Assembly (NCBI GenBank): GCA_027451745.1
Contig: DAIDIP010000001.1
Location: 62,001-126,000, forward strand
DNA from: Candidatus Melainabacteria bacterium
GTDB taxonomy: Bacteria; Cyanobacteriota; Vampirovibrionia; Obscuribacterales; Obscuribacteraceae
Length of the DNA stretch: 64,000 nt
Direction of reading: 5' to 3'
Under the pieces are notes generated by a model, which worked only from the letters and a program-made list of their open reading frames with translations, searched no databases and was not told the origin of the DNA. Positions within the stretch are counted from its first letter, which is position 1; the number at the start of each line of letters is the position of its first letter. Position numbers and translations under genes: made by a program. Of this stretch, positions 1-64,000 are shown one piece after another.

Positions 1-79
1 CGGACTTCACAAGCTGCGCCGGATTTACCGTCAGCACTATTAAAGTAATTATGATTGTAGTCAAGCGGATGATGAACAT
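1..79 (-). CDS. Cys-rich exported protein, 5' end only (paralogue of 38363-38767)
   Basis: Only the first 26 codons are inside the window. They encode a hydrophobic signal-like N-terminus, MFIIRLTTIIITLIVLTVN, that matches the start of the 134-residue protein at 38363-38767 almost residue for residue (RLTTI.ITLIVLT.NP.QLVKS). By that comparison the rest should be a small exported protein with Cys pairs that could bind metal; this is inference. It is the third gene of a MerR-headed minus-strand set (336-767, 150-323, this gene). A 70-bp spacer separates it from the 57-residue gene. Confidence 0.7.
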   Translation of the reverse strand, partial: MFIIRLTTIIITLIVLTVNPAQLVKS

Positions 80-149
80 GACACATCTTTTAGAGAATAT
101 GGAACCGATTATATCAATAATATAGAAGCTTGAGAGATCCTTTAAATAA

Positions 150-323
150 TTAAGCCTTATCTTCCTTACAACATGGCTTCCCAGCAGATGTATTATTGAC
201 AGTTAGCTGACGAGATTTGAATACGCCTTTGCCGAAGCGCCCGAAAGCAAATACACCAGCCACAAACAATGGGATAGCGGGCAATAGCCCTTGGATGAAA
301 TTTTGAATACAACACCATTGCAT
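150..323 (-). CDS. Small membrane protein with Cys pairs, 57 aa
   Basis: A 57-codon frame begins with ATG 12 bases after the stop of the MerR gene and reads MQWCCIQNF, a hydrophobic stretch (about residues 9-27, GLLPAIPLFVAGVFAFG), a basic segment, and a tail ending PCCKEDKA. One membrane span with CC pairs near both ends suggests a metal-handling membrane peptide cotranscribed with a metal regulator; no named family is recognised. A homologue that has lost its start codon lies at 38829-38996, next to the paralogue of the following gene. Conservation of the reading frame between the two copies supports real coding. Confidence 0.65.
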   Translation of the reverse strand: MQWCCIQNFIQGLLPAIPLFVAGVFAFGRFGKGVFKSRQLTVNNTSAGKPCCKEDKA

Positions 324-335
324 AAATTTATTCTC

Positions 336-767
336 CTAATTAATATCACTTTCAATCAATGGACAAACAATGCCCTCCTCCAGACCGCCTTCGCCTCGCT
401 TTTTGCGCCAGGTTGTTCTCAGCTTTTTTAAATCCATTTTTAAAACCTCTAGGGTCTCAATACGTTCCTCCAATTCGCCGATATGCTCATCCAAGAGCTT
501 TAAAACCGACTCACAAGGTACAGAACCGGATTGACGAATTTGGAGAATTTGTTGAATCTCTTTCACCGAAAATCCCAGCTGCAAAGCTCGGCGTATAAAG
601 GCGATGCGTTCCACATTTTGAGGTGAATAGTATCTATAACCTGATTCAGACCTTTCGGTTGGATGTAATAGACCTTTTGATTCGTACCAGCGAATCGTTT
701 TGGGACTTATTCCGAATTGTTGTGAAACCACCCCTATGAGCATAGGCTTATTGAAATTCTTGGGCAT
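336..767 (-). CDS. MerR-family metal-responsive transcriptional regulator
   Basis: The 143-residue protein has the MerR winged-helix start (MLIGVVSQQFGISPKTIRWYE), the SESGYRYY wing motif, a dimerisation helix and a C-terminal metal loop ending VCPLIES. Cys85 and Cys135 match the outer two cysteines of mercury-type MerR, but the central one (Cys117 of Tn501 MerR) is missing: the region reads LRTTWRKKRG. The metal is therefore uncertain (Hg, Zn, Pb or Cd). The ATG at 767 was chosen because AAGGA lies 8 bases upstream; a longer frame would start inside the operator at 816-837. It heads the set with 150-323 and 1-79 and probably autoregulates. Confidence 0.85.
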   Translation of the reverse strand: MPKNFNKPMLIGVVSQQFGISPKTIRWYESKGLLHPTERSESGYRYYSPQNVERIAFIRRALQLGFSVKEIQQILQIRQSGSVPCESVLKLLDEHIGELEERIETLEVLKMDLKKLRTTWRKKRGEGGLEEGIVCPLIESDIN

Positions 768-809
768 TAAAACGTCCTTGTGGCAATTTCTGTATGTCCG
801 ATATATACA

Positions 810-840
810 ATCTAAACCCTCCAACGCATTGGAGGGTCAA
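810..840 (-). promoter_or_regulatory. MerR-type promoter with operator in an over-long spacer
   Basis: On the minus strand a -35 TTGACC (835-840) and a -10 TTAGAT (810-815) are 19 bases apart. The spacer holds a perfect 9-bp dyad, accctccaa at 816-824 and ttggagggt at 829-837, around cgca. A 19-20 bp spacer filled by a dyad is the hallmark of promoters that MerR-family proteins activate by untwisting DNA. It reads towards the MerR gene at 336-767. Confidence 0.85.
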
Positions 841-1154
841 TAGCTAAATAAAGTTATTACTCATCTGTTTGCTTCATGTCGTGTAGCGGCAAGTGTGGCT
901 TTTAATGCTCAGCGCTTGTCACTGTTGTGCTTCCTGCGGAGCGATTAATGTAGCAGATTTTGACCAGCTGAAGAAAGACTATGAGCAGTCTGGTAAAGAG
1001 CTAGTGCGTAGCGGCAGCATGCAACAGTAGCAGAAAGCAGCATAGAAGCCGATCTGCAATCCGAGCCTCTATCCACCACTAGCGGTGCCCCTTTCTGCAT
1101 GCAAGAGATGAAATTACTATCTGTCATTGTTTGTTAGCGCTGTTTGGTTTAGAT
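841..1154. other. Intergenic stretch, no gene recognised
   Basis: This 314-bp stretch lies between the MerR promoter and the end of the ArdC gene. A 60-codon minus-strand frame (945-1127) has no ribosome site or recognisable sequence. The near-repeat gtagcggcaa / gtagcggcag occurs at about 883 and 1008. Nothing else is supported. Confidence 0.4.
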
Positions 1155-2690
1155 TCAAATCTGTATGCCACCAGTGGATTGAACGAGATCTTTTTCAGCT
1201 GAAAAATGGTTAACCAGTTGTTTCTCTTCTTTCTTCTTCTGAACTTGTTCTTTTACTTTTGCCGCTTTCCGTTCCAGGGCTTCTGCTTCCAATATTGCCA
1301 CATCTTTGGTGCCAATCGAATTCTGTCGTTGTTTCGATTTCCACTTTCCTTCATAGCCAGTTTTGTAATTGTTGATGTAACCAGCTGGGTGACGATCAAG
1401 GAAACCTACATAGGAGCCAGACTTTTGCGAGTTTTCGTCGCCTTCGACTGAAACTCTATGCGATTTGCCGTCCATTATTGGCATTCCATCTAAAACAAGC
1501 CCAGCTAATTTAATGGCTTTTGCAAACTCTAATTCAGGATTTTGCGCAGGCTCAATATGCAGCGTTTGCTTTGGTTCCATCCATTGCTTAAACGGCTCTA
1601 GAGAAATATCAGCTGGCACGTACCAGGATTTCTCGGTCCGGTCCCACTTAGCTCCAAGTGCCTTGGCTGGATCTTTTTCTGCAAATGGTACATCCAGGTA
1701 AATGCGATCGGAGTTAGTTCTTAGGGGCATATCTATTGCAGACACCATCACAGGATTCAGGACTTGTTCGGTGATCTTTTGCTCTTCGACTTTTTCTTGC
1801 AGCATCTCTCTGCCCTGAAGATATTTTGTAATTCTTTCGGCGTCTGCTGAAGCCCGGAAGAGCTCTCGCGGATCATCTTGCAGCATCTTTATCCATGAGG
1901 CAATGTACGCAACGTGCTGCCCTGGCTCATGGTCAATACCAAGTTTTTCGCCTAGCATTAAAGAGGCGATTTCTGCGCGCAATTCTTCTTTTGCGTATCC
2001 CTGAGAACCAAACGGGTGCGCCAGATCTCGATTCAGACGGCTGCTGTGTCCTGTCCAGTGTCCCAGTTCATGCAAAGCAGTGGCGTAGAAACCATCCATA
2101 GAATGAAATTGTGAGCGTTCGGGCAAAGTGATGGTATCAGTAGACGGGCTATAGAAAGCACGATCGCTTTGCCGATATAGAATATTAGCCCTGGAGTCAA
2201 TTAGAATTGCTTCTGCTTCTTGATGTCGATCGAATTCTGGAAGTGACGTCCGCTCTATTTCCAGCAGACCGGTGATTTGATTAGCATTGAACACCGTTGC
2301 AGACCAAACTTTTGGCTTCTGCAAACGGACCGATTGCTTTAACACTTTGCCGGATTCATCCGTCAAGGGGTTGCCGCTTTCATCCACGGCTGGTAAATCC
2401 TCAGTCCACTTCCAATATTGAATGGCGGTTCCTTTTTCACCGCGGTTAACCTGCGCACCAAGGCTGCCGGCTTGTTTAAATGTTAGCCAGCGATTATCAG
2501 AATAACCTCGGTCTTCCATAACCGACAGAAGCCAAATGGCATTCATGCCATGGTACGCATTTCCGCTGCTTGGATTAAATGGCATGAAGCGCTCGCCGGG
2601 CTGCCATGGTTTGATCCAGGGAGCGGTTCCCTTTTCTAATTGACTGATAATTGAGGCGGCAACAGTTTCAACGTATGTATTCGAACTCAT
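1155..2690 (-). CDS. ardC: ArdC-like anti-restriction / ssDNA-binding protein
   Basis: The 511-residue protein starts with the ArdC/TraC-primase N-terminal fold (YVETVAASIISQLEKGTAPW, then PFNPSSGNAYHGMNAIWL), which binds single-stranded DNA. A zincin-like peptidase domain with HELGHWTGH follows near residues 205-215. A DUF5710-type segment (YLDVPFAEKDPAKALGAKWD) lies near residues 330-365. ArdC proteins travel on conjugative elements and shield incoming DNA from host restriction, which fits the Trb genes just upstream. AAGGAG lies 9 bases before the ATG, inside the end of the 56-residue gene, so translation is probably coupled. Confidence 0.88.
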   Translation of the reverse strand: MSSNTYVETVAASIISQLEKGTAPWIKPWQPGERFMPFNPSSGNAYHGMNAIWLLSVMEDRGYSDNRWLTFKQAGSLGAQVNRGEKGTAIQYWKWTEDLPAVDESGNPLTDESGKVLKQSVRLQKPKVWSATVFNANQITGLLEIERTSLPEFDRHQEAEAILIDSRANILYRQSDRAFYSPSTDTITLPERSQFHSMDGFYATALHELGHWTGHSSRLNRDLAHPFGSQGYAKEELRAEIASLMLGEKLGIDHEPGQHVAYIASWIKMLQDDPRELFRASADAERITKYLQGREMLQEKVEEQKITEQVLNPVMVSAIDMPLRTNSDRIYLDVPFAEKDPAKALGAKWDRTEKSWYVPADISLEPFKQWMEPKQTLHIEPAQNPELEFAKAIKLAGLVLDGMPIMDGKSHRVSVEGDENSQKSGSYVGFLDRHPAGYINNYKTGYEGKWKSKQRQNSIGTKDVAILEAEALERKAAKVKEQVQKKKEEKQLVNHFSAEKDLVQSTGGIQI

Positions 2691-2692
2691 GT

Positions 2693-2863
2693 CTATTCTC
2701 CTTCTATGTCAGTGTTTGCTTCCCAAGCATCAGCTTCAGAAAGCGCAATCTCTTCAAATGCACCCAGTGATTCTGCTTCATCCGGGTCAAGCTCCACCTG
2801 AACGCCAGGTGTCTCTAAATTTCCGTAATCCAAACTGATAATCGGATCAAATGTATGGTTCAT
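2693..2863 (-). CDS. Small acidic protein upstream of ardC, 56 aa
   Basis: A 56-codon frame begins with ATG after AAAAAAGGAG (7 bases upstream) and ends two bases before the ardC start. It is very acidic: about 15 Asp/Glu against no Lys or Arg, with the run [12 protein letters not shown]. No family is recognised. The strong ribosome site and tight spacing argue for a real gene. A partner of ArdC, or an anti-restriction DNA mimic like other small acidic plasmid proteins, is a speculative role based only on charge and position. Confidence 0.6.
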
Positions 2864-2902
2864 GGTTCGCTCCTTTTTTATTCCTCGCTAGTTAGAAACT
2901 GT

Positions 2903-3574
2903 TCAAAACTGAGAATCTGTGATAGCCGGACTAGCATCCGGCGCTTGAAACTGAGATCTGTCTTGTGCGCAGAGTGGTAATTCAGCTTGTATATAAGTCG
3001 TCAGTTCGGCTTTATAAGGGTTGATCACTAGTGCCTTAGAAGAAACTGTGTTTCTTGCCGCCGGCATGAAATTGTTGCTTGAGACCGGCTCCTTGATCAT
3101 TAGGAATTTGGTGCTAGATTTGATACCACTTCCTGAATAGTACTTTGCCACGTATCCGTTCTTGAATCCTCGGACAAAATTCCCTGTGTTGTAGGCAGAT
3201 AAGGCCGCCTTTAAGGCCTCCTCTCCCGGACCGTATAATTTCATAGCTTGGCGATAATTACCGACTAGTATCTTTGCGCCGACTTGAATGTTGATAGCAG
3301 GATCGAAGGCTCGTTCTATGGTGATCCCGAGTCGCTGCAAATTCCGGCTGTTGATCTGCATCAACCCTACATCGACACTATATCCCCTCGAAATCCAACG
3401 ACGAGCCTCAGCTGCAGCCTCTTTAGCCGATTTAGGGCGAATATGTCTCCTGACTGGGCCATTAATTCCAACCCCATATTGATTGCCGCCGCTCTCCACT
3501 TGAATAATGGCAACAATGGTCTGAGGAGCAACGTTAGGAGCATACTGCTGTATCATATCAAGCGGTGGTATCAT
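2903..3574 (-). CDS. VirB1/TrbN-like lytic transglycosylase
   Basis: The 223-residue protein has a transglycosylase SLT domain: catalytic Glu in IIQVESGGNQ (about residue 27), GLMQIN near residue 100, and LSAYNTGN near residue 165. Such enzymes cut peptidoglycan so that the conjugation channel can cross the wall. There is no clear signal peptide, as in several VirB1/TrbN proteins. Its ATG overlaps the traF stop by 4 bases, so it is last in the tra/trb operon. The tail after about residue 175 is unlike known family members. Confidence 0.88.
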   Translation of the reverse strand: MIPPLDMIQQYAPNVAPQTIVAIIQVESGGNQYGVGINGPVRRHIRPKSAKEAAAEARRWISRGYSVDVGLMQINSRNLQRLGITIERAFDPAINIQVGAKILVGNYRQAMKLYGPGEEALKAALSAYNTGNFVRGFKNGYVAKYYSGSGIKSSTKFLMIKEPVSSNNFMPAARNTVSSKALVINPYKAELTTYIQAELPLCAQDRSQFQAPDASPAITDSQF

Positions 3575-4134
3575 TTCGTGTGGTCCTCCAATAAGACAGG
3601 TTTTGCTAGACCCAAAATATTGGCGCTAGGAAGTGCGCCAAAATATCGGCTGTCGAAGCTATGATCATGGCTAGAGATAAGCCAAATAGTGCCAGGTTTG
3701 ACGGTATAGAAGCCGTTTTCCATTGGTTTCAATGTTCGGCCCATAGTGTCTCTCGTTAATGCCCTGCTCTTTGGAATGAAAACACCATCTACAGCGATTC
3801 CTTGATCCGATATTGCAACGCGATCTCCTTCAACTGCTGCAACGGGTTTCAGCAAAGAAGAATAGCCGCCCGAACACAGACCCCAACTAAGATAAGATCT
3901 TGAACGGGCCATCTTAAACATGGCATTGTCTGTTGGAAAAATGCTTATGATCTGTCCCCGTTGCACCCGCCCGTTTTGAGCAACAACTCTCCAAATTCCT
4001 CTTGGTAAAGATGGTGATGAATTGACTCGATATCCTAATTCTGAAGCTATCAAACAGCTCAGTATAAGAACGACGCCTGTGCCAATGCAGAGTTTTGCAC
4101 CATGAGAACATGGGTGTAATCGAGTTGTTGCCAT
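3571..4134 (-). CDS. traF: TraF-type conjugal signal peptidase (S26 family)
   Basis: The 187-residue protein has one N-terminal membrane span (VVLILSCLIASELGY), the box NSSPSLPRGIWRV containing the probable catalytic Ser, and KPVAAVEGDRV containing the probable catalytic Lys. It ends with SHDHSFDSRYFGALPSANILG, the conserved distal S26 box. TraF processes the pilin TrbC in IncP systems, including cyclisation. AGGTGAG precedes the ATG. It sits 4 bases after traG, the IncP order traG-traF. Confidence 0.9.
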   Translation of the reverse strand: MATTRLHPCSHGAKLCIGTGVVLILSCLIASELGYRVNSSPSLPRGIWRVVAQNGRVQRGQIISIFPTDNAMFKMARSRSYLSWGLCSGGYSSLLKPVAAVEGDRVAISDQGIAVDGVFIPKSRALTRDTMGRTLKPMENGFYTVKPGTIWLISSHDHSFDSRYFGALPSANILGLAKPVLLEDHTK

Positions 4135-4138
4135 TTGA

Positions 4139-6082
4139 CTAACTCACCTTCCTTTGAATATCAATGTGGGGATTAACCGCAACGTGCAAGCGATCTGTTT
4201 GCGTAGGAGCTGGGATTCTCGCTCGCTCGTTAAATTCGGGGTCGTGAAAATAAAGGATTTGCTTTCCGTAAATTGGGGAGAAGCCTGCGGTGAAGATGAG
4301 CATGTCGCCAGCTTTGTGTATGTCATTGCTGCCTTCTTTTCTAATGAAACCCGGAAGGGTCATACACTCATCAGGCGTAAGCAGAGCACGTCCAACTGAG
4401 TGCATGGATTGGTTCACGTTTTGTAAGACTGCTCCGAAACGGTGTCCGGAGGTTGAGGTATCCATTACAGAAACAGTTGTTGTGCCAACCATCTCCGAGA
4501 GCCACTTTGCCGTTTCAGGTTTGTTCGGGGCATATGCCACACGAATGTGGCAGTTTGACAAAATACTTTCGTCATGACCATAGGTGGCGCGAAGCTGCGA
4601 GATGTCTTGCATGATGAGATATGCTTTGATTCCATAGCCGGCGATGAAAGCTAGCGCTTCTTGAAAAACTTCCAATCGGCCAAATGAGGGAAACTCATCA
4701 AGCATCAGTAACAAGCGATGCTTATATCCCTTCTCCGATTGCCCTTCTTTGAATTTCATTTCTTCACGTGTTAAAACGCGAACAATTTGATTGAGAAGTA
4801 AGCGCATCAGCGGCTTAAGACGATCCTTATCTGCCGGTCGCACTACTAAATACAATGAGACCGGATTTTTATTGTTCATAAGATCTTGTATGCTGAAATC
4901 GCCTCTTTCGGTATTCGTTGCCACTAGCGGATCGCGATACAACATCAAATAGGACATAGCCGAAGAAAGAACAGAACCACGTTCCTGCTCTGGCCGATTC
5001 ATCATGTCGCGTGCTGCAGCTGCAACGACAGGGTGAGGAATTTTCTTGCTCCTATCCTTTGGGTCGGCAATATGCTTCGTTGTGAGCATCTCTTCGTATA
5101 AGTCGCTAATTGGTCCTTTGGGGTCTGACAGAGCATAAGCCACGTCGTATAAGCAGGCGGTGCTGCGAGTAGATACCTCCGTAGACAACGTTTCTGCGTT
5201 CTGTGTTTTCTTGAGTGCAGCTGCGCTGTTATTACTCGCCTTGTAAAGAAGATGTAGCGTGACTCCTGTTAAAAATGCGTGAGCAGTCTTGGTCCAGTGG
5301 TCATTTAATCCTCGTCCGTCAGGATCGACCATTATGGTCACTAGATTTTGAACGTCGGCTACTTCAGAACTACTGCCTAGGCGAATTTCTTCCAAGGGAT
5401 TGAAACGGCAGCTGCCAGATTCAGCAGCAGGATCAAATTTCAAAACTTTGTTCTTAGCCTTTTTCTGTCGCCAACCGGCTGTCAAAGACCATAACTCGCC
5501 TTTCATGTCGTGTACAACAACCGAGTGGGGCCAGGAAAGTAAAGTTGGTATGACTAAACCTACTCCCTTTCCAGAACGTGTTGGGGCAATTGCTGCAATA
5601 TGTTCTGGACCATCGTGCCTAAGATAACGAGTCACACCTTTTCGATCCTCCCAGGCACCCACATATACACCGCGTCCTTGTTCCCCTTGAGAGGGGAGCA
5701 ATCCCGTTTTGCGAATTTCCGCCTCTGTTGCCCAGTGCGCAGTTCCGTGAATCCAGCCGTGTTTCTTGGTGCGTCTAGTTCCAAATCCAATCGTCAATGC
5801 GTAAGCCAGAATCGCGATGGCATCCAGCATTAGAGAAGCAACATAGGTTACATTCCAGGTCATTTTGTTGTTGTTGTAATACGAAAATGACCAACTAATC
5901 CATGCGAATGGTGCATAAATGTGTGCAAATATCGGTTGGCCCAGAGCACTTTGATATTGTAGTTTGGTTACAAAAAACTGAGTGATACCACTATTAATGA
6001 GTACTATCACCAAGCACAGAATTAAAAATCCCCATGCAGGTGCTTTAGAGTGCGGAACATTTGATGAGCTGGGAAACATCAT
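4139..6082 (-). CDS. traG: VirD4/TraG type IV coupling protein
   Basis: The 647-residue protein has N-terminal membrane helices (about residues 14-32 and 80-98), a Walker A motif PTRSGKGVG near residue 166 and a Walker B motif LLLMLDEFPSFG near residue 460. This ATPase brings the relaxosome to the secretion channel and powers DNA transfer. Length and motif order are normal for TraG/VirD4. The start overlaps the trbI stop by 4 bases, and GGAGATAG lies 11 bases upstream. Confidence 0.95.
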   Translation of the reverse strand: MMFPSSSNVPHSKAPAWGFLILCLVIVLINSGITQFFVTKLQYQSALGQPIFAHIYAPFAWISWSFSYYNNNKMTWNVTYVASLMLDAIAILAYALTIGFGTRRTKKHGWIHGTAHWATEAEIRKTGLLPSQGEQGRGVYVGAWEDRKGVTRYLRHDGPEHIAAIAPTRSGKGVGLVIPTLLSWPHSVVVHDMKGELWSLTAGWRQKKAKNKVLKFDPAAESGSCRFNPLEEIRLGSSSEVADVQNLVTIMVDPDGRGLNDHWTKTAHAFLTGVTLHLLYKASNNSAAALKKTQNAETLSTEVSTRSTACLYDVAYALSDPKGPISDLYEEMLTTKHIADPKDRSKKIPHPVVAAAARDMMNRPEQERGSVLSSAMSYLMLYRDPLVATNTERGDFSIQDLMNNKNPVSLYLVVRPADKDRLKPLMRLLLNQIVRVLTREEMKFKEGQSEKGYKHRLLLMLDEFPSFGRLEVFQEALAFIAGYGIKAYLIMQDISQLRATYGHDESILSNCHIRVAYAPNKPETAKWLSEMVGTTTVSVMDTSTSGHRFGAVLQNVNQSMHSVGRALLTPDECMTLPGFIRKEGSNDIHKAGDMLIFTAGFSPIYGKQILYFHDPEFNERARIPAPTQTDRLHVAVNPHIDIQRKVS

Positions 6083-7359
6083 TGTTGACTATCTCCATAA
6101 GCTACGGTATCTGGCTGCCAGGGTGGCAGAATCATGTCTTTGTTAATTAACACGTTAAAGATATAACCGGGACGTACCTCAATAGTTGGGGGACGGTTCA
6201 GATTTCGGTTCAGGGTGGACAGGCCAAGATTATTCATTTGCTGACCCATGCCGGCAGCTAAAACTTGTTGGCTAGAATAAGAACTGCCGTTTTTTGCTTG
6301 TGGTTGCGATAATTGAGTGGCGGCGGTAATTAAAGACAACATTAGTGCATTTCTGAAGGTGGGCCAGAAATGGGCATTGACCTTATCTTTAAAGCCACTA
6401 TAGCCACTTTCATTAGCTCCACTCATAGCCTCCAAGTTAACGGCAGACGCGTCAGGATAAATAAGCCTATGCCAGATCACTAAGACACGGTTTTGCCCCT
6501 GTACTATCTGATGATCATAATTGCCAACCAGCTTAGCTCCCTGCGGGATTAGCAAGTACTTACCAGTGGCTGAGTCATAAACGTTTTGAGAGACCTGCCC
6601 CATAATTTGACCTGGTAAATCACTGTTGATTCCACCGAGCATCACTGAAGGTATAACGGTTCCAGCTGCAAGCTCATATTGCGAAGCAGATAGGCTGCGG
6701 GTGTGCAATAGATAGTTGCCAGAGTCTGTAGGCTCCTTCGGAATATTTACACTAGACTGCTGGGGCTTAGAATAGTCAATTTCCTCTTTCTTCACGGAGC
6801 CATATAACATAGTGTTTCCGTTCTGATTATTTACTGAGGAATTATTTGCATAGGCTGTGGTATCCGCATTCAAAGCCGTTTTTAGCTCCGAACGCTTAGC
6901 TTGTTCTAATTGAAGCTTTTCTTGTTCGCGCTGTTCCCACATCTGAAATTCAGCATCATCATATGGATTTTTTGCAGACAGACTATCGCCAACCGGTGGT
7001 GGCACCTGTAAGGTGCTACCTTCTTTTCCTTTGCTATCAACAATGGCATTGTTATTGGTGGGAATCTCAATCAGTCCAGCACTGGGTTTTTTCTCCAAGA
7101 TAGGAATAGAGTTTGTGGCCAAATCACCTCGGTTACTCTCCTCTTCTGCTAGACGCTGCGCGGCAATAGATTTCATTACGACGGTATAGGTCATAACGCT
7201 GGCAATAACACTTAAGCAGAGGCCAACTAAAATTATTGGCTTCCTTCCGATTCGGACAACCTCAGCATTGTTCTTTGGCTTGTGCCCTAGATAATCGGGG
7301 CTCTTAATTTCTGGGTTAACCGCTTCATTTATTGCAGCGTTGCCCGAATTCAAAGGCAT
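6079..7359 (-). CDS. trbI: TrbI/VirB10 channel protein
   Basis: The 426-residue protein has a cytoplasmic N-terminus, a membrane span near residues 40-60 (IILVGLCLSVIASVMTY), a Pro/Gln-rich periplasmic linker and a VirB10 beta-barrel domain (AAGTVIPSVMLGGINSDLPG, LLIPQGAKLVGNYD, then RPTIEVRPGY-like end). VirB10 spans both membranes and gates the channel. The ATG at 7359 was preferred because GAGAGGAA lies 8 bases before it and it follows the trbH stop by one base; an upstream start at 7392 would sit inside trbH. Confidence 0.93.
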   Translation of the reverse strand: MPLNSGNAAINEAVNPEIKSPDYLGHKPKNNAEVVRIGRKPIILVGLCLSVIASVMTYTVVMKSIAAQRLAEEESNRGDLATNSIPILEKKPSAGLIEIPTNNNAIVDSKGKEGSTLQVPPPVGDSLSAKNPYDDAEFQMWEQREQEKLQLEQAKRSELKTALNADTTAYANNSSVNNQNGNTMLYGSVKKEEIDYSKPQQSSVNIPKEPTDSGNYLLHTRSLSASQYELAAGTVIPSVMLGGINSDLPGQIMGQVSQNVYDSATGKYLLIPQGAKLVGNYDHQIVQGQNRVLVIWHRLIYPDASAVNLEAMSGANESGYSGFKDKVNAHFWPTFRNALMLSLITAATQLSQPQAKNGSSYSSQQVLAAGMGQQMNNLGLSTLNRNLNRPPTIEVRPGYIFNVLINKDMILPPWQPDTVAYGDSQQ

Positions 7360-7360
7360 A

Positions 7361-7903
7361 TCATATTTCCTCTCGAACAGAAAACGGAGCATCGCCTACA
7401 ATCTTGTTGTCCGAGTCTAGCGAATAGAATCGGTTCGCTTCAACCTTATTCAATTGCAGTTGAAGCCACAAGCCATCATTGAATCGACTTACCTGATATC
7501 TCAAATCTTGTGCATTTCCAGCTTGTTCTTTTGATTCCACCAGACCAAAGCCGGATTTCCGAAAGGCATTGTTCAAGGCAAGTGTTAATGGATTGTTTGC
7601 TTGCTCCCTTGGAGTAGGCGCAAGTAAAAGAATAGTCAAATCGGGCGACGACGCTTTTGTATGAGCAGCAACATAAGCGGTAATACTGTCTGCTAGTTGT
7701 GTTGATTGCTCTTCCGTAACATCAGTAACCCACGATCGATCTATAATGTGAGAGTCAGCTCTGAATGGTGACTTGAATCGTGGTAGAGTCGGCAAGTGTG
7801 CTTTTGAGGAATTCTCCCTTGCATATCGCTTCGTCAGAGGAGCAGAAAATGTAGGTGTGATAGCGAGTGAAAAGAGAACAATAAGGCAAATAGGACTTTT
7901 CAT
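7361..7903 (-). CDS. trbH: TrbH-position conjugal transfer protein
   Basis: The 180-residue protein has a signal peptide (MKSPICLIVLFSLAITPTFSA) and a mixed alpha/beta body. It lies between trbG and trbI, the place of trbH in IncP and Ti trb operons, and has a compatible size. Sequence similarity to TrbH is weak by eye, and there is no lipobox Cys at the cleavage site as in RP4 TrbH, so the name rests mostly on gene order. Confidence 0.7.
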   Translation of the reverse strand: MKSPICLIVLFSLAITPTFSAPLTKRYARENSSKAHLPTLPRFKSPFRADSHIIDRSWVTDVTEEQSTQLADSITAYVAAHTKASSPDLTILLLAPTPREQANNPLTLALNNAFRKSGFGLVESKEQAGNAQDLRYQVSRFNDGLWLQLQLNKVEANRFYSLDSDNKIVGDAPFSVREEI

Positions 7904-7905
7904 AA

Positions 7906-8841
7906 TCAGCTGCCCTCCCGCGAAATCTCAACGCGTTCTTGATGGCGACCTACTCCTCTAATTAGAGCTGCTCTGTCAATAACTAGATCGACTACATAAC
8001 GGTTGCCCAGCATACGATAATTAACTAATTGCATTTGATGCCCCGAATCCAAAATAACCAAAGCTGGGATTTGGTCATTTTTGACATTTGCTGGAAACTG
8101 GATATATGTTTTGGCGGAGTCCGAGTAAACCCGAACTGGCTTCCAATTTGGCGAATCGCCCTTAATTCGATAATTGAAGTTCAACTCATCGTCACTTGAT
8201 CGTGCCGCAAAAGAGGTCGCCTGTGCTTTTAATGGTTGCTGGTGTGCGCGGTAAGAATCCCATTGTGCTTGCGTGTCTTCAGGGTATACAAAGGAAACGA
8301 GCGGCATCCATTGCTCCTTTGTACTAACCAGCCGAATGTTATAACTTCGACGATCTGTATAAATAACCAAATTTGTCGACAATCCTACATCTGATGGTTT
8401 GACCACCAAATGTGCAACGGTATTATCGCCATTGCCACTGGTGCCCGGTGAAACTTTCCACCTACTTGCATCTCCTAACAAAATCTGCCGAATTACTTCA
8501 CCAGCCTGTAGCGCGATATCGCACGCATACAGGGGAGCGCAAACGACTGACGGGAAGCTAGCTCCATGGATAAATTGTACGTAACCATTTTCTCCTAAGC
8601 ACGTCGGCGCTGATTTGTTTTTCCATTCATTAGCCAGGGAAATGCTCTTTCGCTGTTTCTGATCTAGCTTGATTGTTTCTTTGGATAGCACAGGAAGTGT
8701 GGCTCTGCTGAAATAGCCAGAATGTCGAATCGACGCTACTCTTACAGATGGCACTGCTGGAACTTGCTGTGCAGCAGCAGACGAGATGTTATTCACGGCC
8801 AGTATGGTAGCGAATAAGGTAGCATTAAAGGTCTTATTCAT
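7906..8841 (-). CDS. trbG: TrbG/VirB9 channel protein
   Basis: The 311-residue exported protein carries a signal peptide (about residues 1-24) and the VirB9/CagX fold: early ACDIALQAGEVI and LGDASRWKVSPG, then LVVKPSDVGLSTNLVIYTDRR-type strands, and a C-terminal module with FNYRI, WKPVRVYSD and PALVILD. VirB9 forms the outer-membrane core ring with VirB10. Its start overlaps the trbF stop by 4 bases. Confidence 0.93.
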   Translation of the reverse strand: MNKTFNATLFATILAVNNISSAAAQQVPAVPSVRVASIRHSGYFSRATLPVLSKETIKLDQKQRKSISLANEWKNKSAPTCLGENGYVQFIHGASFPSVVCAPLYACDIALQAGEVIRQILLGDASRWKVSPGTSGNGDNTVAHLVVKPSDVGLSTNLVIYTDRRSYNIRLVSTKEQWMPLVSFVYPEDTQAQWDSYRAHQQPLKAQATSFAARSSDDELNFNYRIKGDSPNWKPVRVYSDSAKTYIQFPANVKNDQIPALVILDSGHQMQLVNYRMLGNRYVVDLVIDRAALIRGVGRHQERVEISREGS

Positions 8842-9542
8842 TTTTTCTCCTCTTTTATTAGCCTTTCAGACCAGTCAAAATTCTTGATGTAAACGCCCAT
8901 CGGGTTGCGTAGTAAAGCAGCTTCTTTAGTAGGTAGATCGATAACGGTAGTCAGATTGGCCTGATACTCCGTATTACTGAGCATTTCTCCTTTACTTGAA
9001 TGTATTGTTTCCTTCCACTGCACACCCCATGTAGTATCGGTAATTGGTATTACAGAGCCAATCTGCACGCTCACACCTTCAGACTTTGCGCGTTCAAATG
9101 GATCATGATTGGCCAAGTATTCGTTTAAATGGATAAATGCGGGATCTGTTCGACGCAGCATTGAATATACGTATTCGATGTTGACTTGCTCCGCACCAGC
9201 ATCTTGATATACACTTCTGACGTTTTCGATCCAGCGTGCTAGTTGAGCTCGAATTACACGAGTATCCGGCTTGGCTGCCACATCTGCTCGTTGTACCCCT
9301 ATCGCATAGCCAAGTTTGTCAACTGCAACCACGTATGGCACAAGCTTGCTTTGGGAGCTTACATAACATAACCCGCCACTACAAATTATTGAAATCAAGC
9401 CCATAACAAAGAAGCCCAACTTCCAGGCATGTTCACGAGCAATGTACTCCCCGTAACGCTCGTTCCATTCACGACGAGCCTCAAGATAGGTACTCGTTTT
9501 ATCCACATCAGATGCTTCCTGATTTTGCCAAATCTTATTCAT
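8838..9542 (-). CDS. trbF: TrbF/VirB8 inner-membrane protein
   Basis: The 234-residue protein has a cytoplasmic head (REWNERYGEYIAREHAWK), one membrane span near residues 43-62 and a periplasmic VirB8 domain with LVPYVVAVDKLG, DTRVIRAQLARWIENVRSV and TWGVQWKE. VirB8 nucleates assembly of the channel. Length and motif order match TrbF. It lies 24 bases after trbL. Confidence 0.94.
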   Translation of the reverse strand: MNKIWQNQEASDVDKTSTYLEARREWNERYGEYIAREHAWKLGFFVMGLISIICSGGLCYVSSQSKLVPYVVAVDKLGYAIGVQRADVAAKPDTRVIRAQLARWIENVRSVYQDAGAEQVNIEYVYSMLRRTDPAFIHLNEYLANHDPFERAKSEGVSVQIGSVIPITDTTWGVQWKETIHSSKGEMLSNTEYQANLTTVIDLPTKEAALLRNPMGVYIKNFDWSERLIKEEKK

Positions 9543-9566
9543 TCTTTAGCCCTGTTTCCTTAAGTT

Positions 9567-10931
9567 TCACTGGTCGTCCAGTGCATAGATTCGATTACCA
9601 GTCGTGTCACTTGTATCATCGTTACTCGACGAAGCAGCTGGCTTTCCCATGCCTTGCCCCTCACGAAGCTCTTTAAGTCGGGCTGCTTCCTGTTTTGTCG
9701 AATGGCCTATTTGCGCACCAAAGTTGCCGTGTCGGACCTCTCCTCTGAATCGCTGTCCTAGATGGCCGCTTATATGAGCAGCCGTTCCTTTAATTGCTTC
9801 GCCTGTTAAAGCCGCAAAATGAGAGCGGCTGGAACCGGGCTGATAATTTGAATCGGATTTTAGCTTTTCAGATGCAAGCTGGTATCCACCATGCGCCAGA
9901 AGCGCCGCACCAGTTACCGAGCTGGCACCACCAGATGCTAGTGCGGCCGAAGCCCCAGCCATAGCTCCAATAGCTTCAGAAACCATGCCGCTCAAAGCGC
10001 CTCCTGTTGCTAATGATGAACCATTTATGACGGCTTGAACCATTTCAGGAATTGCTTTTGTAATGGCTAAAAATACTATTGACGCAGTGGCGATCATCAA
10101 AACATCATCTACGCCAAAATTACCAGCCTGCATTTGCGTGGCCCAGTCCTGCAATATCGACTGACCTAGACCAATAACAAGTTGCACCATGAAGAGCTTA
10201 GCGCCTACTGAGACCGCATAACGAATGATGTTGATGGCGAACTGATTGGTCCACTGTGAACCACCAAACCCCATCAAAATGACACCAGAGGAAATTACAA
10301 AATAGCTTTCGACCAAGGCCATGATTAGCACTGCTGTCATCAATGCAAAAGCAATCAAGATCACAATAGCGGCTAGTGCAATAAGTACGCTGTCGCCAGG
10401 GTTCCAAAGACTCATCGATGCCACTACCTGCTGAAGAATTTGCCACCCGGCATCCAATACATTTGAGGGGGCAATACCACCTGTTCCACCAGCAGCTGCA
10501 ACGGCTGCACTTCCTGCCTGCCTGAAGCTATCAACAATTGCTTGTGACCAAAGTGAAGAATTGAGTAGTAGCGTCAGAAAAAATCCTATATACATGATTC
10601 TATTGAGAAGTTCGGCCAAGAACTCGCTGAGATCAGCCCCTTTAATCGCTAACTTAATTACACTCCAAGTAAATTCAATACCTGCAAGACACCAGAAAAG
10701 GTTTAGCGCAAAATTACGCAATGTTCCTTCCCATGCGCTTGTTTTCGACTGGTATGTGTCTACGACGCTGTCAAGAAAGTTATTCGTCGGCAGCGCTTGT
10801 GATTCTGGAGCGATAATGAATAAAGCAAGCAATCCTGATAAGCAACAGACACTCCCAAAGAAAGTTAGCAATCGTTTTGTTCTTTTATTCGCAGTAGATT
10901 TCATATCAAGACCCGCTTTGAATGGCTCCAT
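9567..10931 (-). CDS. trbL: TrbL/VirB6 polytopic membrane protein
   Basis: The protein of about 454 residues has a signal-like first helix, five or more later membrane spans and an Ala/Gly-rich cytoplasmic tail, as in TrbL. Hallmarks are LDSVVDTYQSKTSAWEGTL and FWCLAGIEFTWSVIKLAI, followed by GFFLTLLLNSSLW. VirB6/TrbL conducts DNA across the inner membrane. The ATG at 10931 follows AGAGG by 9 bases; a second ATG at 10904 after GCGGG is also possible. Confidence 0.93.
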   Translation of the reverse strand: MEPFKAGLDMKSTANKRTKRLLTFFGSVCCLSGLLALFIIAPESQALPTNNFLDSVVDTYQSKTSAWEGTLRNFALNLFWCLAGIEFTWSVIKLAIKGADLSEFLAELLNRIMYIGFFLTLLLNSSLWSQAIVDSFRQAGSAAVAAAGGTGGIAPSNVLDAGWQILQQVVASMSLWNPGDSVLIALAAIVILIAFALMTAVLIMALVESYFVISSGVILMGFGGSQWTNQFAINIIRYAVSVGAKLFMVQLVIGLGQSILQDWATQMQAGNFGVDDVLMIATASIVFLAITKAIPEMVQAVINGSSLATGGALSGMVSEAIGAMAGASAALASGGASSVTGAALLAHGGYQLASEKLKSDSNYQPGSSRSHFAALTGEAIKGTAAHISGHLGQRFRGEVRHGNFGAQIGHSTKQEAARLKELREGQGMGKPAASSSNDDTSDTTGNRIYALDDQ

Positions 10932-10947
10932 ATACAATTACCTCTAT

Positions 10948-11673
10948 CTAAAAGTTTTTCCCATCTGTATCTGGGGTATTTTTCCAATTGGTATACAGAT
11001 TGACCCTATTGGCTTCACGCGCTGCTTCTTTGTCTTGTTGCATGGCAAGATAATCAGCCTGCATTTGAAGCTGCATCATCATGAGTTGCTGAAGCTTTTG
11101 TATTTGGGCAACGTTTTGAGCAGCAATCATGTTGGCGACTTGTAAGGCTTGCATGCGTCCCTGAGTCGAGCTAGCCATTCCTTGAAGTTGTTGCATCAAG
11201 TCTTGGTCCTTACTCAATTGAGAAGCCTGTAGCCCCAGACCCTTTACTGCATTGAGAGTATTATTATTGCCTTCCTGCGACCACTCAGTGTATTTGTTGT
11301 TCCAGTCGGTCGCTGTCATTTTTTCAGCAAGATATGAACTGTACGTACCGTATCTGGTGGCAAATTGCTGATCGAGATTGCCGGCGGTAAAGGCCAGAGA
11401 CTGACTTTGGCTAAACAATGACTTGAGTTGATAAAAGTCCTGGACGGCTGTTCCCCAGATCTGATTTGGTACAGTGGCCGTGTTGAGAACCATATTCTCA
11501 AGCTCGCTCACTTCATTTTGAAGTTGCTTGGCCTCGTTGGCTAGTTGCTGCACCAAGGTCACTTTGTTGGCTAACTGTGTTAGTTCTGTAGCCCATTGAG
11601 CCGATGCTTCCTGATAGCTACAGATTGATATAGCAATGGTTAAAGCGCTAACCAGACGATAAAAGCGATTCAT
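10948..11673 (-). CDS. trbJ: TrbJ/VirB5 pilus-associated protein
   Basis: The 241-residue protein has a signal peptide ending at about Ala25 and a coiled-coil, Gln-rich body (QLANEAKQLQNEVSELENM, then LQQLMMMQLQMQADYLAMQQ). This is the VirB5/TrbJ pattern: a minor pilus-tip component needed for mating-pair formation. The start overlaps the end of trbE by 26 bases. A TrbK entry-exclusion gene, usual between trbJ and trbL, is absent. Confidence 0.92.
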   Translation of the reverse strand: MNRFYRLVSALTIAISICSYQEASAQWATELTQLANKVTLVQQLANEAKQLQNEVSELENMVLNTATVPNQIWGTAVQDFYQLKSLFSQSQSLAFTAGNLDQQFATRYGTYSSYLAEKMTATDWNNKYTEWSQEGNNNTLNAVKGLGLQASQLSKDQDLMQQLQGMASSTQGRMQALQVANMIAAQNVAQIQKLQQLMMMQLQMQADYLAMQQDKEAAREANRVNLYTNWKNTPDTDGKNF

Positions 11674-14146
11674 ACGCGATTCTCCTTTCTTTGAGCCACT
11701 CGTATGGCCATGCGTCGCCTTTGGTCGATTTCAGCTCGCGCAAGTGAGCTAAAGTAGCCTTGTCCGACACGGCAACGAAAGACAAGGCTATTGGCCCTAA
11801 TCCCAAATCAAACAGGCGTCTTCCCTCTGGTGAAACATAATAGTAGTGCCGTTTCTTGATAGCGGTTTCCAGGATATGAATCTGGGCCTCGTTCATGCCC
11901 ATTACCGTATAAAGATCCTTTGGTCCCAGATGATTCTCTGTACCGCCCTTATTTGCTTCCTCATTCGGCAGGAGGATTTTAGTTGGGCACGACTCGATAA
12001 GGACATCGAAGATACCTGACTTAACAGCGTCAGATAGACTTTGGGTGGCCAGAACGACTGCGCAATTCGCTTTACGCATAACTTTGAGCCATTCACGGAT
12101 CTTTTCTCGGAAAACTGCGTGACCTAGCATCACCCAAGCCTCGTCAAGGACTAACAATGCTGGTTGGCCCTTAAGCGACTTCTCAAAGCGTCGGAAAAGG
12201 TACAAAAGAACTGGAATGGCAGCTTTATCGCCTAAGGCTAATAGCTCTTCAATCTCCAGGACAGTAAATGTGTCATGTTGCAGCCCATCGTTATGACTAT
12301 CAAGCAGGCGTCCTAAGGAGCCAGCTACGGTGTAATAATTCAACGCATCTCGCAGAGCTTTATCTTGTACAGTTGTTGTAAATTCACTCAGTGAACGATA
12401 TTCTGACGTACTTGCATCACGTTGAAGAATCATTGCTCGGTGAATTTCTTGCCGCTGGCCCGGTGTAGGTCGTTGGCCCGACTGGAGTTCGTAGCAATTG
12501 GCAATCCACTCTTCAGCCCAGATCAGGTCTGAATCGCTATCCAATACAGACAGAGGCGCGAAGTTAGGTGTTACATCGGAAGCAATATCATAATGACGGC
12601 CGCCAGCAGCATTAGCCAAAGCCCATAATGAATTGCCTTTATCAAAGGCAAAGATGCTGGCGCCCGGATAGCGCCTAAATTGGGCAATAATTGTTGCCAA
12701 CAGAGTAGATTTACCAGCCCCGGTTGGACCGAAAATCAGCGTGTGGCCCACATCACCGACGTGCAGATTTAAACGAAATGGAGTCGAGCCAGAGGTGGCA
12801 CCGTACAACAGAGGGGGTGAATTAGCTGGATATAGAGGACATGGGCTCGATTCATGACCAGGCCAGACCGTCGACAATGGCAACATATCCGCTAGATTCT
12901 GAGTGTGAATAAGGCTGCGGCGCACGTTTGGGTATATGTGGCCAGGTAAGGTTCCTAACCACGCCTCTAGGGTGTTAATCGTCTCAATCCGACAAGTAAA
13001 TCCTTCCCGTTCTACTTCACGCACTACACGTCGCGCATTTTCAATTAGTTGCTTCTTCTCTGTCCCCATCAGCACAATTACACTTGTATAGTAGCCGAAC
13101 GCGACCAGTCCAGCATTTGAATCATTAATAGCTGCTTCCATCTCTTTGGCCATTAAGAGAGAATCTTCGTTGATCATTCCCCCATTTATCTTGAAGACTT
13201 GTGCGAGAAATCCACGTTGTTTTTGGCGCCACTTTCGACGTTTTTTCGTCAGCTCATTAACGCTTTCATGTTGATCAAGCATAATCATGCGATTCGACCA
13301 GCGATAGGCAATAGGCAGATGCTCCAATATTTCTAAAATATTGGGATATGACTGAGAAGGAAATCCTTCCAAAGACACGCAGCAAATGAAGTTTTCACCA
13401 ATCTTTGGCATATCACCCACCCAGAGTTCTTGCCCGCAAATATATTCATCTGCATACATCGCAATGGGAGGAATATTTATGGGATGAGACAATCCGGTGC
13501 ACGCGAAGTGGAGATAATTAACGAGCTCGTCTCGTAGATCCGATTTCTCGAATCGATTGAGATGTTCGTAGCTGCCCATCTTTTGTAGCGTCACAATCCC
13601 GTTTAGTGAGTCTGCTAACTCTTCTAATGTCTTATCAAAGTAGGCCAGATGTTGATTTGCCAGCGATTCAACGTTGGTAGTATTGACGTCATACATAAGA
13701 TTAGCCATTTTAGAGTGACGGCTTAGGGGCGGTCTGTAAGCCAATGTCAGGACATAGTAAGTCTCGAAATGATTCCCTTCTGCAAGAAACTTTTTTCGAT
13801 TTTCAGTTTCAATCAGTCGCGTAATGGGATCAGGAAAGTGAGATAAGTGCTCGGCGGGATATTCAGACGAAGGCACCCGAACGGCATCGTGTGAGATTGT
13901 CCAATGATTATCCAGCCGGGCAAGCGCGGTGTTCACACGTGCGGTATTGTAGTTTCGCTCTGACTCTGTTGAACTGGCTGTATCTTTGCAGCTATAGAAA
14001 AAGCCTCCAATGATCTGGCCATCTTTGCAAAGAACTCTGCCGTCACTGATCAGCGCAGCCCAGTTCAATAGGTCTGCAACTCCTTTGGATTTATTTCGAT
14101 AAACTTTCAAAGCGTGCATAGTGTTTTGTCCCGTTAATCGCGCCAA
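11648..14146 (-). CDS. trbE: TrbE/VirB4 conjugation ATPase
   Basis: The 832-residue protein has the CagE/TrbE/VirB4 N-terminal domain and a C-terminal ATPase with Walker A GPTGAGKST near residue 475 and Walker B ALLVLDEAWVML near residue 665, followed by VVLATQSLSDA. VirB4 energises pilus biogenesis and substrate transfer. It overlaps trbD by 13 bases and trbJ by 26 bases, showing a compact operon. The length is normal and no breaks are seen. Confidence 0.96.
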   Translation of the reverse strand: MARLTGQNTMHALKVYRNKSKGVADLLNWAALISDGRVLCKDGQIIGGFFYSCKDTASSTESERNYNTARVNTALARLDNHWTISHDAVRVPSSEYPAEHLSHFPDPITRLIETENRKKFLAEGNHFETYYVLTLAYRPPLSRHSKMANLMYDVNTTNVESLANQHLAYFDKTLEELADSLNGIVTLQKMGSYEHLNRFEKSDLRDELVNYLHFACTGLSHPINIPPIAMYADEYICGQELWVGDMPKIGENFICCVSLEGFPSQSYPNILEILEHLPIAYRWSNRMIMLDQHESVNELTKKRRKWRQKQRGFLAQVFKINGGMINEDSLLMAKEMEAAINDSNAGLVAFGYYTSVIVLMGTEKKQLIENARRVVREVEREGFTCRIETINTLEAWLGTLPGHIYPNVRRSLIHTQNLADMLPLSTVWPGHESSPCPLYPANSPPLLYGATSGSTPFRLNLHVGDVGHTLIFGPTGAGKSTLLATIIAQFRRYPGASIFAFDKGNSLWALANAAGGRHYDIASDVTPNFAPLSVLDSDSDLIWAEEWIANCYELQSGQRPTPGQRQEIHRAMILQRDASTSEYRSLSEFTTTVQDKALRDALNYYTVAGSLGRLLDSHNDGLQHDTFTVLEIEELLALGDKAAIPVLLYLFRRFEKSLKGQPALLVLDEAWVMLGHAVFREKIREWLKVMRKANCAVVLATQSLSDAVKSGIFDVLIESCPTKILLPNEEANKGGTENHLGPKDLYTVMGMNEAQIHILETAIKKRHYYYVSPEGRRLFDLGLGPIALSFVAVSDKATLAHLRELKSTKGDAWPYEWLKERRIAYESLLSSG

Positions 14147-14418
14147 GGTGTGGACCGCGGTGTATAGTAGCTTTCATACTTCAGATGGCGTAGATAGACA
14201 CTTACTAAATACGGGTCAATCTTTGCCATCATGCGAAAAATGCCTATGCCTAGGCACCAAATCGATAATCCAATAATGGTGGCAGGCCAGTTTTGCGAAC
14301 TGATAACCATTCCTGCACAAAGAATGCCAGTGGACATGACTAGTTCACGCTCTCCGCCAAGAAAAAGATTCGGACGGTGCAAGGCTCTATAGAAAGGTGT
14401 ATATCGCAGATCGCTCAT
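14134..14418 (-). CDS. trbD: TrbD/VirB3 membrane protein
   Basis: The 94-residue protein has the conserved start YTPFYRALHRPNLFLGGERE and two adjacent membrane helices, then an amphipathic tail (DPYLVSVYLRHLKY). This is the TrbD/VirB3 pattern: a small inner-membrane protein that works with VirB4. Gene order trbC-trbD-trbE agrees. Confidence 0.93.
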   Translation of the reverse strand: MSDLRYTPFYRALHRPNLFLGGERELVMSTGILCAGMVISSQNWPATIIGLSIWCLGIGIFRMMAKIDPYLVSVYLRHLKYESYYTPRSTPWRD

Positions 14419-14421
14419 GTC

Positions 14422-14766
14422 CTAAATTACCGCTCCATTTGCATTAAACAATGTAGTCATCAAGTTCGTTGCGAAGATGATTAATGAGATCACAAGGACT
14501 AAGAGAATTCCCTTCCGCAAAAACTCGTTGATCTCACCGCCCCACACCAAGGTACCTCCACAGCCTATTAAGGCCAGTAGTGAAATCGCATAGGCCACTG
14601 GACCTTGAATGCTGCGGGTTATTGTTTGTAATGGCGCTTCCCACGGAAGTCCCGCACCAGCATTTGCAGCTTGCACTTGTTCAGCCAAAATCAGGCAGAT
14701 TGCCAGAGCACTCAAGACCGATCGAGCGGCCATCGCATATTGATAATATTGATATTTGTCTCTCAT
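14422..14766 (-). CDS. trbC: TrbC/VirB2 pilin precursor
   Basis: The protein of about 114 residues has a long leader ending near AEQVQAANA and two membrane helices (VAYAISLLALIGCGGTLVWG and LLVLVISLIIFATNLM), the prepilin architecture of TrbC. It would be trimmed, and perhaps cyclised, by the TraF peptidase at 3571-4134. ATG at 14766 was chosen because AAGGAAAG precedes it; a TTG at 14784 overlapping trbB is possible. Confidence 0.92.
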   Translation of the reverse strand: MRDKYQYYQYAMAARSVLSALAICLILAEQVQAANAGAGLPWEAPLQTITRSIQGPVAYAISLLALIGCGGTLVWGGEINEFLRKGILLVLVISLIIFATNLMTTLFNANGAVI

Positions 14767-14780
14767 TATTTCTTTCCTTG

Positions 14781-15746
14781 TCAAATAAGTACGTAATCCC
14801 CGTCCTGAAACCCTCTAACCGTGAGTATTTCATCGATCTTTCTTCCTTCAGGTGTTTTTATAATCGAAACAATCACGTTAACTGCTTCTGCGATGAGTCT
14901 TTGCATGGGATTCGCAGAAGTCTCAGCGATTAATTGCTCAAGGCGAATTAAGCCGGCTCTAGCACCGTTGGCATGTACGGTTGCAGCACCACCAGGATGT
15001 CCGGTGTTCCAGGCTTTCAGTAGTGCCAGTGCTTCTGGTCCACGCACTTCGCCCACCAGAATGCGATCGGGCCTCAGTCGCATGGTTGCTTTGAGCAGGC
15101 GCAGCATGTCTACTGTATCGGTGGCATGAAGCAGATTTACATTTTTTGCTGAACACTGAATCTCGGCAGTGTCTTCAATAATAATGAGCCTGTGATAAGG
15201 AGTGAGCCGCTCTATAGCCTCAATTATGGCATTAGTAAAAGTGGTCTTTCCGGTTCCCGTTCCTCCTACGACTAATATATTTTGACGGTTTAATACAGCG
15301 GTCTCGATGAATTGCTTTTGGTGCTCAGTCATGATTCTGGCACTAACGTATTCAGCCAGAGTAAAAATTTTTGATGCCTTCAGGCGGATAGTAAAGATTG
15401 GAGCAGAAACAGCCGGTGGGATGAGCGCTTCGAAACGTTCGCCATTAAGTGGCAGCTCGCCTTCAAAAATAGGATTTTCCCGAGTCACTATTTCCTTGTG
15501 ATATGCGGCAACACTGCATATCACAGATTCTGCTTGAGAGGGTAGCATAGTCCCAATGCATTCCATCCCGGCACTAAGACGCTCAATCCACAAAGTTCCA
15601 TCTGCATTAAGCATTATTTCCACAACCCCAGGTTCTTCTAAGCACCTGCAAATTCTAATGCCTAGAACACGGCGAATTTTTTCCACTAGGCGGAATGCTG
15701 GTTCTAAGGAAGAGATATGTGCTGCAACATCGGAGGTTCTTGGCAT
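14781..15746 (-). CDS. trbB: TrbB/VirB11 secretion ATPase
   Basis: The protein of about 321 residues is a VirB11-family hexameric ATPase with Walker A GGTGTGKTTF near residue 160, an Asp box (LIIIEDTAEIQ) and Walker B-like RPDRILVGEVRGPEA, then GHPGGAATVHAN. It is the first gene of the trb operon. ATG at 15746 is preferred; a TTG three codons upstream (15755) is possible, and neither has a good ribosome site. Confidence 0.94.
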   Translation of the reverse strand: MPRTSDVAAHISSLEPAFRLVEKIRRVLGIRICRCLEEPGVVEIMLNADGTLWIERLSAGMECIGTMLPSQAESVICSVAAYHKEIVTRENPIFEGELPLNGERFEALIPPAVSAPIFTIRLKASKIFTLAEYVSARIMTEHQKQFIETAVLNRQNILVVGGTGTGKTTFTNAIIEAIERLTPYHRLIIIEDTAEIQCSAKNVNLLHATDTVDMLRLLKATMRLRPDRILVGEVRGPEALALLKAWNTGHPGGAATVHANGARAGLIRLEQLIAETSANPMQRLIAEAVNVIVSIIKTPEGRKIDEILTVRGFQDGDYVLI

Positions 15747-15805
15747 AAGGGTCAATTACTATTAATAAGGAAGCCGAAACAATGAGTCCAAACTTGGAAA
15801 CAAGA

Positions 15806-15824
15806 CACGAGAGAATCTCACGTG
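15806..15824. promoter_or_regulatory. Imperfect 19-bp palindrome upstream of the trb operon
   Basis: The sequence cacgagagaatctcacgtg matches its own reverse complement at 16 of 19 positions. It lies about 60 bp upstream of trbB, between the transfer operon and the repeat at 15836, where a transfer repressor could bind. No regulator can be assigned. Confidence 0.35.
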
Positions 15825-15835
15825 GTGGTTCTTAG

Positions 15836-15907
15836 CATTAAACCAACAAGTTGAAACAAGAGATTCCAGCCATAGTTTCAACTGGGCTTTCAGAAATCAA
15901 TTCAGGT
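15836..15907 (+). repeat. 75-bp repeat, copy 1
   Basis: This copy shares the core aaccaacaa..tt..aacaagagattccag with copies 2 and 3 and contains a 9-bp inverted repeat, agttgaaac (15849-15857) and gtttcaact (15875-15883). It is the most diverged copy. Translated in one frame the three copies keep the pattern T/S-N-N/K..IP..xS...SE-I/M-D/N-S, so they may be remnants of a gene start. Confidence 0.55.
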
Positions 15908-16084
15908 TATCCTTACTTATATTGATGGAGGCCCCATAACCGACACCACGCGTGAAAGTGGCAACCACTATTACACTGCTTCCGATGTCTCCTCAGTCGG
16001 TATCGGCGCTATGTGCCCGTTTTACATACAAAAGGTCTGGGTGTGCTCTGCATACATTCTGCTACCAGACTTATTTGTGGGCAT

Positions 16085-16158
16085 ATATCTGAATCTATCT
16101 CTGAATCTTCGGTTGAATATAGTACTGGAATCTCATTTTGCTGGTTGTTGCTTAAATG
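16085..16158 (-). repeat. 75-bp repeat, copy 2 (inverted)
   Basis: Read on the minus strand this copy is very close to copy 3: both have catttaa.caacaac, gattccagt and gattcagagat.gattcag in the same spacing. It stands about 100 bp before the excisionase-like gene at 16261 and points away from it, just as copy 3 does relative to the gene at 21390-21629. Confidence 0.65.
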
Positions 16159-16260
16159 CTAGGAAGCTTTCCGAGAAATCTTACGTTGTGATTTCAACTG
16201 ATTGAGCGAGTTTTTCAAATGTTCGATACGCGCATAAGCGCATCGTAAAAGGAAGATCTT

Positions 16261-16494
16261 ATGAATCCAGTCTCCGCAGAAAATAGCCGCGCCGCTGCTA
16301 AGGAATTTTCCAAGTTTGAATCTGACCTGTTGAGCCGAAAACAAGCTGCAGCCTATCTTGGTGTTTCTGATATAACGCTCGCCATATGGTGTAGTACGCG
16401 TAGATACAACCTGCAAGTTTATAAGATTGGCAGGCTAGCGAAGTACAAGAAGTCAGATTTAGATGCGTTCATAGCGTCCGGTCTGCAAGCATAG
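16261..16494 (+). CDS. Excisionase-like helix-turn-helix protein (HTH_17), copy 1
   Basis: The 77-residue protein has the helix-turn-helix excisionase pattern: SRKQAAAYLGVSDITLAIW near residues 26-44, then YKIGRLAKYKKSDLDAFIAS. Small proteins of this type steer tyrosine recombinases towards excision or act as repressors. AAAGGAAG lies 5 bases before the ATG. The integrase at 17122 lies downstream on the same strand. A near-identical protein is encoded in the opposite direction at 21390-21629, so the pair brackets the integrase and defence genes. Confidence 0.85.
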   Translation: MNPVSAENSRAAAKEFSKFESDLLSRKQAAAYLGVSDITLAIWCSTRRYNLQVYKIGRLAKYKKSDLDAFIASGLQA

Positions 16495-16517
16495 CAAACG
16501 GTCAAGCAGCTGAGTTA

Positions 16518-16547
16518 AGGAGAGTGTCCCAGTGGATGCCCTCTCTT
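16518..16547 (+). terminator. Possible terminator after the excisionase-like gene
   Basis: The arms aggagag and ctctctt can form a 7-bp stem (one G-U pair) with a 16-base loop, followed by a few T residues. The large loop makes this weak. Confidence 0.3.
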
Positions 16548-16723
16548 TTGCTTTCTTCCGCAAACAAATACAAAGTGGCTACTATGTGAATAACTGTGAT
16601 AAAGCTTTTGCGCAACAATCGGCCCGTGGGTTCAGTTGATTCTTTTCTGACGGTAGCGCATTCGATACGACTCTATCTGCCTTGAATAGAAGATGTATAG
16701 AAGATGACTGATTTTACCTACCT

Positions 16724-16757
16724 AAAAAAACGGAGCGATTCTCATTGAGAACCGCTC
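16724..16757 (-). terminator. Intrinsic terminator of the tRNA-Val fragment
   Basis: On the minus strand GAGCGGTTCTC and GAGAATCGCTC pair over 11 bp (one G-U) around AAT and are followed by CCG and seven T residues. It lies 12 bases beyond the 3' end of the tRNA-like sequence at 16770, in the right orientation to be that tRNA gene's terminator. Confidence 0.8.
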
Positions 16758-16769
16758 ACTGTCAATATT

Positions 16770-16816
16770 TGGGCGGTATAGGATTCGAACCTATAACCCC
16801 CTCGGTGTAAACGATG
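16770..16816 (-). other. Attachment site: 3' half of a tRNA-Val(TAC) gene
   Basis: The minus strand reads as anticodon loop TTTACAC (anticodon TAC), stem CGAGG, a 5-base variable loop, T-arm ATAGG-TTCGAAT-CCTAT, acceptor strand ACCGCCC and discriminator A. No 5' half (a GGGCGGT strand and D-arm) is found on the 5' side, and the 5' anticodon stem already has a mismatch, so homology stops near the anticodon. A truncated tRNA 3' end beside a P4-type integrase is the classic att scar or carried attP of an integrating element. Confidence 0.85.
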
Positions 16817-16950
16817 TGCTGCAACGATTTTACTGGGTTTTCCGGGATTTTCGCTAATTTTCTCAACTTATCGCTATATTGCTGAAGAAGCGCACTGGTT
16901 ATGGCACACGTGTATCTCAGTCTTATTCTTGTTTTCTCTATATATTTTTC

Positions 16951-17084
16951 GGGAGTAGCATCCTAGTAGCATTTAAATTGGCCAGCCATCCTTAGCATGT
17001 TATCCTATCAAAGCCTGACCGGTTGTGACCTTTAGGTTTTGTATTTAACCACCTAATCGCTTGCCAAGCGCTTAGGGAGTAGCA
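16951..17084 (+). promoter_or_regulatory. Repeats in the integrase leader
   Basis: The 10-mer gggagtagca occurs at 16951-16960 and 17075-17084, with a partial copy (tagtagca) at 16964. Between them lies an 11-bp inverted repeat with one mismatch, cctaatcgctt (17052-17062) and aagcgcttagg (17066-17076). Direct repeats between att and int often are recombinase arm sites, and a dyad just before int may be its operator. Both roles are inferred. Confidence 0.45.
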
Positions 17085-17121
17085 GGTAATAGGGGCTAAA
17101 TAGGGGTGAAAGATCAGCGAA

Positions 17122-18426
17122 ATGCCAGCAAAATCAATTCTGTGTCTGAATTTTACTAAAACGGAGCTTGCAAAGCTGCCGATTCCGAATGCGGGTTACG
17201 TAGTCCACCATGACACGACCGTTGAAGGACTTGTTCTTTTGGTCTATGCCACCGCAGCTAAGCGTTTTTACGTGTATAAGAAAGTAGATGGTAAACCTAC
17301 CCGCATTAGAATTGGTAAGTTTCCAGATATATCGGTCGAGCTGGCTCGCAAAGAAGCCCAGCAAATTTTGGGTGCGATTGCTCAAGGTGGGAGACCAATA
17401 TCGAAGAGCAGGAGAAAAGAACCCACGATACAGCTGGACGATCTTTTTAAGCGCTATATAACTGAATATGCTCAACACCATTGCACCACCTGGGAAGAAA
17501 CCGAAAAAAGTTTTCGGCGGTGTTTTCGCTCCTGGCTGTTGCGCGAAGTAAGCACAATCACACGTGCTGATATACAACAGCACATGAACGTGCTTGGGGA
17601 AGAGCGTGGCCAACATACGGCGAATCGCGCCTTCGATGATCTGCGCGCCGTGATCTCATGGGGCATTAAATATGATTACGTGACGGGCATTAATCCTTGT
17701 GTTGGCGTCATCAAATTCAAGACCCTTTCACGGGAGCGATTCATTCATCCTCAAGAATTTAGTAACTTTCTGACAAAGTTGCGCGAAAGTAAGAACATCG
17801 ATATTCGAGACTATACTTATTTGAGCCTGTTCACCGGTGCACGCCAAGCGAACGTTCTTGCAATGCGCTGGGATGAGATTGACTTTGATCTGTGTTTGTG
17901 GCGCATCCCAAAGACAAAGAACTCCAAATCTCACACAATACCACTTACGGTGGCAGCTATGGCGGTCTTGAACGAACGCAAAGAAAGGATTACTGAACCA
18001 TGGGTTTTTCCAAGCAAAACATCTGCAGTGGGTCATTTGGTTGAGCCGAAGATCGGCTGGCGCCAGCTACTAAAGGACGCACAGATAGAAGATTTGCGCA
18101 TGCACGACTTGCGGCGGACACTTGGTAGTTACATGGCAATGGGCAATCAGAGCCTACACATAATTGGCAAAGCGCTTGGGCACCAATCTCACACTTCGAC
18201 GCAAGTTTACGCCCGGCTTGCTCACGATCCAGTACGGCAAGCAATGGAAAAAGCCCAAGCAGATATGCTGCTGGCAGCAGGACTTGTGTCGCCTGCTGAT
18301 TTTATTAGCGCAATCGCTGGGCATGAACCTGCAGCTCGCCAACGCGCTCACGAGAAAATGTTCAAGCAAGAACAGCCTTCACCAGATACTAATGTCATAC
18401 TCAAAGAGGCAAGTGTTAAATACTAG
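17122..18426 (+). CDS. P4-type tyrosine integrase
   Basis: The 434-residue protein has the DUF4102 arm-binding domain (LVLLVYATAAKRFYVYKKVD, IRIGKFPDISVELARKEA), a SAM-like core-binding domain and a catalytic domain with Arg in TGARQANVLAMRW, His-Leu-Arg in MHDLRRTLGSYMA, His in ALGHQSHTSTQ and nucleophile Tyr in VYARL. Such integrases insert islands and conjugative elements into tRNA 3' ends, agreeing with the tRNA-Val fragment 300 bp upstream. All catalytic residues are present, so it is probably active. Confidence 0.95.
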   Translation: MPAKSILCLNFTKTELAKLPIPNAGYVVHHDTTVEGLVLLVYATAAKRFYVYKKVDGKPTRIRIGKFPDISVELARKEAQQILGAIAQGGRPISKSRRKEPTIQLDDLFKRYITEYAQHHCTTWEETEKSFRRCFRSWLLREVSTITRADIQQHMNVLGEERGQHTANRAFDDLRAVISWGIKYDYVTGINPCVGVIKFKTLSRERFIHPQEFSNFLTKLRESKNIDIRDYTYLSLFTGARQANVLAMRWDEIDFDLCLWRIPKTKNSKSHTIPLTVAAMAVLNERKERITEPWVFPSKTSAVGHLVEPKIGWRQLLKDAQIEDLRMHDLRRTLGSYMAMGNQSLHIIGKALGHQSHTSTQVYARLAHDPVRQAMEKAQADMLLAAGLVSPADFISAIAGHEPAARQRAHEKMFKQEQPSPDTNVILKEASVKY

Positions 18427-18553
18427 CGTAACCATAGAGTATTTCATGAAATTGCCAAAAAGCCATCTGGAAGTTAGGTCCCCGGCTTTTACGATCTCCC
18501 CACTTGTATGCAAATAGCCGTGCAATTTGTGGGTTTTCGCATATAATTGGGGA

Positions 18554-19372
18554 ATGAAAGAACTTGAACACTATTTAGATCAACAACTCATCCGTGGGCG
18601 TTTTCATTTCACCAGGAAAGAAGCCATAAAAACTCTTGCCCTAAACGCACGAGCGTTTGGTGACGCCGCAACCAGACTAATAAAGAAGAAGCAACTTGTC
18701 AGCCCTTGGCGTGGTTTTTATCTAATTCTTCGCCCGGAAGATCGTATTGCTGGAGCACCAGATCCGGTGCGCTGGATTGATCCACTCATGAAGTATCTCA
18801 AACTGGATTATCGCATTTCGCTGCTCCGCGCTGCTGCTTTCCATGGCTCTTCGCACCAAGCGGCTATGGTATTTCAGGTCATTGTTTCAAAACAATTGCG
18901 GGGATTTGATCTCGGTCGCCACAGGATACAGTTCATCTATCAGAGATCAGCGGCCTTTAGTTCAACTAATCAAGACGAGTGGCTTCAGAAACTTAAAAGT
19001 GATACAGGCTTTGCCAGAGTAGCAGGAGTCGAGCTTACACTTCTTGATTCAGCGCGGTACTTTCATAAAGTTGGTGGTATAAATAGCGTGGCTCAGATGG
19101 CCAATGATTTAGGTGGAAAGGCTGATGCGCGGAAACTGGCTAAGGCTGCCGCCTGCTATGAAAACTCTTCCGTGCGCCGCCTTGGTTATTTGCTTCAATA
19201 CTTCGGACATGAGCGGCAGGCCAAGGCGGTTTTGCCGTTAGTCAAAAAAGCCAAGTCCATGAAGCCGCTTGATCCGTCGGTTAGACTGCTGAATGAGGAC
19301 CTATCAAGTTTGCCAGAGGCAAATGCTACCTGGATGCTAACACTCAATGCGCTTGTGGAGATAGACGAATGA
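18554..19372 (+). CDS. AbiEi-family type IV antitoxin
   Basis: The protein of about 272 residues has an N-terminal winged helix (RGRFHFTRKEAIKTLALN) and the AbiEi body (SPWRGFYLILRPEDRIAG, LLRAAAFHGSSHQAAMVFQV, LTLLDSARYFHKVGGI). AbiEi proteins repress their own operon by binding inverted repeats and counter the AbiEii nucleotidyltransferase toxin. The ATG at 18554 is preferred; TATAAT at 18542-18547 leaves almost no leader. The toxin gene that should follow is cut to 35 codons (19369-19476), so this is an orphan antitoxin. Confidence 0.9.
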   Translation: MKELEHYLDQQLIRGRFHFTRKEAIKTLALNARAFGDAATRLIKKKQLVSPWRGFYLILRPEDRIAGAPDPVRWIDPLMKYLKLDYRISLLRAAAFHGSSHQAAMVFQVIVSKQLRGFDLGRHRIQFIYQRSAAFSSTNQDEWLQKLKSDTGFARVAGVELTLLDSARYFHKVGGINSVAQMANDLGGKADARKLAKAAACYENSSVRRLGYLLQYFGHERQAKAVLPLVKKAKSMKPLDPSVRLLNEDLSSLPEANATWMLTLNALVEIDE

Positions 19373-19476
19373 TACCAGCAGCTCATATACAAGAGTGGAG
19401 CCTGAAGGTAGCATGGCCAGCTGCAAGGCAGGTCGAACAGGATCGGATCATTTGCCGGACACTAGATGATCTCTAA
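19369..19476 (+). pseudogene. AbiEii toxin gene remnant, first 35 codons
   Basis: The frame starts with an ATGA overlap on the AbiEi stop and reads MIPAAHIQEWSLKVAWP, then RQVEQDRIICRTLDDL and a stop. This matches the conserved start of AbiEii toxins (MIP..I.EW...APW....QVEQDL.I.RAL). The nucleotidyltransferase domain is missing. The break coincides with the 3' end of the convergent gene at 19473, so insertion of that gene or a deletion removed the toxin. Confidence 0.8.
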
Positions 19477-20966
19477 CGCGTGATCACTTCGTACCGAGTC
19501 GCTCGTCCCTGTCCGATCCGCTGCACCAGCTTCAACTCAATAAATTTCTTAAGTTGGCGTTGGGTTTTTCTCTCATCGAATCCAGTAGCCTCTGCATATT
19601 CCGGCGCGGTTGTGATTAGTCTCGAAGTCAAATATCCCCAGCCGGTTTTTTCATCTTCATTCAGGGAGCCCAACGCTGATGGTTCAAGGGTTGTCGCGAC
19701 GCTTTCAGGGTTACTGAACAGATGAAGCACCAAATATGGTTCATGCAAACTGTACTTCGGTATGGGTAAACCAAAGGTTTGAGGAATTGACTTGAGCGTT
19801 TTCATTCCCAGTCCACGTTCTTCAGTTAGACCCATTTGTGAAAACACGTAGTGCAGTTGGGGGTTGCGACTGAGCGTTGGCGCAGTGAATGCATTTAACT
19901 GTGCAAGCGTAATTGGTGAAATTGGTGCGCCAGGGCTCATGACTTTGATATCGTCCGGCGAAATAATTAGTTGGCACTTTGCTCCCGTGATGTCGTAGTC
20001 TCTGTGAACGAGTGCATTGATGATGGGTTCGCGCAGTAGCTCGAAAGGAATTGCCGCTCTCTCAGTCCGTTTCATCCTCGAGCGACTAAGTATATTCGGC
20101 AGTCGGGTCTCCAGCCAATGTTCAACACCGTCAGGAATGAGAACCATAGGCCCGTCGAAGTCTTGTTTTTCAATTTCGCCGTTTGGGTAGTGAATGGTCG
20201 CGAGTAATCCTGCTTGGGGTAGCAGCACCCTCGGTTTTTTTGCAAACAACAAAATGCCATAGCCTGTTGGTACCGGTTTGCCATTCTGCTCTTTTACAAG
20301 TCCTTGCTGCAATAGGCGGTGATTAAACGGATGAGAATCTATAGGGTCCGTCAATTTTGCATCAGCTGCAAATCGCTGCAGTGCCTCGGTTGACAAATCT
20401 TCGAGTGATGTTGTGGGTTCGGACTTCTCGAATGACGTGAGGATAACCGGTTCTTCCCTTTCTTGAGCAGCCGCTTCCGCTCTCTGTAGGGCTTGGGCGA
20501 TAAATTTGGCGTTGATATCTCTGATTACTTTTTGCAGGTCGCGATCAAACATATGGACGGTTACGCCTTTGCTCTGGAGATAGGATATCCCTTTGCGATC
20601 TACCGTAGGGTCTGGGTCCTCGATTCCTACCCAAACTTCTTTGATCCTTGCTAGTATGATCCGCTCTGCACAAGGCAGCTTTCCTTCTCCGCGTGCACCT
20701 GGGGCGCAGGGCTCGAGCGTAGCAAAAAGCACAGAGCCATCGAGTTTGGCCTCTCTCTTTTTGCGTTCCAATAGCGTATACTCGGCATGATCACCCTCAC
20801 GCAATTCTCCTCGGTAGGCTGTTTCAATTGTGCCATCTGGCATATAGAGGACTGCTCCGACAGCTGGACTTGATTTTCCATCCTCCCGATCCTCATGGAT
20901 TGAATGTTTCATCTCCTCTATGGCTAGTTCCATAAGGTTTCGTGAGTTGTAGCTGGTTCTAGGCAT
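19473..20966 (-). CDS. Fused RibD-like deaminase / HATPase / winged-helix protein
   Basis: Residues 1-150 are a zinc-dependent deaminase of the RibD/dCMP type: His60-Ala-Glu62, TLEPC ending at Cys87, second zinc Cys99, then GIEDPDPTVDRKG. Residues about 195-300 resemble the middle of COG2865 (RecG-like, Schlafen-AlbA) regulators. Residues about 310-360 form an HATPase_c_4 fold (ELLREPIINALVHRDYD). The last 60 residues are a winged helix (TGFDERKTQRQLKKFIELK). The usual AlbA_2 domain seems replaced by the deaminase. A nucleotide-based defence or sensor role is inferred from the fusion and the AbiE neighbour. No ribosome site is evident; the start is the first ATG after the operator array. Confidence 0.85.
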   Translation of the reverse strand: MPRTSYNSRNLMELAIEEMKHSIHEDREDGKSSPAVGAVLYMPDGTIETAYRGELREGDHAEYTLLERKKREAKLDGSVLFATLEPCAPGARGEGKLPCAERIILARIKEVWVGIEDPDPTVDRKGISYLQSKGVTVHMFDRDLQKVIRDINAKFIAQALQRAEAAAQEREEPVILTSFEKSEPTTSLEDLSTEALQRFAADAKLTDPIDSHPFNHRLLQQGLVKEQNGKPVPTGYGILLFAKKPRVLLPQAGLLATIHYPNGEIEKQDFDGPMVLIPDGVEHWLETRLPNILSRSRMKRTERAAIPFELLREPIINALVHRDYDITGAKCQLIISPDDIKVMSPGAPISPITLAQLNAFTAPTLSRNPQLHYVFSQMGLTEERGLGMKTLKSIPQTFGLPIPKYSLHEPYLVLHLFSNPESVATTLEPSALGSLNEDEKTGWGYLTSRLITTAPEYAEATGFDERKTQRQLKKFIELKLVQRIGQGRATRYEVITR

Positions 20967-20983
20967 AAGTCTGTTCTATGAGT

Positions 20984-21112
20984 TGTCGGGATTTAATAAT
21001 TATGTCACAGTTTTGGAAGAATCCCGACACAATGTCGGGAAAAGTGTCGGGATTTAATCTTTGGTCCTAACTTTTTAAAGAATCCCGACACAATGTCGGG
21101 AAAAGTGTCGGG
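20984..21112 (-). promoter_or_regulatory. Operator array of CCCGACA / TGTCGGG half-sites
   Basis: Seven half-sites lie just upstream of the deaminase-HATPase gene: tgtcggg at 20984, 21033, 21045, 21094 and 21106, and cccgaca at 21023 and 21084. Two blocks, repeated exactly 61 bp apart, each hold an inverted pair (atcccgacac ... gtgtcgggat) with a third half-site inside. A minus-strand -10-like CATAAT lies between the block and the gene. The likely ligand is the winged-helix domain of the adjacent protein. The rest of the gap to 21389 shows nothing further. Confidence 0.75.
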
Positions 21113-21389
21113 ATTAATGGGCTTGTTGGAAAAAAATTTAAGAAGTTCGCCAAATACATTCCTTTCTGGAACTAACCACTGATTCTTATGTAACTGGAAT
21201 CCCGTTTTTGACGGTATCTTTCATCAGGCACAATGGCTGAAGCGTCTACGGAACGAGCGCTTTAGGTTTGGGCTTTATGTAATGGTCATGTAACTGGTTC
21301 ATTAAAACTATTAATCTTTGGATCGTACTAATCAAAAGTAAAATTGCAGGCCGTCCTGCAAAATTCGGGAGGCATGCTTAACCAGCGGA

Positions 21390-21629
21390 CTATAGTGCTT
21401 GCAGCCTGGATGCAATGAATGCATCTAAATCAGACTTTTTGTACTTTGCTAATCTGCCAATTTTATAAACTCGCACACTATACCTGCCGGTAGACTTCCA
21501 GATGGCGAGTGTCATTTCGGAGACGCCCAGATAAACCGCAGCTTCTTTGCGAGTCATCAGTTCAGATTCAAACCGTTGCAGTAGGTTGAATTCTGCTCTG
21601 CCATTTTGAATTGGATTAGTTGTGTTCAT
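21390..21629 (-). CDS. Excisionase-like helix-turn-helix protein (HTH_17), copy 2
   Basis: The 79-residue protein matches the one at 16261-16494 over most of its length, notably TRKEAAVYLGVSEMTLAIW and the identical YKIGRLAKYKKSDLDAFIAS. It is encoded on the opposite strand. ATG at 21629 aligns with the start of copy 1 and has AAAGGG nearby; an upstream start at 21665 is less likely. DNA identity between the copies is high at the 3' end, so the duplication looks recent. Confidence 0.85.
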   Translation of the reverse strand: MNTTNPIQNGRAEFNLLQRFESELMTRKEAAVYLGVSEMTLAIWKSTGRYSVRVYKIGRLAKYKKSDLDAFIASRLQAL

Positions 21630-21662
21630 TGTCAACATCCCTTTAGAACAATTGGTTGATAT

Positions 21663-21734
21663 CATTTAACCAACAACTTACAAAAGGGGATTCCAGTGAT
21701 ACATTCAGCCGCCGATTCAGAGATGGATTCAGAA
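21663..21734 (+). repeat. 75-bp repeat, copy 3
   Basis: This copy matches the reverse complement of 16085-16158 and, less well, 15836-15907. It points away from the excisionase-like gene at 21390-21629 in the same relative arrangement as copy 2 and its gene. It includes the start of the 91-codon frame at 21696. Confidence 0.65.
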
Positions 21735-21971
21735 TGTCGCCAGTCCACATTTGTATTTCGTCTGGCGAATGTCGCTATAAAACGGATTTTTCTTTTAGGT
21801 CTTTGTAATGATCTGAGAAGGAAAGCCACCATCAGCGGTGAAGGTCTGATCTTACTGCAATCGGATAATTTCATCTATGCGCATGTCCGTGTAAACATCC
21901 AGACCAAAGAGCCCGCGGCCGCGACTATTTTTAAGTATCTTGAAAATAGTTTCTATCTCTTTGACAGTTAG
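21696..21971 (+). CDS. Hypothetical protein, 91 aa, GTG start
   Basis: The frame starts at GTG, 6 bases after AAGGGG, and reads MIHSAADSEMDSECRQ followed by a basic hydrophobic segment (VAIKRIFLLGLCNDLRRK). It is divergent from the excisionase-like gene. The first 15 codons are shared, in frame, with the repeat at 16085-16158 (STEDSEIDSD) and partly with 15836-15907, but those copies lack a start codon. No family is recognised. It may be a small regulator paired with the excisionase, or chance. Confidence 0.4.
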   Translation: MIHSAADSEMDSECRQSTFVFRLANVAIKRIFLLGLCNDLRRKATISGEGLILLQSDNFIYAHVRVNIQTKEPAAATIFKYLENSFYLFDS

Positions 21972-22005
21972 AATTTTTCCTTGGCTGCCCATGATTATAA
22001 GATAG

Positions 22006-22041
22006 GTAGATGAAAAATTACTACTAATTCATTTCATCTAC
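22006..22041 (+). terminator. Stem-loop, possible terminator
   Basis: The arms gtagatgaaaaatta and taattcatttcatctac pair with a 2-base bulge around a short loop and are followed by ATTTTCT. It stands 35 bp after the 91-codon frame ending at 21971, on the correct strand for that frame. Confidence 0.4.
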
Positions 22042-22170
22042 ATTTTCTAGGCAAGCGTTAAAGGAACGAAAAAGCATCACGGGCTGGGAATTATAGTTCT
22101 AGCAGCGAGGAAGATAAAACAACCATTTTGTCTACCAGCGAACTTTATCTTTAACTTATCTGTAGCTCAG

Positions 22171-22833
22171 TTAAATTGGACTGGCGCTGCAACAAGGTTT
22201 GCCTTTAATTGCCTCCAAACCTTCTTTGATTATTACTGGAGTAAACAATAGTGCAGCAGTAGGATCTGCCCATTTCCAATGGAATAATGCATTCAATGCA
22301 AGACCAAGAAGTGTCGTGCCTGCCAACCAAGCGCATGTAACACTCTGAAATGCTTCTGCTTTCATTGCTTTACTATTAAGATCTTGAGCAGATTTATATT
22401 TTGCTCTGGCAAGTAGAGGCATAATAATCAATGCCGCAACTGTCAGAAATATACCTGGCCAGCTTGCTTTGGTTTGTTCCCCTAAACAAACAAGTTTGCG
22501 TGTAGCATCGAACCCTATATATGCAGCCAAAATTATAAGCAAAAATCCAACAGCTTGAGTGGCTTTTCGTTCCAGTTGTTCGTTCGCTTCAGTATTTTGT
22601 TCTTCAGACCAGAACCGCCAGCCAACAATTGCTGCGCTTGCCGTCTCAATAGCTGAATCTAGCCCGAAGCCGACCAAAGCTACCGAGCCAGAAAGATAAC
22701 CAAAAAATAGGGCGGCGACACCCTCGAATAAGTTCCAGCCCACTGTAAGTAACGCAAGCCGTTTAGCTCGTTGAATGCTTATACCACGGTTACGTTGATC
22801 GTCTTGATCGCAAGAGCGCTCGTGACAATTCAT
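22171..22833 (-). CDS. Cation transporter, CDF-like
   Basis: The 220-residue membrane protein has about five membrane spans and CDF-type metal-site segments: GFGLDSAIETASA near residue 55 in the second span and SKAMKAEAFQSVTCAWLA near residue 155. CDF proteins move Zn, Co or Cd out of the cytoplasm by proton exchange. The C-terminus ends GKPCCSASPI, a possible extra metal ligand. AGAAGGAGAAG precedes the start. It follows the CzcCBA genes on the same strand, as czcD-like genes often do. Confidence 0.85.
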   Translation of the reverse strand: MNCHERSCDQDDQRNRGISIQRAKRLALLTVGWNLFEGVAALFFGYLSGSVALVGFGLDSAIETASAAIVGWRFWSEEQNTEANEQLERKATQAVGFLLIILAAYIGFDATRKLVCLGEQTKASWPGIFLTVAALIIMPLLARAKYKSAQDLNSKAMKAEAFQSVTCAWLAGTTLLGLALNALFHWKWADPTAALLFTPVIIKEGLEAIKGKPCCSASPI

Positions 22834-22968
22834 AGTGATTCTTCTCCTTCTGGTAGCATCAAAGATAATTTTGCATCGGACGACATCTCATCTTTTTATA
22901 ACGGTAGCTTGAACTGCGCACTTTTGCTAAAGATATTGAGAGGATTTCATGCACTCCTTAATGCATTG

Positions 22969-24300
22969 TTATAACGGGTGCCCGATGGACTGTTCTAGGT
23001 CGGTAAGAGTTTGCTGATAGGTGCGTACTGCTTCAAAATATGCAACTTTTGTCTGAACATTTGCTTGCTGAGCAGCTAGCGTTGATGTGATGTCGCTTTG
23101 TCCGACCTCATAGGCACGCCGAGCCATGTGGGCTACAGTATTTGAAGATGGCAAAATCTTATCTTGAAAGTAACCAATACGTTCACGAGCTGCGACCATC
23201 TGCTGATAGGAAGCAATGACTTCTTCTGTCATCACGTTTTTAGTTGACTCAAGCTCCCTGGTTAATTGAATGCTCTGAGCATGTAAGCGTGCTCTTTCAC
23301 CCTGTTGCAAGTTAAACATGGGAACTTCCTGTGTGACTGCAACGTAGTAGCCCCGCGTGGCGTGTGTTCCCGGTCCAGTAGGGGGGTTTCCTGAATACGA
23401 GTAGCCTACATTTAAGTGCGGATTTGGAATAATGTTACCCTTCGCAATTCGCATATTGGCATTGTTGACAGCAATGCTTTGCTGAATGATTTTCACATCC
23501 AGTCTTGATTGCAATGCTTCCTTGATAACAGAGTCCAGAATTGGTAATTGCTCGTCGAAGTTTGGCAGCAGTTCATGTGTTTCTGCTTTCAGTCGAACTG
23601 TAGGTAATCTTGGTACTTCAATTGTGTCGTGATAGTCGCGGCCCATAAGCACGCTCAAGCGTTCTTTTGCTTGTAAGAGTCTGCGGTTGCTTTGCTTAAC
23701 GTCTGCTTCCGCTTGAAACATTGCCAGCTCTGCTCGCTTCACGTCGAGCGCAGCTACGTCGTCGGCGGCAAATCTTTTCTGAGCAGTGGACAAAACTTCT
23801 CCTGCTAGAGAACGTAATTCATCAAAAGCTTTGGTTGTCTCGGTTGCCATCACTACATCTAGATAAGCGCGCCTCACAGTGGCTCGAAGTAGCCATAAGT
23901 TGCGTTGGACTTCCAAGTCAGTCTGTTTGATTTGGGCTTTTGCTGATAACAGTCGAAATGCTAGTTTCCATGGCAGTTCGATAGGAATGGAGCCACCGAC
24001 CTGGTGTGTTAACTCAGCAGTATCATTTAGGACGAATACTGAGGGATTGGGCAATACGAGCGCTTGTGCATATAGTGCTTTGGTAATTCCGAGTTGTGTT
24101 CTTATTGTTGCTGCGCGCGGACTGTTTACCAGTGATGCGTCAAAGACCGCGGACAACGATATTGGTGGCAACGTCGAACCTGTCTGACTAGGCGGGTTCA
24201 AAAAAACTGAATTCGCAGACGTGGACATGACTGACGCAGAAGTCTGTGCCCATACCGTTAAGGCGACCATAATATTAACTGCTGTCTTTCGCAATTTCAT
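22969..24300 (-). CDS. czcC: CzcC-type outer-membrane efflux protein
   Basis: The 443-residue exported protein is a TolC/OMF family member: signal peptide to about residue 25, paired long helices (LDVVMATETTKAFDELRSLA and RYEVGQSDITS-type end) and LDVKRAELAMFQAEADVKQ in the middle. It forms the outer-membrane duct for the pump at 24330-27500. GTGGAG lies 8 bases before the start. It is third in the order czcB-czcA-czcC. Confidence 0.9.
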   Translation of the reverse strand: MKLRKTAVNIMVALTVWAQTSASVMSTSANSVFLNPPSQTGSTLPPISLSAVFDASLVNSPRAATIRTQLGITKALYAQALVLPNPSVFVLNDTAELTHQVGGSIPIELPWKLAFRLLSAKAQIKQTDLEVQRNLWLLRATVRRAYLDVVMATETTKAFDELRSLAGEVLSTAQKRFAADDVAALDVKRAELAMFQAEADVKQSNRRLLQAKERLSVLMGRDYHDTIEVPRLPTVRLKAETHELLPNFDEQLPILDSVIKEALQSRLDVKIIQQSIAVNNANMRIAKGNIIPNPHLNVGYSYSGNPPTGPGTHATRGYYVAVTQEVPMFNLQQGERARLHAQSIQLTRELESTKNVMTEEVIASYQQMVAARERIGYFQDKILPSSNTVAHMARRAYEVGQSDITSTLAAQQANVQTKVAYFEAVRTYQQTLTDLEQSIGHPL

Positions 24301-24329
24301 TAACCAACTCCACCAACAAATGTCTTTGA

Positions 24330-27300
24330 TTACACCCCTGCTATGTGCTTATCCACGTTCTCAGTGACACTCTTTTGTTTCTGCTTGCGGCGATTAAAAT
24401 TCGACGCTGTCCGTTCAAAAAAGATATACAGGTTCGGTAATAGTAAAAGAGTCAAAATGCTCGAAGTTAACAGGCCGCCAATTACGACGGTAGCTAACGG
24501 TCGCTGCACTTCTGCACCAGATGATACTGAAAATGCCATTGGGAAAAAACCGAGACTGGCTACTAGTGCTGTCATAAGTACCGGCCGCAACCTTGTCAAC
24601 GCTCCTTTTATGACTGCTGTCTTTGTATCCATTCGTTCCTTTAGTGTGTTAATGTAGCTAACCATCACCACTCCATTAAGCACGGCCACGCCGGATAAAG
24701 CGATAAAACCTACGCCGGCGGAAATGGAAAATGGCATTCCTCTTATTGCTAAGGCAAAAATTCCTCCTACTATCGCAAATGGAATTCCAGAAAAAATCAG
24801 CAAAGCCTGGATTACAGAGCCGAAAGTCATAAACAACAAGATAAAAATCAACAGCAGAGCAATTGGAACTACGATTGATAAAGTTGCTGTGGCGCGCTGC
24901 AAGTTTTCGAACTGTCCGCCCCATGTGATGTAATAGCCTTCCGGCAACTTGATCTCTAGCTCAGTACGCTTTTGTGCCTCATTTACGAAGCTGCCTATAT
25001 CTCTTCCTCGCACGTTCAACTCGACAACTACACGGCGCCGACGATCTTCTCGGGAAATCTGCGCGGGTCCCTCTTGCACTTTAATTTTTGCAAGACTGGT
25101 AAGCGGTATCATTGCGCCGCCAGACTTTGGTGCAAGAGGTGGAGCTGCGACTAGGAGTCTGCGTATGGACTCCACGTCCGTGCCGCTTGCTTCATTTAAT
25201 CTTACGACAATATCGAACCGTTGTTCTCCTTCATAAACGATGCCAGCCGGCAGTCCAGCCATGATCGCTCTCACCAGATTGTTCACATCAGCAACATTTA
25301 TGCCGTACCGAGCAATTGCATCTCTGTCTGGCTCTATGATTAGCTGTGATAATCCGGCCGTCGGCTCTACTTTTACATCAGCTGCACCAGAAACACCACT
25401 GATTACCCTAGCCACCTTGTCTGCTTGCTCTCGTAGTTTGTCTAGATCATCACCAAAGATCTTTACTGCAATATCTGATTTAACGCCGGCAATCAGCTCC
25501 GCTGTCCTTTGTTCAACTGGCTGCGAAAAACTAAAGATTGCCTGTGGAACTTTTTCTCCCAAGACCTGCGCCATTTTTTTGATCAGTTCCTCTTTCGATG
25601 CTGCTGTTTTCCACTCGCTTATAGGCTTCAGTCCAACGTAAATGTCTCCAGTATCAATTCCCATGGGATCGGTAGCCACCTCTGCTCTTCCAATCTTCGA
25701 TACAACCCTTGTAACTTCCGGAAATGAGCGAATGACGGATTCTGTTAACGATGCCGTTGCAACGGCTTGCGTCAGCGATACGCCGGGTAATTGCTGGATC
25801 TGGATCGAAATTGATCCTTCATCGAGCCGAGGGATAAACTCCGCACCGAGGATTGGCAATGTAATAAGGCTCATGATCATTAAACAGAGCGCAACAGCAA
25901 AAGTTTGCATCTTGTATGAGCTAACTACCTGCAGGGACTTTTGATAAGCCGGCTTGATATGAGCGACAAGAAAGCTTTCTTTTTCTTTAATTGGGCCGGG
26001 ATACACTAACGTAAGCAATGCAGGAACATAGGTGAGGGAAAGAAGGAGCGAACCTGCTAAAGCAAACACAACCGTCATAGCCATCGGTTTGAACATCTTT
26101 CCTTCAATGCCTGTCAAACTGAGGATCGGTAGATACACTATGGCAATGATTGCTACTGCAAACACCACTGGGCGTCCGACTTCAAGACAAGCTTCCAAGA
26201 CTGTTGTCTCGCTAGATTCACTGACTTTTTCTTTGTAATCGTCTGACAGCCTCCTGACGGTGTTTTCGACCATTACAACGGCCCCATCTACGATAAGCCC
26301 AAAGTCAATTGCTCCCAGGCTCATTAAATTACCTGAGACCTTGAAAAGACTCATGCACGCAGCCGCAAACAACATGGATAGTGGAATCACACTGGCCACC
26401 ACAAGAGCTCCGCGCCAATTACCTAGCACCACAAGCAACACCACTATTACAAGAGCTGCCCCTTCGACAAGGTTCCATTCGACAGTGTGGATAGTGCGAT
26501 TAACTAATTCTGAGCGGTCATAAAAAGGAATGATCTCGAAGTTCTGCGGAAGAGTTTTTTGGATTTGTCGAATCTTGTCTTTAACACGCTCAACAACCGT
26601 TCTTGAATTTTCACCTTTAAGCATGAGCACAATGCCAGCGACTGTCTCTCCTTTGCCGTCGGCTGTAACAGCGCCCTGCCGAACCTCCGAGCCCGTCACT
26701 ACTTCACCGATATCCCGCACGAAAACGGGCACGCCTTCTTTCCCTGATTTGACTACAATATTTGCGATCTGCCCGGACGTTTGAGCCAAACCGATTCCCC
26801 GAAGTAAATATTGCTCACCTTGGTGCTCGATGTAAGCGCCCCCAACATTCTCGTTATTAGCCATTATTGATGTGGCCACATCGCGTAAGGTGATTCCGTA
26901 AGAGATAAGCTTGGCGGGATCGACACGGACCTGGTACTGTTTTTTTTGTCCACCATAACTGTTCACTTCAGCAATACCCGGCACCCCCATGAGTTGACGC
27001 CTGACTATCCAGTCTTGAACTGTGCGTGCGTTTTGCAACTCTTTGGGGTCGGATTTATTCTCTCTTAATTCATATTGATAGATTTCGCCTAGCCCTGTGG
27101 ATATTGGTCCCATTTGCGGCGAACCAAGTGTTTCCGGGATTTGCTGGCGTACCTGAGATAGCCGCTCTAATACAAGTTGACGAGCGAAATAAATGTCGGT
27201 TTGCTCGTTAAACACGATTGTCACAGCGGAAATTCCAAATTTAGAAACTGAGCGAACTTGGCTTACAAAAGGCAATCCGCTCATAGACACTTCAATTGGA

Positions 27301-27500
27301 AAAGTAATCTGCCGCTCGACTTCTAGGGGTGCCAATGAAGTTGCAGATGTTAATACCTGTACCTGGACATTTGTAATGTCGGGTACGGCATCGATGGACA
27401 AGTTTTGAAGACTTACTATTCCAGTTCCAATGAGAAGAATCACCCCCATCAAAATAAGAAAGCGTTGATTAACAGAGAATCTAATGAGCGCGTTGATCAT
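24330..27500 (-). CDS. czcA: CzcA-type heavy-metal RND pump
   Basis: The 1056-residue protein has the full RND topology: first span near residues 10-30, a large periplasmic domain, six spans, a second periplasmic domain and a closing set of spans. The fourth-span motif DFGLIVDGAVVMVEN carries the D-x6-D-x6-E pattern of divalent-cation pumps (CzcA, CnrA), unlike the copper/silver CusA type. Substrates are therefore probably Zn, Co, Cd or Ni. Its start overlaps the stop of the fusion protein gene (TAATG). Confidence 0.94.
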   Translation of the reverse strand: MINALIRFSVNQRFLILMGVILLIGTGIVSLQNLSIDAVPDITNVQVQVLTSATSLAPLEVERQITFPIEVSMSGLPFVSQVRSVSKFGISAVTIVFNEQTDIYFARQLVLERLSQVRQQIPETLGSPQMGPISTGLGEIYQYELRENKSDPKELQNARTVQDWIVRRQLMGVPGIAEVNSYGGQKKQYQVRVDPAKLISYGITLRDVATSIMANNENVGGAYIEHQGEQYLLRGIGLAQTSGQIANIVVKSGKEGVPVFVRDIGEVVTGSEVRQGAVTADGKGETVAGIVLMLKGENSRTVVERVKDKIRQIQKTLPQNFEIIPFYDRSELVNRTIHTVEWNLVEGAALVIVVLLVVLGNWRGALVVASVIPLSMLFAAACMSLFKVSGNLMSLGAIDFGLIVDGAVVMVENTVRRLSDDYKEKVSESSETTVLEACLEVGRPVVFAVAIIAIVYLPILSLTGIEGKMFKPMAMTVVFALAGSLLLSLTYVPALLTLVYPGPIKEKESFLVAHIKPAYQKSLQVVSSYKMQTFAVALCLMIMSLITLPILGAEFIPRLDEGSISIQIQQLPGVSLTQAVATASLTESVIRSFPEVTRVVSKIGRAEVATDPMGIDTGDIYVGLKPISEWKTAASKEELIKKMAQVLGEKVPQAIFSFSQPVEQRTAELIAGVKSDIAVKIFGDDLDKLREQADKVARVISGVSGAADVKVEPTAGLSQLIIEPDRDAIARYGINVADVNNLVRAIMAGLPAGIVYEGEQRFDIVVRLNEASGTDVESIRRLLVAAPPLAPKSGGAMIPLTSLAKIKVQEGPAQISREDRRRRVVVELNVRGRDIGSFVNEAQKRTELEIKLPEGYYITWGGQFENLQRATATLSIVVPIALLLIFILLFMTFGSVIQALLIFSGIPFAIVGGIFALAIRGMPFSISAGVGFIALSGVAVLNGVVMVSYINTLKERMDTKTAVIKGALTRLRPVLMTALVASLGFFPMAFSVSSGAEVQRPLATVVIGGLLTSSILTLLLLPNLYIFFERTASNFNRRKQKQKSVTENVDKHIAGV

Positions 27501-28870
27501 TAGTCTGCGCCCTCCAGTTGGGTCTTGAGCAATTTCGATTTCAGAACGAAAGACCCATCCGATGCAATTTCGTCTCCCTTATTGAGCCCCTTAAAAACAG
27601 GGACTAGTCCGTCAGTTTCGTCCCCGGCTACAATTCGTCGAACCTTGAACAATCCTTCGCCTGCTTTTACGAAAACAACCGTTTTACCGTCGATTATTTG
27701 CACGGCAGCCGTTGGCACAAATAAGGAGCCTGCCGAACTGGATTCTTTGGTGAACTCGACTTGCGCAAAAGACCCTACTCGTATCCGGTTGTCCGAATTG
27801 TTTATTGCTATTCGGACCCGCGATGTTCGCGTGTCTTCATTCAATCGAGGATCGATATAATTCACGGTTCCTGCAATCTGCTTGCCTCCCAACAATAGGA
27901 CTTGTGCTGGCACGCCTAAGCGAATATCAGGCATATCCTTTTCCGGCACGTTAGCAATGACCCAGAGAGAGGACGTATTGGCAATTGTGAGTAACGGTTT
28001 TCCTACTTCTACTCCCGCTCCGGGATTGACAAGGCGTTCTATTACTATGCCTGCTATGGGAGCTCTCAGTTCCAGTGATGAGATATCGTGCTCAGATCCT
28101 TCCTCAGTTTTCGGCAGTTGGGCATCAAGCACGCTTAGCGAGTCACGGATGTGCTGAGCTTCTGTTTCATTGGTTCTTACCGCAGCTATGGCCTCTGCTA
28201 CTTCTCTGTTAAGTGAAATATTCTTTTGAAAATTGTACTCGGCTTTTGCCCGCTCATATTCAGATTGAGCCGCGATCAAATCTTTGCGGGCGGTTAAACC
28301 TTCTGACACCAACAGTGTGGTACGCTTTAGGGTGCTTTCAGCCTCATCCAAAGTGGCTTTGGCTTTCAGAACCGACACCTTGTTAGCTGCTTGTTTGGCT
28401 CTTTCTAGGTTTGCCCTGGCAAGGGACAGTTTGGTTTCAGTTTCGTGCAGAGTCCCGTGCATCTCGGCGACTTGCGGGCTTTTGATCCTGATCAAAACCA
28501 TGCCCGGTTTAACATGTTCGCCTAGCCCAACGGTGACCTCATCAACCCGCCCAACCGCAAGAGCACTCACTTGTTGCATTTGTTGCTGATTTGCCTCTAC
28601 CACGCCCGTCACAATGATCTTCGCGTTTGGTCTTGTCTCGTCAACCCTGGTCGTTCGGATGTTCAGCTCACCGCGCCTTACTTCATCGTCCGGTAGCGTA
28701 CTGCTGCCTTCTTTCAAGTTTCTGTTTTCTTTACCAAATCGACTTGTGATCGAAAACCAAAGAATTCCGCACAGAACCGTTACGATTGCAATTGCCATAA
28801 GAGCAATGAACCAACCACGCTTTTGATCTTGCGATTTTGCAAATAAATCAGTTTCTTCGTCTGCCTTCAC
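27500..28870 (-). CDS. czcB: CzcB-type membrane fusion protein
   Basis: The protein of about 456 residues has an N-terminal membrane anchor (GWFIALMAIAIVTVLCGILW), a barrel-sandwich half-motif (VGRVDEVTVGLGEHVKPGMVL), a coiled-coil hairpin and a closing half-motif (LRAPIAGIVIERLVNPGAGV). It links the RND pump and OMF. GTG at 28870 is chosen because AAGGAG lies about 11 bases upstream; a TTG at 28900 has no site. Confidence 0.9.
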   Translation of the reverse strand: MKADEETDLFAKSQDQKRGWFIALMAIAIVTVLCGILWFSITSRFGKENRNLKEGSSTLPDDEVRRGELNIRTTRVDETRPNAKIIVTGVVEANQQQMQQVSALAVGRVDEVTVGLGEHVKPGMVLIRIKSPQVAEMHGTLHETETKLSLARANLERAKQAANKVSVLKAKATLDEAESTLKRTTLLVSEGLTARKDLIAAQSEYERAKAEYNFQKNISLNREVAEAIAAVRTNETEAQHIRDSLSVLDAQLPKTEEGSEHDISSLELRAPIAGIVIERLVNPGAGVEVGKPLLTIANTSSLWVIANVPEKDMPDIRLGVPAQVLLLGGKQIAGTVNYIDPRLNEDTRTSRVRIAINNSDNRIRVGSFAQVEFTKESSSAGSLFVPTAAVQIIDGKTVVFVKAGEGLFKVRRIVAGDETDGLVPVFKGLNKGDEIASDGSFVLKSKLLKTQLEGAD

Positions 28871-28953
28871 GGCGCTAATACTCCTTATTGGAAGCAGCAA
28901 TTAAAGGACGCGATGGTCATGACCATCGCGTTATAAGACAGTTACAGCCGGTT

Positions 28954-29334
28954 TCAAACCAGCAGCTTCTGATGCAAATAATATGGAGTTTGTTGAATAG
29001 ACCAGGGCGGAGCCCTGTTTGTGAAACGGCTTCTGAACAACTCTTTCGGATGACTCTCTGAGTTCACATCAGAAGACAGTGCTAATTCATATACATCAAG
29101 TGGCGCATCTACCGTTGCTCCACCTGCTACGAGCATTTTTACACTTTGTTTTTCACTGCAGCAAGTCTTAGTATGTCCACAATCATTGCAAAGGCCCGCA
29201 CTGTGAGCAATGATTGACACCCCTGCTGTTTGTGCTCTTGCCTGTGATGGGCAGACGCATGTTTGCGAGTTTGTTCGCCAAAAAAACAGAACGGTCAACA
29301 ATAAAACAAAAATGGCAATGGCTCTCATTTTCAT
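28954..29334 (-). CDS. Exported Cys-rich protein heading the czc operon
   Basis: The 126-residue protein has a signal peptide, then the cysteine cluster TCVC, CNDCGHTKTCC and a C-terminus RAPPWSIQQTPYYLHQKLLV. The protein at 38363-38767 shares this layout: signal, Cys pairs and a PP....LYLL ending. Both precede RND metal-efflux genes, so a periplasmic metal-binding or sensing role is inferred. The pair may define an unnamed family. It lies 84 bases upstream of czcB in the same direction. Confidence 0.75.
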   Translation of the reverse strand: MKMRAIAIFVLLLTVLFFWRTNSQTCVCPSQARAQTAGVSIIAHSAGLCNDCGHTKTCCSEKQSVKMLVAGGATVDAPLDVYELALSSDVNSESHPKELFRSRFTNRAPPWSIQQTPYYLHQKLLV

Positions 29335-29493
29335 ATTGTCCAGATGCTACCGACTTTATACTGCTTGGAGATAAGTTGTCCCCTTACAATATCTTTGAAA
29401 CCCCAACACAGAAGAGATGATAGATTGTCAGCAGTTGCCGATCAGATCCGAGTGTTCTAATTTTATCACGCCATCATAAATTTGATTAAATAG

Positions 29494-29980
29494 GGCTCTG
29501 TTGCAAAATCTGTCAGAAAAACTAGAAATGGTTACGAGACACGTTTTCCTGTGCCAGTTTCAGCCTTAGTCCGCGTTTAATACGTCTTGAATCGTTGACG
29601 AAAACTCCTCTGCATACTTCGGGTTGTGGATTCCAAATTGTTTTTCAATTAGATACACTTCGCCTTGATGCCCGGAAGCTGCTGCCAGACCTTCATCTGC
29701 CCCTTCCGAAACATGTGCATAACCTCGAAACCTTTAATGGTGGCATAGGCGGTCTTCATCGACTTAAATCCACAAGCTGGATGTATGAGTCGTTTGAGTT
29801 TGCCAGGATCGGCTCCCAGCCTGTTGTTCAGATACTTGACCTGTCGGTGTGATCAAAATCAATACCACATTCTTCCATCATTTCTTTAAGACCATAATAG
29901 CTAATTTCATAACGACAATACCAGCGCACGCATTGAAGAATTATCTCGCCCTGAAAGTGCCGCCATTTGAAGTCGCTCAT
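29494..29980 (-). mobile_element. Decayed IS6-family element
   Basis: The left end GGCTCTGTTGCAAAATCTG matches IS6-family terminal repeats. On the minus strand the transposase starts MSDFKWRHFQGEIILQCVRW and continues to DFDHTDR, then jumps to another frame with QVKYLNNRLGADPGKLKRL and GFKSMKTAYATIKGFEVM, which belong to its C-terminal part. The catalytic DDE core is deleted and several stops follow. No matching right-hand repeat was found. The element cannot move by itself. Confidence 0.85.
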
Positions 29981-30076
29981 CACGTGGTCCTCGATTCTGG
30001 ATTAAAACACGGTACGCCCGATCTATAATATTCCGTAAAATATCAAATATACGAACCATTTCCACTAAAAGAGAGA

Positions 30077-30509
30077 GGCAATTACCAAGCCCCCAAGAAG
30101 TCCACCAGTTTCGCTACGTCAAAACAGAATACAAAATCCGAGGTTGTCAAGAAAATTGTTCATGTTGTGCGGCAGCATCGTTTATACTATAACGCCTTTA
30201 TTGCAGTGTGCAGCAGGTGCGGCTTCGGCTAAAGATGCAAAAGCCAAAGAAAGAGTGGCGGCTGCCGGAGCTACTACTAGTGCTGAGCTCAAGAAATTCT
30301 TTAACACAATACAAAAGTTCGGCGATACCCAGCATGAGCTGATGCTCAAACTCACGCTCTATACGGCTGTGCGAGTTAACGAGCTGGGCAACATTCGAGT
30401 CAGCGACGTCAACCTGGACGGCTACAAGGTTTTCATTGATAACGGAAAAGGTAGCAAGAACCGATACATTCTCTTTCCTTCAGACTTTAGGCTTGCCTTC
30501 GCAATGTAG
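30077..30509 (+). pseudogene. Tyrosine recombinase remnant, frameshifted and truncated
   Basis: One frame from 30077 reads KKIVHVVRQHRLYYNAFIAV and stops at about 30229. The next frame continues with AELKKFFNTIQKFGDTQHEL, LYTAVRVNELGNIRVSDV and GKGSKNRYILFPSDFRLAF. These are the core-binding end and the first catalytic Arg region of a XerC/phage-type integrase. The remainder, with the His-x-x-Arg and Tyr, is missing. The frame from 30144 alone would give a 121-residue product but begins inside the gene. Confidence 0.75.
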
Positions 30510-30574
30510 AAATTTAATCAGTTTTTGCAAACGAGCTAGCTTGTAAGTTATTCCACTTTTTACCTACTTGTTCA

Positions 30575-31030
30575 TCATTGAGACTTCCAGAGTGAGCACA
30601 GAATACCAATTGCGCCCAGTCCGACAAGCGATAGTGGTGCTAATAATGGTGGCACAATATCAGCATTATCGCCTGCCGTTAATTGTCCAGGTGGACTAAA
30701 GTCGATTGTAATGACACTAGCTAAACGCTGAAAAGGCTTGCCTTGACTATGAAAAGCAAATCCTAAAAACCCTAAAACTATAAGCCCTGCGAACGCTAAA
30801 ACGAGCAGTTTTCGACCTACAGTCTGGAAAGTTAGAATACTAACTAAACATAGAAACAACATAGTCGATAAATAAACAATAGGAATCCACGATTGCCATT
30901 TATCAGCTAATACTGCCTGATGTTCGAACCGGATTTCGACTAACGAGAGGAAAGTCCCCCCTATGAGAAGACCAATCTGTAATTTTTGAAACTTAGTATT
31001 ATCAATTAGTTTCGACATTTCGAGTTTCAC
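30575..31030 (-). CDS. Hypothetical membrane protein, 151 aa
   Basis: The protein has four predicted membrane spans (LQIGLLIGGTFLSLVEI, IPIVYLSTMLFLCLVSIL, LLVLAFAGLIVLGFLGFAF and LLAPLSLVGLGAIGILCSL). A GTG start at 31030 has GGAGGAAGG 8-10 bases upstream, a strong site; the ATG at 31018 is an alternative. No family is recognised. It is the last gene of the minus-strand efflux set that includes 31122-38267. Confidence 0.6.
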   Translation of the reverse strand: MKLEMSKLIDNTKFQKLQIGLLIGGTFLSLVEIRFEHQAVLADKWQSWIPIVYLSTMLFLCLVSILTFQTVGRKLLVLAFAGLIVLGFLGFAFHSQGKPFQRLASVITIDFSPPGQLTAGDNADIVPPLLAPLSLVGLGAIGILCSLWKSQ

Positions 31031-31121
31031 CTAGAGCCCTTCCTCCCGCAATCAGTGTCATTCAGCGCTAATTTATAGCATCAAATCGGTCAGTAGTATT
31101 TATTTATCAATGACCAACTTG

Positions 31122-31520
31122 TTATTTCTCAGCTTTTATTCTATGAATATGAACTACCTTTCTGCTCTCATCTATATGTCCAACGATAATGACCGGCTTG
31201 CCCGCAAATGGTTCGGCATCCTTGGCATTGACGAAACTATAAATCGCATTATTTTTCTTATCGGCTAGCACCAGTTTCCATCCTTGTTGCTCGCACTTCA
31301 CAACACATTCTGCATCGTTCTTTCCATACTGTCCGCTTTTTATCATGGCGTCATGGTCAAATTTACACATACTGTCGCTTATGACACCACGAATAGTTCC
31401 CAGATGCGTTCCAGCCTTTTTGCCGACGCCCTGTTCTTCATGGGCAAAACATTGATTAGTTAATCCCGCCACGGTGAACAACCCTACTAGAAAAGCTGTA
31501 TTAATTTTTCTTTTGGTCAT
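31122..31520 (-). CDS. Exported protein with GxISDSxC motif
   Basis: The 132-residue protein has a signal peptide (MTKRKINTAFLVGLFTVAG ... CFA) and a small beta-rich domain with GTIRGVISDSMCKFDHD, AECVVKCEQQGWKLVLADKK and VGHIDESRKVVHI. Proteins with this SDS-x-C ... C-x3-C layout recur as exported proteins of unknown role. His and Cys residues could bind metal. AAAGGAG lies 8 bases before ATG 31520. It follows the RND operon, whose tolC tail is duplicated just upstream (31535-31590). Confidence 0.7.
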   Translation of the reverse strand: MTKRKINTAFLVGLFTVAGLTNQCFAHEEQGVGKKAGTHLGTIRGVISDSMCKFDHDAMIKSGQYGKNDAECVVKCEQQGWKLVLADKKNNAIYSFVNAKDAEPFAGKPVIIVGHIDESRKVVHIHRIKAEK

Positions 31521-31534
31521 TTGTTTTTCTCCTT

Positions 31535-31590
31535 TTAAATAGAACTGCTTGCCCAAACAAGTTGCGTTTGAGCAGTCGGTAGTTGTATAC
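31535..31590 (-). repeat. Remnant of a tolC 3' end
   Basis: These 56 bases match the last 57 bases of the outer-membrane gene at 31638-33062 (coding VYNYRIAQTQIVWASGSI) apart from a one-base deletion and scattered, mostly third-position changes. They include its stop triplet. It marks a junction where the gene at 31122 once followed a different, diverged tolC copy. Confidence 0.75.
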
Positions 31591-31637
31591 AGTACGAATG
31601 ATAGCCATTTTTATTATTTTTATTTTTCTCTCCCCAT

Positions 31638-33062
31638 TTATATAGAGCCGCTTGCCCAAACAATCTGTGTCTGAGCAATCCGATAGTTATACACAGCTTC
31701 TAAAAGTGCAAGCTTGGCTCGGAATAATTTGAGCGCCGCTTCGAATTCTTCAAGCGCAATAGATTTTCCGATCTCATAACGCTGATGAATTAATCTATAA
31801 TCCTCTTCGGCAGAAACGACTTGTGCTTTGGATAGTTCGACATTTTGTCGGGTTAAGTGGAGATCCACCCAAGCCGTCGAAACATCTTGAGCTACTTTTA
31901 GTTCTGCTTGGCTATGAGCAAGTTCCGCTTGCTTAATCGCTTGCGTAGCAGCACGAAGTTCAGCTGCACGTTGTCCGGAATCATAAAGTGTTTGGTGTCC
32001 CACCACACTAACAAAACCTCCCCATCGACCGCGAGCACTTCCATCAGGTGAGCTACCAGTTATATTGCTCCCTAGTCCATAAAGATCAACATGGGGAGCA
32101 TAATTACTGCGAGCAATGAGTTTTCTTGCTCGCATTTCCTCTAAACGACTTGTCGCTTGCGCTATTTCTGGACGATTATTACCCGCCTTTATTAAAAAGG
32201 CATCTAGGTCTTCGGCTGTTTCTACAAATTCAAGTGTGTCTGCTAAATCTATCAATGATGCAAGATTGATACCCATGCTTGCTTTCAAATTAATCAAAGA
32301 TACGTTGAAGTCGCGGTAATCTTTATTCAACTGCACCTTGGATAGTGCTAATTCAGCCTCTTCTCGCAAATAATCGGCTCTTGGAGCCTTTCCTTCTTTT
32401 ATACGTTGCTTCATATTAGCAGTCGACCCATTCCTGAATTTAATGTAGTCGCCATCGACTTTTAACCGCGCCGCATTTAAAAGAACTTGCAAATACAATT
32501 GCTTGATATTTTTAGCAGTATCAATTTTTGCCTGTTGAAACTGCGCTATCGATTGCTTTTCCTGTGCCTTTACAGCCTTATAGTTTCCCCGCAAAGCTCC
32601 ACCAGTGAATAGGGGTTGTACGCCTGCGAAGATAACACTGAAGGAAGTATTTTTAACAATTGGTTGCATCGGGGCAGCGACTGAAACTAAACCATCGTTT
32701 GGATAAAACAACATCTGATTGAGAGAAGATGTTGAGTAAAAGGTACTAACTGAAATATTCGGTCCAAATCTTCCTAAAGCAGATCGGCTTTTGAAACGTG
32801 ATATGTTTGTGCTAATTTCGGATTGTTCATATTCCAAGTTGTGCTTAAGCCCCACTTGCACGGCGCGGTCCATGGTAAATGGTCCAGAGTATTGCGGTAA
32901 ATCAGAAGATGGTGCACTCTGCGTGATACTCAATTTAATAGGGTTTTGCAAAAGAATATCTTCAGGTGAGGTAGCAGTTAATTGTGATTGTCCATAAGCT
33001 GCTAGAAATACATTGAGAAGTAAACTGCAAGACAAGAACTTTAGAATAAGCTTTGGCTTCAT
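31638..33062 (-). CDS. TolC-family outer-membrane efflux protein
   Basis: The 474-residue protein has a signal peptide (FLSCSLLLNVFLAAYGQSQ) and the two-repeat OMF helical pattern, with PQYSGPFTMDRAVQVGLKHN at the first repeat and RYEIGKSIALEEFEAALKL at the second. It should form the outer duct for the RND pump at 33059-36307, whose stop it overlaps by 4 bases. Confidence 0.9.
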   Translation of the reverse strand: MKPKLILKFLSCSLLLNVFLAAYGQSQLTATSPEDILLQNPIKLSITQSAPSSDLPQYSGPFTMDRAVQVGLKHNLEYEQSEISTNISRFKSRSALGRFGPNISVSTFYSTSSLNQMLFYPNDGLVSVAAPMQPIVKNTSFSVIFAGVQPLFTGGALRGNYKAVKAQEKQSIAQFQQAKIDTAKNIKQLYLQVLLNAARLKVDGDYIKFRNGSTANMKQRIKEGKAPRADYLREEAELALSKVQLNKDYRDFNVSLINLKASMGINLASLIDLADTLEFVETAEDLDAFLIKAGNNRPEIAQATSRLEEMRARKLIARSNYAPHVDLYGLGSNITGSSPDGSARGRWGGFVSVVGHQTLYDSGQRAAELRAATQAIKQAELAHSQAELKVAQDVSTAWVDLHLTRQNVELSKAQVVSAEEDYRLIHQRYEIGKSIALEEFEAALKLFRAKLALLEAVYNYRIAQTQIVWASGSI

Positions 33063-36000
33063 AAATTATCACCTCGCTCAGTAAATCGCTGGCGCCATTT
33101 ATCACGAAGCCATACGCTAAGGTCGTCTATATAAGCGTGCATAATAGGAATATCAAAAAGGCTAAGAATGGTCCCTACCAAAAGTCCACCTATTATGACT
33201 GTACCAAGTGGTGAATAGGCATCCATGCCAGTCTTTGGGAAAAGAGCAACTGGCAACATAACTATGATGGTTATAATCGAGGTCATAAGAATAGGTCTTA
33301 GTCTAATTGGACAAGCTTTAATAATTGCTTCATTGCGCGACATACCTTGTTCTCTAAAACGTAAGATTTGATCAATTAACAAAATGGCTGTTGTGATGTC
33401 CATTCCAGTAAGAATTATCACTGCCATAATAGAAACCGTAGAAAATGCTTGATGAGCAAGCCATAACGCTACAAATACGCCAGCCAACTCCAACGGCAAA
33501 GAAAAGATCATTTGTAATGGTTGTATAAATCCTCTGAATTGCCCTATCAGCAAAAGAAAAATAAACAGGAGCGCAAGTTGCAAGCCCACAAGCAAGCGCC
33601 CAAAGGAATCCATCATTTGAGTCATATCGCCGCGCATCTCAATCGTATAGCCGGGAGGCCAGTTGAGTTTTGCCATTGCCTTCATCATAACGTCCATGCC
33701 AACATCCATCGAAGGCGGCTCACCAATGCGGTAATAACCCATGACAGTAATTGCGCGTCTCATCTGGTCATGATTAATCAACGTAGGAGCATCTCGATAT
33801 TTGAGACTTGCTAGTGTTTTTAATGGTACTTGCCGACCGTCTGGGGTAGTGATGGTCATAAGCAATAAATCTTGTGGATTTTTTCGCTGAGGCTGGTCGT
33901 ATCTTATTTGTATGGTTCTTTGCCGAATATTAGGGAGTCTATAAAATTCATTAGTTAAGGCACCATTCATTGCGTAATATGCCTGTTCCGATATTTGTTG
34001 CGGTGTTAATCCAACTTCAAGAGCACGGCGCGAATCTACTTTTATTTCCCAATCCGGCTTAGACATTGCCCAATCAGTAGCCATCTGATGCATGCCCAGA
34101 GTATTCTTAGCTATTTCTGCTACTTGTTGAGCCATTGCGCTCAGAATTCCTGTATCCGGGCCGGTCACTAAAATGGAAATAGGTGCTTGCGAGCTCGCCA
34201 TAACATCTGAGCCCATTTCTTTAATTTGAAAGCGCCTGATACTTGGAATTTCGGCTACTGCTTGTTCTTGGATACGATCTATAATTTGCCAAATATTTTT
34301 CTTGCGAGCGTCCTTGTCACTGAAAGTGATCATAAAAGTTGCTGTATTAACTTGCTGCATGCTATAGCCATTAAAGTATGTGCCACCCGGGTCAACGCCT
34401 ATTTCTGAAGACACATGCTGAATTTCTGGATATTGCAGCATAAGATGTTCAACTCGCTTAGTAATCTTTTCAGTTTGCTCAAAAGAAGAACTCGCGTCCG
34501 TTTCCAATACTCCATACGCTTGACCTACATCAGCAAGCGGCATCATTTCACTGCCAATGAAATTGTAAAAAGTAAAGCCAATAACTATGGTTATTAATAT
34601 TCGGGTTAAGTTGAGAAAACGATGTTCAAGCATCCAAGCGATGCAAGACGCATAACTATTTTCTAGTTTAGTTAAAAATCGATCAAAAGGTATACTTACT
34701 CTCTCCTTTAACACCTTTCCAAAACGAGTTTTTGCCCTTTCTGATTGGTCGTGCACCCGTAGTATTTTCTCTGCCAAAACAGCCGTTAATGTGAGCGAGA
34801 CAAAGAAAGAGGCCAGTAATCCAAAGATAATAGGCCAGACAAGACCAACAAACATTTGCTCGACAATGCCGCCGCAGAAAAGAAGAGGCAGCAAAGCAAA
34901 AATAAGGACCATTGTAGAAGCTGCAACAGCTAATCGAACTTCTGTAATACCATCAATCGTGGCTGTGCGAGGGTCTTTGCCCATACGCAAATGTCTTTCG
35001 ATTGAATGGATGTCAATAATTGAGTCATCGACCAACCGACCAATCGACAAAAGAAGCCCTATAAGAGTCGAGCTATTGAGCGTCATTCCAAGCGGAACTA
35101 GACAGAGAACTGCCATAGACAACGAAATAGGTATAGTTATCATTGAAATCAGCGTGCCGCGCCAATCCCCAATAAATAGAAATACAGCAATTCCAGTCAG
35201 CACCACCGCAATAGCAAGTTCCTCAACCATGTTATTCATTAGGATTTGAACAAACTTAGAATTATCGTAACTGGCTTCAAACTTGAGCCCTGAGTATTCT
35301 TTTTGTAGTTGTGCAATTTCTTTTTCGATGCCACGTATCACTTCAGGAGAGCTGGCTGAAGGTTCTTGTATGATACTGATTTCAACGCCTTGATCTATTT
35401 TGCCGTCATGCACATGATGATAAGCTGCGCGCCGTTCCCAAAACGTATCAACAACTCGGGCTATGTCTTTCACATAAATAATACGATCGCCGATAGCTTT
35501 TATCGGATAGTTTTCCACTTCGCTTGAATTTTTCGCTAGAGTATCTATCCTTACTATCGCTTCGTTTTCTTTTGTGGTAAGTCTACCGGCGGGTCTAGCA
35601 ACGTTCTGCTTATCCAAAGCATCGCGCACATCTAAAATCGAAAGACTATAAGCAGTAAGTTTGTTTCTGTCGACCAGTATTTGTAACTGCCTCTTAAAAC
35701 CACCAAAGGTATAGATTGACCAGACATGCGGCACTCGTTTCAATCGATTGGTAATTTCATTATCTGCAAATTCTCTAAGCCTCACTTCATCCCAACCAGG
35801 AGCAGTAAGGTTGTAAGTTAAAACTGGCAAATTGAGAGGGTCGATAGGTAATACCCACGATGGTTTTAAATTAGCTCCAGTGACGGGCAAATCCGCTTGC
35901 ACAACATTCATTAGTGCTTGCACATCTACAAGAGCGCGCTTCATATCTGTACCGTATGGAAATTCTAGTGAGACCATAGAAAAACCGTCTTGAGACGAAG

Positions 36001-36307
36001 AGCGTATATACCGTACCCCTTTTATATCAACCATGCGTTCTTCAATCGGCTTACTTATATAAAGCTCCATGTCTTCAGATGAAAGCCCTGGCTGCATTGT
36101 AATCACACCGATCATTGGGCTCTCGACATAGGGCATAAGGCGCTTCGGCATATAAAAGCCTATTGCCGCCACTGCCAGTAAAACAACTGCCAAATAGAAT
36201 GCTGCAATTGCATAGGGATGATCTATCGACCAGGCAGTTACATTGAAGTGGTTTCTGTCCGGTTTTGCAGGCCCATTTATTTCAGACATATTAGTGAAAT
36301 TTGTCAT
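33059..36307 (-). CDS. RND efflux pump, metal-associated by context
   Basis: The protein of about 1082 residues has full RND architecture with paired periplasmic domains. The fourth-span segment LLSIGRLVDDSIIDIHSIERH carries a Val-Asp-Asp charge relay but does not match the CzcA DFG..VDG pattern, so the substrate cannot be read from it. The partner fusion protein has a metal-binding domain, and the preceding gene is Cys-rich, favouring a metal. ATG at 36307 directly follows the partner's stop; a TTG at 36322 is possible. Confidence 0.9.
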   Translation of the reverse strand: MTNFTNMSEINGPAKPDRNHFNVTAWSIDHPYAIAAFYLAVVLLAVAAIGFYMPKRLMPYVESPMIGVITMQPGLSSEDMELYISKPIEERMVDIKGVRYIRSSSQDGFSMVSLEFPYGTDMKRALVDVQALMNVVQADLPVTGANLKPSWVLPIDPLNLPVLTYNLTAPGWDEVRLREFADNEITNRLKRVPHVWSIYTFGGFKRQLQILVDRNKLTAYSLSILDVRDALDKQNVARPAGRLTTKENEAIVRIDTLAKNSSEVENYPIKAIGDRIIYVKDIARVVDTFWERRAAYHHVHDGKIDQGVEISIIQEPSASSPEVIRGIEKEIAQLQKEYSGLKFEASYDNSKFVQILMNNMVEELAIAVVLTGIAVFLFIGDWRGTLISMITIPISLSMAVLCLVPLGMTLNSSTLIGLLLSIGRLVDDSIIDIHSIERHLRMGKDPRTATIDGITEVRLAVAASTMVLIFALLPLLFCGGIVEQMFVGLVWPIIFGLLASFFVSLTLTAVLAEKILRVHDQSERAKTRFGKVLKERVSIPFDRFLTKLENSYASCIAWMLEHRFLNLTRILITIVIGFTFYNFIGSEMMPLADVGQAYGVLETDASSSFEQTEKITKRVEHLMLQYPEIQHVSSEIGVDPGGTYFNGYSMQQVNTATFMITFSDKDARKKNIWQIIDRIQEQAVAEIPSIRRFQIKEMGSDVMASSQAPISILVTGPDTGILSAMAQQVAEIAKNTLGMHQMATDWAMSKPDWEIKVDSRRALEVGLTPQQISEQAYYAMNGALTNEFYRLPNIRQRTIQIRYDQPQRKNPQDLLLMTITTPDGRQVPLKTLASLKYRDAPTLINHDQMRRAITVMGYYRIGEPPSMDVGMDVMMKAMAKLNWPPGYTIEMRGDMTQMMDSFGRLLVGLQLALLFIFLLLIGQFRGFIQPLQMIFSLPLELAGVFVALWLAHQAFSTVSIMAVIILTGMDITTAILLIDQILRFREQGMSRNEAIIKACPIRLRPILMTSIITIIVMLPVALFPKTGMDAYSPLGTVIIGGLLVGTILSLFDIPIMHAYIDDLSVWLRDKWRQRFTERGDNL

Positions 36308-36308
36308 A

Positions 36309-38267
36309 TTAAGGAATATCAATATCGATAGTAGTAGTTTGATTATTGACGCGTAGAATAATTTGCCACAATCCGCTCATAAAGTTAGTCGGCAACTCGT
36401 AAGTACCTTTTCCTTTTTCTATCGCAGACAGCTCAGGTCCAGGCATATTCATGGCGGGCATTGAGGTCTTAGCACTAATGGAAGCACCTGTAACCGGTTT
36501 TGAATCCATGCTTAAAATAGTGCACTCTAGTTTGTTATTACTTCCTTTGGGTGGCCCCGGAAGCACACTGAAACGCAGATGCATGCCTTCCAGTTCTATA
36601 TCATTTGTCCAATTGTTTTCTGAATCAAGACGATTAGCTTGCACTTTGTAAGCAGTTGGCAATATCGCTGGTCCTGACTCCCCCCATTCTGTGGCGATTA
36701 CCGGTAGTCCGTTTTCGAGTGAGGAATAACCTTGATAAATAACTTGATCGCCTTCACTTAGTCCAGAAGTTACTTCGGTATTTTGGTCATCGGACACCCC
36801 TGTAGTTACTGCAGTGAGCTGTGCTGTCAAACCGCCCGATGAAGTCATGGGTACAAGCATCATTCCACATATAGGACACTTCCCCGGCTTATCTGTTCTA
36901 ATTTGATGATGCATAACGCATGTGTATTTGGTGTCGCCAGCAGTACCAGCGCCAATCGCTCGCCAAGCCTGAGCTTTTCCTTCGCGCCAAACAACGGCGC
37001 TTGAAGGAATAACCAAAGCATTTTCTTTTCCCGTGCTAATTCGCATAACAACATAGTCACCGGGAAGCAAATGAAAAGATGAAAGGTTTGGAAGGGTTCG
37101 AGAATTCGAACTTTTATCCAACAATCTTGGCCCCATGTTGTCTACTAGCGCTTCTACAATCACGGTCCTTGTGCTGACATCAGCCGCTGGAAAGATTGAC
37201 GTTATATTTGCTTCAATTTGATCATCAGCCAATTCAGAGCTTTTTATGTAGACAGTATTACCAACAGTAATTTTGTCCGCATCAGCAGATGCTACTTCAG
37301 CTTGCACACGAACCTTTTTCAAATGACTAATTTTTAGAATTAGCATCCCCGGACTAACGACCACACCAGGACTAACCAGGCGCTTTATTACCACCCCTTC
37401 AGACTGTGCTTGGATACGGGTATAGCTGTCAGTTATGTCGGCTGTCAGTGTGGCTGCTTCCGCTTCTCGTGCTGCAAAGACAATGTGTCCTACATGGTGC
37501 GCGGCAGCTTCGTACGCCGCATTTGCCGCTAATCTGGCGCTTTTGGCTTGATTCTGTTTAGCGACAAGTTGCCTAACTTTGGCAGCCGCCTGATTGTATT
37601 TATTTAATTCGTCATCATATTCTTGCTGAGAAATTACTTGCCCTTTAAGCAAATTCGCTTCACGCTTAATTTCGGGCGACCAATATTCCAAATCGGATCT
37701 CGCTTGCTGTAACTCATCCGCTGCTGCAGATTCAGCAAATTTTGCCGCTTCCAAATAATAAGACTTTTCGGACAATTCTTGACGCGCAATGCTTGCATTG
37801 TTCATAGCCGCCTCGCTAGCATAGCGACTTTCAGATAATTTGCTTGCATATTCTGATCGGTCTGTCGGATCTAACTGCACTAAAAGCTGTCCCTTTTTGA
37901 CAGTGTTTCCCGGATAGACAGGCATAGACACTATTCGACCGGTCAAGCGTGGGAAGACATCTTCGTCTTCATAGGCTTGCACTGTGCCGGTATAAGTGAC
38001 AAAACCTTCTATTGCTTCCCTTTTAGCTATGGCAATTGCAACAGGAATTGCTCCGCGCGGTGGCTGCATGGCAGACATATCCATCGCTTGGGACTCAATA
38101 ACGCTCATTTGTCCAGGTTTTTTAAAATGTTGGACTATGAATGCACAGATTCCAATAACCATTGCAAGGGCCATTAGTGACCAGAAGTTCCGCTTAATCC
38201 AGTCCCGGAAACGGCTCGAAGCTGATGAGCGCCCAATATCGATCGGTCTATTTTGATCTAAATTCAT
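36309..38267 (-). CDS. Membrane fusion protein with heavy-metal-binding and YtkA-like domains
   Basis: The 652-residue protein is long for its class. It has a membrane anchor (residues 27-47), a fusion-protein core with a coiled-coil hairpin (residues 80-300), a heavy-metal-binding insert at residues 447-475 (YTCVMHHQIRTDKPGKCPIC then GMM), and after residue 555 an immunoglobulin-like YtkA/FixH-type domain with the Met-rich TSMPAMNMPGPE. HMBD and Met clusters occur in CusB-type copper/silver systems, so copper or silver is the favoured substrate by inference. Confidence 0.9.
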   Translation of the reverse strand: MNLDQNRPIDIGRSSASSRFRDWIKRNFWSLMALAMVIGICAFIVQHFKKPGQMSVIESQAMDMSAMQPPRGAIPVAIAIAKREAIEGFVTYTGTVQAYEDEDVFPRLTGRIVSMPVYPGNTVKKGQLLVQLDPTDRSEYASKLSESRYASEAAMNNASIARQELSEKSYYLEAAKFAESAAADELQQARSDLEYWSPEIKREANLLKGQVISQQEYDDELNKYNQAAAKVRQLVAKQNQAKSARLAANAAYEAAAHHVGHIVFAAREAEAATLTADITDSYTRIQAQSEGVVIKRLVSPGVVVSPGMLILKISHLKKVRVQAEVASADADKITVGNTVYIKSSELADDQIEANITSIFPAADVSTRTVIVEALVDNMGPRLLDKSSNSRTLPNLSSFHLLPGDYVVMRISTGKENALVIPSSAVVWREGKAQAWRAIGAGTAGDTKYTCVMHHQIRTDKPGKCPICGMMLVPMTSSGGLTAQLTAVTTGVSDDQNTEVTSGLSEGDQVIYQGYSSLENGLPVIATEWGESGPAILPTAYKVQANRLDSENNWTNDIELEGMHLRFSVLPGPPKGSNNKLECTILSMDSKPVTGASISAKTSMPAMNMPGPELSAIEKGKGTYELPTNFMSGLWQIILRVNNQTTTIDIDIP

Positions 38268-38317
38268 TTAATGAATCACTTGCAAAACAAGTGCCCTCTT
38301 TTCGACTAAAAACACCA

Positions 38318-38338
38318 CAAAAGCCAGTACGGCTTTTG
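38318..38338 (-). terminator. Stem-loop between the Cys-rich gene and the fusion-protein gene
   Basis: A perfect 8-bp stem, caaaagcc and ggcttttg, surrounds agtac. On the minus strand it is followed at some distance by GTGTTTTTAG. It may be a partial terminator or processing site reducing readthrough from 38363-38767 into the efflux genes. Confidence 0.4.
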
Positions 38339-38362
38339 CAAGACTTAAGTCAAAAAGAGAAT

Positions 38363-38767
38363 TTAAATTCTAAGAACACGATTTAAAAGATATAGAGTTG
38401 CTTTGGGCGGATGCCATTGTGCTAACTCTAATACGTCATTACAGGACTTAAAGCTGGCAATGACATTTATGAGCGAGGCTACTGATGATAAAACAATCTT
38501 AAATACTGTCTCTTCGTTCACTCGTAGGCTTAGGCTGCCAAGCACAGCTGCCTCTGGCTCTGAGGCACAACTACAGTGCTCTATATGGATGAGCGATTTC
38601 ACATTAGTGGAGCTGTGACAACAATTAGACTCGCCCCTGCAACAACTATGCGCCGTTTGCGGTGCGCTAACGCAATTATTTACACAGTCCGACTTGACAA
38701 GCTGAACGGGATTAATCGTCAGCACTATTAGAGTAATTACGATTGTAGTCAAGCGGGTGAAAGACAT
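38363..38767 (-). CDS. Exported Cys-rich protein heading the second RND operon
   Basis: The 134-residue protein has a signal peptide (LTTIVITLIVLTINPVQLVKS), ten or more cysteines in pairs (CVNNCV, SCCRGESNCCHSS, HCSCAS) and a C-terminus WHPPKATLYLLNRVLRI. It shares the layout of the protein at 28954-29334, and its N-terminus matches the partial gene at 1-79. A periplasmic metal-binding role is inferred from the cysteines and the adjacent RND genes. Confidence 0.78.
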   Translation of the reverse strand: MSFTRLTTIVITLIVLTINPVQLVKSDCVNNCVSAPQTAHSCCRGESNCCHSSTNVKSLIHIEHCSCASEPEAAVLGSLSLRVNEETVFKIVLSSVASLINVIASFKSCNDVLELAQWHPPKATLYLLNRVLRI

Positions 38768-38828
38768 AACGCCATCTGTTTGGAACTATAAATTAATTAT
38801 ATCCATAAATTGGAACTTGAGGCATGCC

Positions 38829-38996
38829 TCAAATAATAAAATCCTTATCTTTCCTACCACATGGATTATTCACAACTACTCCGTGCAATTTAAATAGCCC
38901 TTTTTCACGGCGCCCAACGGCGAACACGCCAGCAATAAATAATGGGATTGCGGGTAATAGACCTTGGATGACAATTTGAATACAGCACCAGTTGCC
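38829..38996 (-). pseudogene. Start-less copy of the 57-residue membrane protein
   Basis: The frame NWCCIQIVIQGLLPAIPLFI, then AGVFAVGRREKGLF and NNPCGRKDK, aligns with the protein at 150-323. The ATG of that gene is GGC here, and a TAG lies in frame immediately upstream, so no start remains. It precedes the full Cys-rich gene at 38363-38767, the same order as 150-323 and 1-79, but without the MerR gene. Confidence 0.75.
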
Positions 38997-39072
38997 CTAA
39001 ATTTGAATGACCGGATATTTTGAATCGTTCGGAGCGGGATGCCTACACAACTCAGATAGGTCATTGCGATTC

Positions 39073-40515
39073 TCAGAAGGCCTTCACCCCGTCCTCAAGC
39101 TCTTCTAAGAGCTGCAGCCTTTGTTCGGCTCGCCTTTGATTTGGTCCTGCAGCTGCCTTTCTTTCAGCGACAGATTCTCTGACCCTCTGTTGTAAGATAT
39201 CAAACATCGAGTAATTATAGATCGGTGAAAAGACAATCCCGCCAATACCAAAATCAATTAACGCTTGTTTGGGATCTCGATAATGCCCGAAACCACCAAC
39301 TGCCAGCATAGTTCCGGCTGCGACGGTACTGCCACCGATGTATGCACTTTTCAACAGGGAGCTTTTAAAATGAGTTGAAGGATTCTCAAAGACGGCGGGT
39401 GGATCCGAACGAAACATGGACAATTGATGTTTATAGGTCTCTAAACGCTTTATCAATGAACCAGATTGAGCAAGCTCTGTTGTTAGGCAGTGGTTCTTTG
39501 TGGCTTCGATCTTGTTTAGTAATGCATCAACCTGTTGAGTATCGGCTTCTCTCACGTTCGGCAACATAGCAAGAAGACGTTGCTTCTCGTGCTGGGACGC
39601 CAGCTTTTGCAGGTAGGTTACTAATACAGGTCGAGGAATGAGCAGGACTCCCCCAATCGCAAAACCAAGTCCGGCAGTGCCTGTTAGTCTTATGTTTTTA
39701 GTTTGGGCGGAGACGAGGCCGGGCAATGCTCCTGCATAACCTTGAGTTGCCGCAGAGGAAGCTGTGATCAAATCATTGAGCAGTCCTGCTGCCCGTGCGC
39801 GCTTGATATTGGCACAAGCGTTGATAAAATTAACACACGTCATACTACGAATCATTTGTAGCCCGTCATCTTCTGTCTGGAGAATGTTCATCTGTTCCGC
39901 TGACACTCGGCTTTTCTTGTCTTCCACTAGTGCAGCCCGTTTAGTAAGTAATGCGAATATCTCTTGATCGGCGGCTACAAAATATTTTTCCGCGTCTCTC
40001 ACCCCTAAACCTTTCCGCTGGATCTCATGGTTCCGCCTGGCGTCAAAAGCCGCCTCCGAAGCCATTCCAACAAGAGTTATTGAGTTGCTAATCATGGATT
40101 GAATAGGCGCCGCACTATATTGAGCCTTCGTCCCCTTGGCTGGATCGTTGAAGTTTTTCCAACTAACAATCGTTAATGAGAGCGCATTGCCTTCCGCAGC
40201 TGCTAGCGACGCCATGTTCCAAGCAAAAATACGCCAGGCCCGGCCCCCACGCTTTTTGAAATGTTCCAATCGAAAGCTGGACACCCACTTGTACAGCGCA
40301 AATTGGAGCTTAATAACGCGTTCAGTAAGTCTGTCTACCGACTGAAAGTCATCGGCATCAGATAGTGTTTCCGTCCGAGTTGTATCCACATTTGCCGTTG
40401 CAACGGCTGTGAAGGAGAAGCATGGGGGGCCGGCAATAAGAGATAAGCAAACGATAGTGCGACTTAGGTGCCAAGCACGAAAAAAAGTATTGCTCTTCCA
40501 AATTTTAGACTTCAT
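39073..40515 (-). CDS. Hypothetical exported or membrane protein after acr3
   Basis: The protein of about 480 residues has a signal-like start (MKSKIWKSNTFFRAWHLSR then TIVCLSLIAG), a helical, Arg/Ala-rich middle and two or three hydrophobic segments (LTGTAGLGFAIGGVLLIP, AAGTMLAVGGFGH). ATG at 40515 was chosen because it begins the signal peptide and falls 26 bases after acr3 ends; longer starts overlap acr3. No family is recognised. Position suggests cotranscription with the ars operon without proving a role in it. Confidence 0.65.
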   Translation of the reverse strand: MKSKIWKSNTFFRAWHLSRTIVCLSLIAGPPCFSFTAVATANVDTTRTETLSDADDFQSVDRLTERVIKLQFALYKWVSSFRLEHFKKRGGRAWRIFAWNMASLAAAEGNALSLTIVSWKNFNDPAKGTKAQYSAAPIQSMISNSITLVGMASEAAFDARRNHEIQRKGLGVRDAEKYFVAADQEIFALLTKRAALVEDKKSRVSAEQMNILQTEDDGLQMIRSMTCVNFINACANIKRARAAGLLNDLITASSAATQGYAGALPGLVSAQTKNIRLTGTAGLGFAIGGVLLIPRPVLVTYLQKLASQHEKQRLLAMLPNVREADTQQVDALLNKIEATKNHCLTTELAQSGSLIKRLETYKHQLSMFRSDPPAVFENPSTHFKSSLLKSAYIGGSTVAAGTMLAVGGFGHYRDPKQALIDFGIGGIVFSPIYNYSMFDILQQRVRESVAERKAAAGPNQRRAEQRLQLLEELEDGVKAF

Positions 40516-40540
40516 GACGTTAGTAAGCCCAAATCGCCCG

Positions 40541-41629
40541 TCATTGAGTAACTTTCGCGATCTGTCCTTTCTCATACCAAAGTTTGCTGCAATTGACGAT
40601 TTTAACAACTGACAACATCACGGGCACTTCAATCAGCACGCCGACAACCGTCGCTAAGGCCGCGCCGGAATTTAAGCCAAATAGACTTATGGCTGTGGCT
40701 ACTGCTAGCTCGAAAAAGTTGCTAGAGCCAATCAGAGCAGACGGACAAGCTACGCAGTGAGCAACACCAAACTGTTTATTCAGCAGGTATGCAAAGGCTG
40801 AATTGAAATAGACCTGAATCAGAATCGGCACCGCAAGAATGACGATAACCATCGGTTGCTTAATGATAGCATAGCCTTGAAAGCCAAATAGTAAAACCAA
40901 CGTTGCAAGAAGGGGGACTAATGATAGCGGGTGCAATTTCTTCAAAACACCTTCGAGAGCTTCAGTACCAGCCTTTAGCAAGCTACTGCGCCAGAGTTGC
41001 GATAATAAAACCGGAATGACAATGTACAGACCGACAGAAATTAACAGGGTTTCCCAAGGCACCTTAATTGATGAAAGCCCGAGAAGAAACCCAACTATAG
41101 GAGCAAAGGCAAAGACCATAATCAGATCATTTACAGCCACCTGACTGAGCGTAAAATAGGGATCGCCCTTCGTTAGTTGACTCCAAACAAACACCATAGC
41201 GGTGCACGGTGCTGCGGCCAGGATAATTAGACCAGCTATGTAGCTATCGATTTGTGCGGCTGGTAAATAAGGCGCGAAAACATGCCTGATAAAAATGAAG
41301 GCGAGGAATGCCATGGAGAATGGCTTGATTGCCCAATTTATAAAGAGCGTGATACTCATACCTCGCCAGTGCTGTTTCACTTGATCGATGGCTTTGAAGT
41401 CGATTTTTAGCAGCATGGGAATAATCATGACCCAAATAAGCAACCCAACTGGGATATTTACGTGAGCTATTTCCATGGCACCGATAGCTTTGAAACTTTC
41501 CGGCAAAAGCTGACCGAGAATGATACCAGCACCGATGCAGAAAAATACCCAAGCGGTCAGCCATCGCTCGAAGAAGCCTATGACTGGTTGAGCTAACTCG
41601 GAATCTTTATCATTTAGTATCGTGCTCAT
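40541..41629 (-). CDS. acr3: ACR3 arsenite efflux transporter
   Basis: The 362-residue protein has ten membrane spans and the ACR3 signature with the essential Cys142 (LAAAPCTAMVFVWS) and the Glu in SSNFFELAVATAI. ACR3 exports As(III) using the proton gradient. It lies 3 bases after the membrane protein at 41633 and is the export step after ArsC reduction. Length and residues are intact. Confidence 0.96.
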   Translation of the reverse strand: MSTILNDKDSELAQPVIGFFERWLTAWVFFCIGAGIILGQLLPESFKAIGAMEIAHVNIPVGLLIWVMIIPMLLKIDFKAIDQVKQHWRGMSITLFINWAIKPFSMAFLAFIFIRHVFAPYLPAAQIDSYIAGLIILAAAPCTAMVFVWSQLTKGDPYFTLSQVAVNDLIMVFAFAPIVGFLLGLSSIKVPWETLLISVGLYIVIPVLLSQLWRSSLLKAGTEALEGVLKKLHPLSLVPLLATLVLLFGFQGYAIIKQPMVIVILAVPILIQVYFNSAFAYLLNKQFGVAHCVACPSALIGSSNFFELAVATAISLFGLNSGAALATVVGVLIEVPVMLSVVKIVNCSKLWYEKGQIAKVTQ

Positions 41630-41632
41630 GAA

Positions 41633-42247
41633 CTACTCTATCTTCTTTTCAATATTGACACGGGTAGGTTCACACTGCGTACCGGTATCGCAACATCCAG
41701 CCGCGGGCTCAGCGCCAGTCTCCTTGGCTCTAGACTGAGAAAGCCACCATACAGAGGCAGCTATGGACAAAGTTGTGACTGCTGCTATCAAAGGCTTAGC
41801 AAAAGGCAAAAACGCAGCGCCAAGTAGGCTGACATAAACGGCTAACATTGGTGAGCCACAGCAGCCCGTCAAGTAACAACCTGCAAAACCAAGTAAGGCC
41901 GACAAACTCATGCCGCCTAACGCTGCTCCCTGCGCAGCTTTAGAGCGCTTTTCCAAAAATTGTCTGATCGCTAGTGACGCAAAAGCAAGGGATAATGCGA
42001 TTGAATAACCGAGCAGGTAAGTTTGGGTTCCAATATAACTGCTATTTCCAGTCGCCGGAGTACTGCACGAGATTCCACAACTTTTGCAGTTGCTTTCCGT
42101 TGCAGCTAACGGTGTTCCCGACATTGCAAACCATGCATAGTGTGCCGCAAATGTGAGAACGAATACAGACAATGGTAACAGCGCTCGGACAATTCTATGA
42201 CTGTTTGGATTCCTTATGGGATCTGTAGTTTCAGTTTGAGCCTTCAT
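41633..42247 (-). CDS. Cys-containing membrane protein of the ars operon
   Basis: The 204-residue protein has four or five membrane spans, a periplasmic-side Cys cluster (NCKSCGISCS), a membrane motif GCYLTGCCGSPMLAVYVSL and a C-terminal cluster GCCDTGTQC. It lies between arsC and acr3 with gaps of 2-3 bases. No named family is recognised. The cysteines and position suggest binding or passing As(III), by inference. Confidence 0.7.
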   Translation of the reverse strand: MKAQTETTDPIRNPNSHRIVRALLPLSVFVLTFAAHYAWFAMSGTPLAATESNCKSCGISCSTPATGNSSYIGTQTYLLGYSIALSLAFASLAIRQFLEKRSKAAQGAALGGMSLSALLGFAGCYLTGCCGSPMLAVYVSLLGAAFLPFAKPLIAAVTTLSIAASVWWLSQSRAKETGAEPAAGCCDTGTQCEPTRVNIEKKIE

Positions 42248-42249
42248 TC

Positions 42250-42672
42250 TTATGCCTTCAGCGGATCGGCGCAGCAGTTTGTAGCATTCAAATCGTGTAG
42301 AAGTTTAAGTACGCGAGTCTTTATTTCATCGCGAATTTGGCAAACTTCCTCATCAGACTTGCCTTTAGGATCTGGTAGTGGCCAATCCTCGCGCTTAAGC
42401 CCTGGCACATACGGGCAAGCCTCACCGCATCCCATCGTTACCAGTAGACCTGCCCCGGTAACTAGTTCTTCAGTGAGAAGCTGAGGTTTGACGTCCGTCA
42501 GATCTATGCCAGCTTGCCTCATTGCGTGCAAAACGCAATCATGAACCTTATCAGCGGGCTGAGTTCCTGCTGACACAGCCTGAGCTTTAGCGGGGTCAGC
42601 GAGCTGATTGAAAAATGCCGCTGCCATCTGCGAGCGTCCGGCATTGTGAACACAGGCGAATATCACTTTCAT
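42250..42672 (-). CDS. arsC: Arsenate reductase, thioredoxin-coupled type
   Basis: The 140-residue protein has the low-molecular-weight phosphatase loop Cys7-VHNAG-Arg13-Ser, the redox pair Cys82 and Cys86 (MGCGEACPYVPG) and the acid loop PLPDPKG. It reduces arsenate to arsenite for export by ACR3. Its start overlaps the end of the arsI-like gene by 4 bases. The tail has an unusual NCCADP. Confidence 0.95.
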   Translation of the reverse strand: MKVIFACVHNAGRSQMAAAFFNQLADPAKAQAVSAGTQPADKVHDCVLHAMRQAGIDLTDVKPQLLTEELVTGAGLLVTMGCGEACPYVPGLKREDWPLPDPKGKSDEEVCQIRDEIKTRVLKLLHDLNATNCCADPLKA

Positions 42673-43139
42673 TGGCGCTTGCTCTCTAGTTGAATTGCCT
42701 CAACAGATGGAGTACAGCAAGCAGACTTCTTTGCCAACGGAATATCTGTGCTTACCTTATTGTCATTACCATATACTGTTGCAGTGCCAGTTGTTAGGAA
42801 AGTTTCCCAGGCTAGACCTTGTGGATCAACTACCCATGCCTTCTCGGCCGTTGCATAACAACATGTTGTGGCACCTTCATCTAATACTTGCGTACCGGCA
42901 GCTTTAAGGCGTTTTGTTACTTCCTGTAATTCGGCTTCGCCTTCGGCTTGGATTCCTAAGTGATCTAATCCTGGTTCTCGGCCTCTGCTCGATATCGCAA
43001 AGTTCACGCGAGGATTATCCATCATCCATTTAGCATAGTCGTCTTTTTCTACCGTGGGTAAACAACCAAATAAATTACTATAGAATTTGATCGATTGTTT
43101 AATATCCGCCACGGCTACATGTACGTGAAATCGTTTCAT
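42669..43139 (-). CDS. ArsI/CadI-family VOC metalloenzyme
   Basis: The 156-residue protein is a vicinal-oxygen-chelate enzyme with His5, His60 and Glu112 as the metal triad and the Cys93-Cys94 pair in TTCCYAT, as in ArsI C-As lyases that demethylate trivalent organoarsenicals. CadI-type cadmium-induced proteins share the fold. Ars operon context favours ArsI. The tail carries a second pair (SACCTPS). Confidence 0.88.
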   Translation of the reverse strand: MKRFHVHVAVADIKQSIKFYSNLFGCLPTVEKDDYAKWMMDNPRVNFAISSRGREPGLDHLGIQAEGEAELQEVTKRLKAAGTQVLDEGATTCCYATAEKAWVVDPQGLAWETFLTTGTATVYGNDNKVSTDIPLAKKSACCTPSVEAIQLESKRQ

Positions 43140-43439
43140 TTAACACTTACCTCCATTATCAGCACAGCAATTTTCAAGTAAGAAGTCTATAAGTGTTTGC
43201 ATACGCTTATAATTCGCTGAATAAATGATCGAGCGACCTTCTCGCCTAGAGGTTACTAAACCCGTGTTACTGAGCTCTTTTAAATGAAAAGACATAGTTG
43301 CAGCCGGTAAGTCAAAATACTGACTTAATTTGCCTGCAGCAATGCCGGCTGGACCTTTCCTTACCAGCAATCTAAACACTTCTAATCGTGATCCTTGGGC
43401 CAAAGCATTCAGTGCCTTGACTGCATCATTAGCTTTCAT
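43140..43439 (-). CDS. arsR: ArsR-family As(III)-responsive repressor
   Basis: The 99-residue protein is an ArsR winged helix (GSRLEVFRLLVRKGPAG, TMSFHLKELSNTGLV, REGRSIIYS). It lacks the ELCVCDL site of E. coli ArsR and instead has Cys91, Cys92 and Cys99 at the C-terminus, like the Acidithiobacillus type. ATG at 43439 was chosen over an upstream TTG. It is first in the operon and should repress it. Confidence 0.92.
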   Translation of the reverse strand: MKANDAVKALNALAQGSRLEVFRLLVRKGPAGIAAGKLSQYFDLPAATMSFHLKELSNTGLVTSRREGRSIIYSANYKRMQTLIDFLLENCCADNGGKC

Positions 43440-43555
43440 ATTTCCAATAATATCAAATGATTCACCGATAGTCAAACAGCGCAACAAAACATCTATTTTG
43501 CTGCATCTATGACAATTTAGTTTGACAAGTACAGTTCCTCGATTAATTTCTCAAC

Positions 43556-43655
43556 TCAAATCTTTATTTCATCTTTGATTTCTTGCACTTCTCCAATCGG
43601 TTTTCCTTTTGGATCTGGCAGAGGCCAATTTTCCAACTTTGGTGCTTTCACTGTT
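43556..43655 (-). pseudogene. Remnant of a second arsC 3' end
   Basis: On the minus strand the frame reads LPTVKAPKLENWPLPDPKGK then GEVQEIKDEIKI and a stop. It aligns with the C-terminal half of ArsC (CPYVPGLKREDWPLPDPKGK) but differs enough to come from another arsC. The catalytic N-terminus is absent. It lies just upstream of arsR. Confidence 0.8.
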
Positions 43656-43748
43656 GGCAAAATTATTACGTTATACTTACAAGCGTAAGAATGGCTAAAG
43701 TAGTGATCAACAGGTTAGTACTCACTGATAAATCCTTTGGCAACATTG

Positions 43749-44903
43749 TTATTGTGGACCGACACGACGTTGACTAGCAGCTAACTGTATATGGTTCTGG
43801 ATATTCCTATATTTCTCTCGAATAGCAACTACTTCGGGATTGTCGGAACCTAAAGATTTAGTCAGTATAGTCAAAGAGCGCTTGGCACACGGTTCTGCTA
43901 ATCGATATTTACCTTGCAGCTCATAAAGATCAGCCATATTGCTAAGCACTACACCTATATCTGGATGATTTGGTCCAAACGAGTTTTCCCTTATTGTGAG
44001 GCTTTTTTTGAAGAATTTTTCTGCCAAGTCATATTTTTTTTGTTCTTTGTATATACTAGCTAAATTATTCAAGATGATAGCTGCCGAAGGATGATTAGGC
44101 CCCAGAATTTTTTGTCGCATGTTTAGAGCTTGCTTAAAAAGTGCCTCAGATTGTGCCAAATCACCTTGTTCAGCACATACTTCAGCCAAGTTTGCTAGGC
44201 CAGTAGCTATCGAAGGATGATTGGGACCAAGCAATTTTTTGCGGATATTCAATGATTTTTCAAAAGTTAGTTTTGCATCTTCTATTCTATTTTCATAAAC
44301 ATACAAAGTTGCTAGATTATTTAAATCAGTAGATCGTAGATCCTCATCTTTGTTTTGCTCAGCAATAGATAAGGCGCGCGTATACATTGTTTCAGCTTGC
44401 TTGTATTGCTTCATCTGTTGATAGACAGTTCCTAAATTTTCTAGCGTGCTTCCAACTAATCTATTATTATTACCTAGGTGGATTTCGATTATCTTGAGCG
44501 CCTGTTCAAACAGCTCTTTAGCCTCACTGAAACATCCACGTTCTGTGCGTACTATGGCTAAATTATCTAGATCTGGTATTAAATTTAAAGTGTCAATTCC
44601 ATAAACCTTTTTTGCGAGTGCGAGCGAAGACCGAAAATTCTGCTCCGCTTGTGGATAATTACCCAGACTATAATGCGCATTGCCGAGATTGCGGAGAGCC
44701 TTGATAATCTGTTTATCTGATCTTTGTTTTTGGGCTGCTCCTAATTCTTTCTCATACTGAATTGCGGCATTAATATAATCGCACCGTCCATAATAAATTT
44801 TACCTTTCTGTTCGTAGTCGGTAGACAAATCTGAGGCGCCAGTGGTAAGACAACAGACTAGGCAGAGACAAGGCAACAGGCTAGACTTTACAACAGAAAT
44901 CAT
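43749..44903 (-). CDS. Exported tetratricopeptide-repeat protein
   Basis: The 384-residue protein has a signal peptide (MISVVKSSLLPCLCLVCCL) and about eight TPR units of the 42-residue kinesin-light-chain type with the recurring loop LGPNHPS / FGPNHPD. TPR proteins act as protein-binding scaffolds. The partner is unknown. A crcB-type riboswitch with a terminator (44930-45014) lies immediately upstream, so expression is probably switched by that aptamer's ligand. Confidence 0.88.
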   Translation of the reverse strand: MISVVKSSLLPCLCLVCCLTTGASDLSTDYEQKGKIYYGRCDYINAAIQYEKELGAAQKQRSDKQIIKALRNLGNAHYSLGNYPQAEQNFRSSLALAKKVYGIDTLNLIPDLDNLAIVRTERGCFSEAKELFEQALKIIEIHLGNNNRLVGSTLENLGTVYQQMKQYKQAETMYTRALSIAEQNKDEDLRSTDLNNLATLYVYENRIEDAKLTFEKSLNIRKKLLGPNHPSIATGLANLAEVCAEQGDLAQSEALFKQALNMRQKILGPNHPSAAIILNNLASIYKEQKKYDLAEKFFKKSLTIRENSFGPNHPDIGVVLSNMADLYELQGKYRLAEPCAKRSLTILTKSLGSDNPEVVAIREKYRNIQNHIQLAASQRRVGPQ

Positions 44904-44929
44904 ATTAAACTGAACCTTCGCAAATATGG

Positions 44930-45014
44930 AAAAACTTCTACCATCCCGAGATTAGTAGAAGCTATTAGCCGTTTGCGGCGGTTCAGTCATAATGACAAGG
45001 TGAGCTTCATCACC
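44930..45014 (-). promoter_or_regulatory. crcB-type (fluoride) riboswitch with terminator, unit 1
   Basis: The minus strand reads P1 hairpin GGTGATGAAGCTCACC (44999-45014), a small P2 hairpin GTCA-TTA-TGAC, then AACC-GCCG-CAAA-CGGC-TAAT-AGCTTC. Loop GAAGCT pairs with AGCTTC (44958-44963) to form the pseudoknot. The terminator CTTCTAC...GTAGAAG (44935-44961) plus five T shares AGCTTC/CTTCTAC, so aptamer and terminator exclude each other. A TATAAT (45023-45028) stands 8 bases before the aptamer. Confidence 0.8.
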
Positions 45015-45108
45015 ATTGCTACATTATATACCTACTATACAACATAGGACATTTGTATGGAATTTTTCTAACAAAGCAACAGTTCCATCAAGTGCTCGAA
45101 GACTATTT

Positions 45109-46320
45109 CTAGATAGCTGATTCTTTTTCTAACGGTTTAGTAGACACGGCAAGCATAAATGCTGCCCCGATAAGTGTGGTAGTTGCACTATAATAAAATC
45201 CACTTGCAATGGATACTTTTGTCCATAGCAATCCCACTATTATACTGGAAAGCAAATCTCCGAAAGAATTAATAGTGGCTAACGCACCATATCCGATGCC
45301 TCTTTTATCTAAAGGCAATAGATCCGCAGCTAAAGCACGCTCCATGGCATCGACAATTGCTATATAAAGTCCAGACAGAATAAAGAGTATTGATAGTAGA
45401 GCAAGATTTTCATTTGCAAATACAAACCCGATACACATCATTCCAAAAATAGCATAACCAACAGCGAGGAGTTGTTTTTTATTCACTCGATCTCCTAGGG
45501 CGCCTATCGGATAAGATGCTGCTGCATATATTACATTGTGGACAATATATAAACCGATACCAATTTGGCTGGCGACTACTGCGCCCCAATGTGGGGTAAG
45601 TATTGATATGGCTCTCAAAACAAGTAATGTATGAGCAAAATTACCTAAGCCAAAAACTCCGACCGATAATACATATTTCCAAAATTGTGGAGATAGTCCT
45701 TTCAGTGATGACCACATTCGTAAGTGCGGTTGTGGGGTAAGTGGAGTTTCTTGAATACCAAAGAGAACAATACCGATTGTGATTGCTCCTGGAATGAAAG
45801 ATATTAGAAAAATTTGCCGTATTGGCAAAATACTAAGCAACGATAAAGCAATTGCTGGACCTAAAATAGCTCCTATAGTATCCATTGCGCCTTCAAAACC
45901 GAATGCCCTTCCATGTGCGGCACTTGGTACACTTTCTGACAATAGTGCGTCCCGCACCGGGCCGCGTGCGCCACGTCCAATCCATGCGATAACTCGAATA
46001 ATAAGGATTTGCCACCATGCGCTGACAAAAGCCAGCGTACCCATCATTGCTGTCACGAAATAACCTACGGCTAGTATTGGTTTACGTTTACCGATGCGAT
46101 CTGAATGATATGACATCCAGAGTTTTATTAAGCTCGATGCAGCATCTGAAATACCCTCAATAGCGCCAAGAGCAATTGCACCACCACCGAAGCTAACGAG
46201 AAATACGGGTAAAATTGCTGTAGTTAGCTCATGTCCCATATCAGAAAATAAGCTAAGCATGCCAATGGCAAATACATTACGCGTTAGCCATTTAGAATTT
46301 GATTTTGAATTTAATAACAT
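45109..46320 (-). CDS. Major facilitator superfamily transporter
   Basis: The 403-residue protein has twelve membrane spans and the MFS loop motif YHSDRIGKRKPILAVGY between spans 2 and 3, repeated as GALGDRVNKKQLLAVGYA in the second half. The substrate is unknown. It is the last gene of a five-gene minus-strand set (51590 to 45109) that begins behind riboswitch unit 2. Confidence 0.88.
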   Translation of the reverse strand: MLLNSKSNSKWLTRNVFAIGMLSLFSDMGHELTTAILPVFLVSFGGGAIALGAIEGISDAASSLIKLWMSYHSDRIGKRKPILAVGYFVTAMMGTLAFVSAWWQILIIRVIAWIGRGARGPVRDALLSESVPSAAHGRAFGFEGAMDTIGAILGPAIALSLLSILPIRQIFLISFIPGAITIGIVLFGIQETPLTPQPHLRMWSSLKGLSPQFWKYVLSVGVFGLGNFAHTLLVLRAISILTPHWGAVVASQIGIGLYIVHNVIYAAASYPIGALGDRVNKKQLLAVGYAIFGMMCIGFVFANENLALLSILFILSGLYIAIVDAMERALAADLLPLDKRGIGYGALATINSFGDLLSSIIVGLLWTKVSIASGFYYSATTTLIGAAFMLAVSTKPLEKESAI

Positions 46321-46338
46321 TAGCTTATCCTAGATTCG

Positions 46339-46767
46339 TCACCGCACTACCAAGACTGAACAAGGAGCATGTCTTATCACCTTATCTGCGGTTGTGCCAA
46401 AAAAATTACCCCACATATCTGAATGGCCGCTGTGCCCTAATATAAGTAGATTGGCATTGATCGAAGATACATATTCAACTAATGCCTTGGCGGGATGCCC
46501 AATCTTGATATGCATATTTACATTTTTTAAATCGGTTCCTTCTTTTGTGAGTGTTTCCTCTGCCTCCTTATGCAGCTTACGAAAATATGATTCTTTAGAA
46601 TTTCGTTCTTCAATTACTTCGCTTATCGTACCTGGGAAGCGAGGTAGTTCTTCAATAGAAATAACAAAAATCTGAGCATGATCAAGATTTGCTAATCTCA
46701 CCGCTTCTTTCAGAGCCTTCCACGAATAAGATGAACCATCAAAGCCAACCACTATTTTCTTTGCCAT
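46339..46767 (-). CDS. Universal stress protein (UspA family)
   Basis: The 142-residue protein has the Usp alpha/beta fold: KIVVGFDGSSYSWKALKEA at the start and the ATP-binding pattern GHSGHSDMWGNFFGTTADKV then CSVLVV at the end. The G-x2-G-x(8-9)-G-T layout indicates nucleotide binding. It lies between the TolC gene and the MFS gene. Its inclusion in a transporter operon is unusual. Confidence 0.92.
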   Translation of the reverse strand: MAKKIVVGFDGSSYSWKALKEAVRLANLDHAQIFVISIEELPRFPGTISEVIEERNSKESYFRKLHKEAEETLTKEGTDLKNVNMHIKIGHPAKALVEYVSSINANLLILGHSGHSDMWGNFFGTTADKVIRHAPCSVLVVR

Positions 46768-46826
46768 TATCGCTCTCCTTCAAGTAAGCTTTTTTACGAG
46801 ATACTAGTTACTTATCATTTTCGTCA

Positions 46827-48335
46827 CTACAACTGAGAAGTAATTGCTTTAAGGGCCAAAATCCCAATGTGGTATTCAATTTCAGCGTCTATCATGCGAA
46901 ATTTTGCTTCGTTCAACTGTCGCGCTCTTTCAGCCATAAAATAAACAGTGCTATCACCCACTCTAAATCTTTCTCGCTCACCCTGATAAACCTGGTCAGC
47001 CTTGTTTACTTGTGACTCTAGAGCGACAAATCTTTTGTAAGCTAGGTTAATAGCTGAAGTTGCATCTAAAACTTCATTACGTATTCTTTGTTGCTCAGCT
47101 TGACGATCTTTATCTAATTTATCCAGACGCAACTTGGCAGCTGCAACTTTGCCACGAGCTGTTCTTAGATATAACGGTTCGCTGAAGGTAATCTGGCCTC
47201 TATACACGTTATGTATGCCATTGTACCCGGTGTCATATCCATAAGTACCGACTACGTTTAGCGCCGGTAACATTTGATTTTGTGCCAATTTCAGTTGTAT
47301 CTGCGCGATTTTTTTTTGAACATCAATTGCCTTTAGCTCGGGACGACTTGCCAACGCAAGTGAAATGTGACGATCAGTATCTGTATCTGAAATAAAAACA
47401 GGTTTTGGAATGTCAGGAACATTTACCTCCGTTGGCAAAGGTAATGGTGTACCGCCAACATCAAATAGAAACGAGGATAATTGAAATGAAGAGCGTTGAA
47501 ATTCTCTTTGTGATTGGGCAACATCTGCCGTCCGCCGCTGTTGATCTTCTTCGGCTTCTGTAACATAAATGCGAGCTAGATCTCCTTGTTGTTCTTGTTG
47601 TTGACTGATACCAACGACTATATTAACGAGGCTAAGAATTTCATTTGATACCACAACTTTATGTTGTGCGCCGACCCAGCTCCAATAGATGCTACCGGCT
47701 CTTAATAATGTATCCAAGCGTGTCAAGATAAAGGTTTGGGTGGCTAGTTGCTCGCCAAATTTGCCTTCTTTCTCTGCAACAGATTGTTCGTTATAAATCA
47801 GTCCACGCAGTAAGGGGATGAATAAACCACCTGAATATTCTCCACCTTCGCCAGTTTCAATATACGGCGATTGAGAACTATTGGGATTATAGCGATACTG
47901 TCCAAAGGCTCTTATACCTGAGCGAAAAGGTAATTCCAGTTTTGGATAGTTAAATAGAACGTCTTTCGCTTCACCAATGTGAGATGTGTTCTGCAATCTT
48001 GTATAGCCATCCTCTGTAGTAAACAAAGGATCAAAAACACCTTGTTTTTCAAGTCTGTTAGCACTAGCGGTCCGCTGTTGATCTACCGCACTCGCCAGAC
48101 CTGGAAAATTGGCATCAACCGCATGCAAATAAGTATCTAGTGACAGTTTTTCTTTGGTCAAGATTATTAAACGAGCTTGTTCACCATCCCGCGAGGATCT
48201 TGGTACTATGCTGACAGGTTGCATAATAGCCGTTTCTTTTGCTTCGACTTTAAATAGAAGAATAAGCGAAAGACCAATCGGGAGCAAACAACCGAGTAAT
48301 AGCTTTTTGCAACTTTCCGGTAGTGGATTCTGCAC
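46827..48335 (-). CDS. TolC-family outer-membrane protein
   Basis: The 502-residue protein has an N-terminal signal/hydrophobic segment (LLLGCLLPIGLSLILLF) and the OMF helical repeats, with GGLFIPLLRGLIYNEQSVAEK and RERFRVGDSTVYFMAERARQ. It probably completes a tripartite exporter with the fusion protein at 48338 and the ABC transporter at 49773, whose genes are 2 and 27 bp apart. Confidence 0.88.
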   Translation of the reverse strand: MQNPLPESCKKLLLGCLLPIGLSLILLFKVEAKETAIMQPVSIVPRSSRDGEQARLIILTKEKLSLDTYLHAVDANFPGLASAVDQQRTASANRLEKQGVFDPLFTTEDGYTRLQNTSHIGEAKDVLFNYPKLELPFRSGIRAFGQYRYNPNSSQSPYIETGEGGEYSGGLFIPLLRGLIYNEQSVAEKEGKFGEQLATQTFILTRLDTLLRAGSIYWSWVGAQHKVVVSNEILSLVNIVVGISQQQEQQGDLARIYVTEAEEDQQRRTADVAQSQREFQRSSFQLSSFLFDVGGTPLPLPTEVNVPDIPKPVFISDTDTDRHISLALASRPELKAIDVQKKIAQIQLKLAQNQMLPALNVVGTYGYDTGYNGIHNVYRGQITFSEPLYLRTARGKVAAAKLRLDKLDKDRQAEQQRIRNEVLDATSAINLAYKRFVALESQVNKADQVYQGERERFRVGDSTVYFMAERARQLNEAKFRMIDAEIEYHIGILALKAITSQL

Positions 48336-48337
48336 AA

Positions 48338-49747
48338 TTACGGTGTCTCACTTTGACCGGTTGGATTGTCCGTCTCAGGTGTAGCGATAGTTGGTTGAAA
48401 TCCGTTAAATTGCCGCCACAATTCGTACCATACTGGAACATTGCGCAATAAAACCCAGCCTGTAACCTTAGCCCCAGGTCGTAACCATTTAACCGATGGC
48501 CATGGTTCTTCCTTTTTTTGGGCAATTGCTTCTTGGTCCGGCACAACGATTATTCGATAGAAATGTCGTCCGTCATCAACGGCGTCAATTACGGCAACAC
48601 GCCCGGCAAATGTACCAACTGCTACAGAAGGCCAACCAACAAACTGTAATGATGGCCAACCAGATATAGCTAATCTTACCGGATCACCAATACGTATCAA
48701 TGGAGCATCATAGTCTCGCATTAAAACTGCTGCTGCTCGATCTTCCGTACCGGGAACAATTGTGGCCAATATTGCTCCAGCGTTAACTGTTTCACCTGCA
48801 CCAACACGATTTAGTCTTACTACTCTGCCTGCGCATGGCGCCCGTATAGCACGCTGTTGTATGCGTTCAGATAGATTTTGAATATCAACATCCAAGTGAT
48901 CAATGTCCGCCGAAGTTGAGGCTATAACTTGGTTTGCTTCGGCAACAGAGGCTTTAATAGCATTTATATTTCCTTCCGTGTCAGCCGATATGCGCTTGTA
49001 ATCAAGTGAAGATATATCAACATCTTTTTTAACGACATTGTAAGCAGCTTTAGCGCGCTGCAATTCTCTCTTTGCTCGAACATTATCTAGTAGAGCCACT
49101 TGTTGATCGCGTTGTGAACGCAGTCCTTTTTCGTACAAAGCATTGATTCGATCTAATTGCCATTGGGTTGTTTTAACGCTCTGCTCGGCAATTTCAACAC
49201 TCCGATCAGCGGCAGATAATCGATCCTCTGCTTGCCCAATACGCTGTTCGGCAGCTGGCACAGCATTCTGTCTGGAAGTAGAAACATTCTGCAATTGATC
49301 ATTCAGAGACGCCAGGCGTTCCTTAGCAGCATCTCGCTTTGATACCAGAGCTCGCCTTTGATCGATCAGTGTATCTAATTGAGTATGAGACAAAAAACGT
49401 GGGTCAATATCAGTTAACTCAGCTATCAACTGTCCTTTTTCAACGACTTGCCCATCTCGCAAATACCATTGCAATAAACGGCCAGAAATTTGAGCTTCGA
49501 TTTCTTGTGGTCGCTGCATAGGTGAAAAAACAAAGATTTGCCCTGCCCCAACTACAGACTGTCTCCAAGGGACGAACATAACAAAAATCACTGATAATAC
49601 GAATACTGCAAATAGGATAATGCCGAATATTCTTGGACCTGGCCCTGTTTGAACCATGTCCAGTGACCTAAGTCGAAATTCTGGCTCGTGTAATGTTTGT
49701 TCTAAAATTTGTCTATTTAGATTTAAATTGTCGGCGTCGTTTATCAT
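48338..49747 (-). CDS. HlyD-family membrane fusion protein
   Basis: The 469-residue protein has one membrane span near residues 35-55 (IILFAVFVLSVIFVMFVPW), a lipoyl half-motif (GRLLQWYLRDGQVVEKGQLI), a long coiled coil (residues 120-290) and the second half-motif (RAPCAGRVVRLNRVGAGETV). This is the adaptor of a type I-like exporter. ABC, adaptor and TolC occur together. Confidence 0.9.
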   Translation of the reverse strand: MINDADNLNLNRQILEQTLHEPEFRLRSLDMVQTGPGPRIFGIILFAVFVLSVIFVMFVPWRQSVVGAGQIFVFSPMQRPQEIEAQISGRLLQWYLRDGQVVEKGQLIAELTDIDPRFLSHTQLDTLIDQRRALVSKRDAAKERLASLNDQLQNVSTSRQNAVPAAEQRIGQAEDRLSAADRSVEIAEQSVKTTQWQLDRINALYEKGLRSQRDQQVALLDNVRAKRELQRAKAAYNVVKKDVDISSLDYKRISADTEGNINAIKASVAEANQVIASTSADIDHLDVDIQNLSERIQQRAIRAPCAGRVVRLNRVGAGETVNAGAILATIVPGTEDRAAAVLMRDYDAPLIRIGDPVRLAISGWPSLQFVGWPSVAVGTFAGRVAVIDAVDDGRHFYRIIVVPDQEAIAQKKEEPWPSVKWLRPGAKVTGWVLLRNVPVWYELWRQFNGFQPTIATPETDNPTGQSETP

Positions 49748-49772
49748 AATTTTCTCTACTTGATCTGCAACC

Positions 49773-51590
49773 TTATCGTTTTAAGTCAGCAATAACCCTC
49801 AATATTTGGACCAACTGTGGAAAAAGATGTTCCAAGTTGCCATTAATGCGTTTAATTAGTTCTTGCGGAGTTCCTGACTCAACAATTCTTCCCTCCGAAA
49901 GAACAATGATTCTGTTTGAACGTAAAATACTATGTGCGTCATGTGATATGTCAATAATTGTCCATGGCAGTTCCGGCGAATAAATACGATCTAAAATATC
50001 CAACTTGCTTCGTTCTTCAATAGCGGTAAACGCTTCATCAAGGATCAATAATTGCGGGCGTTTTACAATTGCTCTTGCTAATAATAACTTCTGCGCTTGT
50101 CCTCTAGAAAGATTTTTACCGCCTGATCCCAGAACTGTTTTAAGTCCGTCTGGTAGATAATTCAATTCCTCGTTAAACTGAACTAGATCGAGAGCCCACA
50201 TAATGTCGAAATGACCAATTTCTTTTCGACCGAGCCCAACATTTTCGATAATCGTGCCGGGAAAAATTTCATTGGCATCGTTCATTAAGGCAACTGAGCC
50301 GCGTAAACTTTGCAGATCCACATCACGTATGTCTATACCATTGACTTGTACTAAACCTGCTTCTGGTTCGAGCAATCCGCATAATAATGCTGCTAAGGTA
50401 GTTTTTCCCGAGCCGTTAGAACCAAATAAACTAATTTTTTCACCAGGATTGAGACTCAGATCTAAACCTCGCAAAATATCATTTCCTTCCGTATAAGCAA
50501 ACCGCAATCCTCGTATGTCGACACGCGCTCCTTGCGAAGATTTAGGTAATAATTCTCCGTCCTTTCTCTCTAAAGGGAGATCCTCGACGTAACCGATTTT
50601 GTTTAAGGCAGACAATAATTCATAGACATTTTGCAAGTTGCGGACCAAGCGCTCTAAACCCGGTAGTACCATATTGATGATTAACAATGAGGCCACAAGT
50701 TGTCCCATTGTCAATTGTCTGTGGATAACTAAATAGCCACCAAAACCTAAAACGCCAGCACTAGCAAGGGATTGAAAGAAGAATAAACCTGTTGCTTGGC
50801 GGAATAGAACCTTAAAGTGAATTCTACGCAATCTTACATATTCTTCTAATAGCTGATCTGCTCGCTCAATTAAAAATGGCGGTATGCCATTAGTTTTGAT
50901 ACCGGTTTCACAACGAGCTATTTCTTCTAACCACTCCGCTATTTTAAAGCGCTGAGTTGTTTCGTCGCTTCGTGTACGAAATCCGCCAAAACCAAATACA
51001 TAAACTTCAAGAAGAAAAAAGCCAATAACAATTAAATCGAACAATAAAAGCCACGGACTATAAAAAGCTAGCAATACTAGTCCAACTAAAACCTGTAATG
51101 CAGCAGCTGGTGCATCAAGCAGAAAATTGAACCAACCAGACTGTACTGTGATAGTGTCAAAGAATCGATTTACTAGCTCTTGCAAATGTTCTTTTTGCAA
51201 AGCAGCATGTCGTACACGAGGAACACGATGCGCTAGCCGTAAAGTGACTCGGGCAAATGTACGTTGCCTGATTTGTTCGACTATCCATAGTGTCAAAAGA
51301 CGTAGAATGGCTGCAAAACAAAGTCCAAATAGTACTAAACCAGCGATGACCGTAAGAGGTTGCAGGAAAACGCCAGCAGCTACCGTGTTTACAATAATTT
51401 GAGTAGCGAGTGGTATTGATAAAGAAAACAGTCCGCTAAAGAATGTATATAGCAGAATCAAAACGAGGTCATGTTTGTCCTCAAAAATCATCTGCTTTAG
51501 ACGGTTATGTGCAGAAGTAGCTTGCTTTGGCCGCTCGTCTGTGCCTGGTGGATAAAGTAATTTCACTACCTGATTAACGATGTTATTCAT
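49773..51590 (-). CDS. ABC exporter, fused membrane and ATPase domains
   Basis: The 605-residue protein has a six-span exporter domain (residues about 35-330) and an ATPase with Walker A GSNGSGKTT, signature NLSRGQAQ, Walker B LLILDEAF and switch His in ISHDAHS. No C39 peptidase domain is present, so a double-Gly leader substrate is not indicated. It is the first gene behind riboswitch unit 2, about 170 bp downstream. Confidence 0.92.
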   Translation of the reverse strand: MNNIVNQVVKLLYPPGTDERPKQATSAHNRLKQMIFEDKHDLVLILLYTFFSGLFSLSIPLATQIIVNTVAAGVFLQPLTVIAGLVLFGLCFAAILRLLTLWIVEQIRQRTFARVTLRLAHRVPRVRHAALQKEHLQELVNRFFDTITVQSGWFNFLLDAPAAALQVLVGLVLLAFYSPWLLLFDLIVIGFFLLEVYVFGFGGFRTRSDETTQRFKIAEWLEEIARCETGIKTNGIPPFLIERADQLLEEYVRLRRIHFKVLFRQATGLFFFQSLASAGVLGFGGYLVIHRQLTMGQLVASLLIINMVLPGLERLVRNLQNVYELLSALNKIGYVEDLPLERKDGELLPKSSQGARVDIRGLRFAYTEGNDILRGLDLSLNPGEKISLFGSNGSGKTTLAALLCGLLEPEAGLVQVNGIDIRDVDLQSLRGSVALMNDANEIFPGTIIENVGLGRKEIGHFDIMWALDLVQFNEELNYLPDGLKTVLGSGGKNLSRGQAQKLLLARAIVKRPQLLILDEAFTAIEERSKLDILDRIYSPELPWTIIDISHDAHSILRSNRIIVLSEGRIVESGTPQELIKRINGNLEHLFPQLVQILRVIADLKR

Positions 51591-51763
51591 TTGAATTAAC
51601 CAATTTTTCTACGATGCTCCAAATAAAGTATTTTTCAGTACGCAATATCTGCATGCCGAAACTGTTCTTGCGGGAATTATCCGAAGCACGGCTTGTTCAA
51701 TATATTTATATAAAAAGTTTGAGACAGAACTGCCCAACTGACCTCCATTTTTTGGCACACAAA

Positions 51764-51828
51764 CCTGATCTTAATGATCAGGAGTCATCAGCCAAGTCGG
51801 CGGTTCTTGTTAGGCAGACTCCATTGCC
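51764..51828 (-). promoter_or_regulatory. crcB-type (fluoride) riboswitch with terminator, unit 2
   Basis: The minus strand reads P1 GGCAATGGAGTCTGCC (51813-51828), linker TAACAAG, AACC-GCC-GACTT-GGC-TGAT-GACTCC. Loop GGAGTC pairs with GACTCC (51781-51786). A hairpin CCTGATC-ATTAA-GATCAGG (51764-51782) followed by TTTGTGTG overlaps the last two pseudoknot bases, a terminator arrangement. This is the copy nearest the published crcB consensus. It precedes the ABC-HlyD-TolC-UspA-MFS operon. Confidence 0.8.
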
Positions 51829-51896
51829 TTATTGAGAGTTTAAGGGACAGTACAATTTATGTCCAGCCATAATTCTCTGTTCCTAAGCTATATAAA

Positions 51897-52514
51897 TTAT
51901 AACCCGGTTTTTAAAATTGCGTCAGTATTCGGCATCTGATCTTGCAGGACACGATCGACACTTGGCAATGCAGTTAATTGGGTGTTTAGTTGCAATGGTA
52001 CGTCGGGAATGGGAATTTCTTTATTCTGGGCGGTCCTGCTTTTTTGCATTTCGCTACGGAACTCGTTGCTGATAGCAGTAGTGAGTACGGTCTCTTTAAA
52101 AGCTGCACGTTCTCGGTTAAATGTATCTGTTAAATGCATTGTATTTGAATAGGAGCGACTCATTTGTTCTTGAACAAATGTAGGAACAGTCTTTTCAGCA
52201 AGACCAACTCCAGATACAGGTCCAGAACCTAGTAAACCGAAACCACCGGAAGTATTTGAAAGTCCAAATTCAGGACCATTTGGATATAACCTTCCGAACC
52301 CTAATGACTCAATGCTTGAGCCACGCGGCCAAAAAACCCCAGGACTGCTACTTGGAATGCCAAAGGTTGTAGTAATAGGCGGCTGTGTATTGTTTGGAAT
52401 ACTAAAAGTTGCAGTAACAGGCTGTTGCGAAGTACTTTGGCTAATCGCCGGGGATACATAACCAAAGAAGCAAATAAAGCAAGCAGTTAGCCTATATTTT
52501 TTTATATTATCCAT
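51897..52514 (-). CDS. Exported protein with ITTTFGIP-like repeats
   Basis: The 205-residue protein has a signal peptide ending near Ser25, a Ser/Thr/Pro-rich start with two copies of (V/I)T(A/T)TF(S/G)IP, a Gly-rich segment and a helical C-terminus. No family is recognised. It lies immediately upstream of the exporter operon on the same strand and could be its cargo, which is only a positional guess. The protein at 55987-56535 is similar in style (ATFAPQGG repeats). Confidence 0.6.
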   Translation of the reverse strand: MDNIKKYRLTACFICFFGYVSPAISQSTSQQPVTATFSIPNNTQPPITTTFGIPSSSPGVFWPRGSSIESLGFGRLYPNGPEFGLSNTSGGFGLLGSGPVSGVGLAEKTVPTFVQEQMSRSYSNTMHLTDTFNRERAAFKETVLTTAISNEFRSEMQKSRTAQNKEIPIPDVPLQLNTQLTALPSVDRVLQDQMPNTDAILKTGL

Positions 52515-52616
52515 ATGGTTATATCTTTATCCGGTTGAACATATCATAGGTACAGAGTTTACATAAAATAAACGAAATTGAACAGAATAGTATTACACTC
52601 AGTTATAATTTATGTA

Positions 52617-52694
52617 GGTGGTGAAGCTCACCAAGTCATCTGACTAAACCGCGAATGAGCCAATAGCTTCTGCCAGGACACAATAGGGCAGAAG
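52617..52694 (+). promoter_or_regulatory. crcB-type riboswitch, divergent copy, unit 3
   Basis: P1 is GGTGGTGAAGCTCACC (52617-52632), with G where the other copies have A. A P2 hairpin AGTC...GACT and AACC-GC-GAATGA-GC-CAAT-AGCTTC follow. The pseudoknot GAAGCT/AGCTTC is kept. A strong 8-bp hairpin CTTCTGCC...GGCAGAAG (52667-52694) ends 4 bases before the HAD ATG and would hide its ribosome site, suggesting translational control. TATAAT lies at 52604-52609. Confidence 0.65.
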
Positions 52695-52698
52695 TAAC

Positions 52699-53364
52699 AT
52701 GCAACATTATCCTTTTCGTTGTATCTTTTTTGATCTCAACGGTGTTGTTTTAAATGACACACAGGCACACCAGAAGGTTTGGAAAGAGTTCTTTCTAAAG
52801 CATGGTGTTTTACCTTCTGACAATAATATTTCGCGCACTAACGGACGAAGAGCTTACGATGTAATTATAGAAATATGTGGCGTTCAGCCAGATGGATTTC
52901 GATGCCATGAGTTGATGGAAGAATTTACTGACACATATCAGGCATATCTTTTAGATGCTGACTTAATTGGCGTCGCCGGTATTAAAAATTTTTTGACCAA
53001 TTTGGCCATGTGCGGTGTGCAAAAGGTACTTACTACTAGTGAAACGATAGTAAATGCCAAACTCGTGCTGATGAAACTTGGACTGCAATCACTATTTGAT
53101 AAATTAGTTACTGCCGAGGATGTCGATAAGGGAAAACCCGATCCATCAGTTTATGAAGCTGCGTTATCTAGATCCGGAACCTACAAGAATAATTGTTTAG
53201 TAGTAGAAGATTCTATTGCTGGTATCAGAGCAGCAAAAGCTGCTGGAATTAAGTGCCTTGGATTAACGACTAGTTTGTCGGAAGATGAGCTTGTATCAGC
53301 AGGAGCCGACTGGATAGCTGGTGACTTCCTTAGCTTGCCAAAAAACCTTGCTATACATCATTAG
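52699..53364 (+). CDS. HAD-superfamily hydrolase with DxN motif
   Basis: The 221-residue protein has the HAD fold of the beta-phosphoglucomutase/dehalogenase branch: motif I FFDLNGVV (Asp12, Asn14), motif II VLTTSE, motif III Lys in DKGKPDPSVYE and motif IV VVEDSIAGIRAAKAAG. The second motif-I Asp, the usual acid/base of HAD phosphatases, is Asn. Dehalogenases also lack that Asp, so a non-phosphatase reaction is possible but unproven. It lies behind riboswitch unit 3. Confidence 0.88.
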   Translation: MQHYPFRCIFFDLNGVVLNDTQAHQKVWKEFFLKHGVLPSDNNISRTNGRRAYDVIIEICGVQPDGFRCHELMEEFTDTYQAYLLDADLIGVAGIKNFLTNLAMCGVQKVLTTSETIVNAKLVLMKLGLQSLFDKLVTAEDVDKGKPDPSVYEAALSRSGTYKNNCLVVEDSIAGIRAAKAAGIKCLGLTTSLSEDELVSAGADWIAGDFLSLPKNLAIHH

Positions 53365-53404
53365 TGCATCTGAATTTATAGAAAATCGCGTCCAAAGATA
53401 TTTC

Positions 53405-53599
53405 TCATTTTTCCTTGTCTCCCAGTAATTCAAGCGCCTCCCGAACTAATTGTGATACCAATTCAATAAAATACGTCATTGAACGGTTAGATTGTTTATT
53501 TTCTGTTAGGACTTTTTCCAGTGACTCTAATCCTCTGATCACGTTGTGTAATTTAGATATGACCATCCTCTTTGAGCTACGTGTCATGCGTCTAGACAT
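53405..53599 (-). CDS. Small helical protein, about 64 aa
   Basis: The frame encodes a basic start (MSRRMTRSSKRMVISKLH) and an amphipathic helical remainder (GLESLEKVLTENKQSN, LVSQLVREALELLGDKEK). ATG at 53599 has GAGG about 10 bases upstream; an ATG at 53623 is an alternative. It is convergent with the HAD gene. No family is recognised. Confidence 0.45.
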   Translation of the reverse strand: MSRRMTRSSKRMVISKLHNVIRGLESLEKVLTENKQSNRSMTYFIELVSQLVREALELLGDKEK

Positions 53600-53749
53600 A
53601 ATTGCTTGCCTCACGGCAATCATTTACTAGACGCGGCCAAATGCCCACATTTCTTAATCCAATATAGAAATGAGATTTTCTACGCACTATATCTAAAATG
53701 AAGAGGGTGATAGAGCGGCATATAAATTTGGAGTCTACCTGTCGCCCTA

Positions 53750-54205
53750 TCAAAAACTTATTATATCACCGCTAATCCGAGAACTACTTTCTTTCAAACG
53801 CATTAAAGTTTTTTGTGCTCGTGAGCATACGTATGGATTTTCATTGCTCGCGAGTATATGTAGCAAAGGCGCAGGTAATGCTGGGTTTTGCGCCAATCCA
53901 TAACAGACATCTAAATTGTCAGTCAAGATTAATAACTCTATTGCTTCTGTGGGTGTATTTGCGTTTTCTGCTGCGCTCAACTGTACATCAATATCTGAAT
54001 CCTCTATAAGTTCAAGTAGAATTTTGGCTGGGACATTTGGATTTTCTGCAACTCGTCGCCTAATTTTTGGGCTTACGTCTCTTGCTAAAATTGCTAATGT
54101 TTTTATAGGTGTTTTTGGATTACCAGCAACTAAATAACAAGCCAGAAATTCACTCTGGTTATAATAAGTTACCTTAGCCTCACCTCTATAATTCAGGTCC
54201 AGCAT
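53750..54205 (-). CDS. LRV-repeat protein
   Basis: The protein of about 151 residues is made of three to four leucine-rich-variant repeats of the form GNPKTPIKTLAILARDVSP / ENPNVPAKILLELIEDSDID / ENANTPTEAIELLILTDNLD / QNPALPAPLLHILAS. LRV and related HEAT-like repeats bind proteins. No catalytic domain is present. The start is uncertain: ATG 54205 or TTG 54244, neither with a good ribosome site. It lies downstream of riboswitch unit 4. Confidence 0.75.
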   Translation of the reverse strand: MLDLNYRGEAKVTYYNQSEFLACYLVAGNPKTPIKTLAILARDVSPKIRRRVAENPNVPAKILLELIEDSDIDVQLSAAENANTPTEAIELLILTDNLDVCYGLAQNPALPAPLLHILASNENPYVCSRAQKTLMRLKESSSRISGDIISF

Positions 54206-54528
54206 GACGATGTGTTTGACTTCTGTCAGTTTGTGGTGCCTCAATAGTATTCATTTTTTATGTCGTTCTATAGTAAGATTTGATAATTTCAGCAATAACC
54301 ACATAAGTAACCAAATACGGTGACATATCAATACCAACGCAAATCTTAGTTATCATCTGTTTCATAAAACAATTATTGTTTTGCCTATGCTTAGACTATC
54401 TGAGCACAACAAACATTTTAGTTTCAAAATTGCAAATTAGCCATACTCCCCCTCAATGGTCAAATCCAAACGTAAGGAGAAGTGCTTATGCTAAAAAAGA
54501 ATACCGAATCCTAATTACAGCCAAGCCA
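54206..54528 (-). other. Leader between riboswitch unit 4 and the LRV gene
   Basis: About 320 bp of AT-rich sequence separates the aptamer at 54529-54596 from the LRV gene. It holds a 35-codon minus-strand frame (54258-54365, MKQMITKICVGIDMSPYL...) ending close to the possible TTG start at 54244, without a clear ribosome site. It may be a leader peptide or untranslated. Confidence 0.35.
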
Positions 54529-54596
54529 CTACTCTTTAGTAGAAGCTATCGGCTCGTAAGCGGTTCGGTTAAAATAACCTGGTGAGCTTCATCACC
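54529..54596 (-). promoter_or_regulatory. crcB-type riboswitch, unit 4
   Basis: The minus strand reads P1 GGTGATGAAGCTCACC (54581-54596), a P2 hairpin GGTTA-TTT-TAACC (54567-54579), then AACC-GCT-TACG-AGC-CGAT-AGCTTC. Loop GAAGCT pairs with AGCTTC (54542-54547). A short hairpin CTACT-AAAG-AGTAG follows without a T tract. The base after P3 is C where other copies have T. It reads towards the LRV gene. Confidence 0.72.
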
Positions 54597-54605
54597 TAAC
54601 TGTTG

Positions 54606-54633
54606 ATTATAGACTCCGATATCTTATAGTCAA
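54606..54633 (-). promoter_or_regulatory. Sigma-70 promoter of riboswitch unit 4
   Basis: On the minus strand TTGACT (54628-54633) and TATAAT (54606-54611) are 16 bases apart. The predicted start, about 7 bases on, falls three bases before the aptamer's first G. Confidence 0.8.
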
Positions 54634-54724
54634 TTAAAATAGCGTTAATAGCTATGTGTGCTGATCCTCTTTCGCCTATACAGATAATTGATTGATATCC
54701 GGCGTTTTAGTAGCAACTTGCGCA

Positions 54725-54730
54725 TATAAT
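54725..54730 (+). promoter_or_regulatory. -10 element of riboswitch unit 5
   Basis: A perfect TATAAT stands 8 bases before the aptamer at 54739. No good -35 is seen at the usual distance. The same 7-9 base TATAAT-to-aptamer spacing holds for units 1, 3 and 4. Confidence 0.65.
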
Positions 54731-54738
54731 GTTCAAAT

Positions 54739-54809
54739 GGCGATGAAGCTCGCCCTGTCTTCTGACTAAACCGCCAAGCACGGCTGATAGCTTCTATCAG
54801 TATTGGTAG
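54739..54809 (+). promoter_or_regulatory. crcB-type (fluoride) riboswitch, unit 5
   Basis: P1 is GGCGATGAAGCTCGCC (54739-54754), P2 GTC-TTCT-GAC, then AACC-GCC-AAGCAC-GGC-TGAT-AGCTTC with pseudoknot GAAGCT/AGCTTC (54789-54794). The following hairpin CTATCA-GTAT-TGGTAG (54794-54809) shares the end of the pseudoknot strand and lies over the AGGG before the ATG at 54820, so translational control is likely. Confidence 0.8.
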
Positions 54810-54819
54810 GGCTTGCGCA

Positions 54820-55860
54820 ATGGTATTAGTTTCTTCAATAGAATGGCGAAAGGACTTGCCATGTATTCAAGCCCATTGCAAAGATGTATATAAATATATT
54901 AGATTGTCATTTGGAACAGTGCTAATAATTTCTCTCATTTTAAATGTCATTGTACTGTCGGAAAACAGAGCTTTCGGTAACGAACAACGAAGTGCATTTT
55001 CAGATGTAGCTGACACAAAATCTACCAGCTCAACGGTAAATGATTTTTCAGCAGAAGCTCGCGAGATCGCAGAGCTCGCTGAAATTACTCCAGTACTTGA
55101 GCAATTAGAGAGTCTGCAAAAATCTGCAACAGCAAATGAATCATCTTCGAATAGAATAGAAAGAGCACAAGAAATAATCTATCTACGCGGGCAGTTAAAT
55201 GCTTTAATACAAGCAGGTAATCTACAAATCAACGCCACACGTGGCAGATTAGAATCGGCAATTGCGCAAGCCAGAGAATTACGTGCTTACATAGCAGAGC
55301 GACGCAATCGTATCACCCGTCGCACTAACACAATTAACTTGATCAGCGGTGGAATTACAAAGATAGTGGGTTATTCGGTAGCTCTTGGTAATCTTACAGC
55401 TATCCCAACTAACACCCTAGAAGTGTTTGATGGTGGTGTGCAATCAGCTCTGTCTGCTTTAGCTCTGCGTGAACAACAACAGGAAAATAAATTGGAACAT
55501 GGTATGCCTCCCATTTTAGAATCATTTTTGAACAACACACGTGGGCCGCATTTACTTGCGCCGGGAGTCTGGATGTATTTGAATCATCCACCGCTCGACA
55601 ATAAAACAACAAAATCGCGCCGCCAGTTGTTAATTGAAAGCTGGGAAAAAAGTGGTATTCTTCGTGATGCAAATACACCTAATACACACTCGAAAACAAA
55701 ACCTTCTATGTCTATAGACTTGCTTGATGAGCGTATTGCTATGTTATCGGATTTAGAATCTGCTGTATCTGAAATGCATGGTGGACTAATGGAATTAAGT
55801 AATGTAGTTGCCATCTCGTATAAAAAAAACAAAAATGAATTGCACTATGCCGTTCCATAA
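54820..55860 (+). CDS. Hypothetical exported or anchored helical protein
   Basis: The 346-residue protein has one hydrophobic segment near residues 32-48 (FGTVLIISLILNVIVLS), a long helical, Glu/Ala/Arg-rich region (ARELRAYIAERRNRITRRTN) and a glycine-containing hydrophobic patch (LISGGITKIVGYSVALGNL). No family is recognised. It lies 10 bases after riboswitch unit 5 with AGGG as its only ribosome site, inside the regulatory hairpin. Confidence 0.7.
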   Translation: MVLVSSIEWRKDLPCIQAHCKDVYKYIRLSFGTVLIISLILNVIVLSENRAFGNEQRSAFSDVADTKSTSSTVNDFSAEAREIAELAEITPVLEQLESLQKSATANESSSNRIERAQEIIYLRGQLNALIQAGNLQINATRGRLESAIAQARELRAYIAERRNRITRRTNTINLISGGITKIVGYSVALGNLTAIPTNTLEVFDGGVQSALSALALREQQQENKLEHGMPPILESFLNNTRGPHLLAPGVWMYLNHPPLDNKTTKSRRQLLIESWEKSGILRDANTPNTHSKTKPSMSIDLLDERIAMLSDLESAVSEMHGGLMELSNVVAISYKKNKNELHYAVP

Positions 55861-55986
55861 TATAAGCGAACAGGACTTTGTTTAAAAATGACGCAGTATC
55901 AGCTGCAGCTCCATTGTTCGGTAATACGATTAGACGCAACAATTTGTGCGTATGCACCGTTTCGCAATCTAAATTAAACGGTTGTT

Positions 55987-56535
55987 TTACGGATGACTAT
56001 TATTTACGCTGCCAGAAACTGCACCACTTTGTCCACTAGCGGAAGAACCAAAACCAGGTAAGGGCACAATTCCAGTATTAGGTAGCCCGCCTGGGTTACT
56101 TGAAGTGGCTGGTTGAATCCCTACGCCACTGCCAGGCAGCACATTTGAATTTGTACCAGCGCCAGGCTTAGTTCCAGCATTATTGCTCGGCAAGCCACCG
56201 AGATTTACACTTCCGTAGTTTTGAATCCCGGTACCACCTTGCGGAGCAAATGTTGTTGCAACAGTGCCAGCACTCACGGTTGGTGTGCTCGTTCCTGTGA
56301 CGCTGATATTTGCATTGCCGTAGTTCTGTAAGCCGACCCCACCTTGCGGAGCAAATGTTGCCCCGACAGTCCCAGGAGTGTTGGCTGGTCCGTTTTGTGT
56401 TGTGATACTGCTTGGTCCTATACCGGAACCGCTACTGCTAGCACTCCAGCCACTTACCTGAGCTAATGCTTGTCCTGGTATCAAGATCGTCTGCACAACT
56501 AGTACAGTAATTATGGAGTGAACAAGTTTATTCAT
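55987..56535 (-). CDS. Exported Gly/Ser/Asn-rich repeat protein
   Basis: The 182-residue protein has a signal peptide (VHSIITVLVVQTILIPGQALA) and a low-complexity body with two copies of GTV(G/A)(A/T)TFAPQGG(V/T)G(L/I)QNYG about 40 residues apart. The tail is Gly/Pro/Ser-rich. This is typical of secreted or surface repeat proteins. No family is recognised. Confidence 0.65.
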   Translation of the reverse strand: MNKLVHSIITVLVVQTILIPGQALAQVSGWSASSSGSGIGPSSITTQNGPANTPGTVGATFAPQGGVGLQNYGNANISVTGTSTPTVSAGTVATTFAPQGGTGIQNYGSVNLGGLPSNNAGTKPGAGTNSNVLPGSGVGIQPATSSNPGGLPNTGIVPLPGFGSSASGQSGAVSGSVNNSHP

Positions 56536-56691
56536 TCTCTGTCCTTTACAAGTGATCCTGCTTTGACAAACATAGTAACACGATTAAAAGCCCTAGTTCG
56601 TGACCGTAAGAATTTTTGAGGGATTATTGAGGAGTTCGGAATGAAGCGAAACTTGGACATCTTCAGCTAGAAGACAATTGACAAATTAAAT

Positions 56692-56706
56692 GCCGATATT
56701 ATCGGC
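56692..56706 (+). other. Short stem-loop in the 56536-56805 gap
   Basis: The arms gccgat and atcggc around att form a 6-bp hairpin. Further on is a short T run (caguuuuu). It may be a terminator on the plus strand. The 270-bp gap holds no recognised gene. Confidence 0.3.
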
Positions 56707-56805
56707 TTTACCAGTTTTTCACAATTTCTTGATAAATTTTTTGCAGGGTAATCGCTTTAACGCGACTTACAGTGTACTAGCTCAAGAATATATCCGCGGT
56801 GTGAA

Positions 56806-58161
56806 TTGGCGAGAGTAGCTATTGTTAACTTAATGGTCTTGGTTTTGTCACTCTGCTCAATATGGTCTGGAGCAGCAGCGATAGAGAATTTGCACCCGGT
56901 TATGACTGAATCCGATCCTCAATCAAATGCTTCGAGACAAACGAATTCTAAGATGACGCTCGATCAGACGCTTGAGGAGGCATGTCTTGCCAATCCAAGT
57001 TTAAAGCTTATCGAAGCTCAAAGACCAGTAGCGGAAGCTGGGATCGTTCAGGCGAAGATCAGAGTGAACCCCTTCTATCAAGGAGAATTTGCGCCTGCCG
57101 AAAACACTTATCGCTTTTACATGATCACGGCTACAACCCAACTTGGACTGAAACGCCAGCGCCGCATTGAAGTTGCCAAAGGGCTTATTGATTCCACCAA
57201 TGCTACTATTCGCACAATGGCATGGAAGATCAGACAGGATACTGAATCTGCATATTTTGAACTTGCTATAGCCCAGCAAACTTTGCAAGTTATGGAAGAT
57301 TATTTAGAAACTACGAAGCGATTATCAGCTACAACACAAAAGAGACGCGAAGCTAGAGATGCCTCGGGTTTAGAAGTTCTTCGGGCCGAGGCTGCTGTCG
57401 CTGACGCCAAAGCACAAGTTGTGCCGGTAGAAGTACGCGTCCAACAGGCCATGCGTCAACTCAACCTTATTCTGGGTCGACCGCCAGAAAATCCAATTGA
57501 GATTATGCCTCCGGCATTCCTGTCACTAAGAAAGTCATCAGCACGTATTCCGCCATTTACAACGCTAATCAGTCAGGCAGAAAAGTATCGACCTGAATTT
57601 CGCCAGAATGATGCTGATTTGTCCGTACAGGCATCCAGGATAAAACTAGCACGCTCTTTCTGGTGGCCAGACGTACAGACGACCATGGGAATGAGCTCAG
57701 TCGCTCAGAACGCTAATAACGATTGGTTTGGCAGTCGTCTCTTAAACAAGCCCGCATGGATGTTAACTATGCCCATCCCTATCAACGACCATGGACAAGG
57801 AATACTGGCCACAGCCATAGCGGCCTATCGACAATTACAACAGCAACGTATTGCCCTTGTGAATCAAGTACGGCAGGAAGTAAATCTGACTTATAGCAGC
57901 GCCTATGCAACAGAGCAACAGATGGATATCTTGGTTAATGAGAGTTTACCCAAACAAGCAAGAATCTTAAGCATGAGCGAGATTGGATATAAAAACGGCG
58001 TGCTAGATTTGACAGCGGCTATCACCGCGCAACAGTCCGCATTGGCGACCAGAATAAATTTTCTGCAGACGGCAACGAGTTACTTTCAAGCACTTGTTCA
58101 GTTAGAGCGGGCTGTGGGGCGCCCAATTATTTCCGAGATGGTGCAACAGGGAGGTAAATAG
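56806..58161 (+). CDS. CzcC/TolC-family outer-membrane protein
   Basis: The 451-residue protein has a signal peptide (VNLMVLVLSLCSIWSGAAA) and OMF repeats with MTLDQTLEEACLANPSLKL at the start and LSMSEIGYKNGVLDLTAAI in the second half. It is the first gene of a third tripartite efflux operon with 58170 and 59402. A TTG start at 56806 is assumed; ATG 56833 is an alternative. Confidence 0.87.
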   Translation: MARVAIVNLMVLVLSLCSIWSGAAAIENLHPVMTESDPQSNASRQTNSKMTLDQTLEEACLANPSLKLIEAQRPVAEAGIVQAKIRVNPFYQGEFAPAENTYRFYMITATTQLGLKRQRRIEVAKGLIDSTNATIRTMAWKIRQDTESAYFELAIAQQTLQVMEDYLETTKRLSATTQKRREARDASGLEVLRAEAAVADAKAQVVPVEVRVQQAMRQLNLILGRPPENPIEIMPPAFLSLRKSSARIPPFTTLISQAEKYRPEFRQNDADLSVQASRIKLARSFWWPDVQTTMGMSSVAQNANNDWFGSRLLNKPAWMLTMPIPINDHGQGILATAIAAYRQLQQQRIALVNQVRQEVNLTYSSAYATEQQMDILVNESLPKQARILSMSEIGYKNGVLDLTAAITAQQSALATRINFLQTATSYFQALVQLERAVGRPIISEMVQQGGK

Positions 58162-58169
58162 CAATTAAC

Positions 58170-59405
58170 ATGATTCGAATTTGCGGACTCATAAGTTTAA
58201 TAGTCACGACATTGCTGTTGATTGGTTGCACAAAACAGTTGACACATCGTCTCGATGATAATGATCTGATACAAGTGAAGACAGCCGTCGTGCACCGTCA
58301 GCTTGTGACTGAAATGGTGGAACTTCCCGGATCTGTTTTCCCCGAGCCGAACAGGGCTGCCCACATAACCTCGCTCATTCCAGGGGTGCTTGTATATGTG
58401 GGTCCTCAGGTGGGTGATTGGGTCCAAAAGGGCGAAGTAGTTGTTCGTTTACAGGATTCCATTCAGCGAGCACAAGTACATCAAAATCAGGCTGCCCTCG
58501 GATTGGCTAAAGCTACCTGGGACAAAACCGAGCACGGTGCACGCCCTCAGGAGATAGAACAGGCACGCGCAGCAGTGGAAGTCGCCAAGGCTAATGCTCT
58601 TAATGCTAAACAAAACAAAGAGAGAATACAGAAACTTTATGAGCAGGAGATTTCTGCCGGACGTGACTATGATTTGGCCATTAGTCAGGAACGGATCGCG
58701 CAGGCTCAGGTACGAGCGGCCGAAGCCAATTTATCGATGGTTTTAAAAGGACCTAGATCTGAAGATCGCGACGCGGCCAAAGCACAGGCCGATCAGGCAG
58801 CAGGACTTCTGGAACAATCTCAAGCAACCCTCAATCTTACTGAGTTGAGGTCACCCATGGCTGGAATAGTCGACGAACGTACTCTCGATATTGGCGAGCA
58901 AGTTGGACCTTCCACTCCCGTCTTACAAGTTGTTGATCCAAGTAAAGTATACGTTCAGGCAAGCCTGCCTGTAGGTTATAACGATAAGCTCGCTCAGGGA
59001 CAGCAGGTAGAGATTACTGTACCTGGCGATGCCAATAAGTTAGTAGGGTACATATCGAACATTGGTATGAAGCTTGATACCATTACGAATACAGTTCCTG
59101 TGCAAATTGAGGTAACAAACGCGCAGCTGCGCTTGAAATTCGGCGCAGTTGTGAAGGCTCGCATTGTTGTTGAGCGGCACCAGGCTCTAGTAGTTCCCAA
59201 AGAAAGCATTATTGGATCGGCGGATGATCCTCACCGGCAGGTGGTGAATTTGATTACAGAAAATAAAAGCAAGCCGATTATAGTGGAAACAGGCATCACT
59301 GATGGTGACTTGGTTGAGATCAAGAAAGGGTTGTGCGATGGCGATAGGGTAGCTGTTAACGTCAACTATGAGCTACCTGAGGGAACAAAGGTTACCGTTA
59401 AATGA
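58170..59405 (+). CDS. RND membrane fusion lipoprotein
   Basis: The 411-residue protein has a lipoprotein signal (LISLIVTTLLLIGC, Cys near residue 20), a barrel-sandwich half-motif (LVYVGPQVGDWVQKGEVVVR), an Ala/Gln-rich coiled coil and the second half-motif (LRSPMAGIVDERTLDIGEQV). It is the periplasmic adaptor for the pump at 59402. GGGAGG lies 12 bases before ATG. Confidence 0.9.
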   Translation: MIRICGLISLIVTTLLLIGCTKQLTHRLDDNDLIQVKTAVVHRQLVTEMVELPGSVFPEPNRAAHITSLIPGVLVYVGPQVGDWVQKGEVVVRLQDSIQRAQVHQNQAALGLAKATWDKTEHGARPQEIEQARAAVEVAKANALNAKQNKERIQKLYEQEISAGRDYDLAISQERIAQAQVRAAEANLSMVLKGPRSEDRDAAKAQADQAAGLLEQSQATLNLTELRSPMAGIVDERTLDIGEQVGPSTPVLQVVDPSKVYVQASLPVGYNDKLAQGQQVEITVPGDANKLVGYISNIGMKLDTITNTVPVQIEVTNAQLRLKFGAVVKARIVVERHQALVVPKESIIGSADDPHRQVVNLITENKSKPIIVETGITDGDLVEIKKGLCDGDRVAVNVNYELPEGTKVTVK

Positions 59406-62400
59406 TAGCAGAGGTGTTCAATAAATTTTTAAAGGAACAAAGCCGCGCTATCTATCTTAGCTTAGTTATTGCCGTGGCCGCCGGTTTGGTTGGCTTAGGA
59501 TCTTTAGCGAGCGGTATCTATCCAGAGGTCATATTTCCGCGAGTTGTCGTTCTTGTCGAGGCCGGAGACGGTGCATCTCAACTTTTACTGCCCAGCGTAA
59601 CAAGGCCCATTGAGGAAACGGTAAGTAAAATACCAGGGTTTAGGCAGGTACGAACTCAGACCTTGCGCGGAACTGTGGAAGTCTCCGTCATGTTTTCGAA
59701 CGAAACCGATATTGAGTTAGCACTTCAGCAAGTTCGCAGTCGGGTGAGCGAATTACGAGCTACGTTTCCGCCCAATTCAAATTTGACGATCGAGCGCCTG
59801 ATGCCATCGGTTTTTCCTGTGCTGAGTTACAACCTGATTGCGGGAAATATACCATTGCCGCAATTAAATGAGTTGGCTATTTATCAGATACGACCCAGAC
59901 TATTACAAGTGCCAGGCGTTGCACAGGTAAAGATTCAGAGTGCCCAGAGCCGCGAGTTCGCCATTGAAGTCGATCCCGAACGACTGTCAGCACTGCATCT
60001 TAGTCTCTCACAAGTAGCGACAGCTGTCCAGCTGACAAATCAGGTTTCTGTCGTAGGAAGAAGCATACAAGATCGACAACAAGCGCTTATTATGGGAACT
60101 GGAGAATTATTTACAGCGGATCAATTAAAAAACGTAGTTGTCACCTCGCGTGGTGGCACTCCAATTACGCTGGGACAGATTGCATCTGTGCATGAGGGAT
60201 CGAATGATGTTCTCACAGCGTTTTCGGGAAGCGGCAAGCCGGCTGTTCTGATCAATGTGATCAAGCAGCCCATGGCAAATCTCCTTGAGATTGCCAAAGC
60301 CGTGAATGAGGAACTGCCTCGCATCCGCGCAGAACTACCGGCCGGGGTACGCATTGAGCCGGTTTATGATCTTGCGCAACTTGTGTCGGCCTCTATAGAT
60401 AATTTACGTGATGCCATTTGCATTGGTGTTCTGCTCATATTCGTAGTGATTTTTGGCTTTCTAAGAGATTGGCGCAGCACTGCAATTGCTGCGGTTACGA
60501 TTCCTGTCACGGTGTGCATAACGTTCGGAATCATGACGCTCGGACATCAGACTCTCAATCTTATGAGCCTAGGAGGATTAGCTGTAGCGATCGGTCTAGT
60601 TATTGACGATGCCATTGTAATGATTGAGGGCGTTTTTCATAACATACAAGATGGGCTCAACCCTGATGTCGCCACAGAAAAGGCTGTTCGGGAGCTATCC
60701 GGTGCCGTTATCAGTTCCACCGTAACAACAATCGTGGTATTTGCACCGCTTGGCTTGCTAGAAGGAGTCGTCGGACAGTTTTTCATGGCGTTCTGCTACA
60801 CGTTGACTGCCTCTGTCATTGTGTCATTGTTTTTAGCACTCATTCTAACGCCGGTCTTGTGTCGTAAATTTCTATCCGTTCCCGCCGTTGCAAAAGAATC
60901 AAGCAAACGAGTGCATAAGGTTGGCATTGCGCTGCATGTCGGCGAACTGATTAGGAGATCATTAGCAAAACCGATGTTAGTCGTTATGACTTCCCTCTTG
61001 ATGCTGGCATTGCTGCTTCCACTTGCCAGTCAACTTGAGCGCGGTTTCATGCCCGATATAGACGAAGGAAGTTTTGTTCTCGATTACTACGCTCCACCAG
61101 GCACTTCATTGGCAGATACTGATCAAATTGCCTCAAAGATAGAGTCCGTGCTTGCTCAGATTCCCGAGGTACAAAGCTGGTCACGGCGTACTGGTGCTCG
61201 CCTTGCCATCGCAGCATCGGAAACAGCAAAGGGCGATATCTTAGTACGTTTGCGTCCACTTTCGCAACGACATCGCAGTACACAACAGGTGATGTCGGCA
61301 GTCCGAGAAAAACTTGATCAACGAGTTCCGGGGATTGACATTGAGCTTACCCAAATACTTCAGGATTTGATCAATGATCTTGCCGATTCCCCAGCACCTA
61401 TTGCTGTCAAGATCTACGGAACTAACGAGCAAAAACTAAAAGATGTGTCTGTTCAAATTGCAGAAATATTGAAAACGACTCGTGGTATTGTGGATATCAA
61501 CGCTCATGTGCGCCCCAGCGCGACGGAACGCACTATCCGAATCAATCCGATCGAAGCAGGTCGCTTCGGGCTAACTGTGTCTGACATCTTACTTCAAGTA
61601 CAGACAGCATTGCTTGGATTGAATGCAAGCTACGTAAGAGAGCAAGAAAAGCTCATTCCCGTTCGAGTACGTTACACAGACACCGTGAGGAACAGCTTCA
61701 GCGAAGATCCAAGTTCTATGCCTATCTTCAATCCCCAGGGAAATCTCTTGCCATTGAAGGCATTGGCATCAATGGAACTGAAGCCCGGGAACCTGGAAAT
61801 AAGGCGCGAGAACTTGGCTAGAATGGGCCTCGTTACTGCTCATCTGGAAAACCGTGATTTGGGCAGCGCTATGGATGAAGTGCGAGAAAAGTTGGCGAAG
61901 CTATCGCTGCCGCCAACCTATTACCTTACATATGGTGGCCAGTACGCCAGTCAGCAAACTGCTTTTCTCAATCTTTCGCTAGTGCTTGGGTTGGCTGTGT
62001 TGCTAGTTTACCTGGTACTGGTTGTACAGTTCCGCTCGCTATCAACCCCAATGCCAATTCTTGTTGCCATTCCGTTATCTCTGTTTGGGGTCTTCTTAGG
62101 CCTTTGGTTGACACACACGCCTTTAAATATCTCATCATTTATGGGCGTAATTCTTTTGGTCGGGTTAGTTGTGAAGAATGGTATCATTCTGCTTACAAAG
62201 GCAGAGCAACATCTTGCCGAAAAATCGGCAATCGAAGATGCATTGGTACTAGCGGTAAATGAAAGGCTGCGACCAATTATGATGACTACGATTTGTACTT
62301 TGTTGGGACTTTCGCCGCTGGCACTGGGGATAGGCTCTGGCGCAGAGCTTCAAAAGCCTCTTGCAATAGCAGTCATAGCTGGGTTGAGCATTTCGACGCT

Positions 62401-62527
62401 TATTACTCTAGTGGTTACACCAACATTGTTAATGATCATTCGAGAGCATCAAAGAACGCCTATCTTACTGCTCCAGCGCTTATACGCCAAACGCCCGCCA
62501 GTTCGAACAAACAAACTTGAGGGATGA
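59402..62527 (+). CDS. RND efflux pump
   Basis: The 1041-residue protein has full RND topology. The fourth-span motif LAVAIGLVIDDAIVMIEGV has paired Asp residues of the proton relay but not the CzcA DFG pattern, so substrates may be metals or organic compounds. Start overlaps the adaptor stop by 4 bases. A two-component system follows (62740, 63410), a layout common in metal efflux loci such as cus and czc. Confidence 0.92.
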   Translation: MIAEVFNKFLKEQSRAIYLSLVIAVAAGLVGLGSLASGIYPEVIFPRVVVLVEAGDGASQLLLPSVTRPIEETVSKIPGFRQVRTQTLRGTVEVSVMFSNETDIELALQQVRSRVSELRATFPPNSNLTIERLMPSVFPVLSYNLIAGNIPLPQLNELAIYQIRPRLLQVPGVAQVKIQSAQSREFAIEVDPERLSALHLSLSQVATAVQLTNQVSVVGRSIQDRQQALIMGTGELFTADQLKNVVVTSRGGTPITLGQIASVHEGSNDVLTAFSGSGKPAVLINVIKQPMANLLEIAKAVNEELPRIRAELPAGVRIEPVYDLAQLVSASIDNLRDAICIGVLLIFVVIFGFLRDWRSTAIAAVTIPVTVCITFGIMTLGHQTLNLMSLGGLAVAIGLVIDDAIVMIEGVFHNIQDGLNPDVATEKAVRELSGAVISSTVTTIVVFAPLGLLEGVVGQFFMAFCYTLTASVIVSLFLALILTPVLCRKFLSVPAVAKESSKRVHKVGIALHVGELIRRSLAKPMLVVMTSLLMLALLLPLASQLERGFMPDIDEGSFVLDYYAPPGTSLADTDQIASKIESVLAQIPEVQSWSRRTGARLAIAASETAKGDILVRLRPLSQRHRSTQQVMSAVREKLDQRVPGIDIELTQILQDLINDLADSPAPIAVKIYGTNEQKLKDVSVQIAEILKTTRGIVDINAHVRPSATERTIRINPIEAGRFGLTVSDILLQVQTALLGLNASYVREQEKLIPVRVRYTDTVRNSFSEDPSSMPIFNPQGNLLPLKALASMELKPGNLEIRRENLARMGLVTAHLENRDLGSAMDEVREKLAKLSLPPTYYLTYGGQYASQQTAFLNLSLVLGLAVLLVYLVLVVQFRSLSTPMPILVAIPLSLFGVFLGLWLTHTPLNISSFMGVILLVGLVVKNGIILLTKAEQHLAEKSAIEDALVLAVNERLRPIMMTTICTLLGLSPLALGIGSGAELQKPLAIAVIAGLSISTLITLVVTPTLLMIIREHQRTPILLLQRLYAKRPPVRTNKLEG

Positions 62528-62565
62528 TTACAGCGAATGAACAGAATAACAAAAGCAGGTAAGAA

Positions 62566-62715
62566 ATGGTGATCCTAGGCGCAAGTCAACCTCAATTGTC
62601 ATTTAAACTAATAGTTGTTTCGCTCTGTATTGTGCTTGCTGCGTCAGTGTTACTCTTATATATGTATTGTATATGTATTGCTAGCCAAGGAGTTGGAACA
62701 CACAGTATAGTTTGA
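62566..62715 (+). CDS. Small membrane protein, 49 aa
   Basis: The 49-codon frame starts with ATG after AGGTAAG (about 5 bases) and encodes one membrane span (LIVVSLCIVLAASVLLLYMY) with a short Cys-containing end. It sits between the RND pump and the response regulator. Its function is unknown. Short single-span peptides sometimes accompany RND pumps, but no similarity is recognised. Confidence 0.5.
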   Translation: MVILGASQPQLSFKLIVVSLCIVLAASVLLLYMYCICIASQGVGTHSIV

Positions 62716-62739
62716 TATGTTTGGAGCTTAGTTTAGTCC

Positions 62740-63420
62740 ATGAAAATATTGATTGTTGAAGACGACAGTCGGATTTCAACTCCCATAGCCGAAGACCTAC
62801 GTAATCAACACTATGTCGTCGATCTTGTCGAGAATGGAACAGCTGCATTATCAGCAAGTGAAGACACTGAATACGACTTGATTCTACTAGATCTTATGTT
62901 GCCACAGGTAGATGGCATTGACGTGTGCCGAAGATTGCGAGCTTGTGGTTATAAGGGATATGTTTTAATGCTAACAGCACGTGCCACTAAACAAGATAAA
63001 GTTATAGGACTTGACTCAGGTGCAGATGATTACCTGGTTAAACCTTTTGATATAGATGAATTGAACGCGCGCATACGCGCACTTCTAAGACGTGGCAAAA
63101 ACGTGGATGGTGCAACACTTACCGTGGGTGACCTATCCGTTGATCTACGCAGTTGCACGGTCCGCTTTCACAAAAACGATCTTGCCATCACTCCAACGGA
63201 ATACCGGCTCCTGGTTCACTTTCTGCGAAATCCGAAACGTGTATTCACTAAAAATCAGCTCATTGAACAGCTCTGGGACAGCAGCGATGTGCCAACGAAT
63301 GCTGTAATTAAGGCTCACATCAAAGGACTCAGACAAAAATTGGAGGCAGCTGGAGCGGGAAGTGATGTGATCGAGACGGTTTATGGTTTTGGTTATCGGT
63401 TACGCGGCGATGCTGGATAA
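62740..63420 (+). CDS. OmpR/PhoB-family response regulator
   Basis: The 226-residue protein has a receiver domain with acidic pair Asp8-Asp9, phospho-acceptor Asp51 (LILLDLMLP), Thr in MLTARA and Lys in LVKPFD, followed by an OmpR winged-helix domain (ITPTEYRLLVHFLRNPKRVF, IETVYGFGYRLRG). It probably controls the RND operon upstream, as CusR and CzcR do. The sensor kinase gene overlaps it by 11 bases. Confidence 0.94.
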   Translation: MKILIVEDDSRISTPIAEDLRNQHYVVDLVENGTAALSASEDTEYDLILLDLMLPQVDGIDVCRRLRACGYKGYVLMLTARATKQDKVIGLDSGADDYLVKPFDIDELNARIRALLRRGKNVDGATLTVGDLSVDLRSCTVRFHKNDLAITPTEYRLLVHFLRNPKRVFTKNQLIEQLWDSSDVPTNAVIKAHIKGLRQKLEAAGAGSDVIETVYGFGYRLRGDAG

Positions 63421-64000
63421 GATTGAACGACGGTTGCTTGCTATACACATAGGCGTATTTCTTAGCGTACTGTCGATTCTTGCCATTGTAGTTTTTGCTT
63501 ATTTCAAGCATAGCATTTATGCGGAGGCTCGACGAGAACTGTCGACACTAGCAGATTCGATTATTTCTTCAATCGATTTTGATGAGGTTGGCCGGCATGA
63601 TGCCGGTATCCCAGATGCAATAGTCAACGCGTTACCGCTTAAATCTTCAGAATCGCTGATAAATATGCGGCTGCAATGGTTTAATCCTGCGCGGCGTTTG
63701 ATGGCACAGAGGGGACAGCTTATCATCTCTGTTCCCTTCATAAAGAATGGAGAATTTCAAGAGCAGAGCCATCCGCATGCATTAGTATTAACGAGATCAG
63801 CAATTTTAAATGGGAAGATATTCGGATATGTCAGAGTAGCACATCCTTTAGAATCCACGGACGAAGTGCTGCGACAACTTCTAACAGGCCTTATCTTTGG
63901 GATTATCATAAGTGCTGCAACCAGTACATTTGGTATCACATTATTAGTCCGTCAATCGATGGTGCCAATATTGGAGATGATCCGGCGCCTCAAGCAGTTT
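63410..64000 (+). CDS. Sensor histidine kinase, N-terminal part
   Basis: The frame starts at the ATG overlapping the regulator's end and runs off the window after 197 codons. It shows a first membrane span (LAIHIGVFLSVLSILAIVVF), a periplasmic domain of about 120 residues and a second span (LTGLIFGIIISAATSTFGIT) leading into a HAMP-like segment (VRQSMVPILEMIRRLKQF). The kinase core is outside the window. It is the probable partner of the regulator at 62740. Confidence 0.88.
   Translation, partial: MLDKIERRLLAIHIGVFLSVLSILAIVVFAYFKHSIYAEARRELSTLADSIISSIDFDEVGRHDAGIPDAIVNALPLKSSESLINMRLQWFNPARRLMAQRGQLIISVPFIKNGEFQEQSHPHALVLTRSAILNGKIFGYVRVAHPLESTDEVLRQLLTGLIFGIIISAATSTFGITLLVRQSMVPILEMIRRLKQF

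Follow-up and report, generated by a model that had tools for sequence, protein, structure and literature searches.

The 64,000-nucleotide stretch of Candidatus Melainabacteria DNA analysed here (hereafter, the window) carries, on its reverse strand, one intact open reading frame with an ATG start and no internal stop codon, which encodes a 497-residue protein combining a deaminase, an HATPase-like domain and a winged helix (Table 1). The AbiE antitoxin and the integrase named as neighbours in the earlier note are indeed present. No AbiEii toxin frame follows the AbiEi gene in the ORF list or among the PADLOC matches, and the AbiE toxin-antitoxin pair is incomplete. The gene lies outside any restriction-modification (R-M) operon, standing alone beside the integrase, and an assignment to defence based on the integrase and the orphan AbiEi of this locus would be weak. 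Further afield, the window encodes a type IV secretion/conjugation set with VirB4-, VirB11-, TraG-like and other proteins (1155-15755) and CzcA/CusA-type heavy-metal efflux genes (22000-38000), and the neighbourhood looks like an integrative conjugative element with metal resistance. No att repeats bounding an integrative element were found around 16000-23000, the sole strong repeat being the array upstream of the fusion gene.

Table 1. Features of the fusion protein, its array and the adjacent genes, in window coordinates
Feature	Position	Strand	Basis
Deaminase-HATPase-winged-helix protein, 497 aa	19473..20966	-	ORF list, 54 orthologous loci
RibD-like deaminase domain, residues 1-155, zinc residues H60/E62/C87/C99	20502..20966	-	Pfam, PDB, invariance, fold
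HATPase_c_4 domain, residues 328-410	19737..19985	-	Pfam, invariant columns, match to 3lmm
N-box-like E313xxxN317AxxH321R, beginning just before HATPase_c_4; ERGLG near residues 383-387		-	Invariant columns
Predicted C-terminal winged helix, residues 437-494	19485..19658	-	AlphaFold model
Predicted recognition helix, residues 465-477; half-site co-varies with Q469 and R470	19536..19574	-	Model and co-variation
Array unit, ATCCCGACA-N3-TTCCCGACA-N3-TGTCGGGAT on the gene strand	21021..21053	-	Repeat analysis
Second array unit, another 61 bp upstream	21082..21114	-	Repeat analysis
Lone additional half-site, 18 bp ahead of the start codon; ATCCCGACA on the gene strand	20984..20992	-	Repeat analysis
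AbiEi antitoxin-like gene without AbiEii partner; not shown to belong to the system	18527..19372	+	PADLOC, E 1.5e-87
Tyrosine integrase, neighbour	17122..18426	+	Pfam
Excisionase/MAD1-like helix-turn-helix gene, neighbour	21390..21665	-	Profile matches

A RibD-like deaminase on a COG2865 chassis

The earlier note described the protein as a RibD-like deaminase with complete zinc motifs, mounted in place of AlbA_2 on a COG2865-type chassis, and proposed a domain search and structure prediction. Both analyses recover the two domains. In the Pfam search, dCMP_cyt_deam_1 (residues 9-114, E 2e-10) and HATPase_c_4 (E 1.5e-11) score above their gathering cut-offs, and AlbA_2 gives no match at E ≤ 1. 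The AlphaFold model (mean pLDDT 86, pTM 0.60) begins with a deaminase fold, continues with a middle domain and then an HATPase-like domain, and ends in a winged helix modelled as three helices (437-449, 454-461 and 465-477) followed by two strands. In Foldseek, the N-terminal part matches RibD (rmsd of about 2.5 Å across some 150 columns), whereas the COG2865 protein 3lmm matches the C-terminal part. On this COG2865 HATPase/winged-helix chassis, the place of the Schlafen AlbA_2 domain is taken by an intact RibD-like zinc deaminase. The same chassis is matched by the SIR2- and pAgo-labelled PADLOC models PDLC02402, PDLC02418 and PDLC02394. We rejected these pAgo/SIR2-PNTD matches as evidence of an Argonaute system, because they are matches to the chassis that AlbA_2 chassis proteins give as well; they suggest either that the chassis is also fused to, or mixed with, SIR2/pAgo proteins or that the PADLOC models are contaminated.

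The four zinc residues given in the earlier note are correct and invariant among 28 aligned sequences, which excludes a chance pattern. Other invariant positions in this alignment are HAE, PC..C, the N-box-like E313xxxNAxxHRxY, SPG, RNP and ERG.G, within which E382 is invariant and R384 varies in some sequences, as well as K96, a basic residue between the two cysteines. The GHKL N-box (E313, N317) and the Gly-rich G2 (G385, G387) are likewise present and invariant. By contrast, the G1 box DxGxG is absent, with SPG in its place in 28 of 28 sequences, and ATP binding by the HATPase domain is therefore uncertain.

The nearest solved sequences to the deaminase domain are RibD enzymes (PDB). The domain shares the deaminase fold and the HAE ... 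PC..C zinc motif with the bifunctional deaminase-reductase RibD/RibG, from which the fusion protein differs in having the HATPase chassis instead of a reductase domain, a longer loop between the two cysteines, an unconserved pocket Asn and no riboflavin context. The position aligned with that Asn, which we take to be N23 of Bacillus subtilis RibG, varies across the fusion family. Given this alteration of the RibD-type pocket, together with the invariant K96, the substrate is probably not a riboflavin intermediate; a phosphorylated nucleotide would be our guess. That the gene encodes a riboflavin-pathway enzyme mistaken for a defence protein has next to no probability, even with RibD as the closest deaminase family, and we rejected this identity: the reductase domain is missing, the NCBIfam RibD model TIGR00326 scores 54 bits against a curated cut-off of 156, the host genome has RibD pieces of its own elsewhere, and riboflavin families are lacking among the 25 commonest neighbour families of the orthologs, around which no riboflavin cluster, named in the earlier note as a refuting outcome, was seen. 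The host RibD consists of two adjacent reading frames for the deaminase and reductase parts (G000 contig C45 1087-2309; L088, L090).

Deaminases are established anti-phage effectors in AvcD/DcdV (dCTP/dCMP deaminases) and RADAR. The role proposed here for the fusion protein shares this idea, but its fusion partners and genomic slot are different, and it matches no AvcD/DcdV or RADAR model in PADLOC at E ≤ 1.

Relatives of the fusion gene in restriction-modification and other operons

The same fusion, at 35-60% identity, is found at at least 54 other loci in bacteria and archaea. One scan of 84,980 genomes yielded 38 relatives in this identity range, mostly full length, from Proteobacteria, Bacteroidota, Planctomycetota, Acidobacteria, Cyanobacteria, Spirochaetota, candidate phyla and archaea. 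The gene is rare: within the phylum to which the window belongs, it occurs in 1 of 339 genomes, and four other sampled phyla gave 2/395, 9/387, 8/391 and 3/383, counts that include the centre genomes and are based on only a few candidates scored per genome. This sporadic spread across phyla indicates horizontal transfer. The earlier note had suggested a search for the fusion in other mobile elements. It does recur elsewhere, but plasmid matches cover only the chassis and no full-length copy was detected in phage records or among IMG/VR matches, so that a phage-borne gene was rejected; E. coli yielded no match. No description of the deaminase fusion or of its array was found in the open-access literature, outside which a prior description is possible.

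Whereas the window's own neighbours are weak evidence for the defence role put forward in the earlier note, 30 of the 54 orthologous loci lie in or beside R-M or related defence operons (20/38 in the first set and 10/16 in the second, the latter drawn from random genomes regardless of context). With none of the orthologs seen in riboflavin clusters, a defence role is much better supported than from the window alone. In the first set, these loci comprise type I R-M (L004, L005, L007, L008, L016, L017, L020, L022, L024, L025 and L026, with L008 counted from a subunit fragment only), type III-like helicase with N6/N4 methyltransferase (L012, L018, L021, L029), a BREX-related DUF1156/DUF499 set (L019), PLD-helicase with Eco57I-like methylase (L032), SIR2-HerA or HerA (L014, L013) and a set in which HD-CE/HATPase is joined by an SMC-like ATPase (L033). 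Those of the second set are L114, L116, L117, L118, L121, L122, L123, L124, L126 and L127. Several R-M genes were assigned through similarity to Pfam-verified seeds of the same data set rather than one by one. The other 24 of the 54 loci, several of which are contig ends, show no visible R-M neighbour.

The usual gene order is hsdM-hsdS-X-hsdR, where X is the fusion gene and the stop of hsdS overlaps the start of X; in L017 and L026, the hsdS-X gap is zero, and hsdR follows 119-249 bp downstream. Genes of known guards or effectors accompany X in some operons, among them SIR2 (L014, L117, L124) and an AAA_13 protein (L004). In the type I operon of L025, patatin-like and DncV-like cyclase genes of the CBASS type (3163-5674) are located between hsdS and X. 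The ortholog of L114 (7366-9042) has an additional N-terminal HTH_3 domain; after it, the type I operon encodes a SLFN_AlbA_2 protein that lacks an HATPase domain (9293-10471). In L122, the gene directly upstream of the deaminase gene (2658-5822, reverse strand, for this upstream gene) encodes a protein that resembles type I R subunits and carries SLFN_AlbA_2 at its C-terminus.

Relatives of the chassis on plasmids have an N-terminal SLFN_AlbA_2 domain and fill equivalent slots, as in hsdM-hsdS-TrlF-X-hsdR (L077), brxC-X-pglX (L078) and pglX-TrlF-X-pglZ (L079), where X is the AlbA_2 chassis protein. A close association of BREX loci with proteins composed of a Schlafen RNase, a minimal histidine kinase and a winged helix has been reported for at least 1017 taxa (PMC12839542). 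The fusion protein shares the middle domain, HATPase_c_4, the winged helix and the operon slots with these bacterial Schlafen-chassis (COG2865) proteins and differs in its N-terminal effector, where a RibD-like deaminase stands in for the RNase-type AlbA_2 domain. Since AlbA_2 chassis proteins fill equivalent slots, the best reading of the deaminase is that of an exchanged effector on a chassis already known.

The second point of comparison is the anticodon nucleases PrrC and RloC, which are embedded in type I R-M operons (PMC3710099). Like these, the fusion gene is an accessory, toxin-like gene within hsd operons that is coupled to an NTPase-type domain, and in L127 it directly adjoins a full-length AAA_13 (RloC/PrrC-like) gene positioned before it (E 7e-191). 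The predicted product differs in being a deaminase rather than a HEPN nuclease, with a GHKL-like instead of an ABC ATPase domain and an added, putatively sequence-specific DNA-binding domain. The residence in an R-M operon that is typical of PrrC-like guard effectors is seen at the 30 defence-associated loci but not for the window copy.

The DNA array and the recognition helix

Adjacent to the fusion gene is an operator-like DNA array, of which the earlier note made no mention. Each unit consists of 9-bp half-sites arranged as half-site, 3 bp, half-site, 3 bp, inverted half-site, with a direct period of 12; an array contains 1-3 units, adjacent ones being mostly 61-63 bp apart. In the relatives, the array is located 3' of the gene, within about 10-200 bp after the stop codon, a position that would be unusual for simple autorepression. 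The window is the sole exception, its array (20984-21114) being upstream of the gene, at 18-148 bp from the start codon. Within R-M operons, hsdR or a methyltransferase gene comes directly after the array, which is also present at loci where no operon gene comes after. An exact-core test identified the unit in 27 of 39 loci versus 8 of 1098 control windows, and with up to three mismatches allowed, it was identified in 33 of 39 versus 37 of 1499. The window palindrome does not occur elsewhere in the 3.0-Mb host genome. The rigid three-half-site array is clear for the deaminase family only. Direct repeats with a period of 11-12 were seen by eye downstream of the Schlafen-chassis gene in L076, L077 and L083 and upstream in L075 and L082, and these are possibly an equivalent of the array; a generic repeat test beside mixed Schlafen-chassis relatives gave 15/39 versus 155/590 for controls, which is not clearly above background.

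The half-site varies between loci, is common to the proximal units of one locus and tracks two residues of the recognition helix. Arg at residue 470 goes with A at base 7 (..GACA) and Asn with C (..GCCA), whereas Lys or Arg at residue 469 goes with G at base 5. In the combined table, the base-7 code holds at 30/1 versus 1/14 (Fisher 9e-10) and the base-5 code at 12/0 versus 6/28 (5e-7), some of its half-sites having been completed by hand from the printed sequences. The exceptions are L012 and L021, L093 and L095 with their deviant half-sites, and Bacteroidota at base 5. Among later loci that were found independently, some of them close relatives of one another, the base-7 rule holds in 10/10 Arg and 5/5 Asn loci with an alignable half-site.

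A tree of the protein body, built on residues 1-430 only, requires 9 changes of helix class and 9 of site class, but no more than 10 of the joint class, compared to a shuffled mean of 20 and minimum of 15 for the joint class, and we conclude from this low joint count that helix and site switches coincide. Because the half-site co-switches with the recognition helix repeatedly along the tree, it is nearly certain that the encoded winged helix binds the adjacent array, and there is a strong case that the two have been exchanged as one specificity module. For instance, L004, L007, L008 and L016 have bodies that are 83-88% identical, and in the pairs L004/L007, L004/L008, L007/L016 and L008/L016 the C-terminal part is 37-41% identical and the half-sites differ. 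Furthermore, in the mixed arrays of L004, L008, L014 and L016, the gene-proximal units fit the present helix and the distal units have the sequence found with other helices, a pattern that serial replacement of modules would leave. We rejected the alternative that the array forms an RNA hairpin, given that the first direct half-site would be unpaired in the hairpin and that the co-variation with a DNA-reading helix favours DNA.

Possible functions of the fusion protein

Because its relatives reside in restriction operons and its array changes with the DNA-reading helix, the fusion is a probable armed accessory of restriction systems, and we hold with moderate confidence that the protein is a deaminase-armed accessory effector of R-M and related defence operons. 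Array binding, together with the HATPase domain, would keep it autoregulated or inactive at its own locus; when a phage overwhelms or inhibits the R-M system, the deaminase would be released or activated and would attack a nucleotide or nucleic-acid substrate, providing second-line abortive immunity in the manner of PrrC and RloC. We propose this guard logic on the precedent of PrrC-PrrI (PMC3710099), and we infer with it enzyme activity, a substrate, a trigger, an anti-phage function, an abortive outcome and HATPase-driven control. The window copy would be a stand-alone version beside an integrase, with the array on the promoter side.

Alternatively, the protein might be a transcription regulator rather than an effector, with the deaminase as a ligand sensor or a site of housekeeping chemistry and the array as an operator that times, for example, hsdR or the gene itself. 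Among the features of the family, DNA binding at cognate sites has the strongest support, and the location of the array, directly before hsdR or a methyltransferase gene in R-M operons and at the gene's own promoter side in the window, would suit an operator. Nevertheless, we consider this reading somewhat unlikely, given that all zinc and catalytic residues are invariant, more than a mere sensor would require, that the same chassis bears AlbA_2 domains, which in BREX loci have been described as RNases (PMC12839542), and that the array also occurs at loci without a following operon gene. It is quite unlikely that the protein is a nucleic-acid editing effector, the deaminase acting on tRNA, mRNA or DNA bases under the guidance or restraint of the winged helix. 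Although the deaminase profile has a further match in TadA tRNA adenosine deaminases (E 4e-12), Foldseek gives a weak match to APOBEC3 and the AlbA_2 counterpart bears an RNA-binding annotation, sequence and fold both clearly place RibD closest, and sites in the host genome are confined to the gene's own locus. The sporadic distribution across phyla, the integrases adjoining the window copy and L001, the diversity of half-sites, as in incompatibility groups, and the ParA/ParB genes next to some chassis relatives on plasmids would all fit an addiction or maintenance module of mobile elements, in which the array is partition- or operator-like and the protein a self-limiting toxin. However, more than half of the copies are found within R-M or related operons and not beside mobility genes, making this reading very unlikely.

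As an accessory effector of R-M and related operons, the deaminase would join the effectors mounted on Schlafen-type chassis in R-M and BREX operons. A more specific mechanism, which we regard as unlikely, is that of a DNA-tethered sentinel: the proteins would assemble in a silent state on their own array, and cutting, occlusion or degradation of the array, or a signal from the neighbouring R-M complex, would free the deaminase. Winged helix and array would be exchanged together, as one cassette, so that cross-talk or interference by phages is avoided. If true, this would be a new way to wire an immune effector to a DNA site. The two-residue, two-base code predicts the exact DNA target of each protein, making DNA binding and the role of the array testable together, and the apparent exchange of a DNA-reading domain along with its adjacent sites on otherwise closely similar bodies would be an unusual way for an immune protein to evolve.

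Follow-up and report, generated by a model that had tools for sequence, protein, structure and literature searches.

Within 10 kb of a 64,000-nucleotide stretch of a Candidatus Melainabacteria draft genome (hereafter the window), five crcB-type (fluoride) riboswitches had been predicted, each with its own promoter and a different, non-exporter gene. This arrangement raises the question of what a crowd of fluoride sensors might control when no fluoride exporter is among the genes behind them. Our analysis indicates that they very probably belong to a fluoride-induced regulon of nine fluoride-class riboswitches, carried in a tRNA-Val gene by an element of 93 kb that is, judged by its ends and gene content, an integrative conjugative element (ICE).

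Fold, number and promoters of the aptamers

As a test for the fluoride riboswitch (crcB motif), we used the Rfam covariance model RF01734 with a cut-off of 34 bits. Copies are named R1 to R9 in order along contig C1, R1 to R5 being those of the window (window position = C1 position minus 62,000; Table 1). The match positions agreed with the five predicted segments, and four of these exceeded the cut-off; the copy before the HAD gene, R3, stayed below it at 26.2 bits, a score that is nonetheless far above chance (E=0.0014 in a 20-kb search). A scan of the whole draft genome (2,995,819 bases, 76 contigs) added four further copies, giving nine, of which seven passed the cut-off; the second copy below it was R8 (22.9 bits), and the next match had E=0.3. 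All nine lie on C1 between 106,949 and 168,310 and none elsewhere in the genome, so that the predicted clustering is real and the figure of five understated it.

The crcB fold was likewise borne out, both by the RF01734 matches and by pair covariation above shuffled and slid controls. For this comparison, we aligned the cores of 23 aptamers of this genome and relatives, gap-free because they had been hand-trimmed to the paired parts. Standard pairs occupied 98.4% of the core cells, against 88.4% after shuffling and 27–55% after sliding, and 8 of the 12 pairs had changed on both sides, three of them in the pseudoknot. Covariation supported the P1 stem and the long-range pseudoknot, and these controls exclude chance matches as the source of the copies. 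Within the window we reproduced the predicted pseudoknot pairs (GAAGCT/AGCTTC in four copies, GGAGTC/GACTCC in one) and the P2 hairpin variants. The AACCGC core is kept in eight of the nine copies; R8 has AACAGC in its place and is for this reason possibly dead.

A perfect TATAAT stands 7–10 nt before P1 in seven of the nine copies (8 nt in R1, 7 nt in R3 and 8 nt in R5), against an element-wide background of 0.00034 per strand-base. The two copies of the GGAGT type, R2 and R6, have no TATAAT at the expected place. The claim of a separate promoter for every unit thus stands for the four window copies with TATAAT 7–9 bases before P1, but not for R2.

The copies could also be mostly decayed duplicates that were spread by recombination, with few still working. 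The low scores of R3 and R8, the broken conserved base in R8 and the paralogy of R4 and R7 would fit such a history. We consider it improbable, since pseudoknot and stem pairs have been preserved through two-sided changes, even in R8 (GAAGCC/GGCTTC), and TATAAT has been kept in place in seven copies.

Among 146 genomes from a search of relatives and 386 across the phylum, no other had more than two copies, in searches whose stricter filters lose weak matches. The single riboswitch of G001, which belongs to the same genus, and that of another relative, G019, each precede crcB and a DUF190 gene. The names TolC and DUF190 (in G001 and G019) and those of arsenic genes were given partly from a reading of sequence and position. 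A literature search for fluoride riboswitches in Obscuribacter found no paper.

Table 1. Features of the riboswitch locus, in window coordinates unless C1 is given
Feature	Position	Strand	Evidence and remarks
tRNA-Val 3' end copy, left end of element	16764..16840	+	Direct repeat
Tyrosine integrase of element	17122..18426	+	Pfam Phage_integrase
TPR protein, 384 aa, R1 target	43749..44903	-	Pfam TPR_12, 1e-101
R1 aptamer	44949..45023	-	RF01734 48.1 bits; upstream of TPR gene
MFS transporter, R2 operon	45109..46320	-	Pfam MFS_1
UspA, R2 operon	46339..46767	-	Pfam Usp
TolC-type outer membrane protein, R2 operon	46827..48335	-	Sequence and operon position; 72% identity to G003
HlyD-type adaptor, R2 operon	48338..49747	-	Pfam HlyD_3; 71% identity to G003
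ABC transporter, 605 aa, R2 operon gene 1	49773..51590	-	Pfam ABC_tran, ABC_membrane; 80% identity to G003
R2 aptamer, GGAGTC/GACTCC type	51772..51837	-	RF01734 50.8 bits; upstream of ABC/HlyD/TolC/UspA/MFS operon
Small protein, likely signal peptide	51897..52514	-	Just upstream of R2; 47% identity, same place in G003
R3 aptamer	52608..52679	+	RF01734 26.2 bits; upstream of HAD gene
HAD hydrolase, beta-phosphoglucomutase-like group, R3 target	52699..53364	+	Pfam HAD_2
LRV repeat protein, downstream of R4	53750..54244	-	Pfam LRV; link to R4 doubtful
R4 post-aptamer block	54300..54532	-	Repeated at R7 (C1:129581-129777), ~80% identical
R4 aptamer	54533..54605	-	RF01734 36.8 bits; TTGACT-TATAAT promoter
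R5 aptamer	54730..54803	+	RF01734 43.1 bits; upstream of 346-aa protein gene
346-aa protein, R5 target	54820..55860	+	No Pfam match
tRNA-Val gene, right end of element	C1:172109-172183	-	Outside window

The element and its host

The nine riboswitches are carried by a 93-kb ICE in a tRNA-Val gene. Two elements stand in tandem on C1. The 3' end of this tRNA gene is repeated at ~40.26 and ~78.77 kb, and an integrase gene follows each of these left repeats. The right-hand one (C1 78.8–172.1 kb) holds all nine copies and has the end features of an ICE, namely an integrase beside a direct repeat of the tRNA 3' end and the tRNA gene at the opposite end. It encodes a relaxase, a coupling protein and VirB4 (type IV secretion), and its G+C content is 43.5%, compared with 40% in the flanking chromosome. 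A mis-binned or stray contig is excluded, because chromosomal ribosomal-protein genes lie on the same contig at 18–38 kb, to the left of the elements. The host, a relation of the cyanobacteria, is an Obscuribacterales-group bacterium, a placement made via its relatives only.

Switching mechanism and target genes

From their sequence and known class, the nine RNAs are expected to bind fluoride and to switch. Each would bind fluoride through the pseudoknot, whose 3' strand would, when fluoride is absent, pair with downstream sequence instead. Terminators often overlap the crcB motif (PMC2864571), and in R1 the hairpin CTTCTAC...GTAGAAG-TTTTT takes up the 3' pseudoknot strand as its left arm (MFE p=0.045). 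In R3, that strand pairs just before the ATG (TTCTGCC...GGCAGAA; MFE p=0.012). These two hairpins make a convincing case for a gene-control mechanism, termination in R1 and masking of the ribosome-binding site in R3. In a shuffle test of downstream hairpins, R1 and R3 were the only copies significant singly (all nine together were no more than suggestive, Fisher p=0.053), and because of this we only infer the mechanism of the others: terminator-type pairing seems plausible in R4 and R7, and weaker signs of ribosome-binding-site masking appear in R5, R6 and R9. When whole leaders were folded with the pseudoknot strands held, exposure of the start site differed little except in R3 and, slightly, in R9. 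Since the fluoride-free 3' pseudoknot strand would form a terminator or cover the ribosome-binding site, the presence of fluoride should turn the genes on.

Of the target genes originally predicted, those for the TPR, HAD and 346-aa proteins and the ABC operon were supported. The distance of ~180 nt from R2 to the ABC start counted against control by R2. In the relative G003, the same order of riboswitch, ABC, HlyD and TolC genes occurs (71–80% identity), with the small protein gene in front as at R2 (47% identity); from this shared order, a putative ABC/HlyD/TolC exporter thus appears to have been kept under fluoride control in two separate genomes. A profile search with the HlyD alignment found only two loci in a collection of genome contigs. 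Members of the HlyD family are common throughout the order, in general without a tie to riboswitches. The MFS protein of the R2 operon is 35% identical to one adjoining eno in a Rhodococcus plasmid island.

Outside the window, R6 lies before the genes for a GH57 protein, whose C-terminal domain is of the branching-enzyme type, and for an inorganic pyrophosphatase; R9 precedes a MutS V domain protein and its partner (the MutS-like pair). Neither R7 nor R8 has a clear target gene. Just upstream of R9, beside the MutS-like pair, lies a second enolase gene with no riboswitch of its own detected; the chromosomal enolase is 55% identical to it. The genome also encodes a membrane pyrophosphatase (contig C26).

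The link from R4 to the LRV gene, by contrast with the supported targets, is doubtful. The gene lies ~290 nt from the aptamer, behind a block that recurs at R7 before an unrelated gene for a 420-aa protein, ~580 nt from its aptamer. R4 and R7 are paralogous (82% identity) over a stretch of ~280 nt that includes the promoter and runs well beyond the aptamer. The block after the aptamer contains a terminator-like stem with T6, the Shine-Dalgarno sequence GGGGGAGT inside a hairpin and a six-codon ORF (MANLQF in R4, MANLRF in R7) that is too short for a coding test. Among 53 Obscuribacterales genomes searched, this one alone had the post-aptamer block; elsewhere in the order only a weak 25-nt match turned up.

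Because the 82% identical block is repeated while the next genes are unrelated, R4 and R7 are probably units of their own and may be stand-alone transcripts. They could then be fluoride-switched small transcripts, whether as a small regulatory RNA that bears a CUUCUCC stretch or as a unit for a six-codon peptide, a tentative and rather unlikely reading; if true, it would mean that a fluoride riboswitch of a mobile element has a non-coding or micro-coding output instead of a normal gene. There is close to an even chance that R4 and R7 are instead merely the long leaders of the genes behind them, LRV and 420-aa, their likeness reflecting a duplicated promoter-leader block: each has a same-strand gene downstream, and G003 has an LRV-type gene within its small riboswitch-bearing region. 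Yet that gene has no riboswitch in front, the shared block stops short of both unrelated genes, and the adjacent element contains a paralogue of the 420-aa gene.

A proposed damage-control regulon and its relatives

A fluoride exporter is the commonest partner of a fluoride riboswitch, and its absence from the element counts against the proposed regulon. An exporter-centred locus would contain CrcB/Fluc or CLC-F, and this one contains neither. The absence of CrcB/Fluc and EriC, claimed for the window, extends to the whole element, where no CrcB or CLC was found; CLC had no match in the whole genome. The only crcB of the genome is chromosomal (contig C13), paired with a DUF190 gene and with no riboswitch nearby.

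Fluoride inhibits enolase and pyrophosphatase (PMC11139923, PMC5533749), and upper glycolytic intermediates accumulate in its presence (PMC11139923). The products of the regulon probably repair or bypass the blocked steps rather than export fluoride. Candidates for such damage control are the soluble pyrophosphatase, the HAD phosphatase, UspA, the MutS-like pair and the envelope transporters. The GH57 branching enzyme could store sugar that accumulates behind a blocked enolase, and together with the pyrophosphatase and a sugar-phosphate-type HAD protein it might form a drain for glycolytic intermediates.

The HAD protein invites another interpretation, in which the cluster serves to free fluoride from an organofluorine compound. 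The HAD protein would then act as a defluorinase, and the riboswitches would respond to fluoride of intracellular origin. Defluorination is known for some HAD enzymes, and genomes with many riboswitches, such as that of Methylobacterium extorquens DM4, have been linked to fluorinated hydrocarbons (PMC6785547; PMC11139923). This interpretation is very unlikely. The protein matches the beta-phosphoglucomutase-like phosphatase group (its best NCBIfam match, PGMB-YQAB-SF, is under that model's cut-off), most HAD proteins linked to riboswitches are regarded as phosphoesterases (PMC11139923), and no further candidate for an organofluorine enzyme was recognised close to the switches. Its motif I, DLN, was given no special meaning, because the motif reads DFN in the nearest HAD protein of solved structure, and the group is phosphatase-like; the defluorinase assignment was rejected.

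If the regulon works as proposed, RNA-based fluoride sensing can form a many-unit regulon that is carried whole on a transferable element, with damage-control genes as its content in place of an exporter. The ABC/HlyD/TolC operon, the branching enzyme and the R4/R7 units would be new fluoride-tolerance candidates. The recurrence of the MutS-like pair and of enolase, UspA, pyrophosphatase and dynamin genes in distant bacteria points to testable tolerance functions beyond export.

In the RF01734 class, the aptamer binds fluoride with magnesium and expression rises (PMC11139923); partner genes include MutS-type, pyrophosphatase, HAD, UspA and enolase genes (PMC2864571, PMC11139923, PMC5533749). 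The element resembles the class in fold, pseudoknot, AACCGC core and 5' leader position, and differs from it in having nine copies on one element, none of them before a CrcB or CLC exporter. An operon of comparable content, also on an island, makes its host resistant to fluoride (PMC11139923, PMC5533749). The island of PMC5533749 is likewise horizontally acquired and has a riboswitch and UspA, enolase and pyrophosphatase genes. It has, however, one riboswitch and one operon with crcB, whereas the element has nine switches in separate units and no crcB, and its pyrophosphatase is of the DHHA2 type, that of the element being of soluble family I.

The gene set also recurs on unrelated plasmids. 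A search with the MutS-like protein reached 101 plasmids, and the four plasmid records examined for riboswitches had 11 (Burkholderia cenocepacia), 3 (Klebsiella), 1 (Rhodococcus) and 1 (Rubrobacter). Their riboswitch-bearing islands carry orthologues of the MutS-like protein (44–52% identity) and share the MutS-like pair, with variously enolase, UspA, MFS, pyrophosphatase, HAD and dynamin-family genes. The B. cenocepacia island (NZ_CP073671.1) is likewise conjugative and rich in switches, and has in common with the element the MutS-like pair and the HAD, pyrophosphatase, enolase and dynamin-family genes; unlike the element, it has genes for CrcB, CLC and hydrogenase-type proteins. Neither the ABC/HlyD/TolC operon nor the GH57 gene had a matching relative in this island region, and GH57 had only distant matches on plasmids.

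So many copies together are rare but not unique, given the eleven of the Burkholderia plasmid; M. extorquens DM4 is also reported to have at least ten in its genome (PMC6785547, citing earlier work). The best reading is that the element is a variant of the mobile fluoride-tolerance island. What makes it unusual is that it has no exporter, that its riboswitches would control ABC/HlyD/TolC and GH57 genes, and that it carries the paralogous R4 and R7, which look like stand-alone transcripts.

Tandem elements at one tRNA-Val gene

We found that a pair of integrative conjugative elements, related to each other, is arranged in tandem at one tRNA-Val gene; the first lies partly inside the window and the second bears the fluoride riboswitches. 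Their transfer genes are colinear, with identities of 72-75%, and an efflux-type region of 7.4 kb is common to both (87% identity). On the riboswitch-bearing element, an arsenic cluster is likely present as well. The fluoride cluster is adjoined by an RND efflux system.

Features of the tandem elements and of a related genome (C1, contig DAIDIP010000001.1; L019, L020 and L061, extracted loci)
Feature	Coordinates	Strand	Genes or context
First element	C1:40261-78800 (in part: window 1-16770)		
Second element	C1:78800-172109		
Shared efflux-type region	C1:54924-62329 and 93608-101004		
Putative arsenic cluster	window 40541-43487		SBF-family (ACR3-like) transporter, low-molecular-weight phosphatase (ArsC-like), glyoxalase-family, ArsR-like
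RND efflux system	window 56806-62527		ACR_tran protein, adaptor-type, outer-membrane-type
Riboswitch R8	C1:164895-164968 (L019:18895-18968)	minus	
Dynamin-family GTPase	C1:170119-171897 (L020:4119-5897)	minus	adjoins the element's enolase
G003 riboswitch and DUF190 gene	L061:12689-13147		lone DUF190 gene behind riboswitch

R8 and the transfer genes

R8 and the first type IV secretion gene share a strand; the gene lies approximately 930 bp downstream of R8, and the interval contains a 73-aa ORF. A conserved base is altered in the R8 core; if R8 is active, the transfer genes might be coupled to fluoride.

Comparison with a related genome and plasmid islands

In G003, a relative from the same family, the fluoride riboswitch-DUF190 unit adjoins the riboswitch-controlled ABC operon. 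The public record that contains the G003 locus (L064) bears the title 'Actinobacteria bacterium', which is probably wrong, as its genome is placed in the family to which the window's genome belongs. As in G003, DUF190 genes are present in the plasmid fluoride islands of Klebsiella and Burkholderia. The Burkholderia island also carries a dynamin-family gene that matches that of the element at 32% identity over 161 residues.
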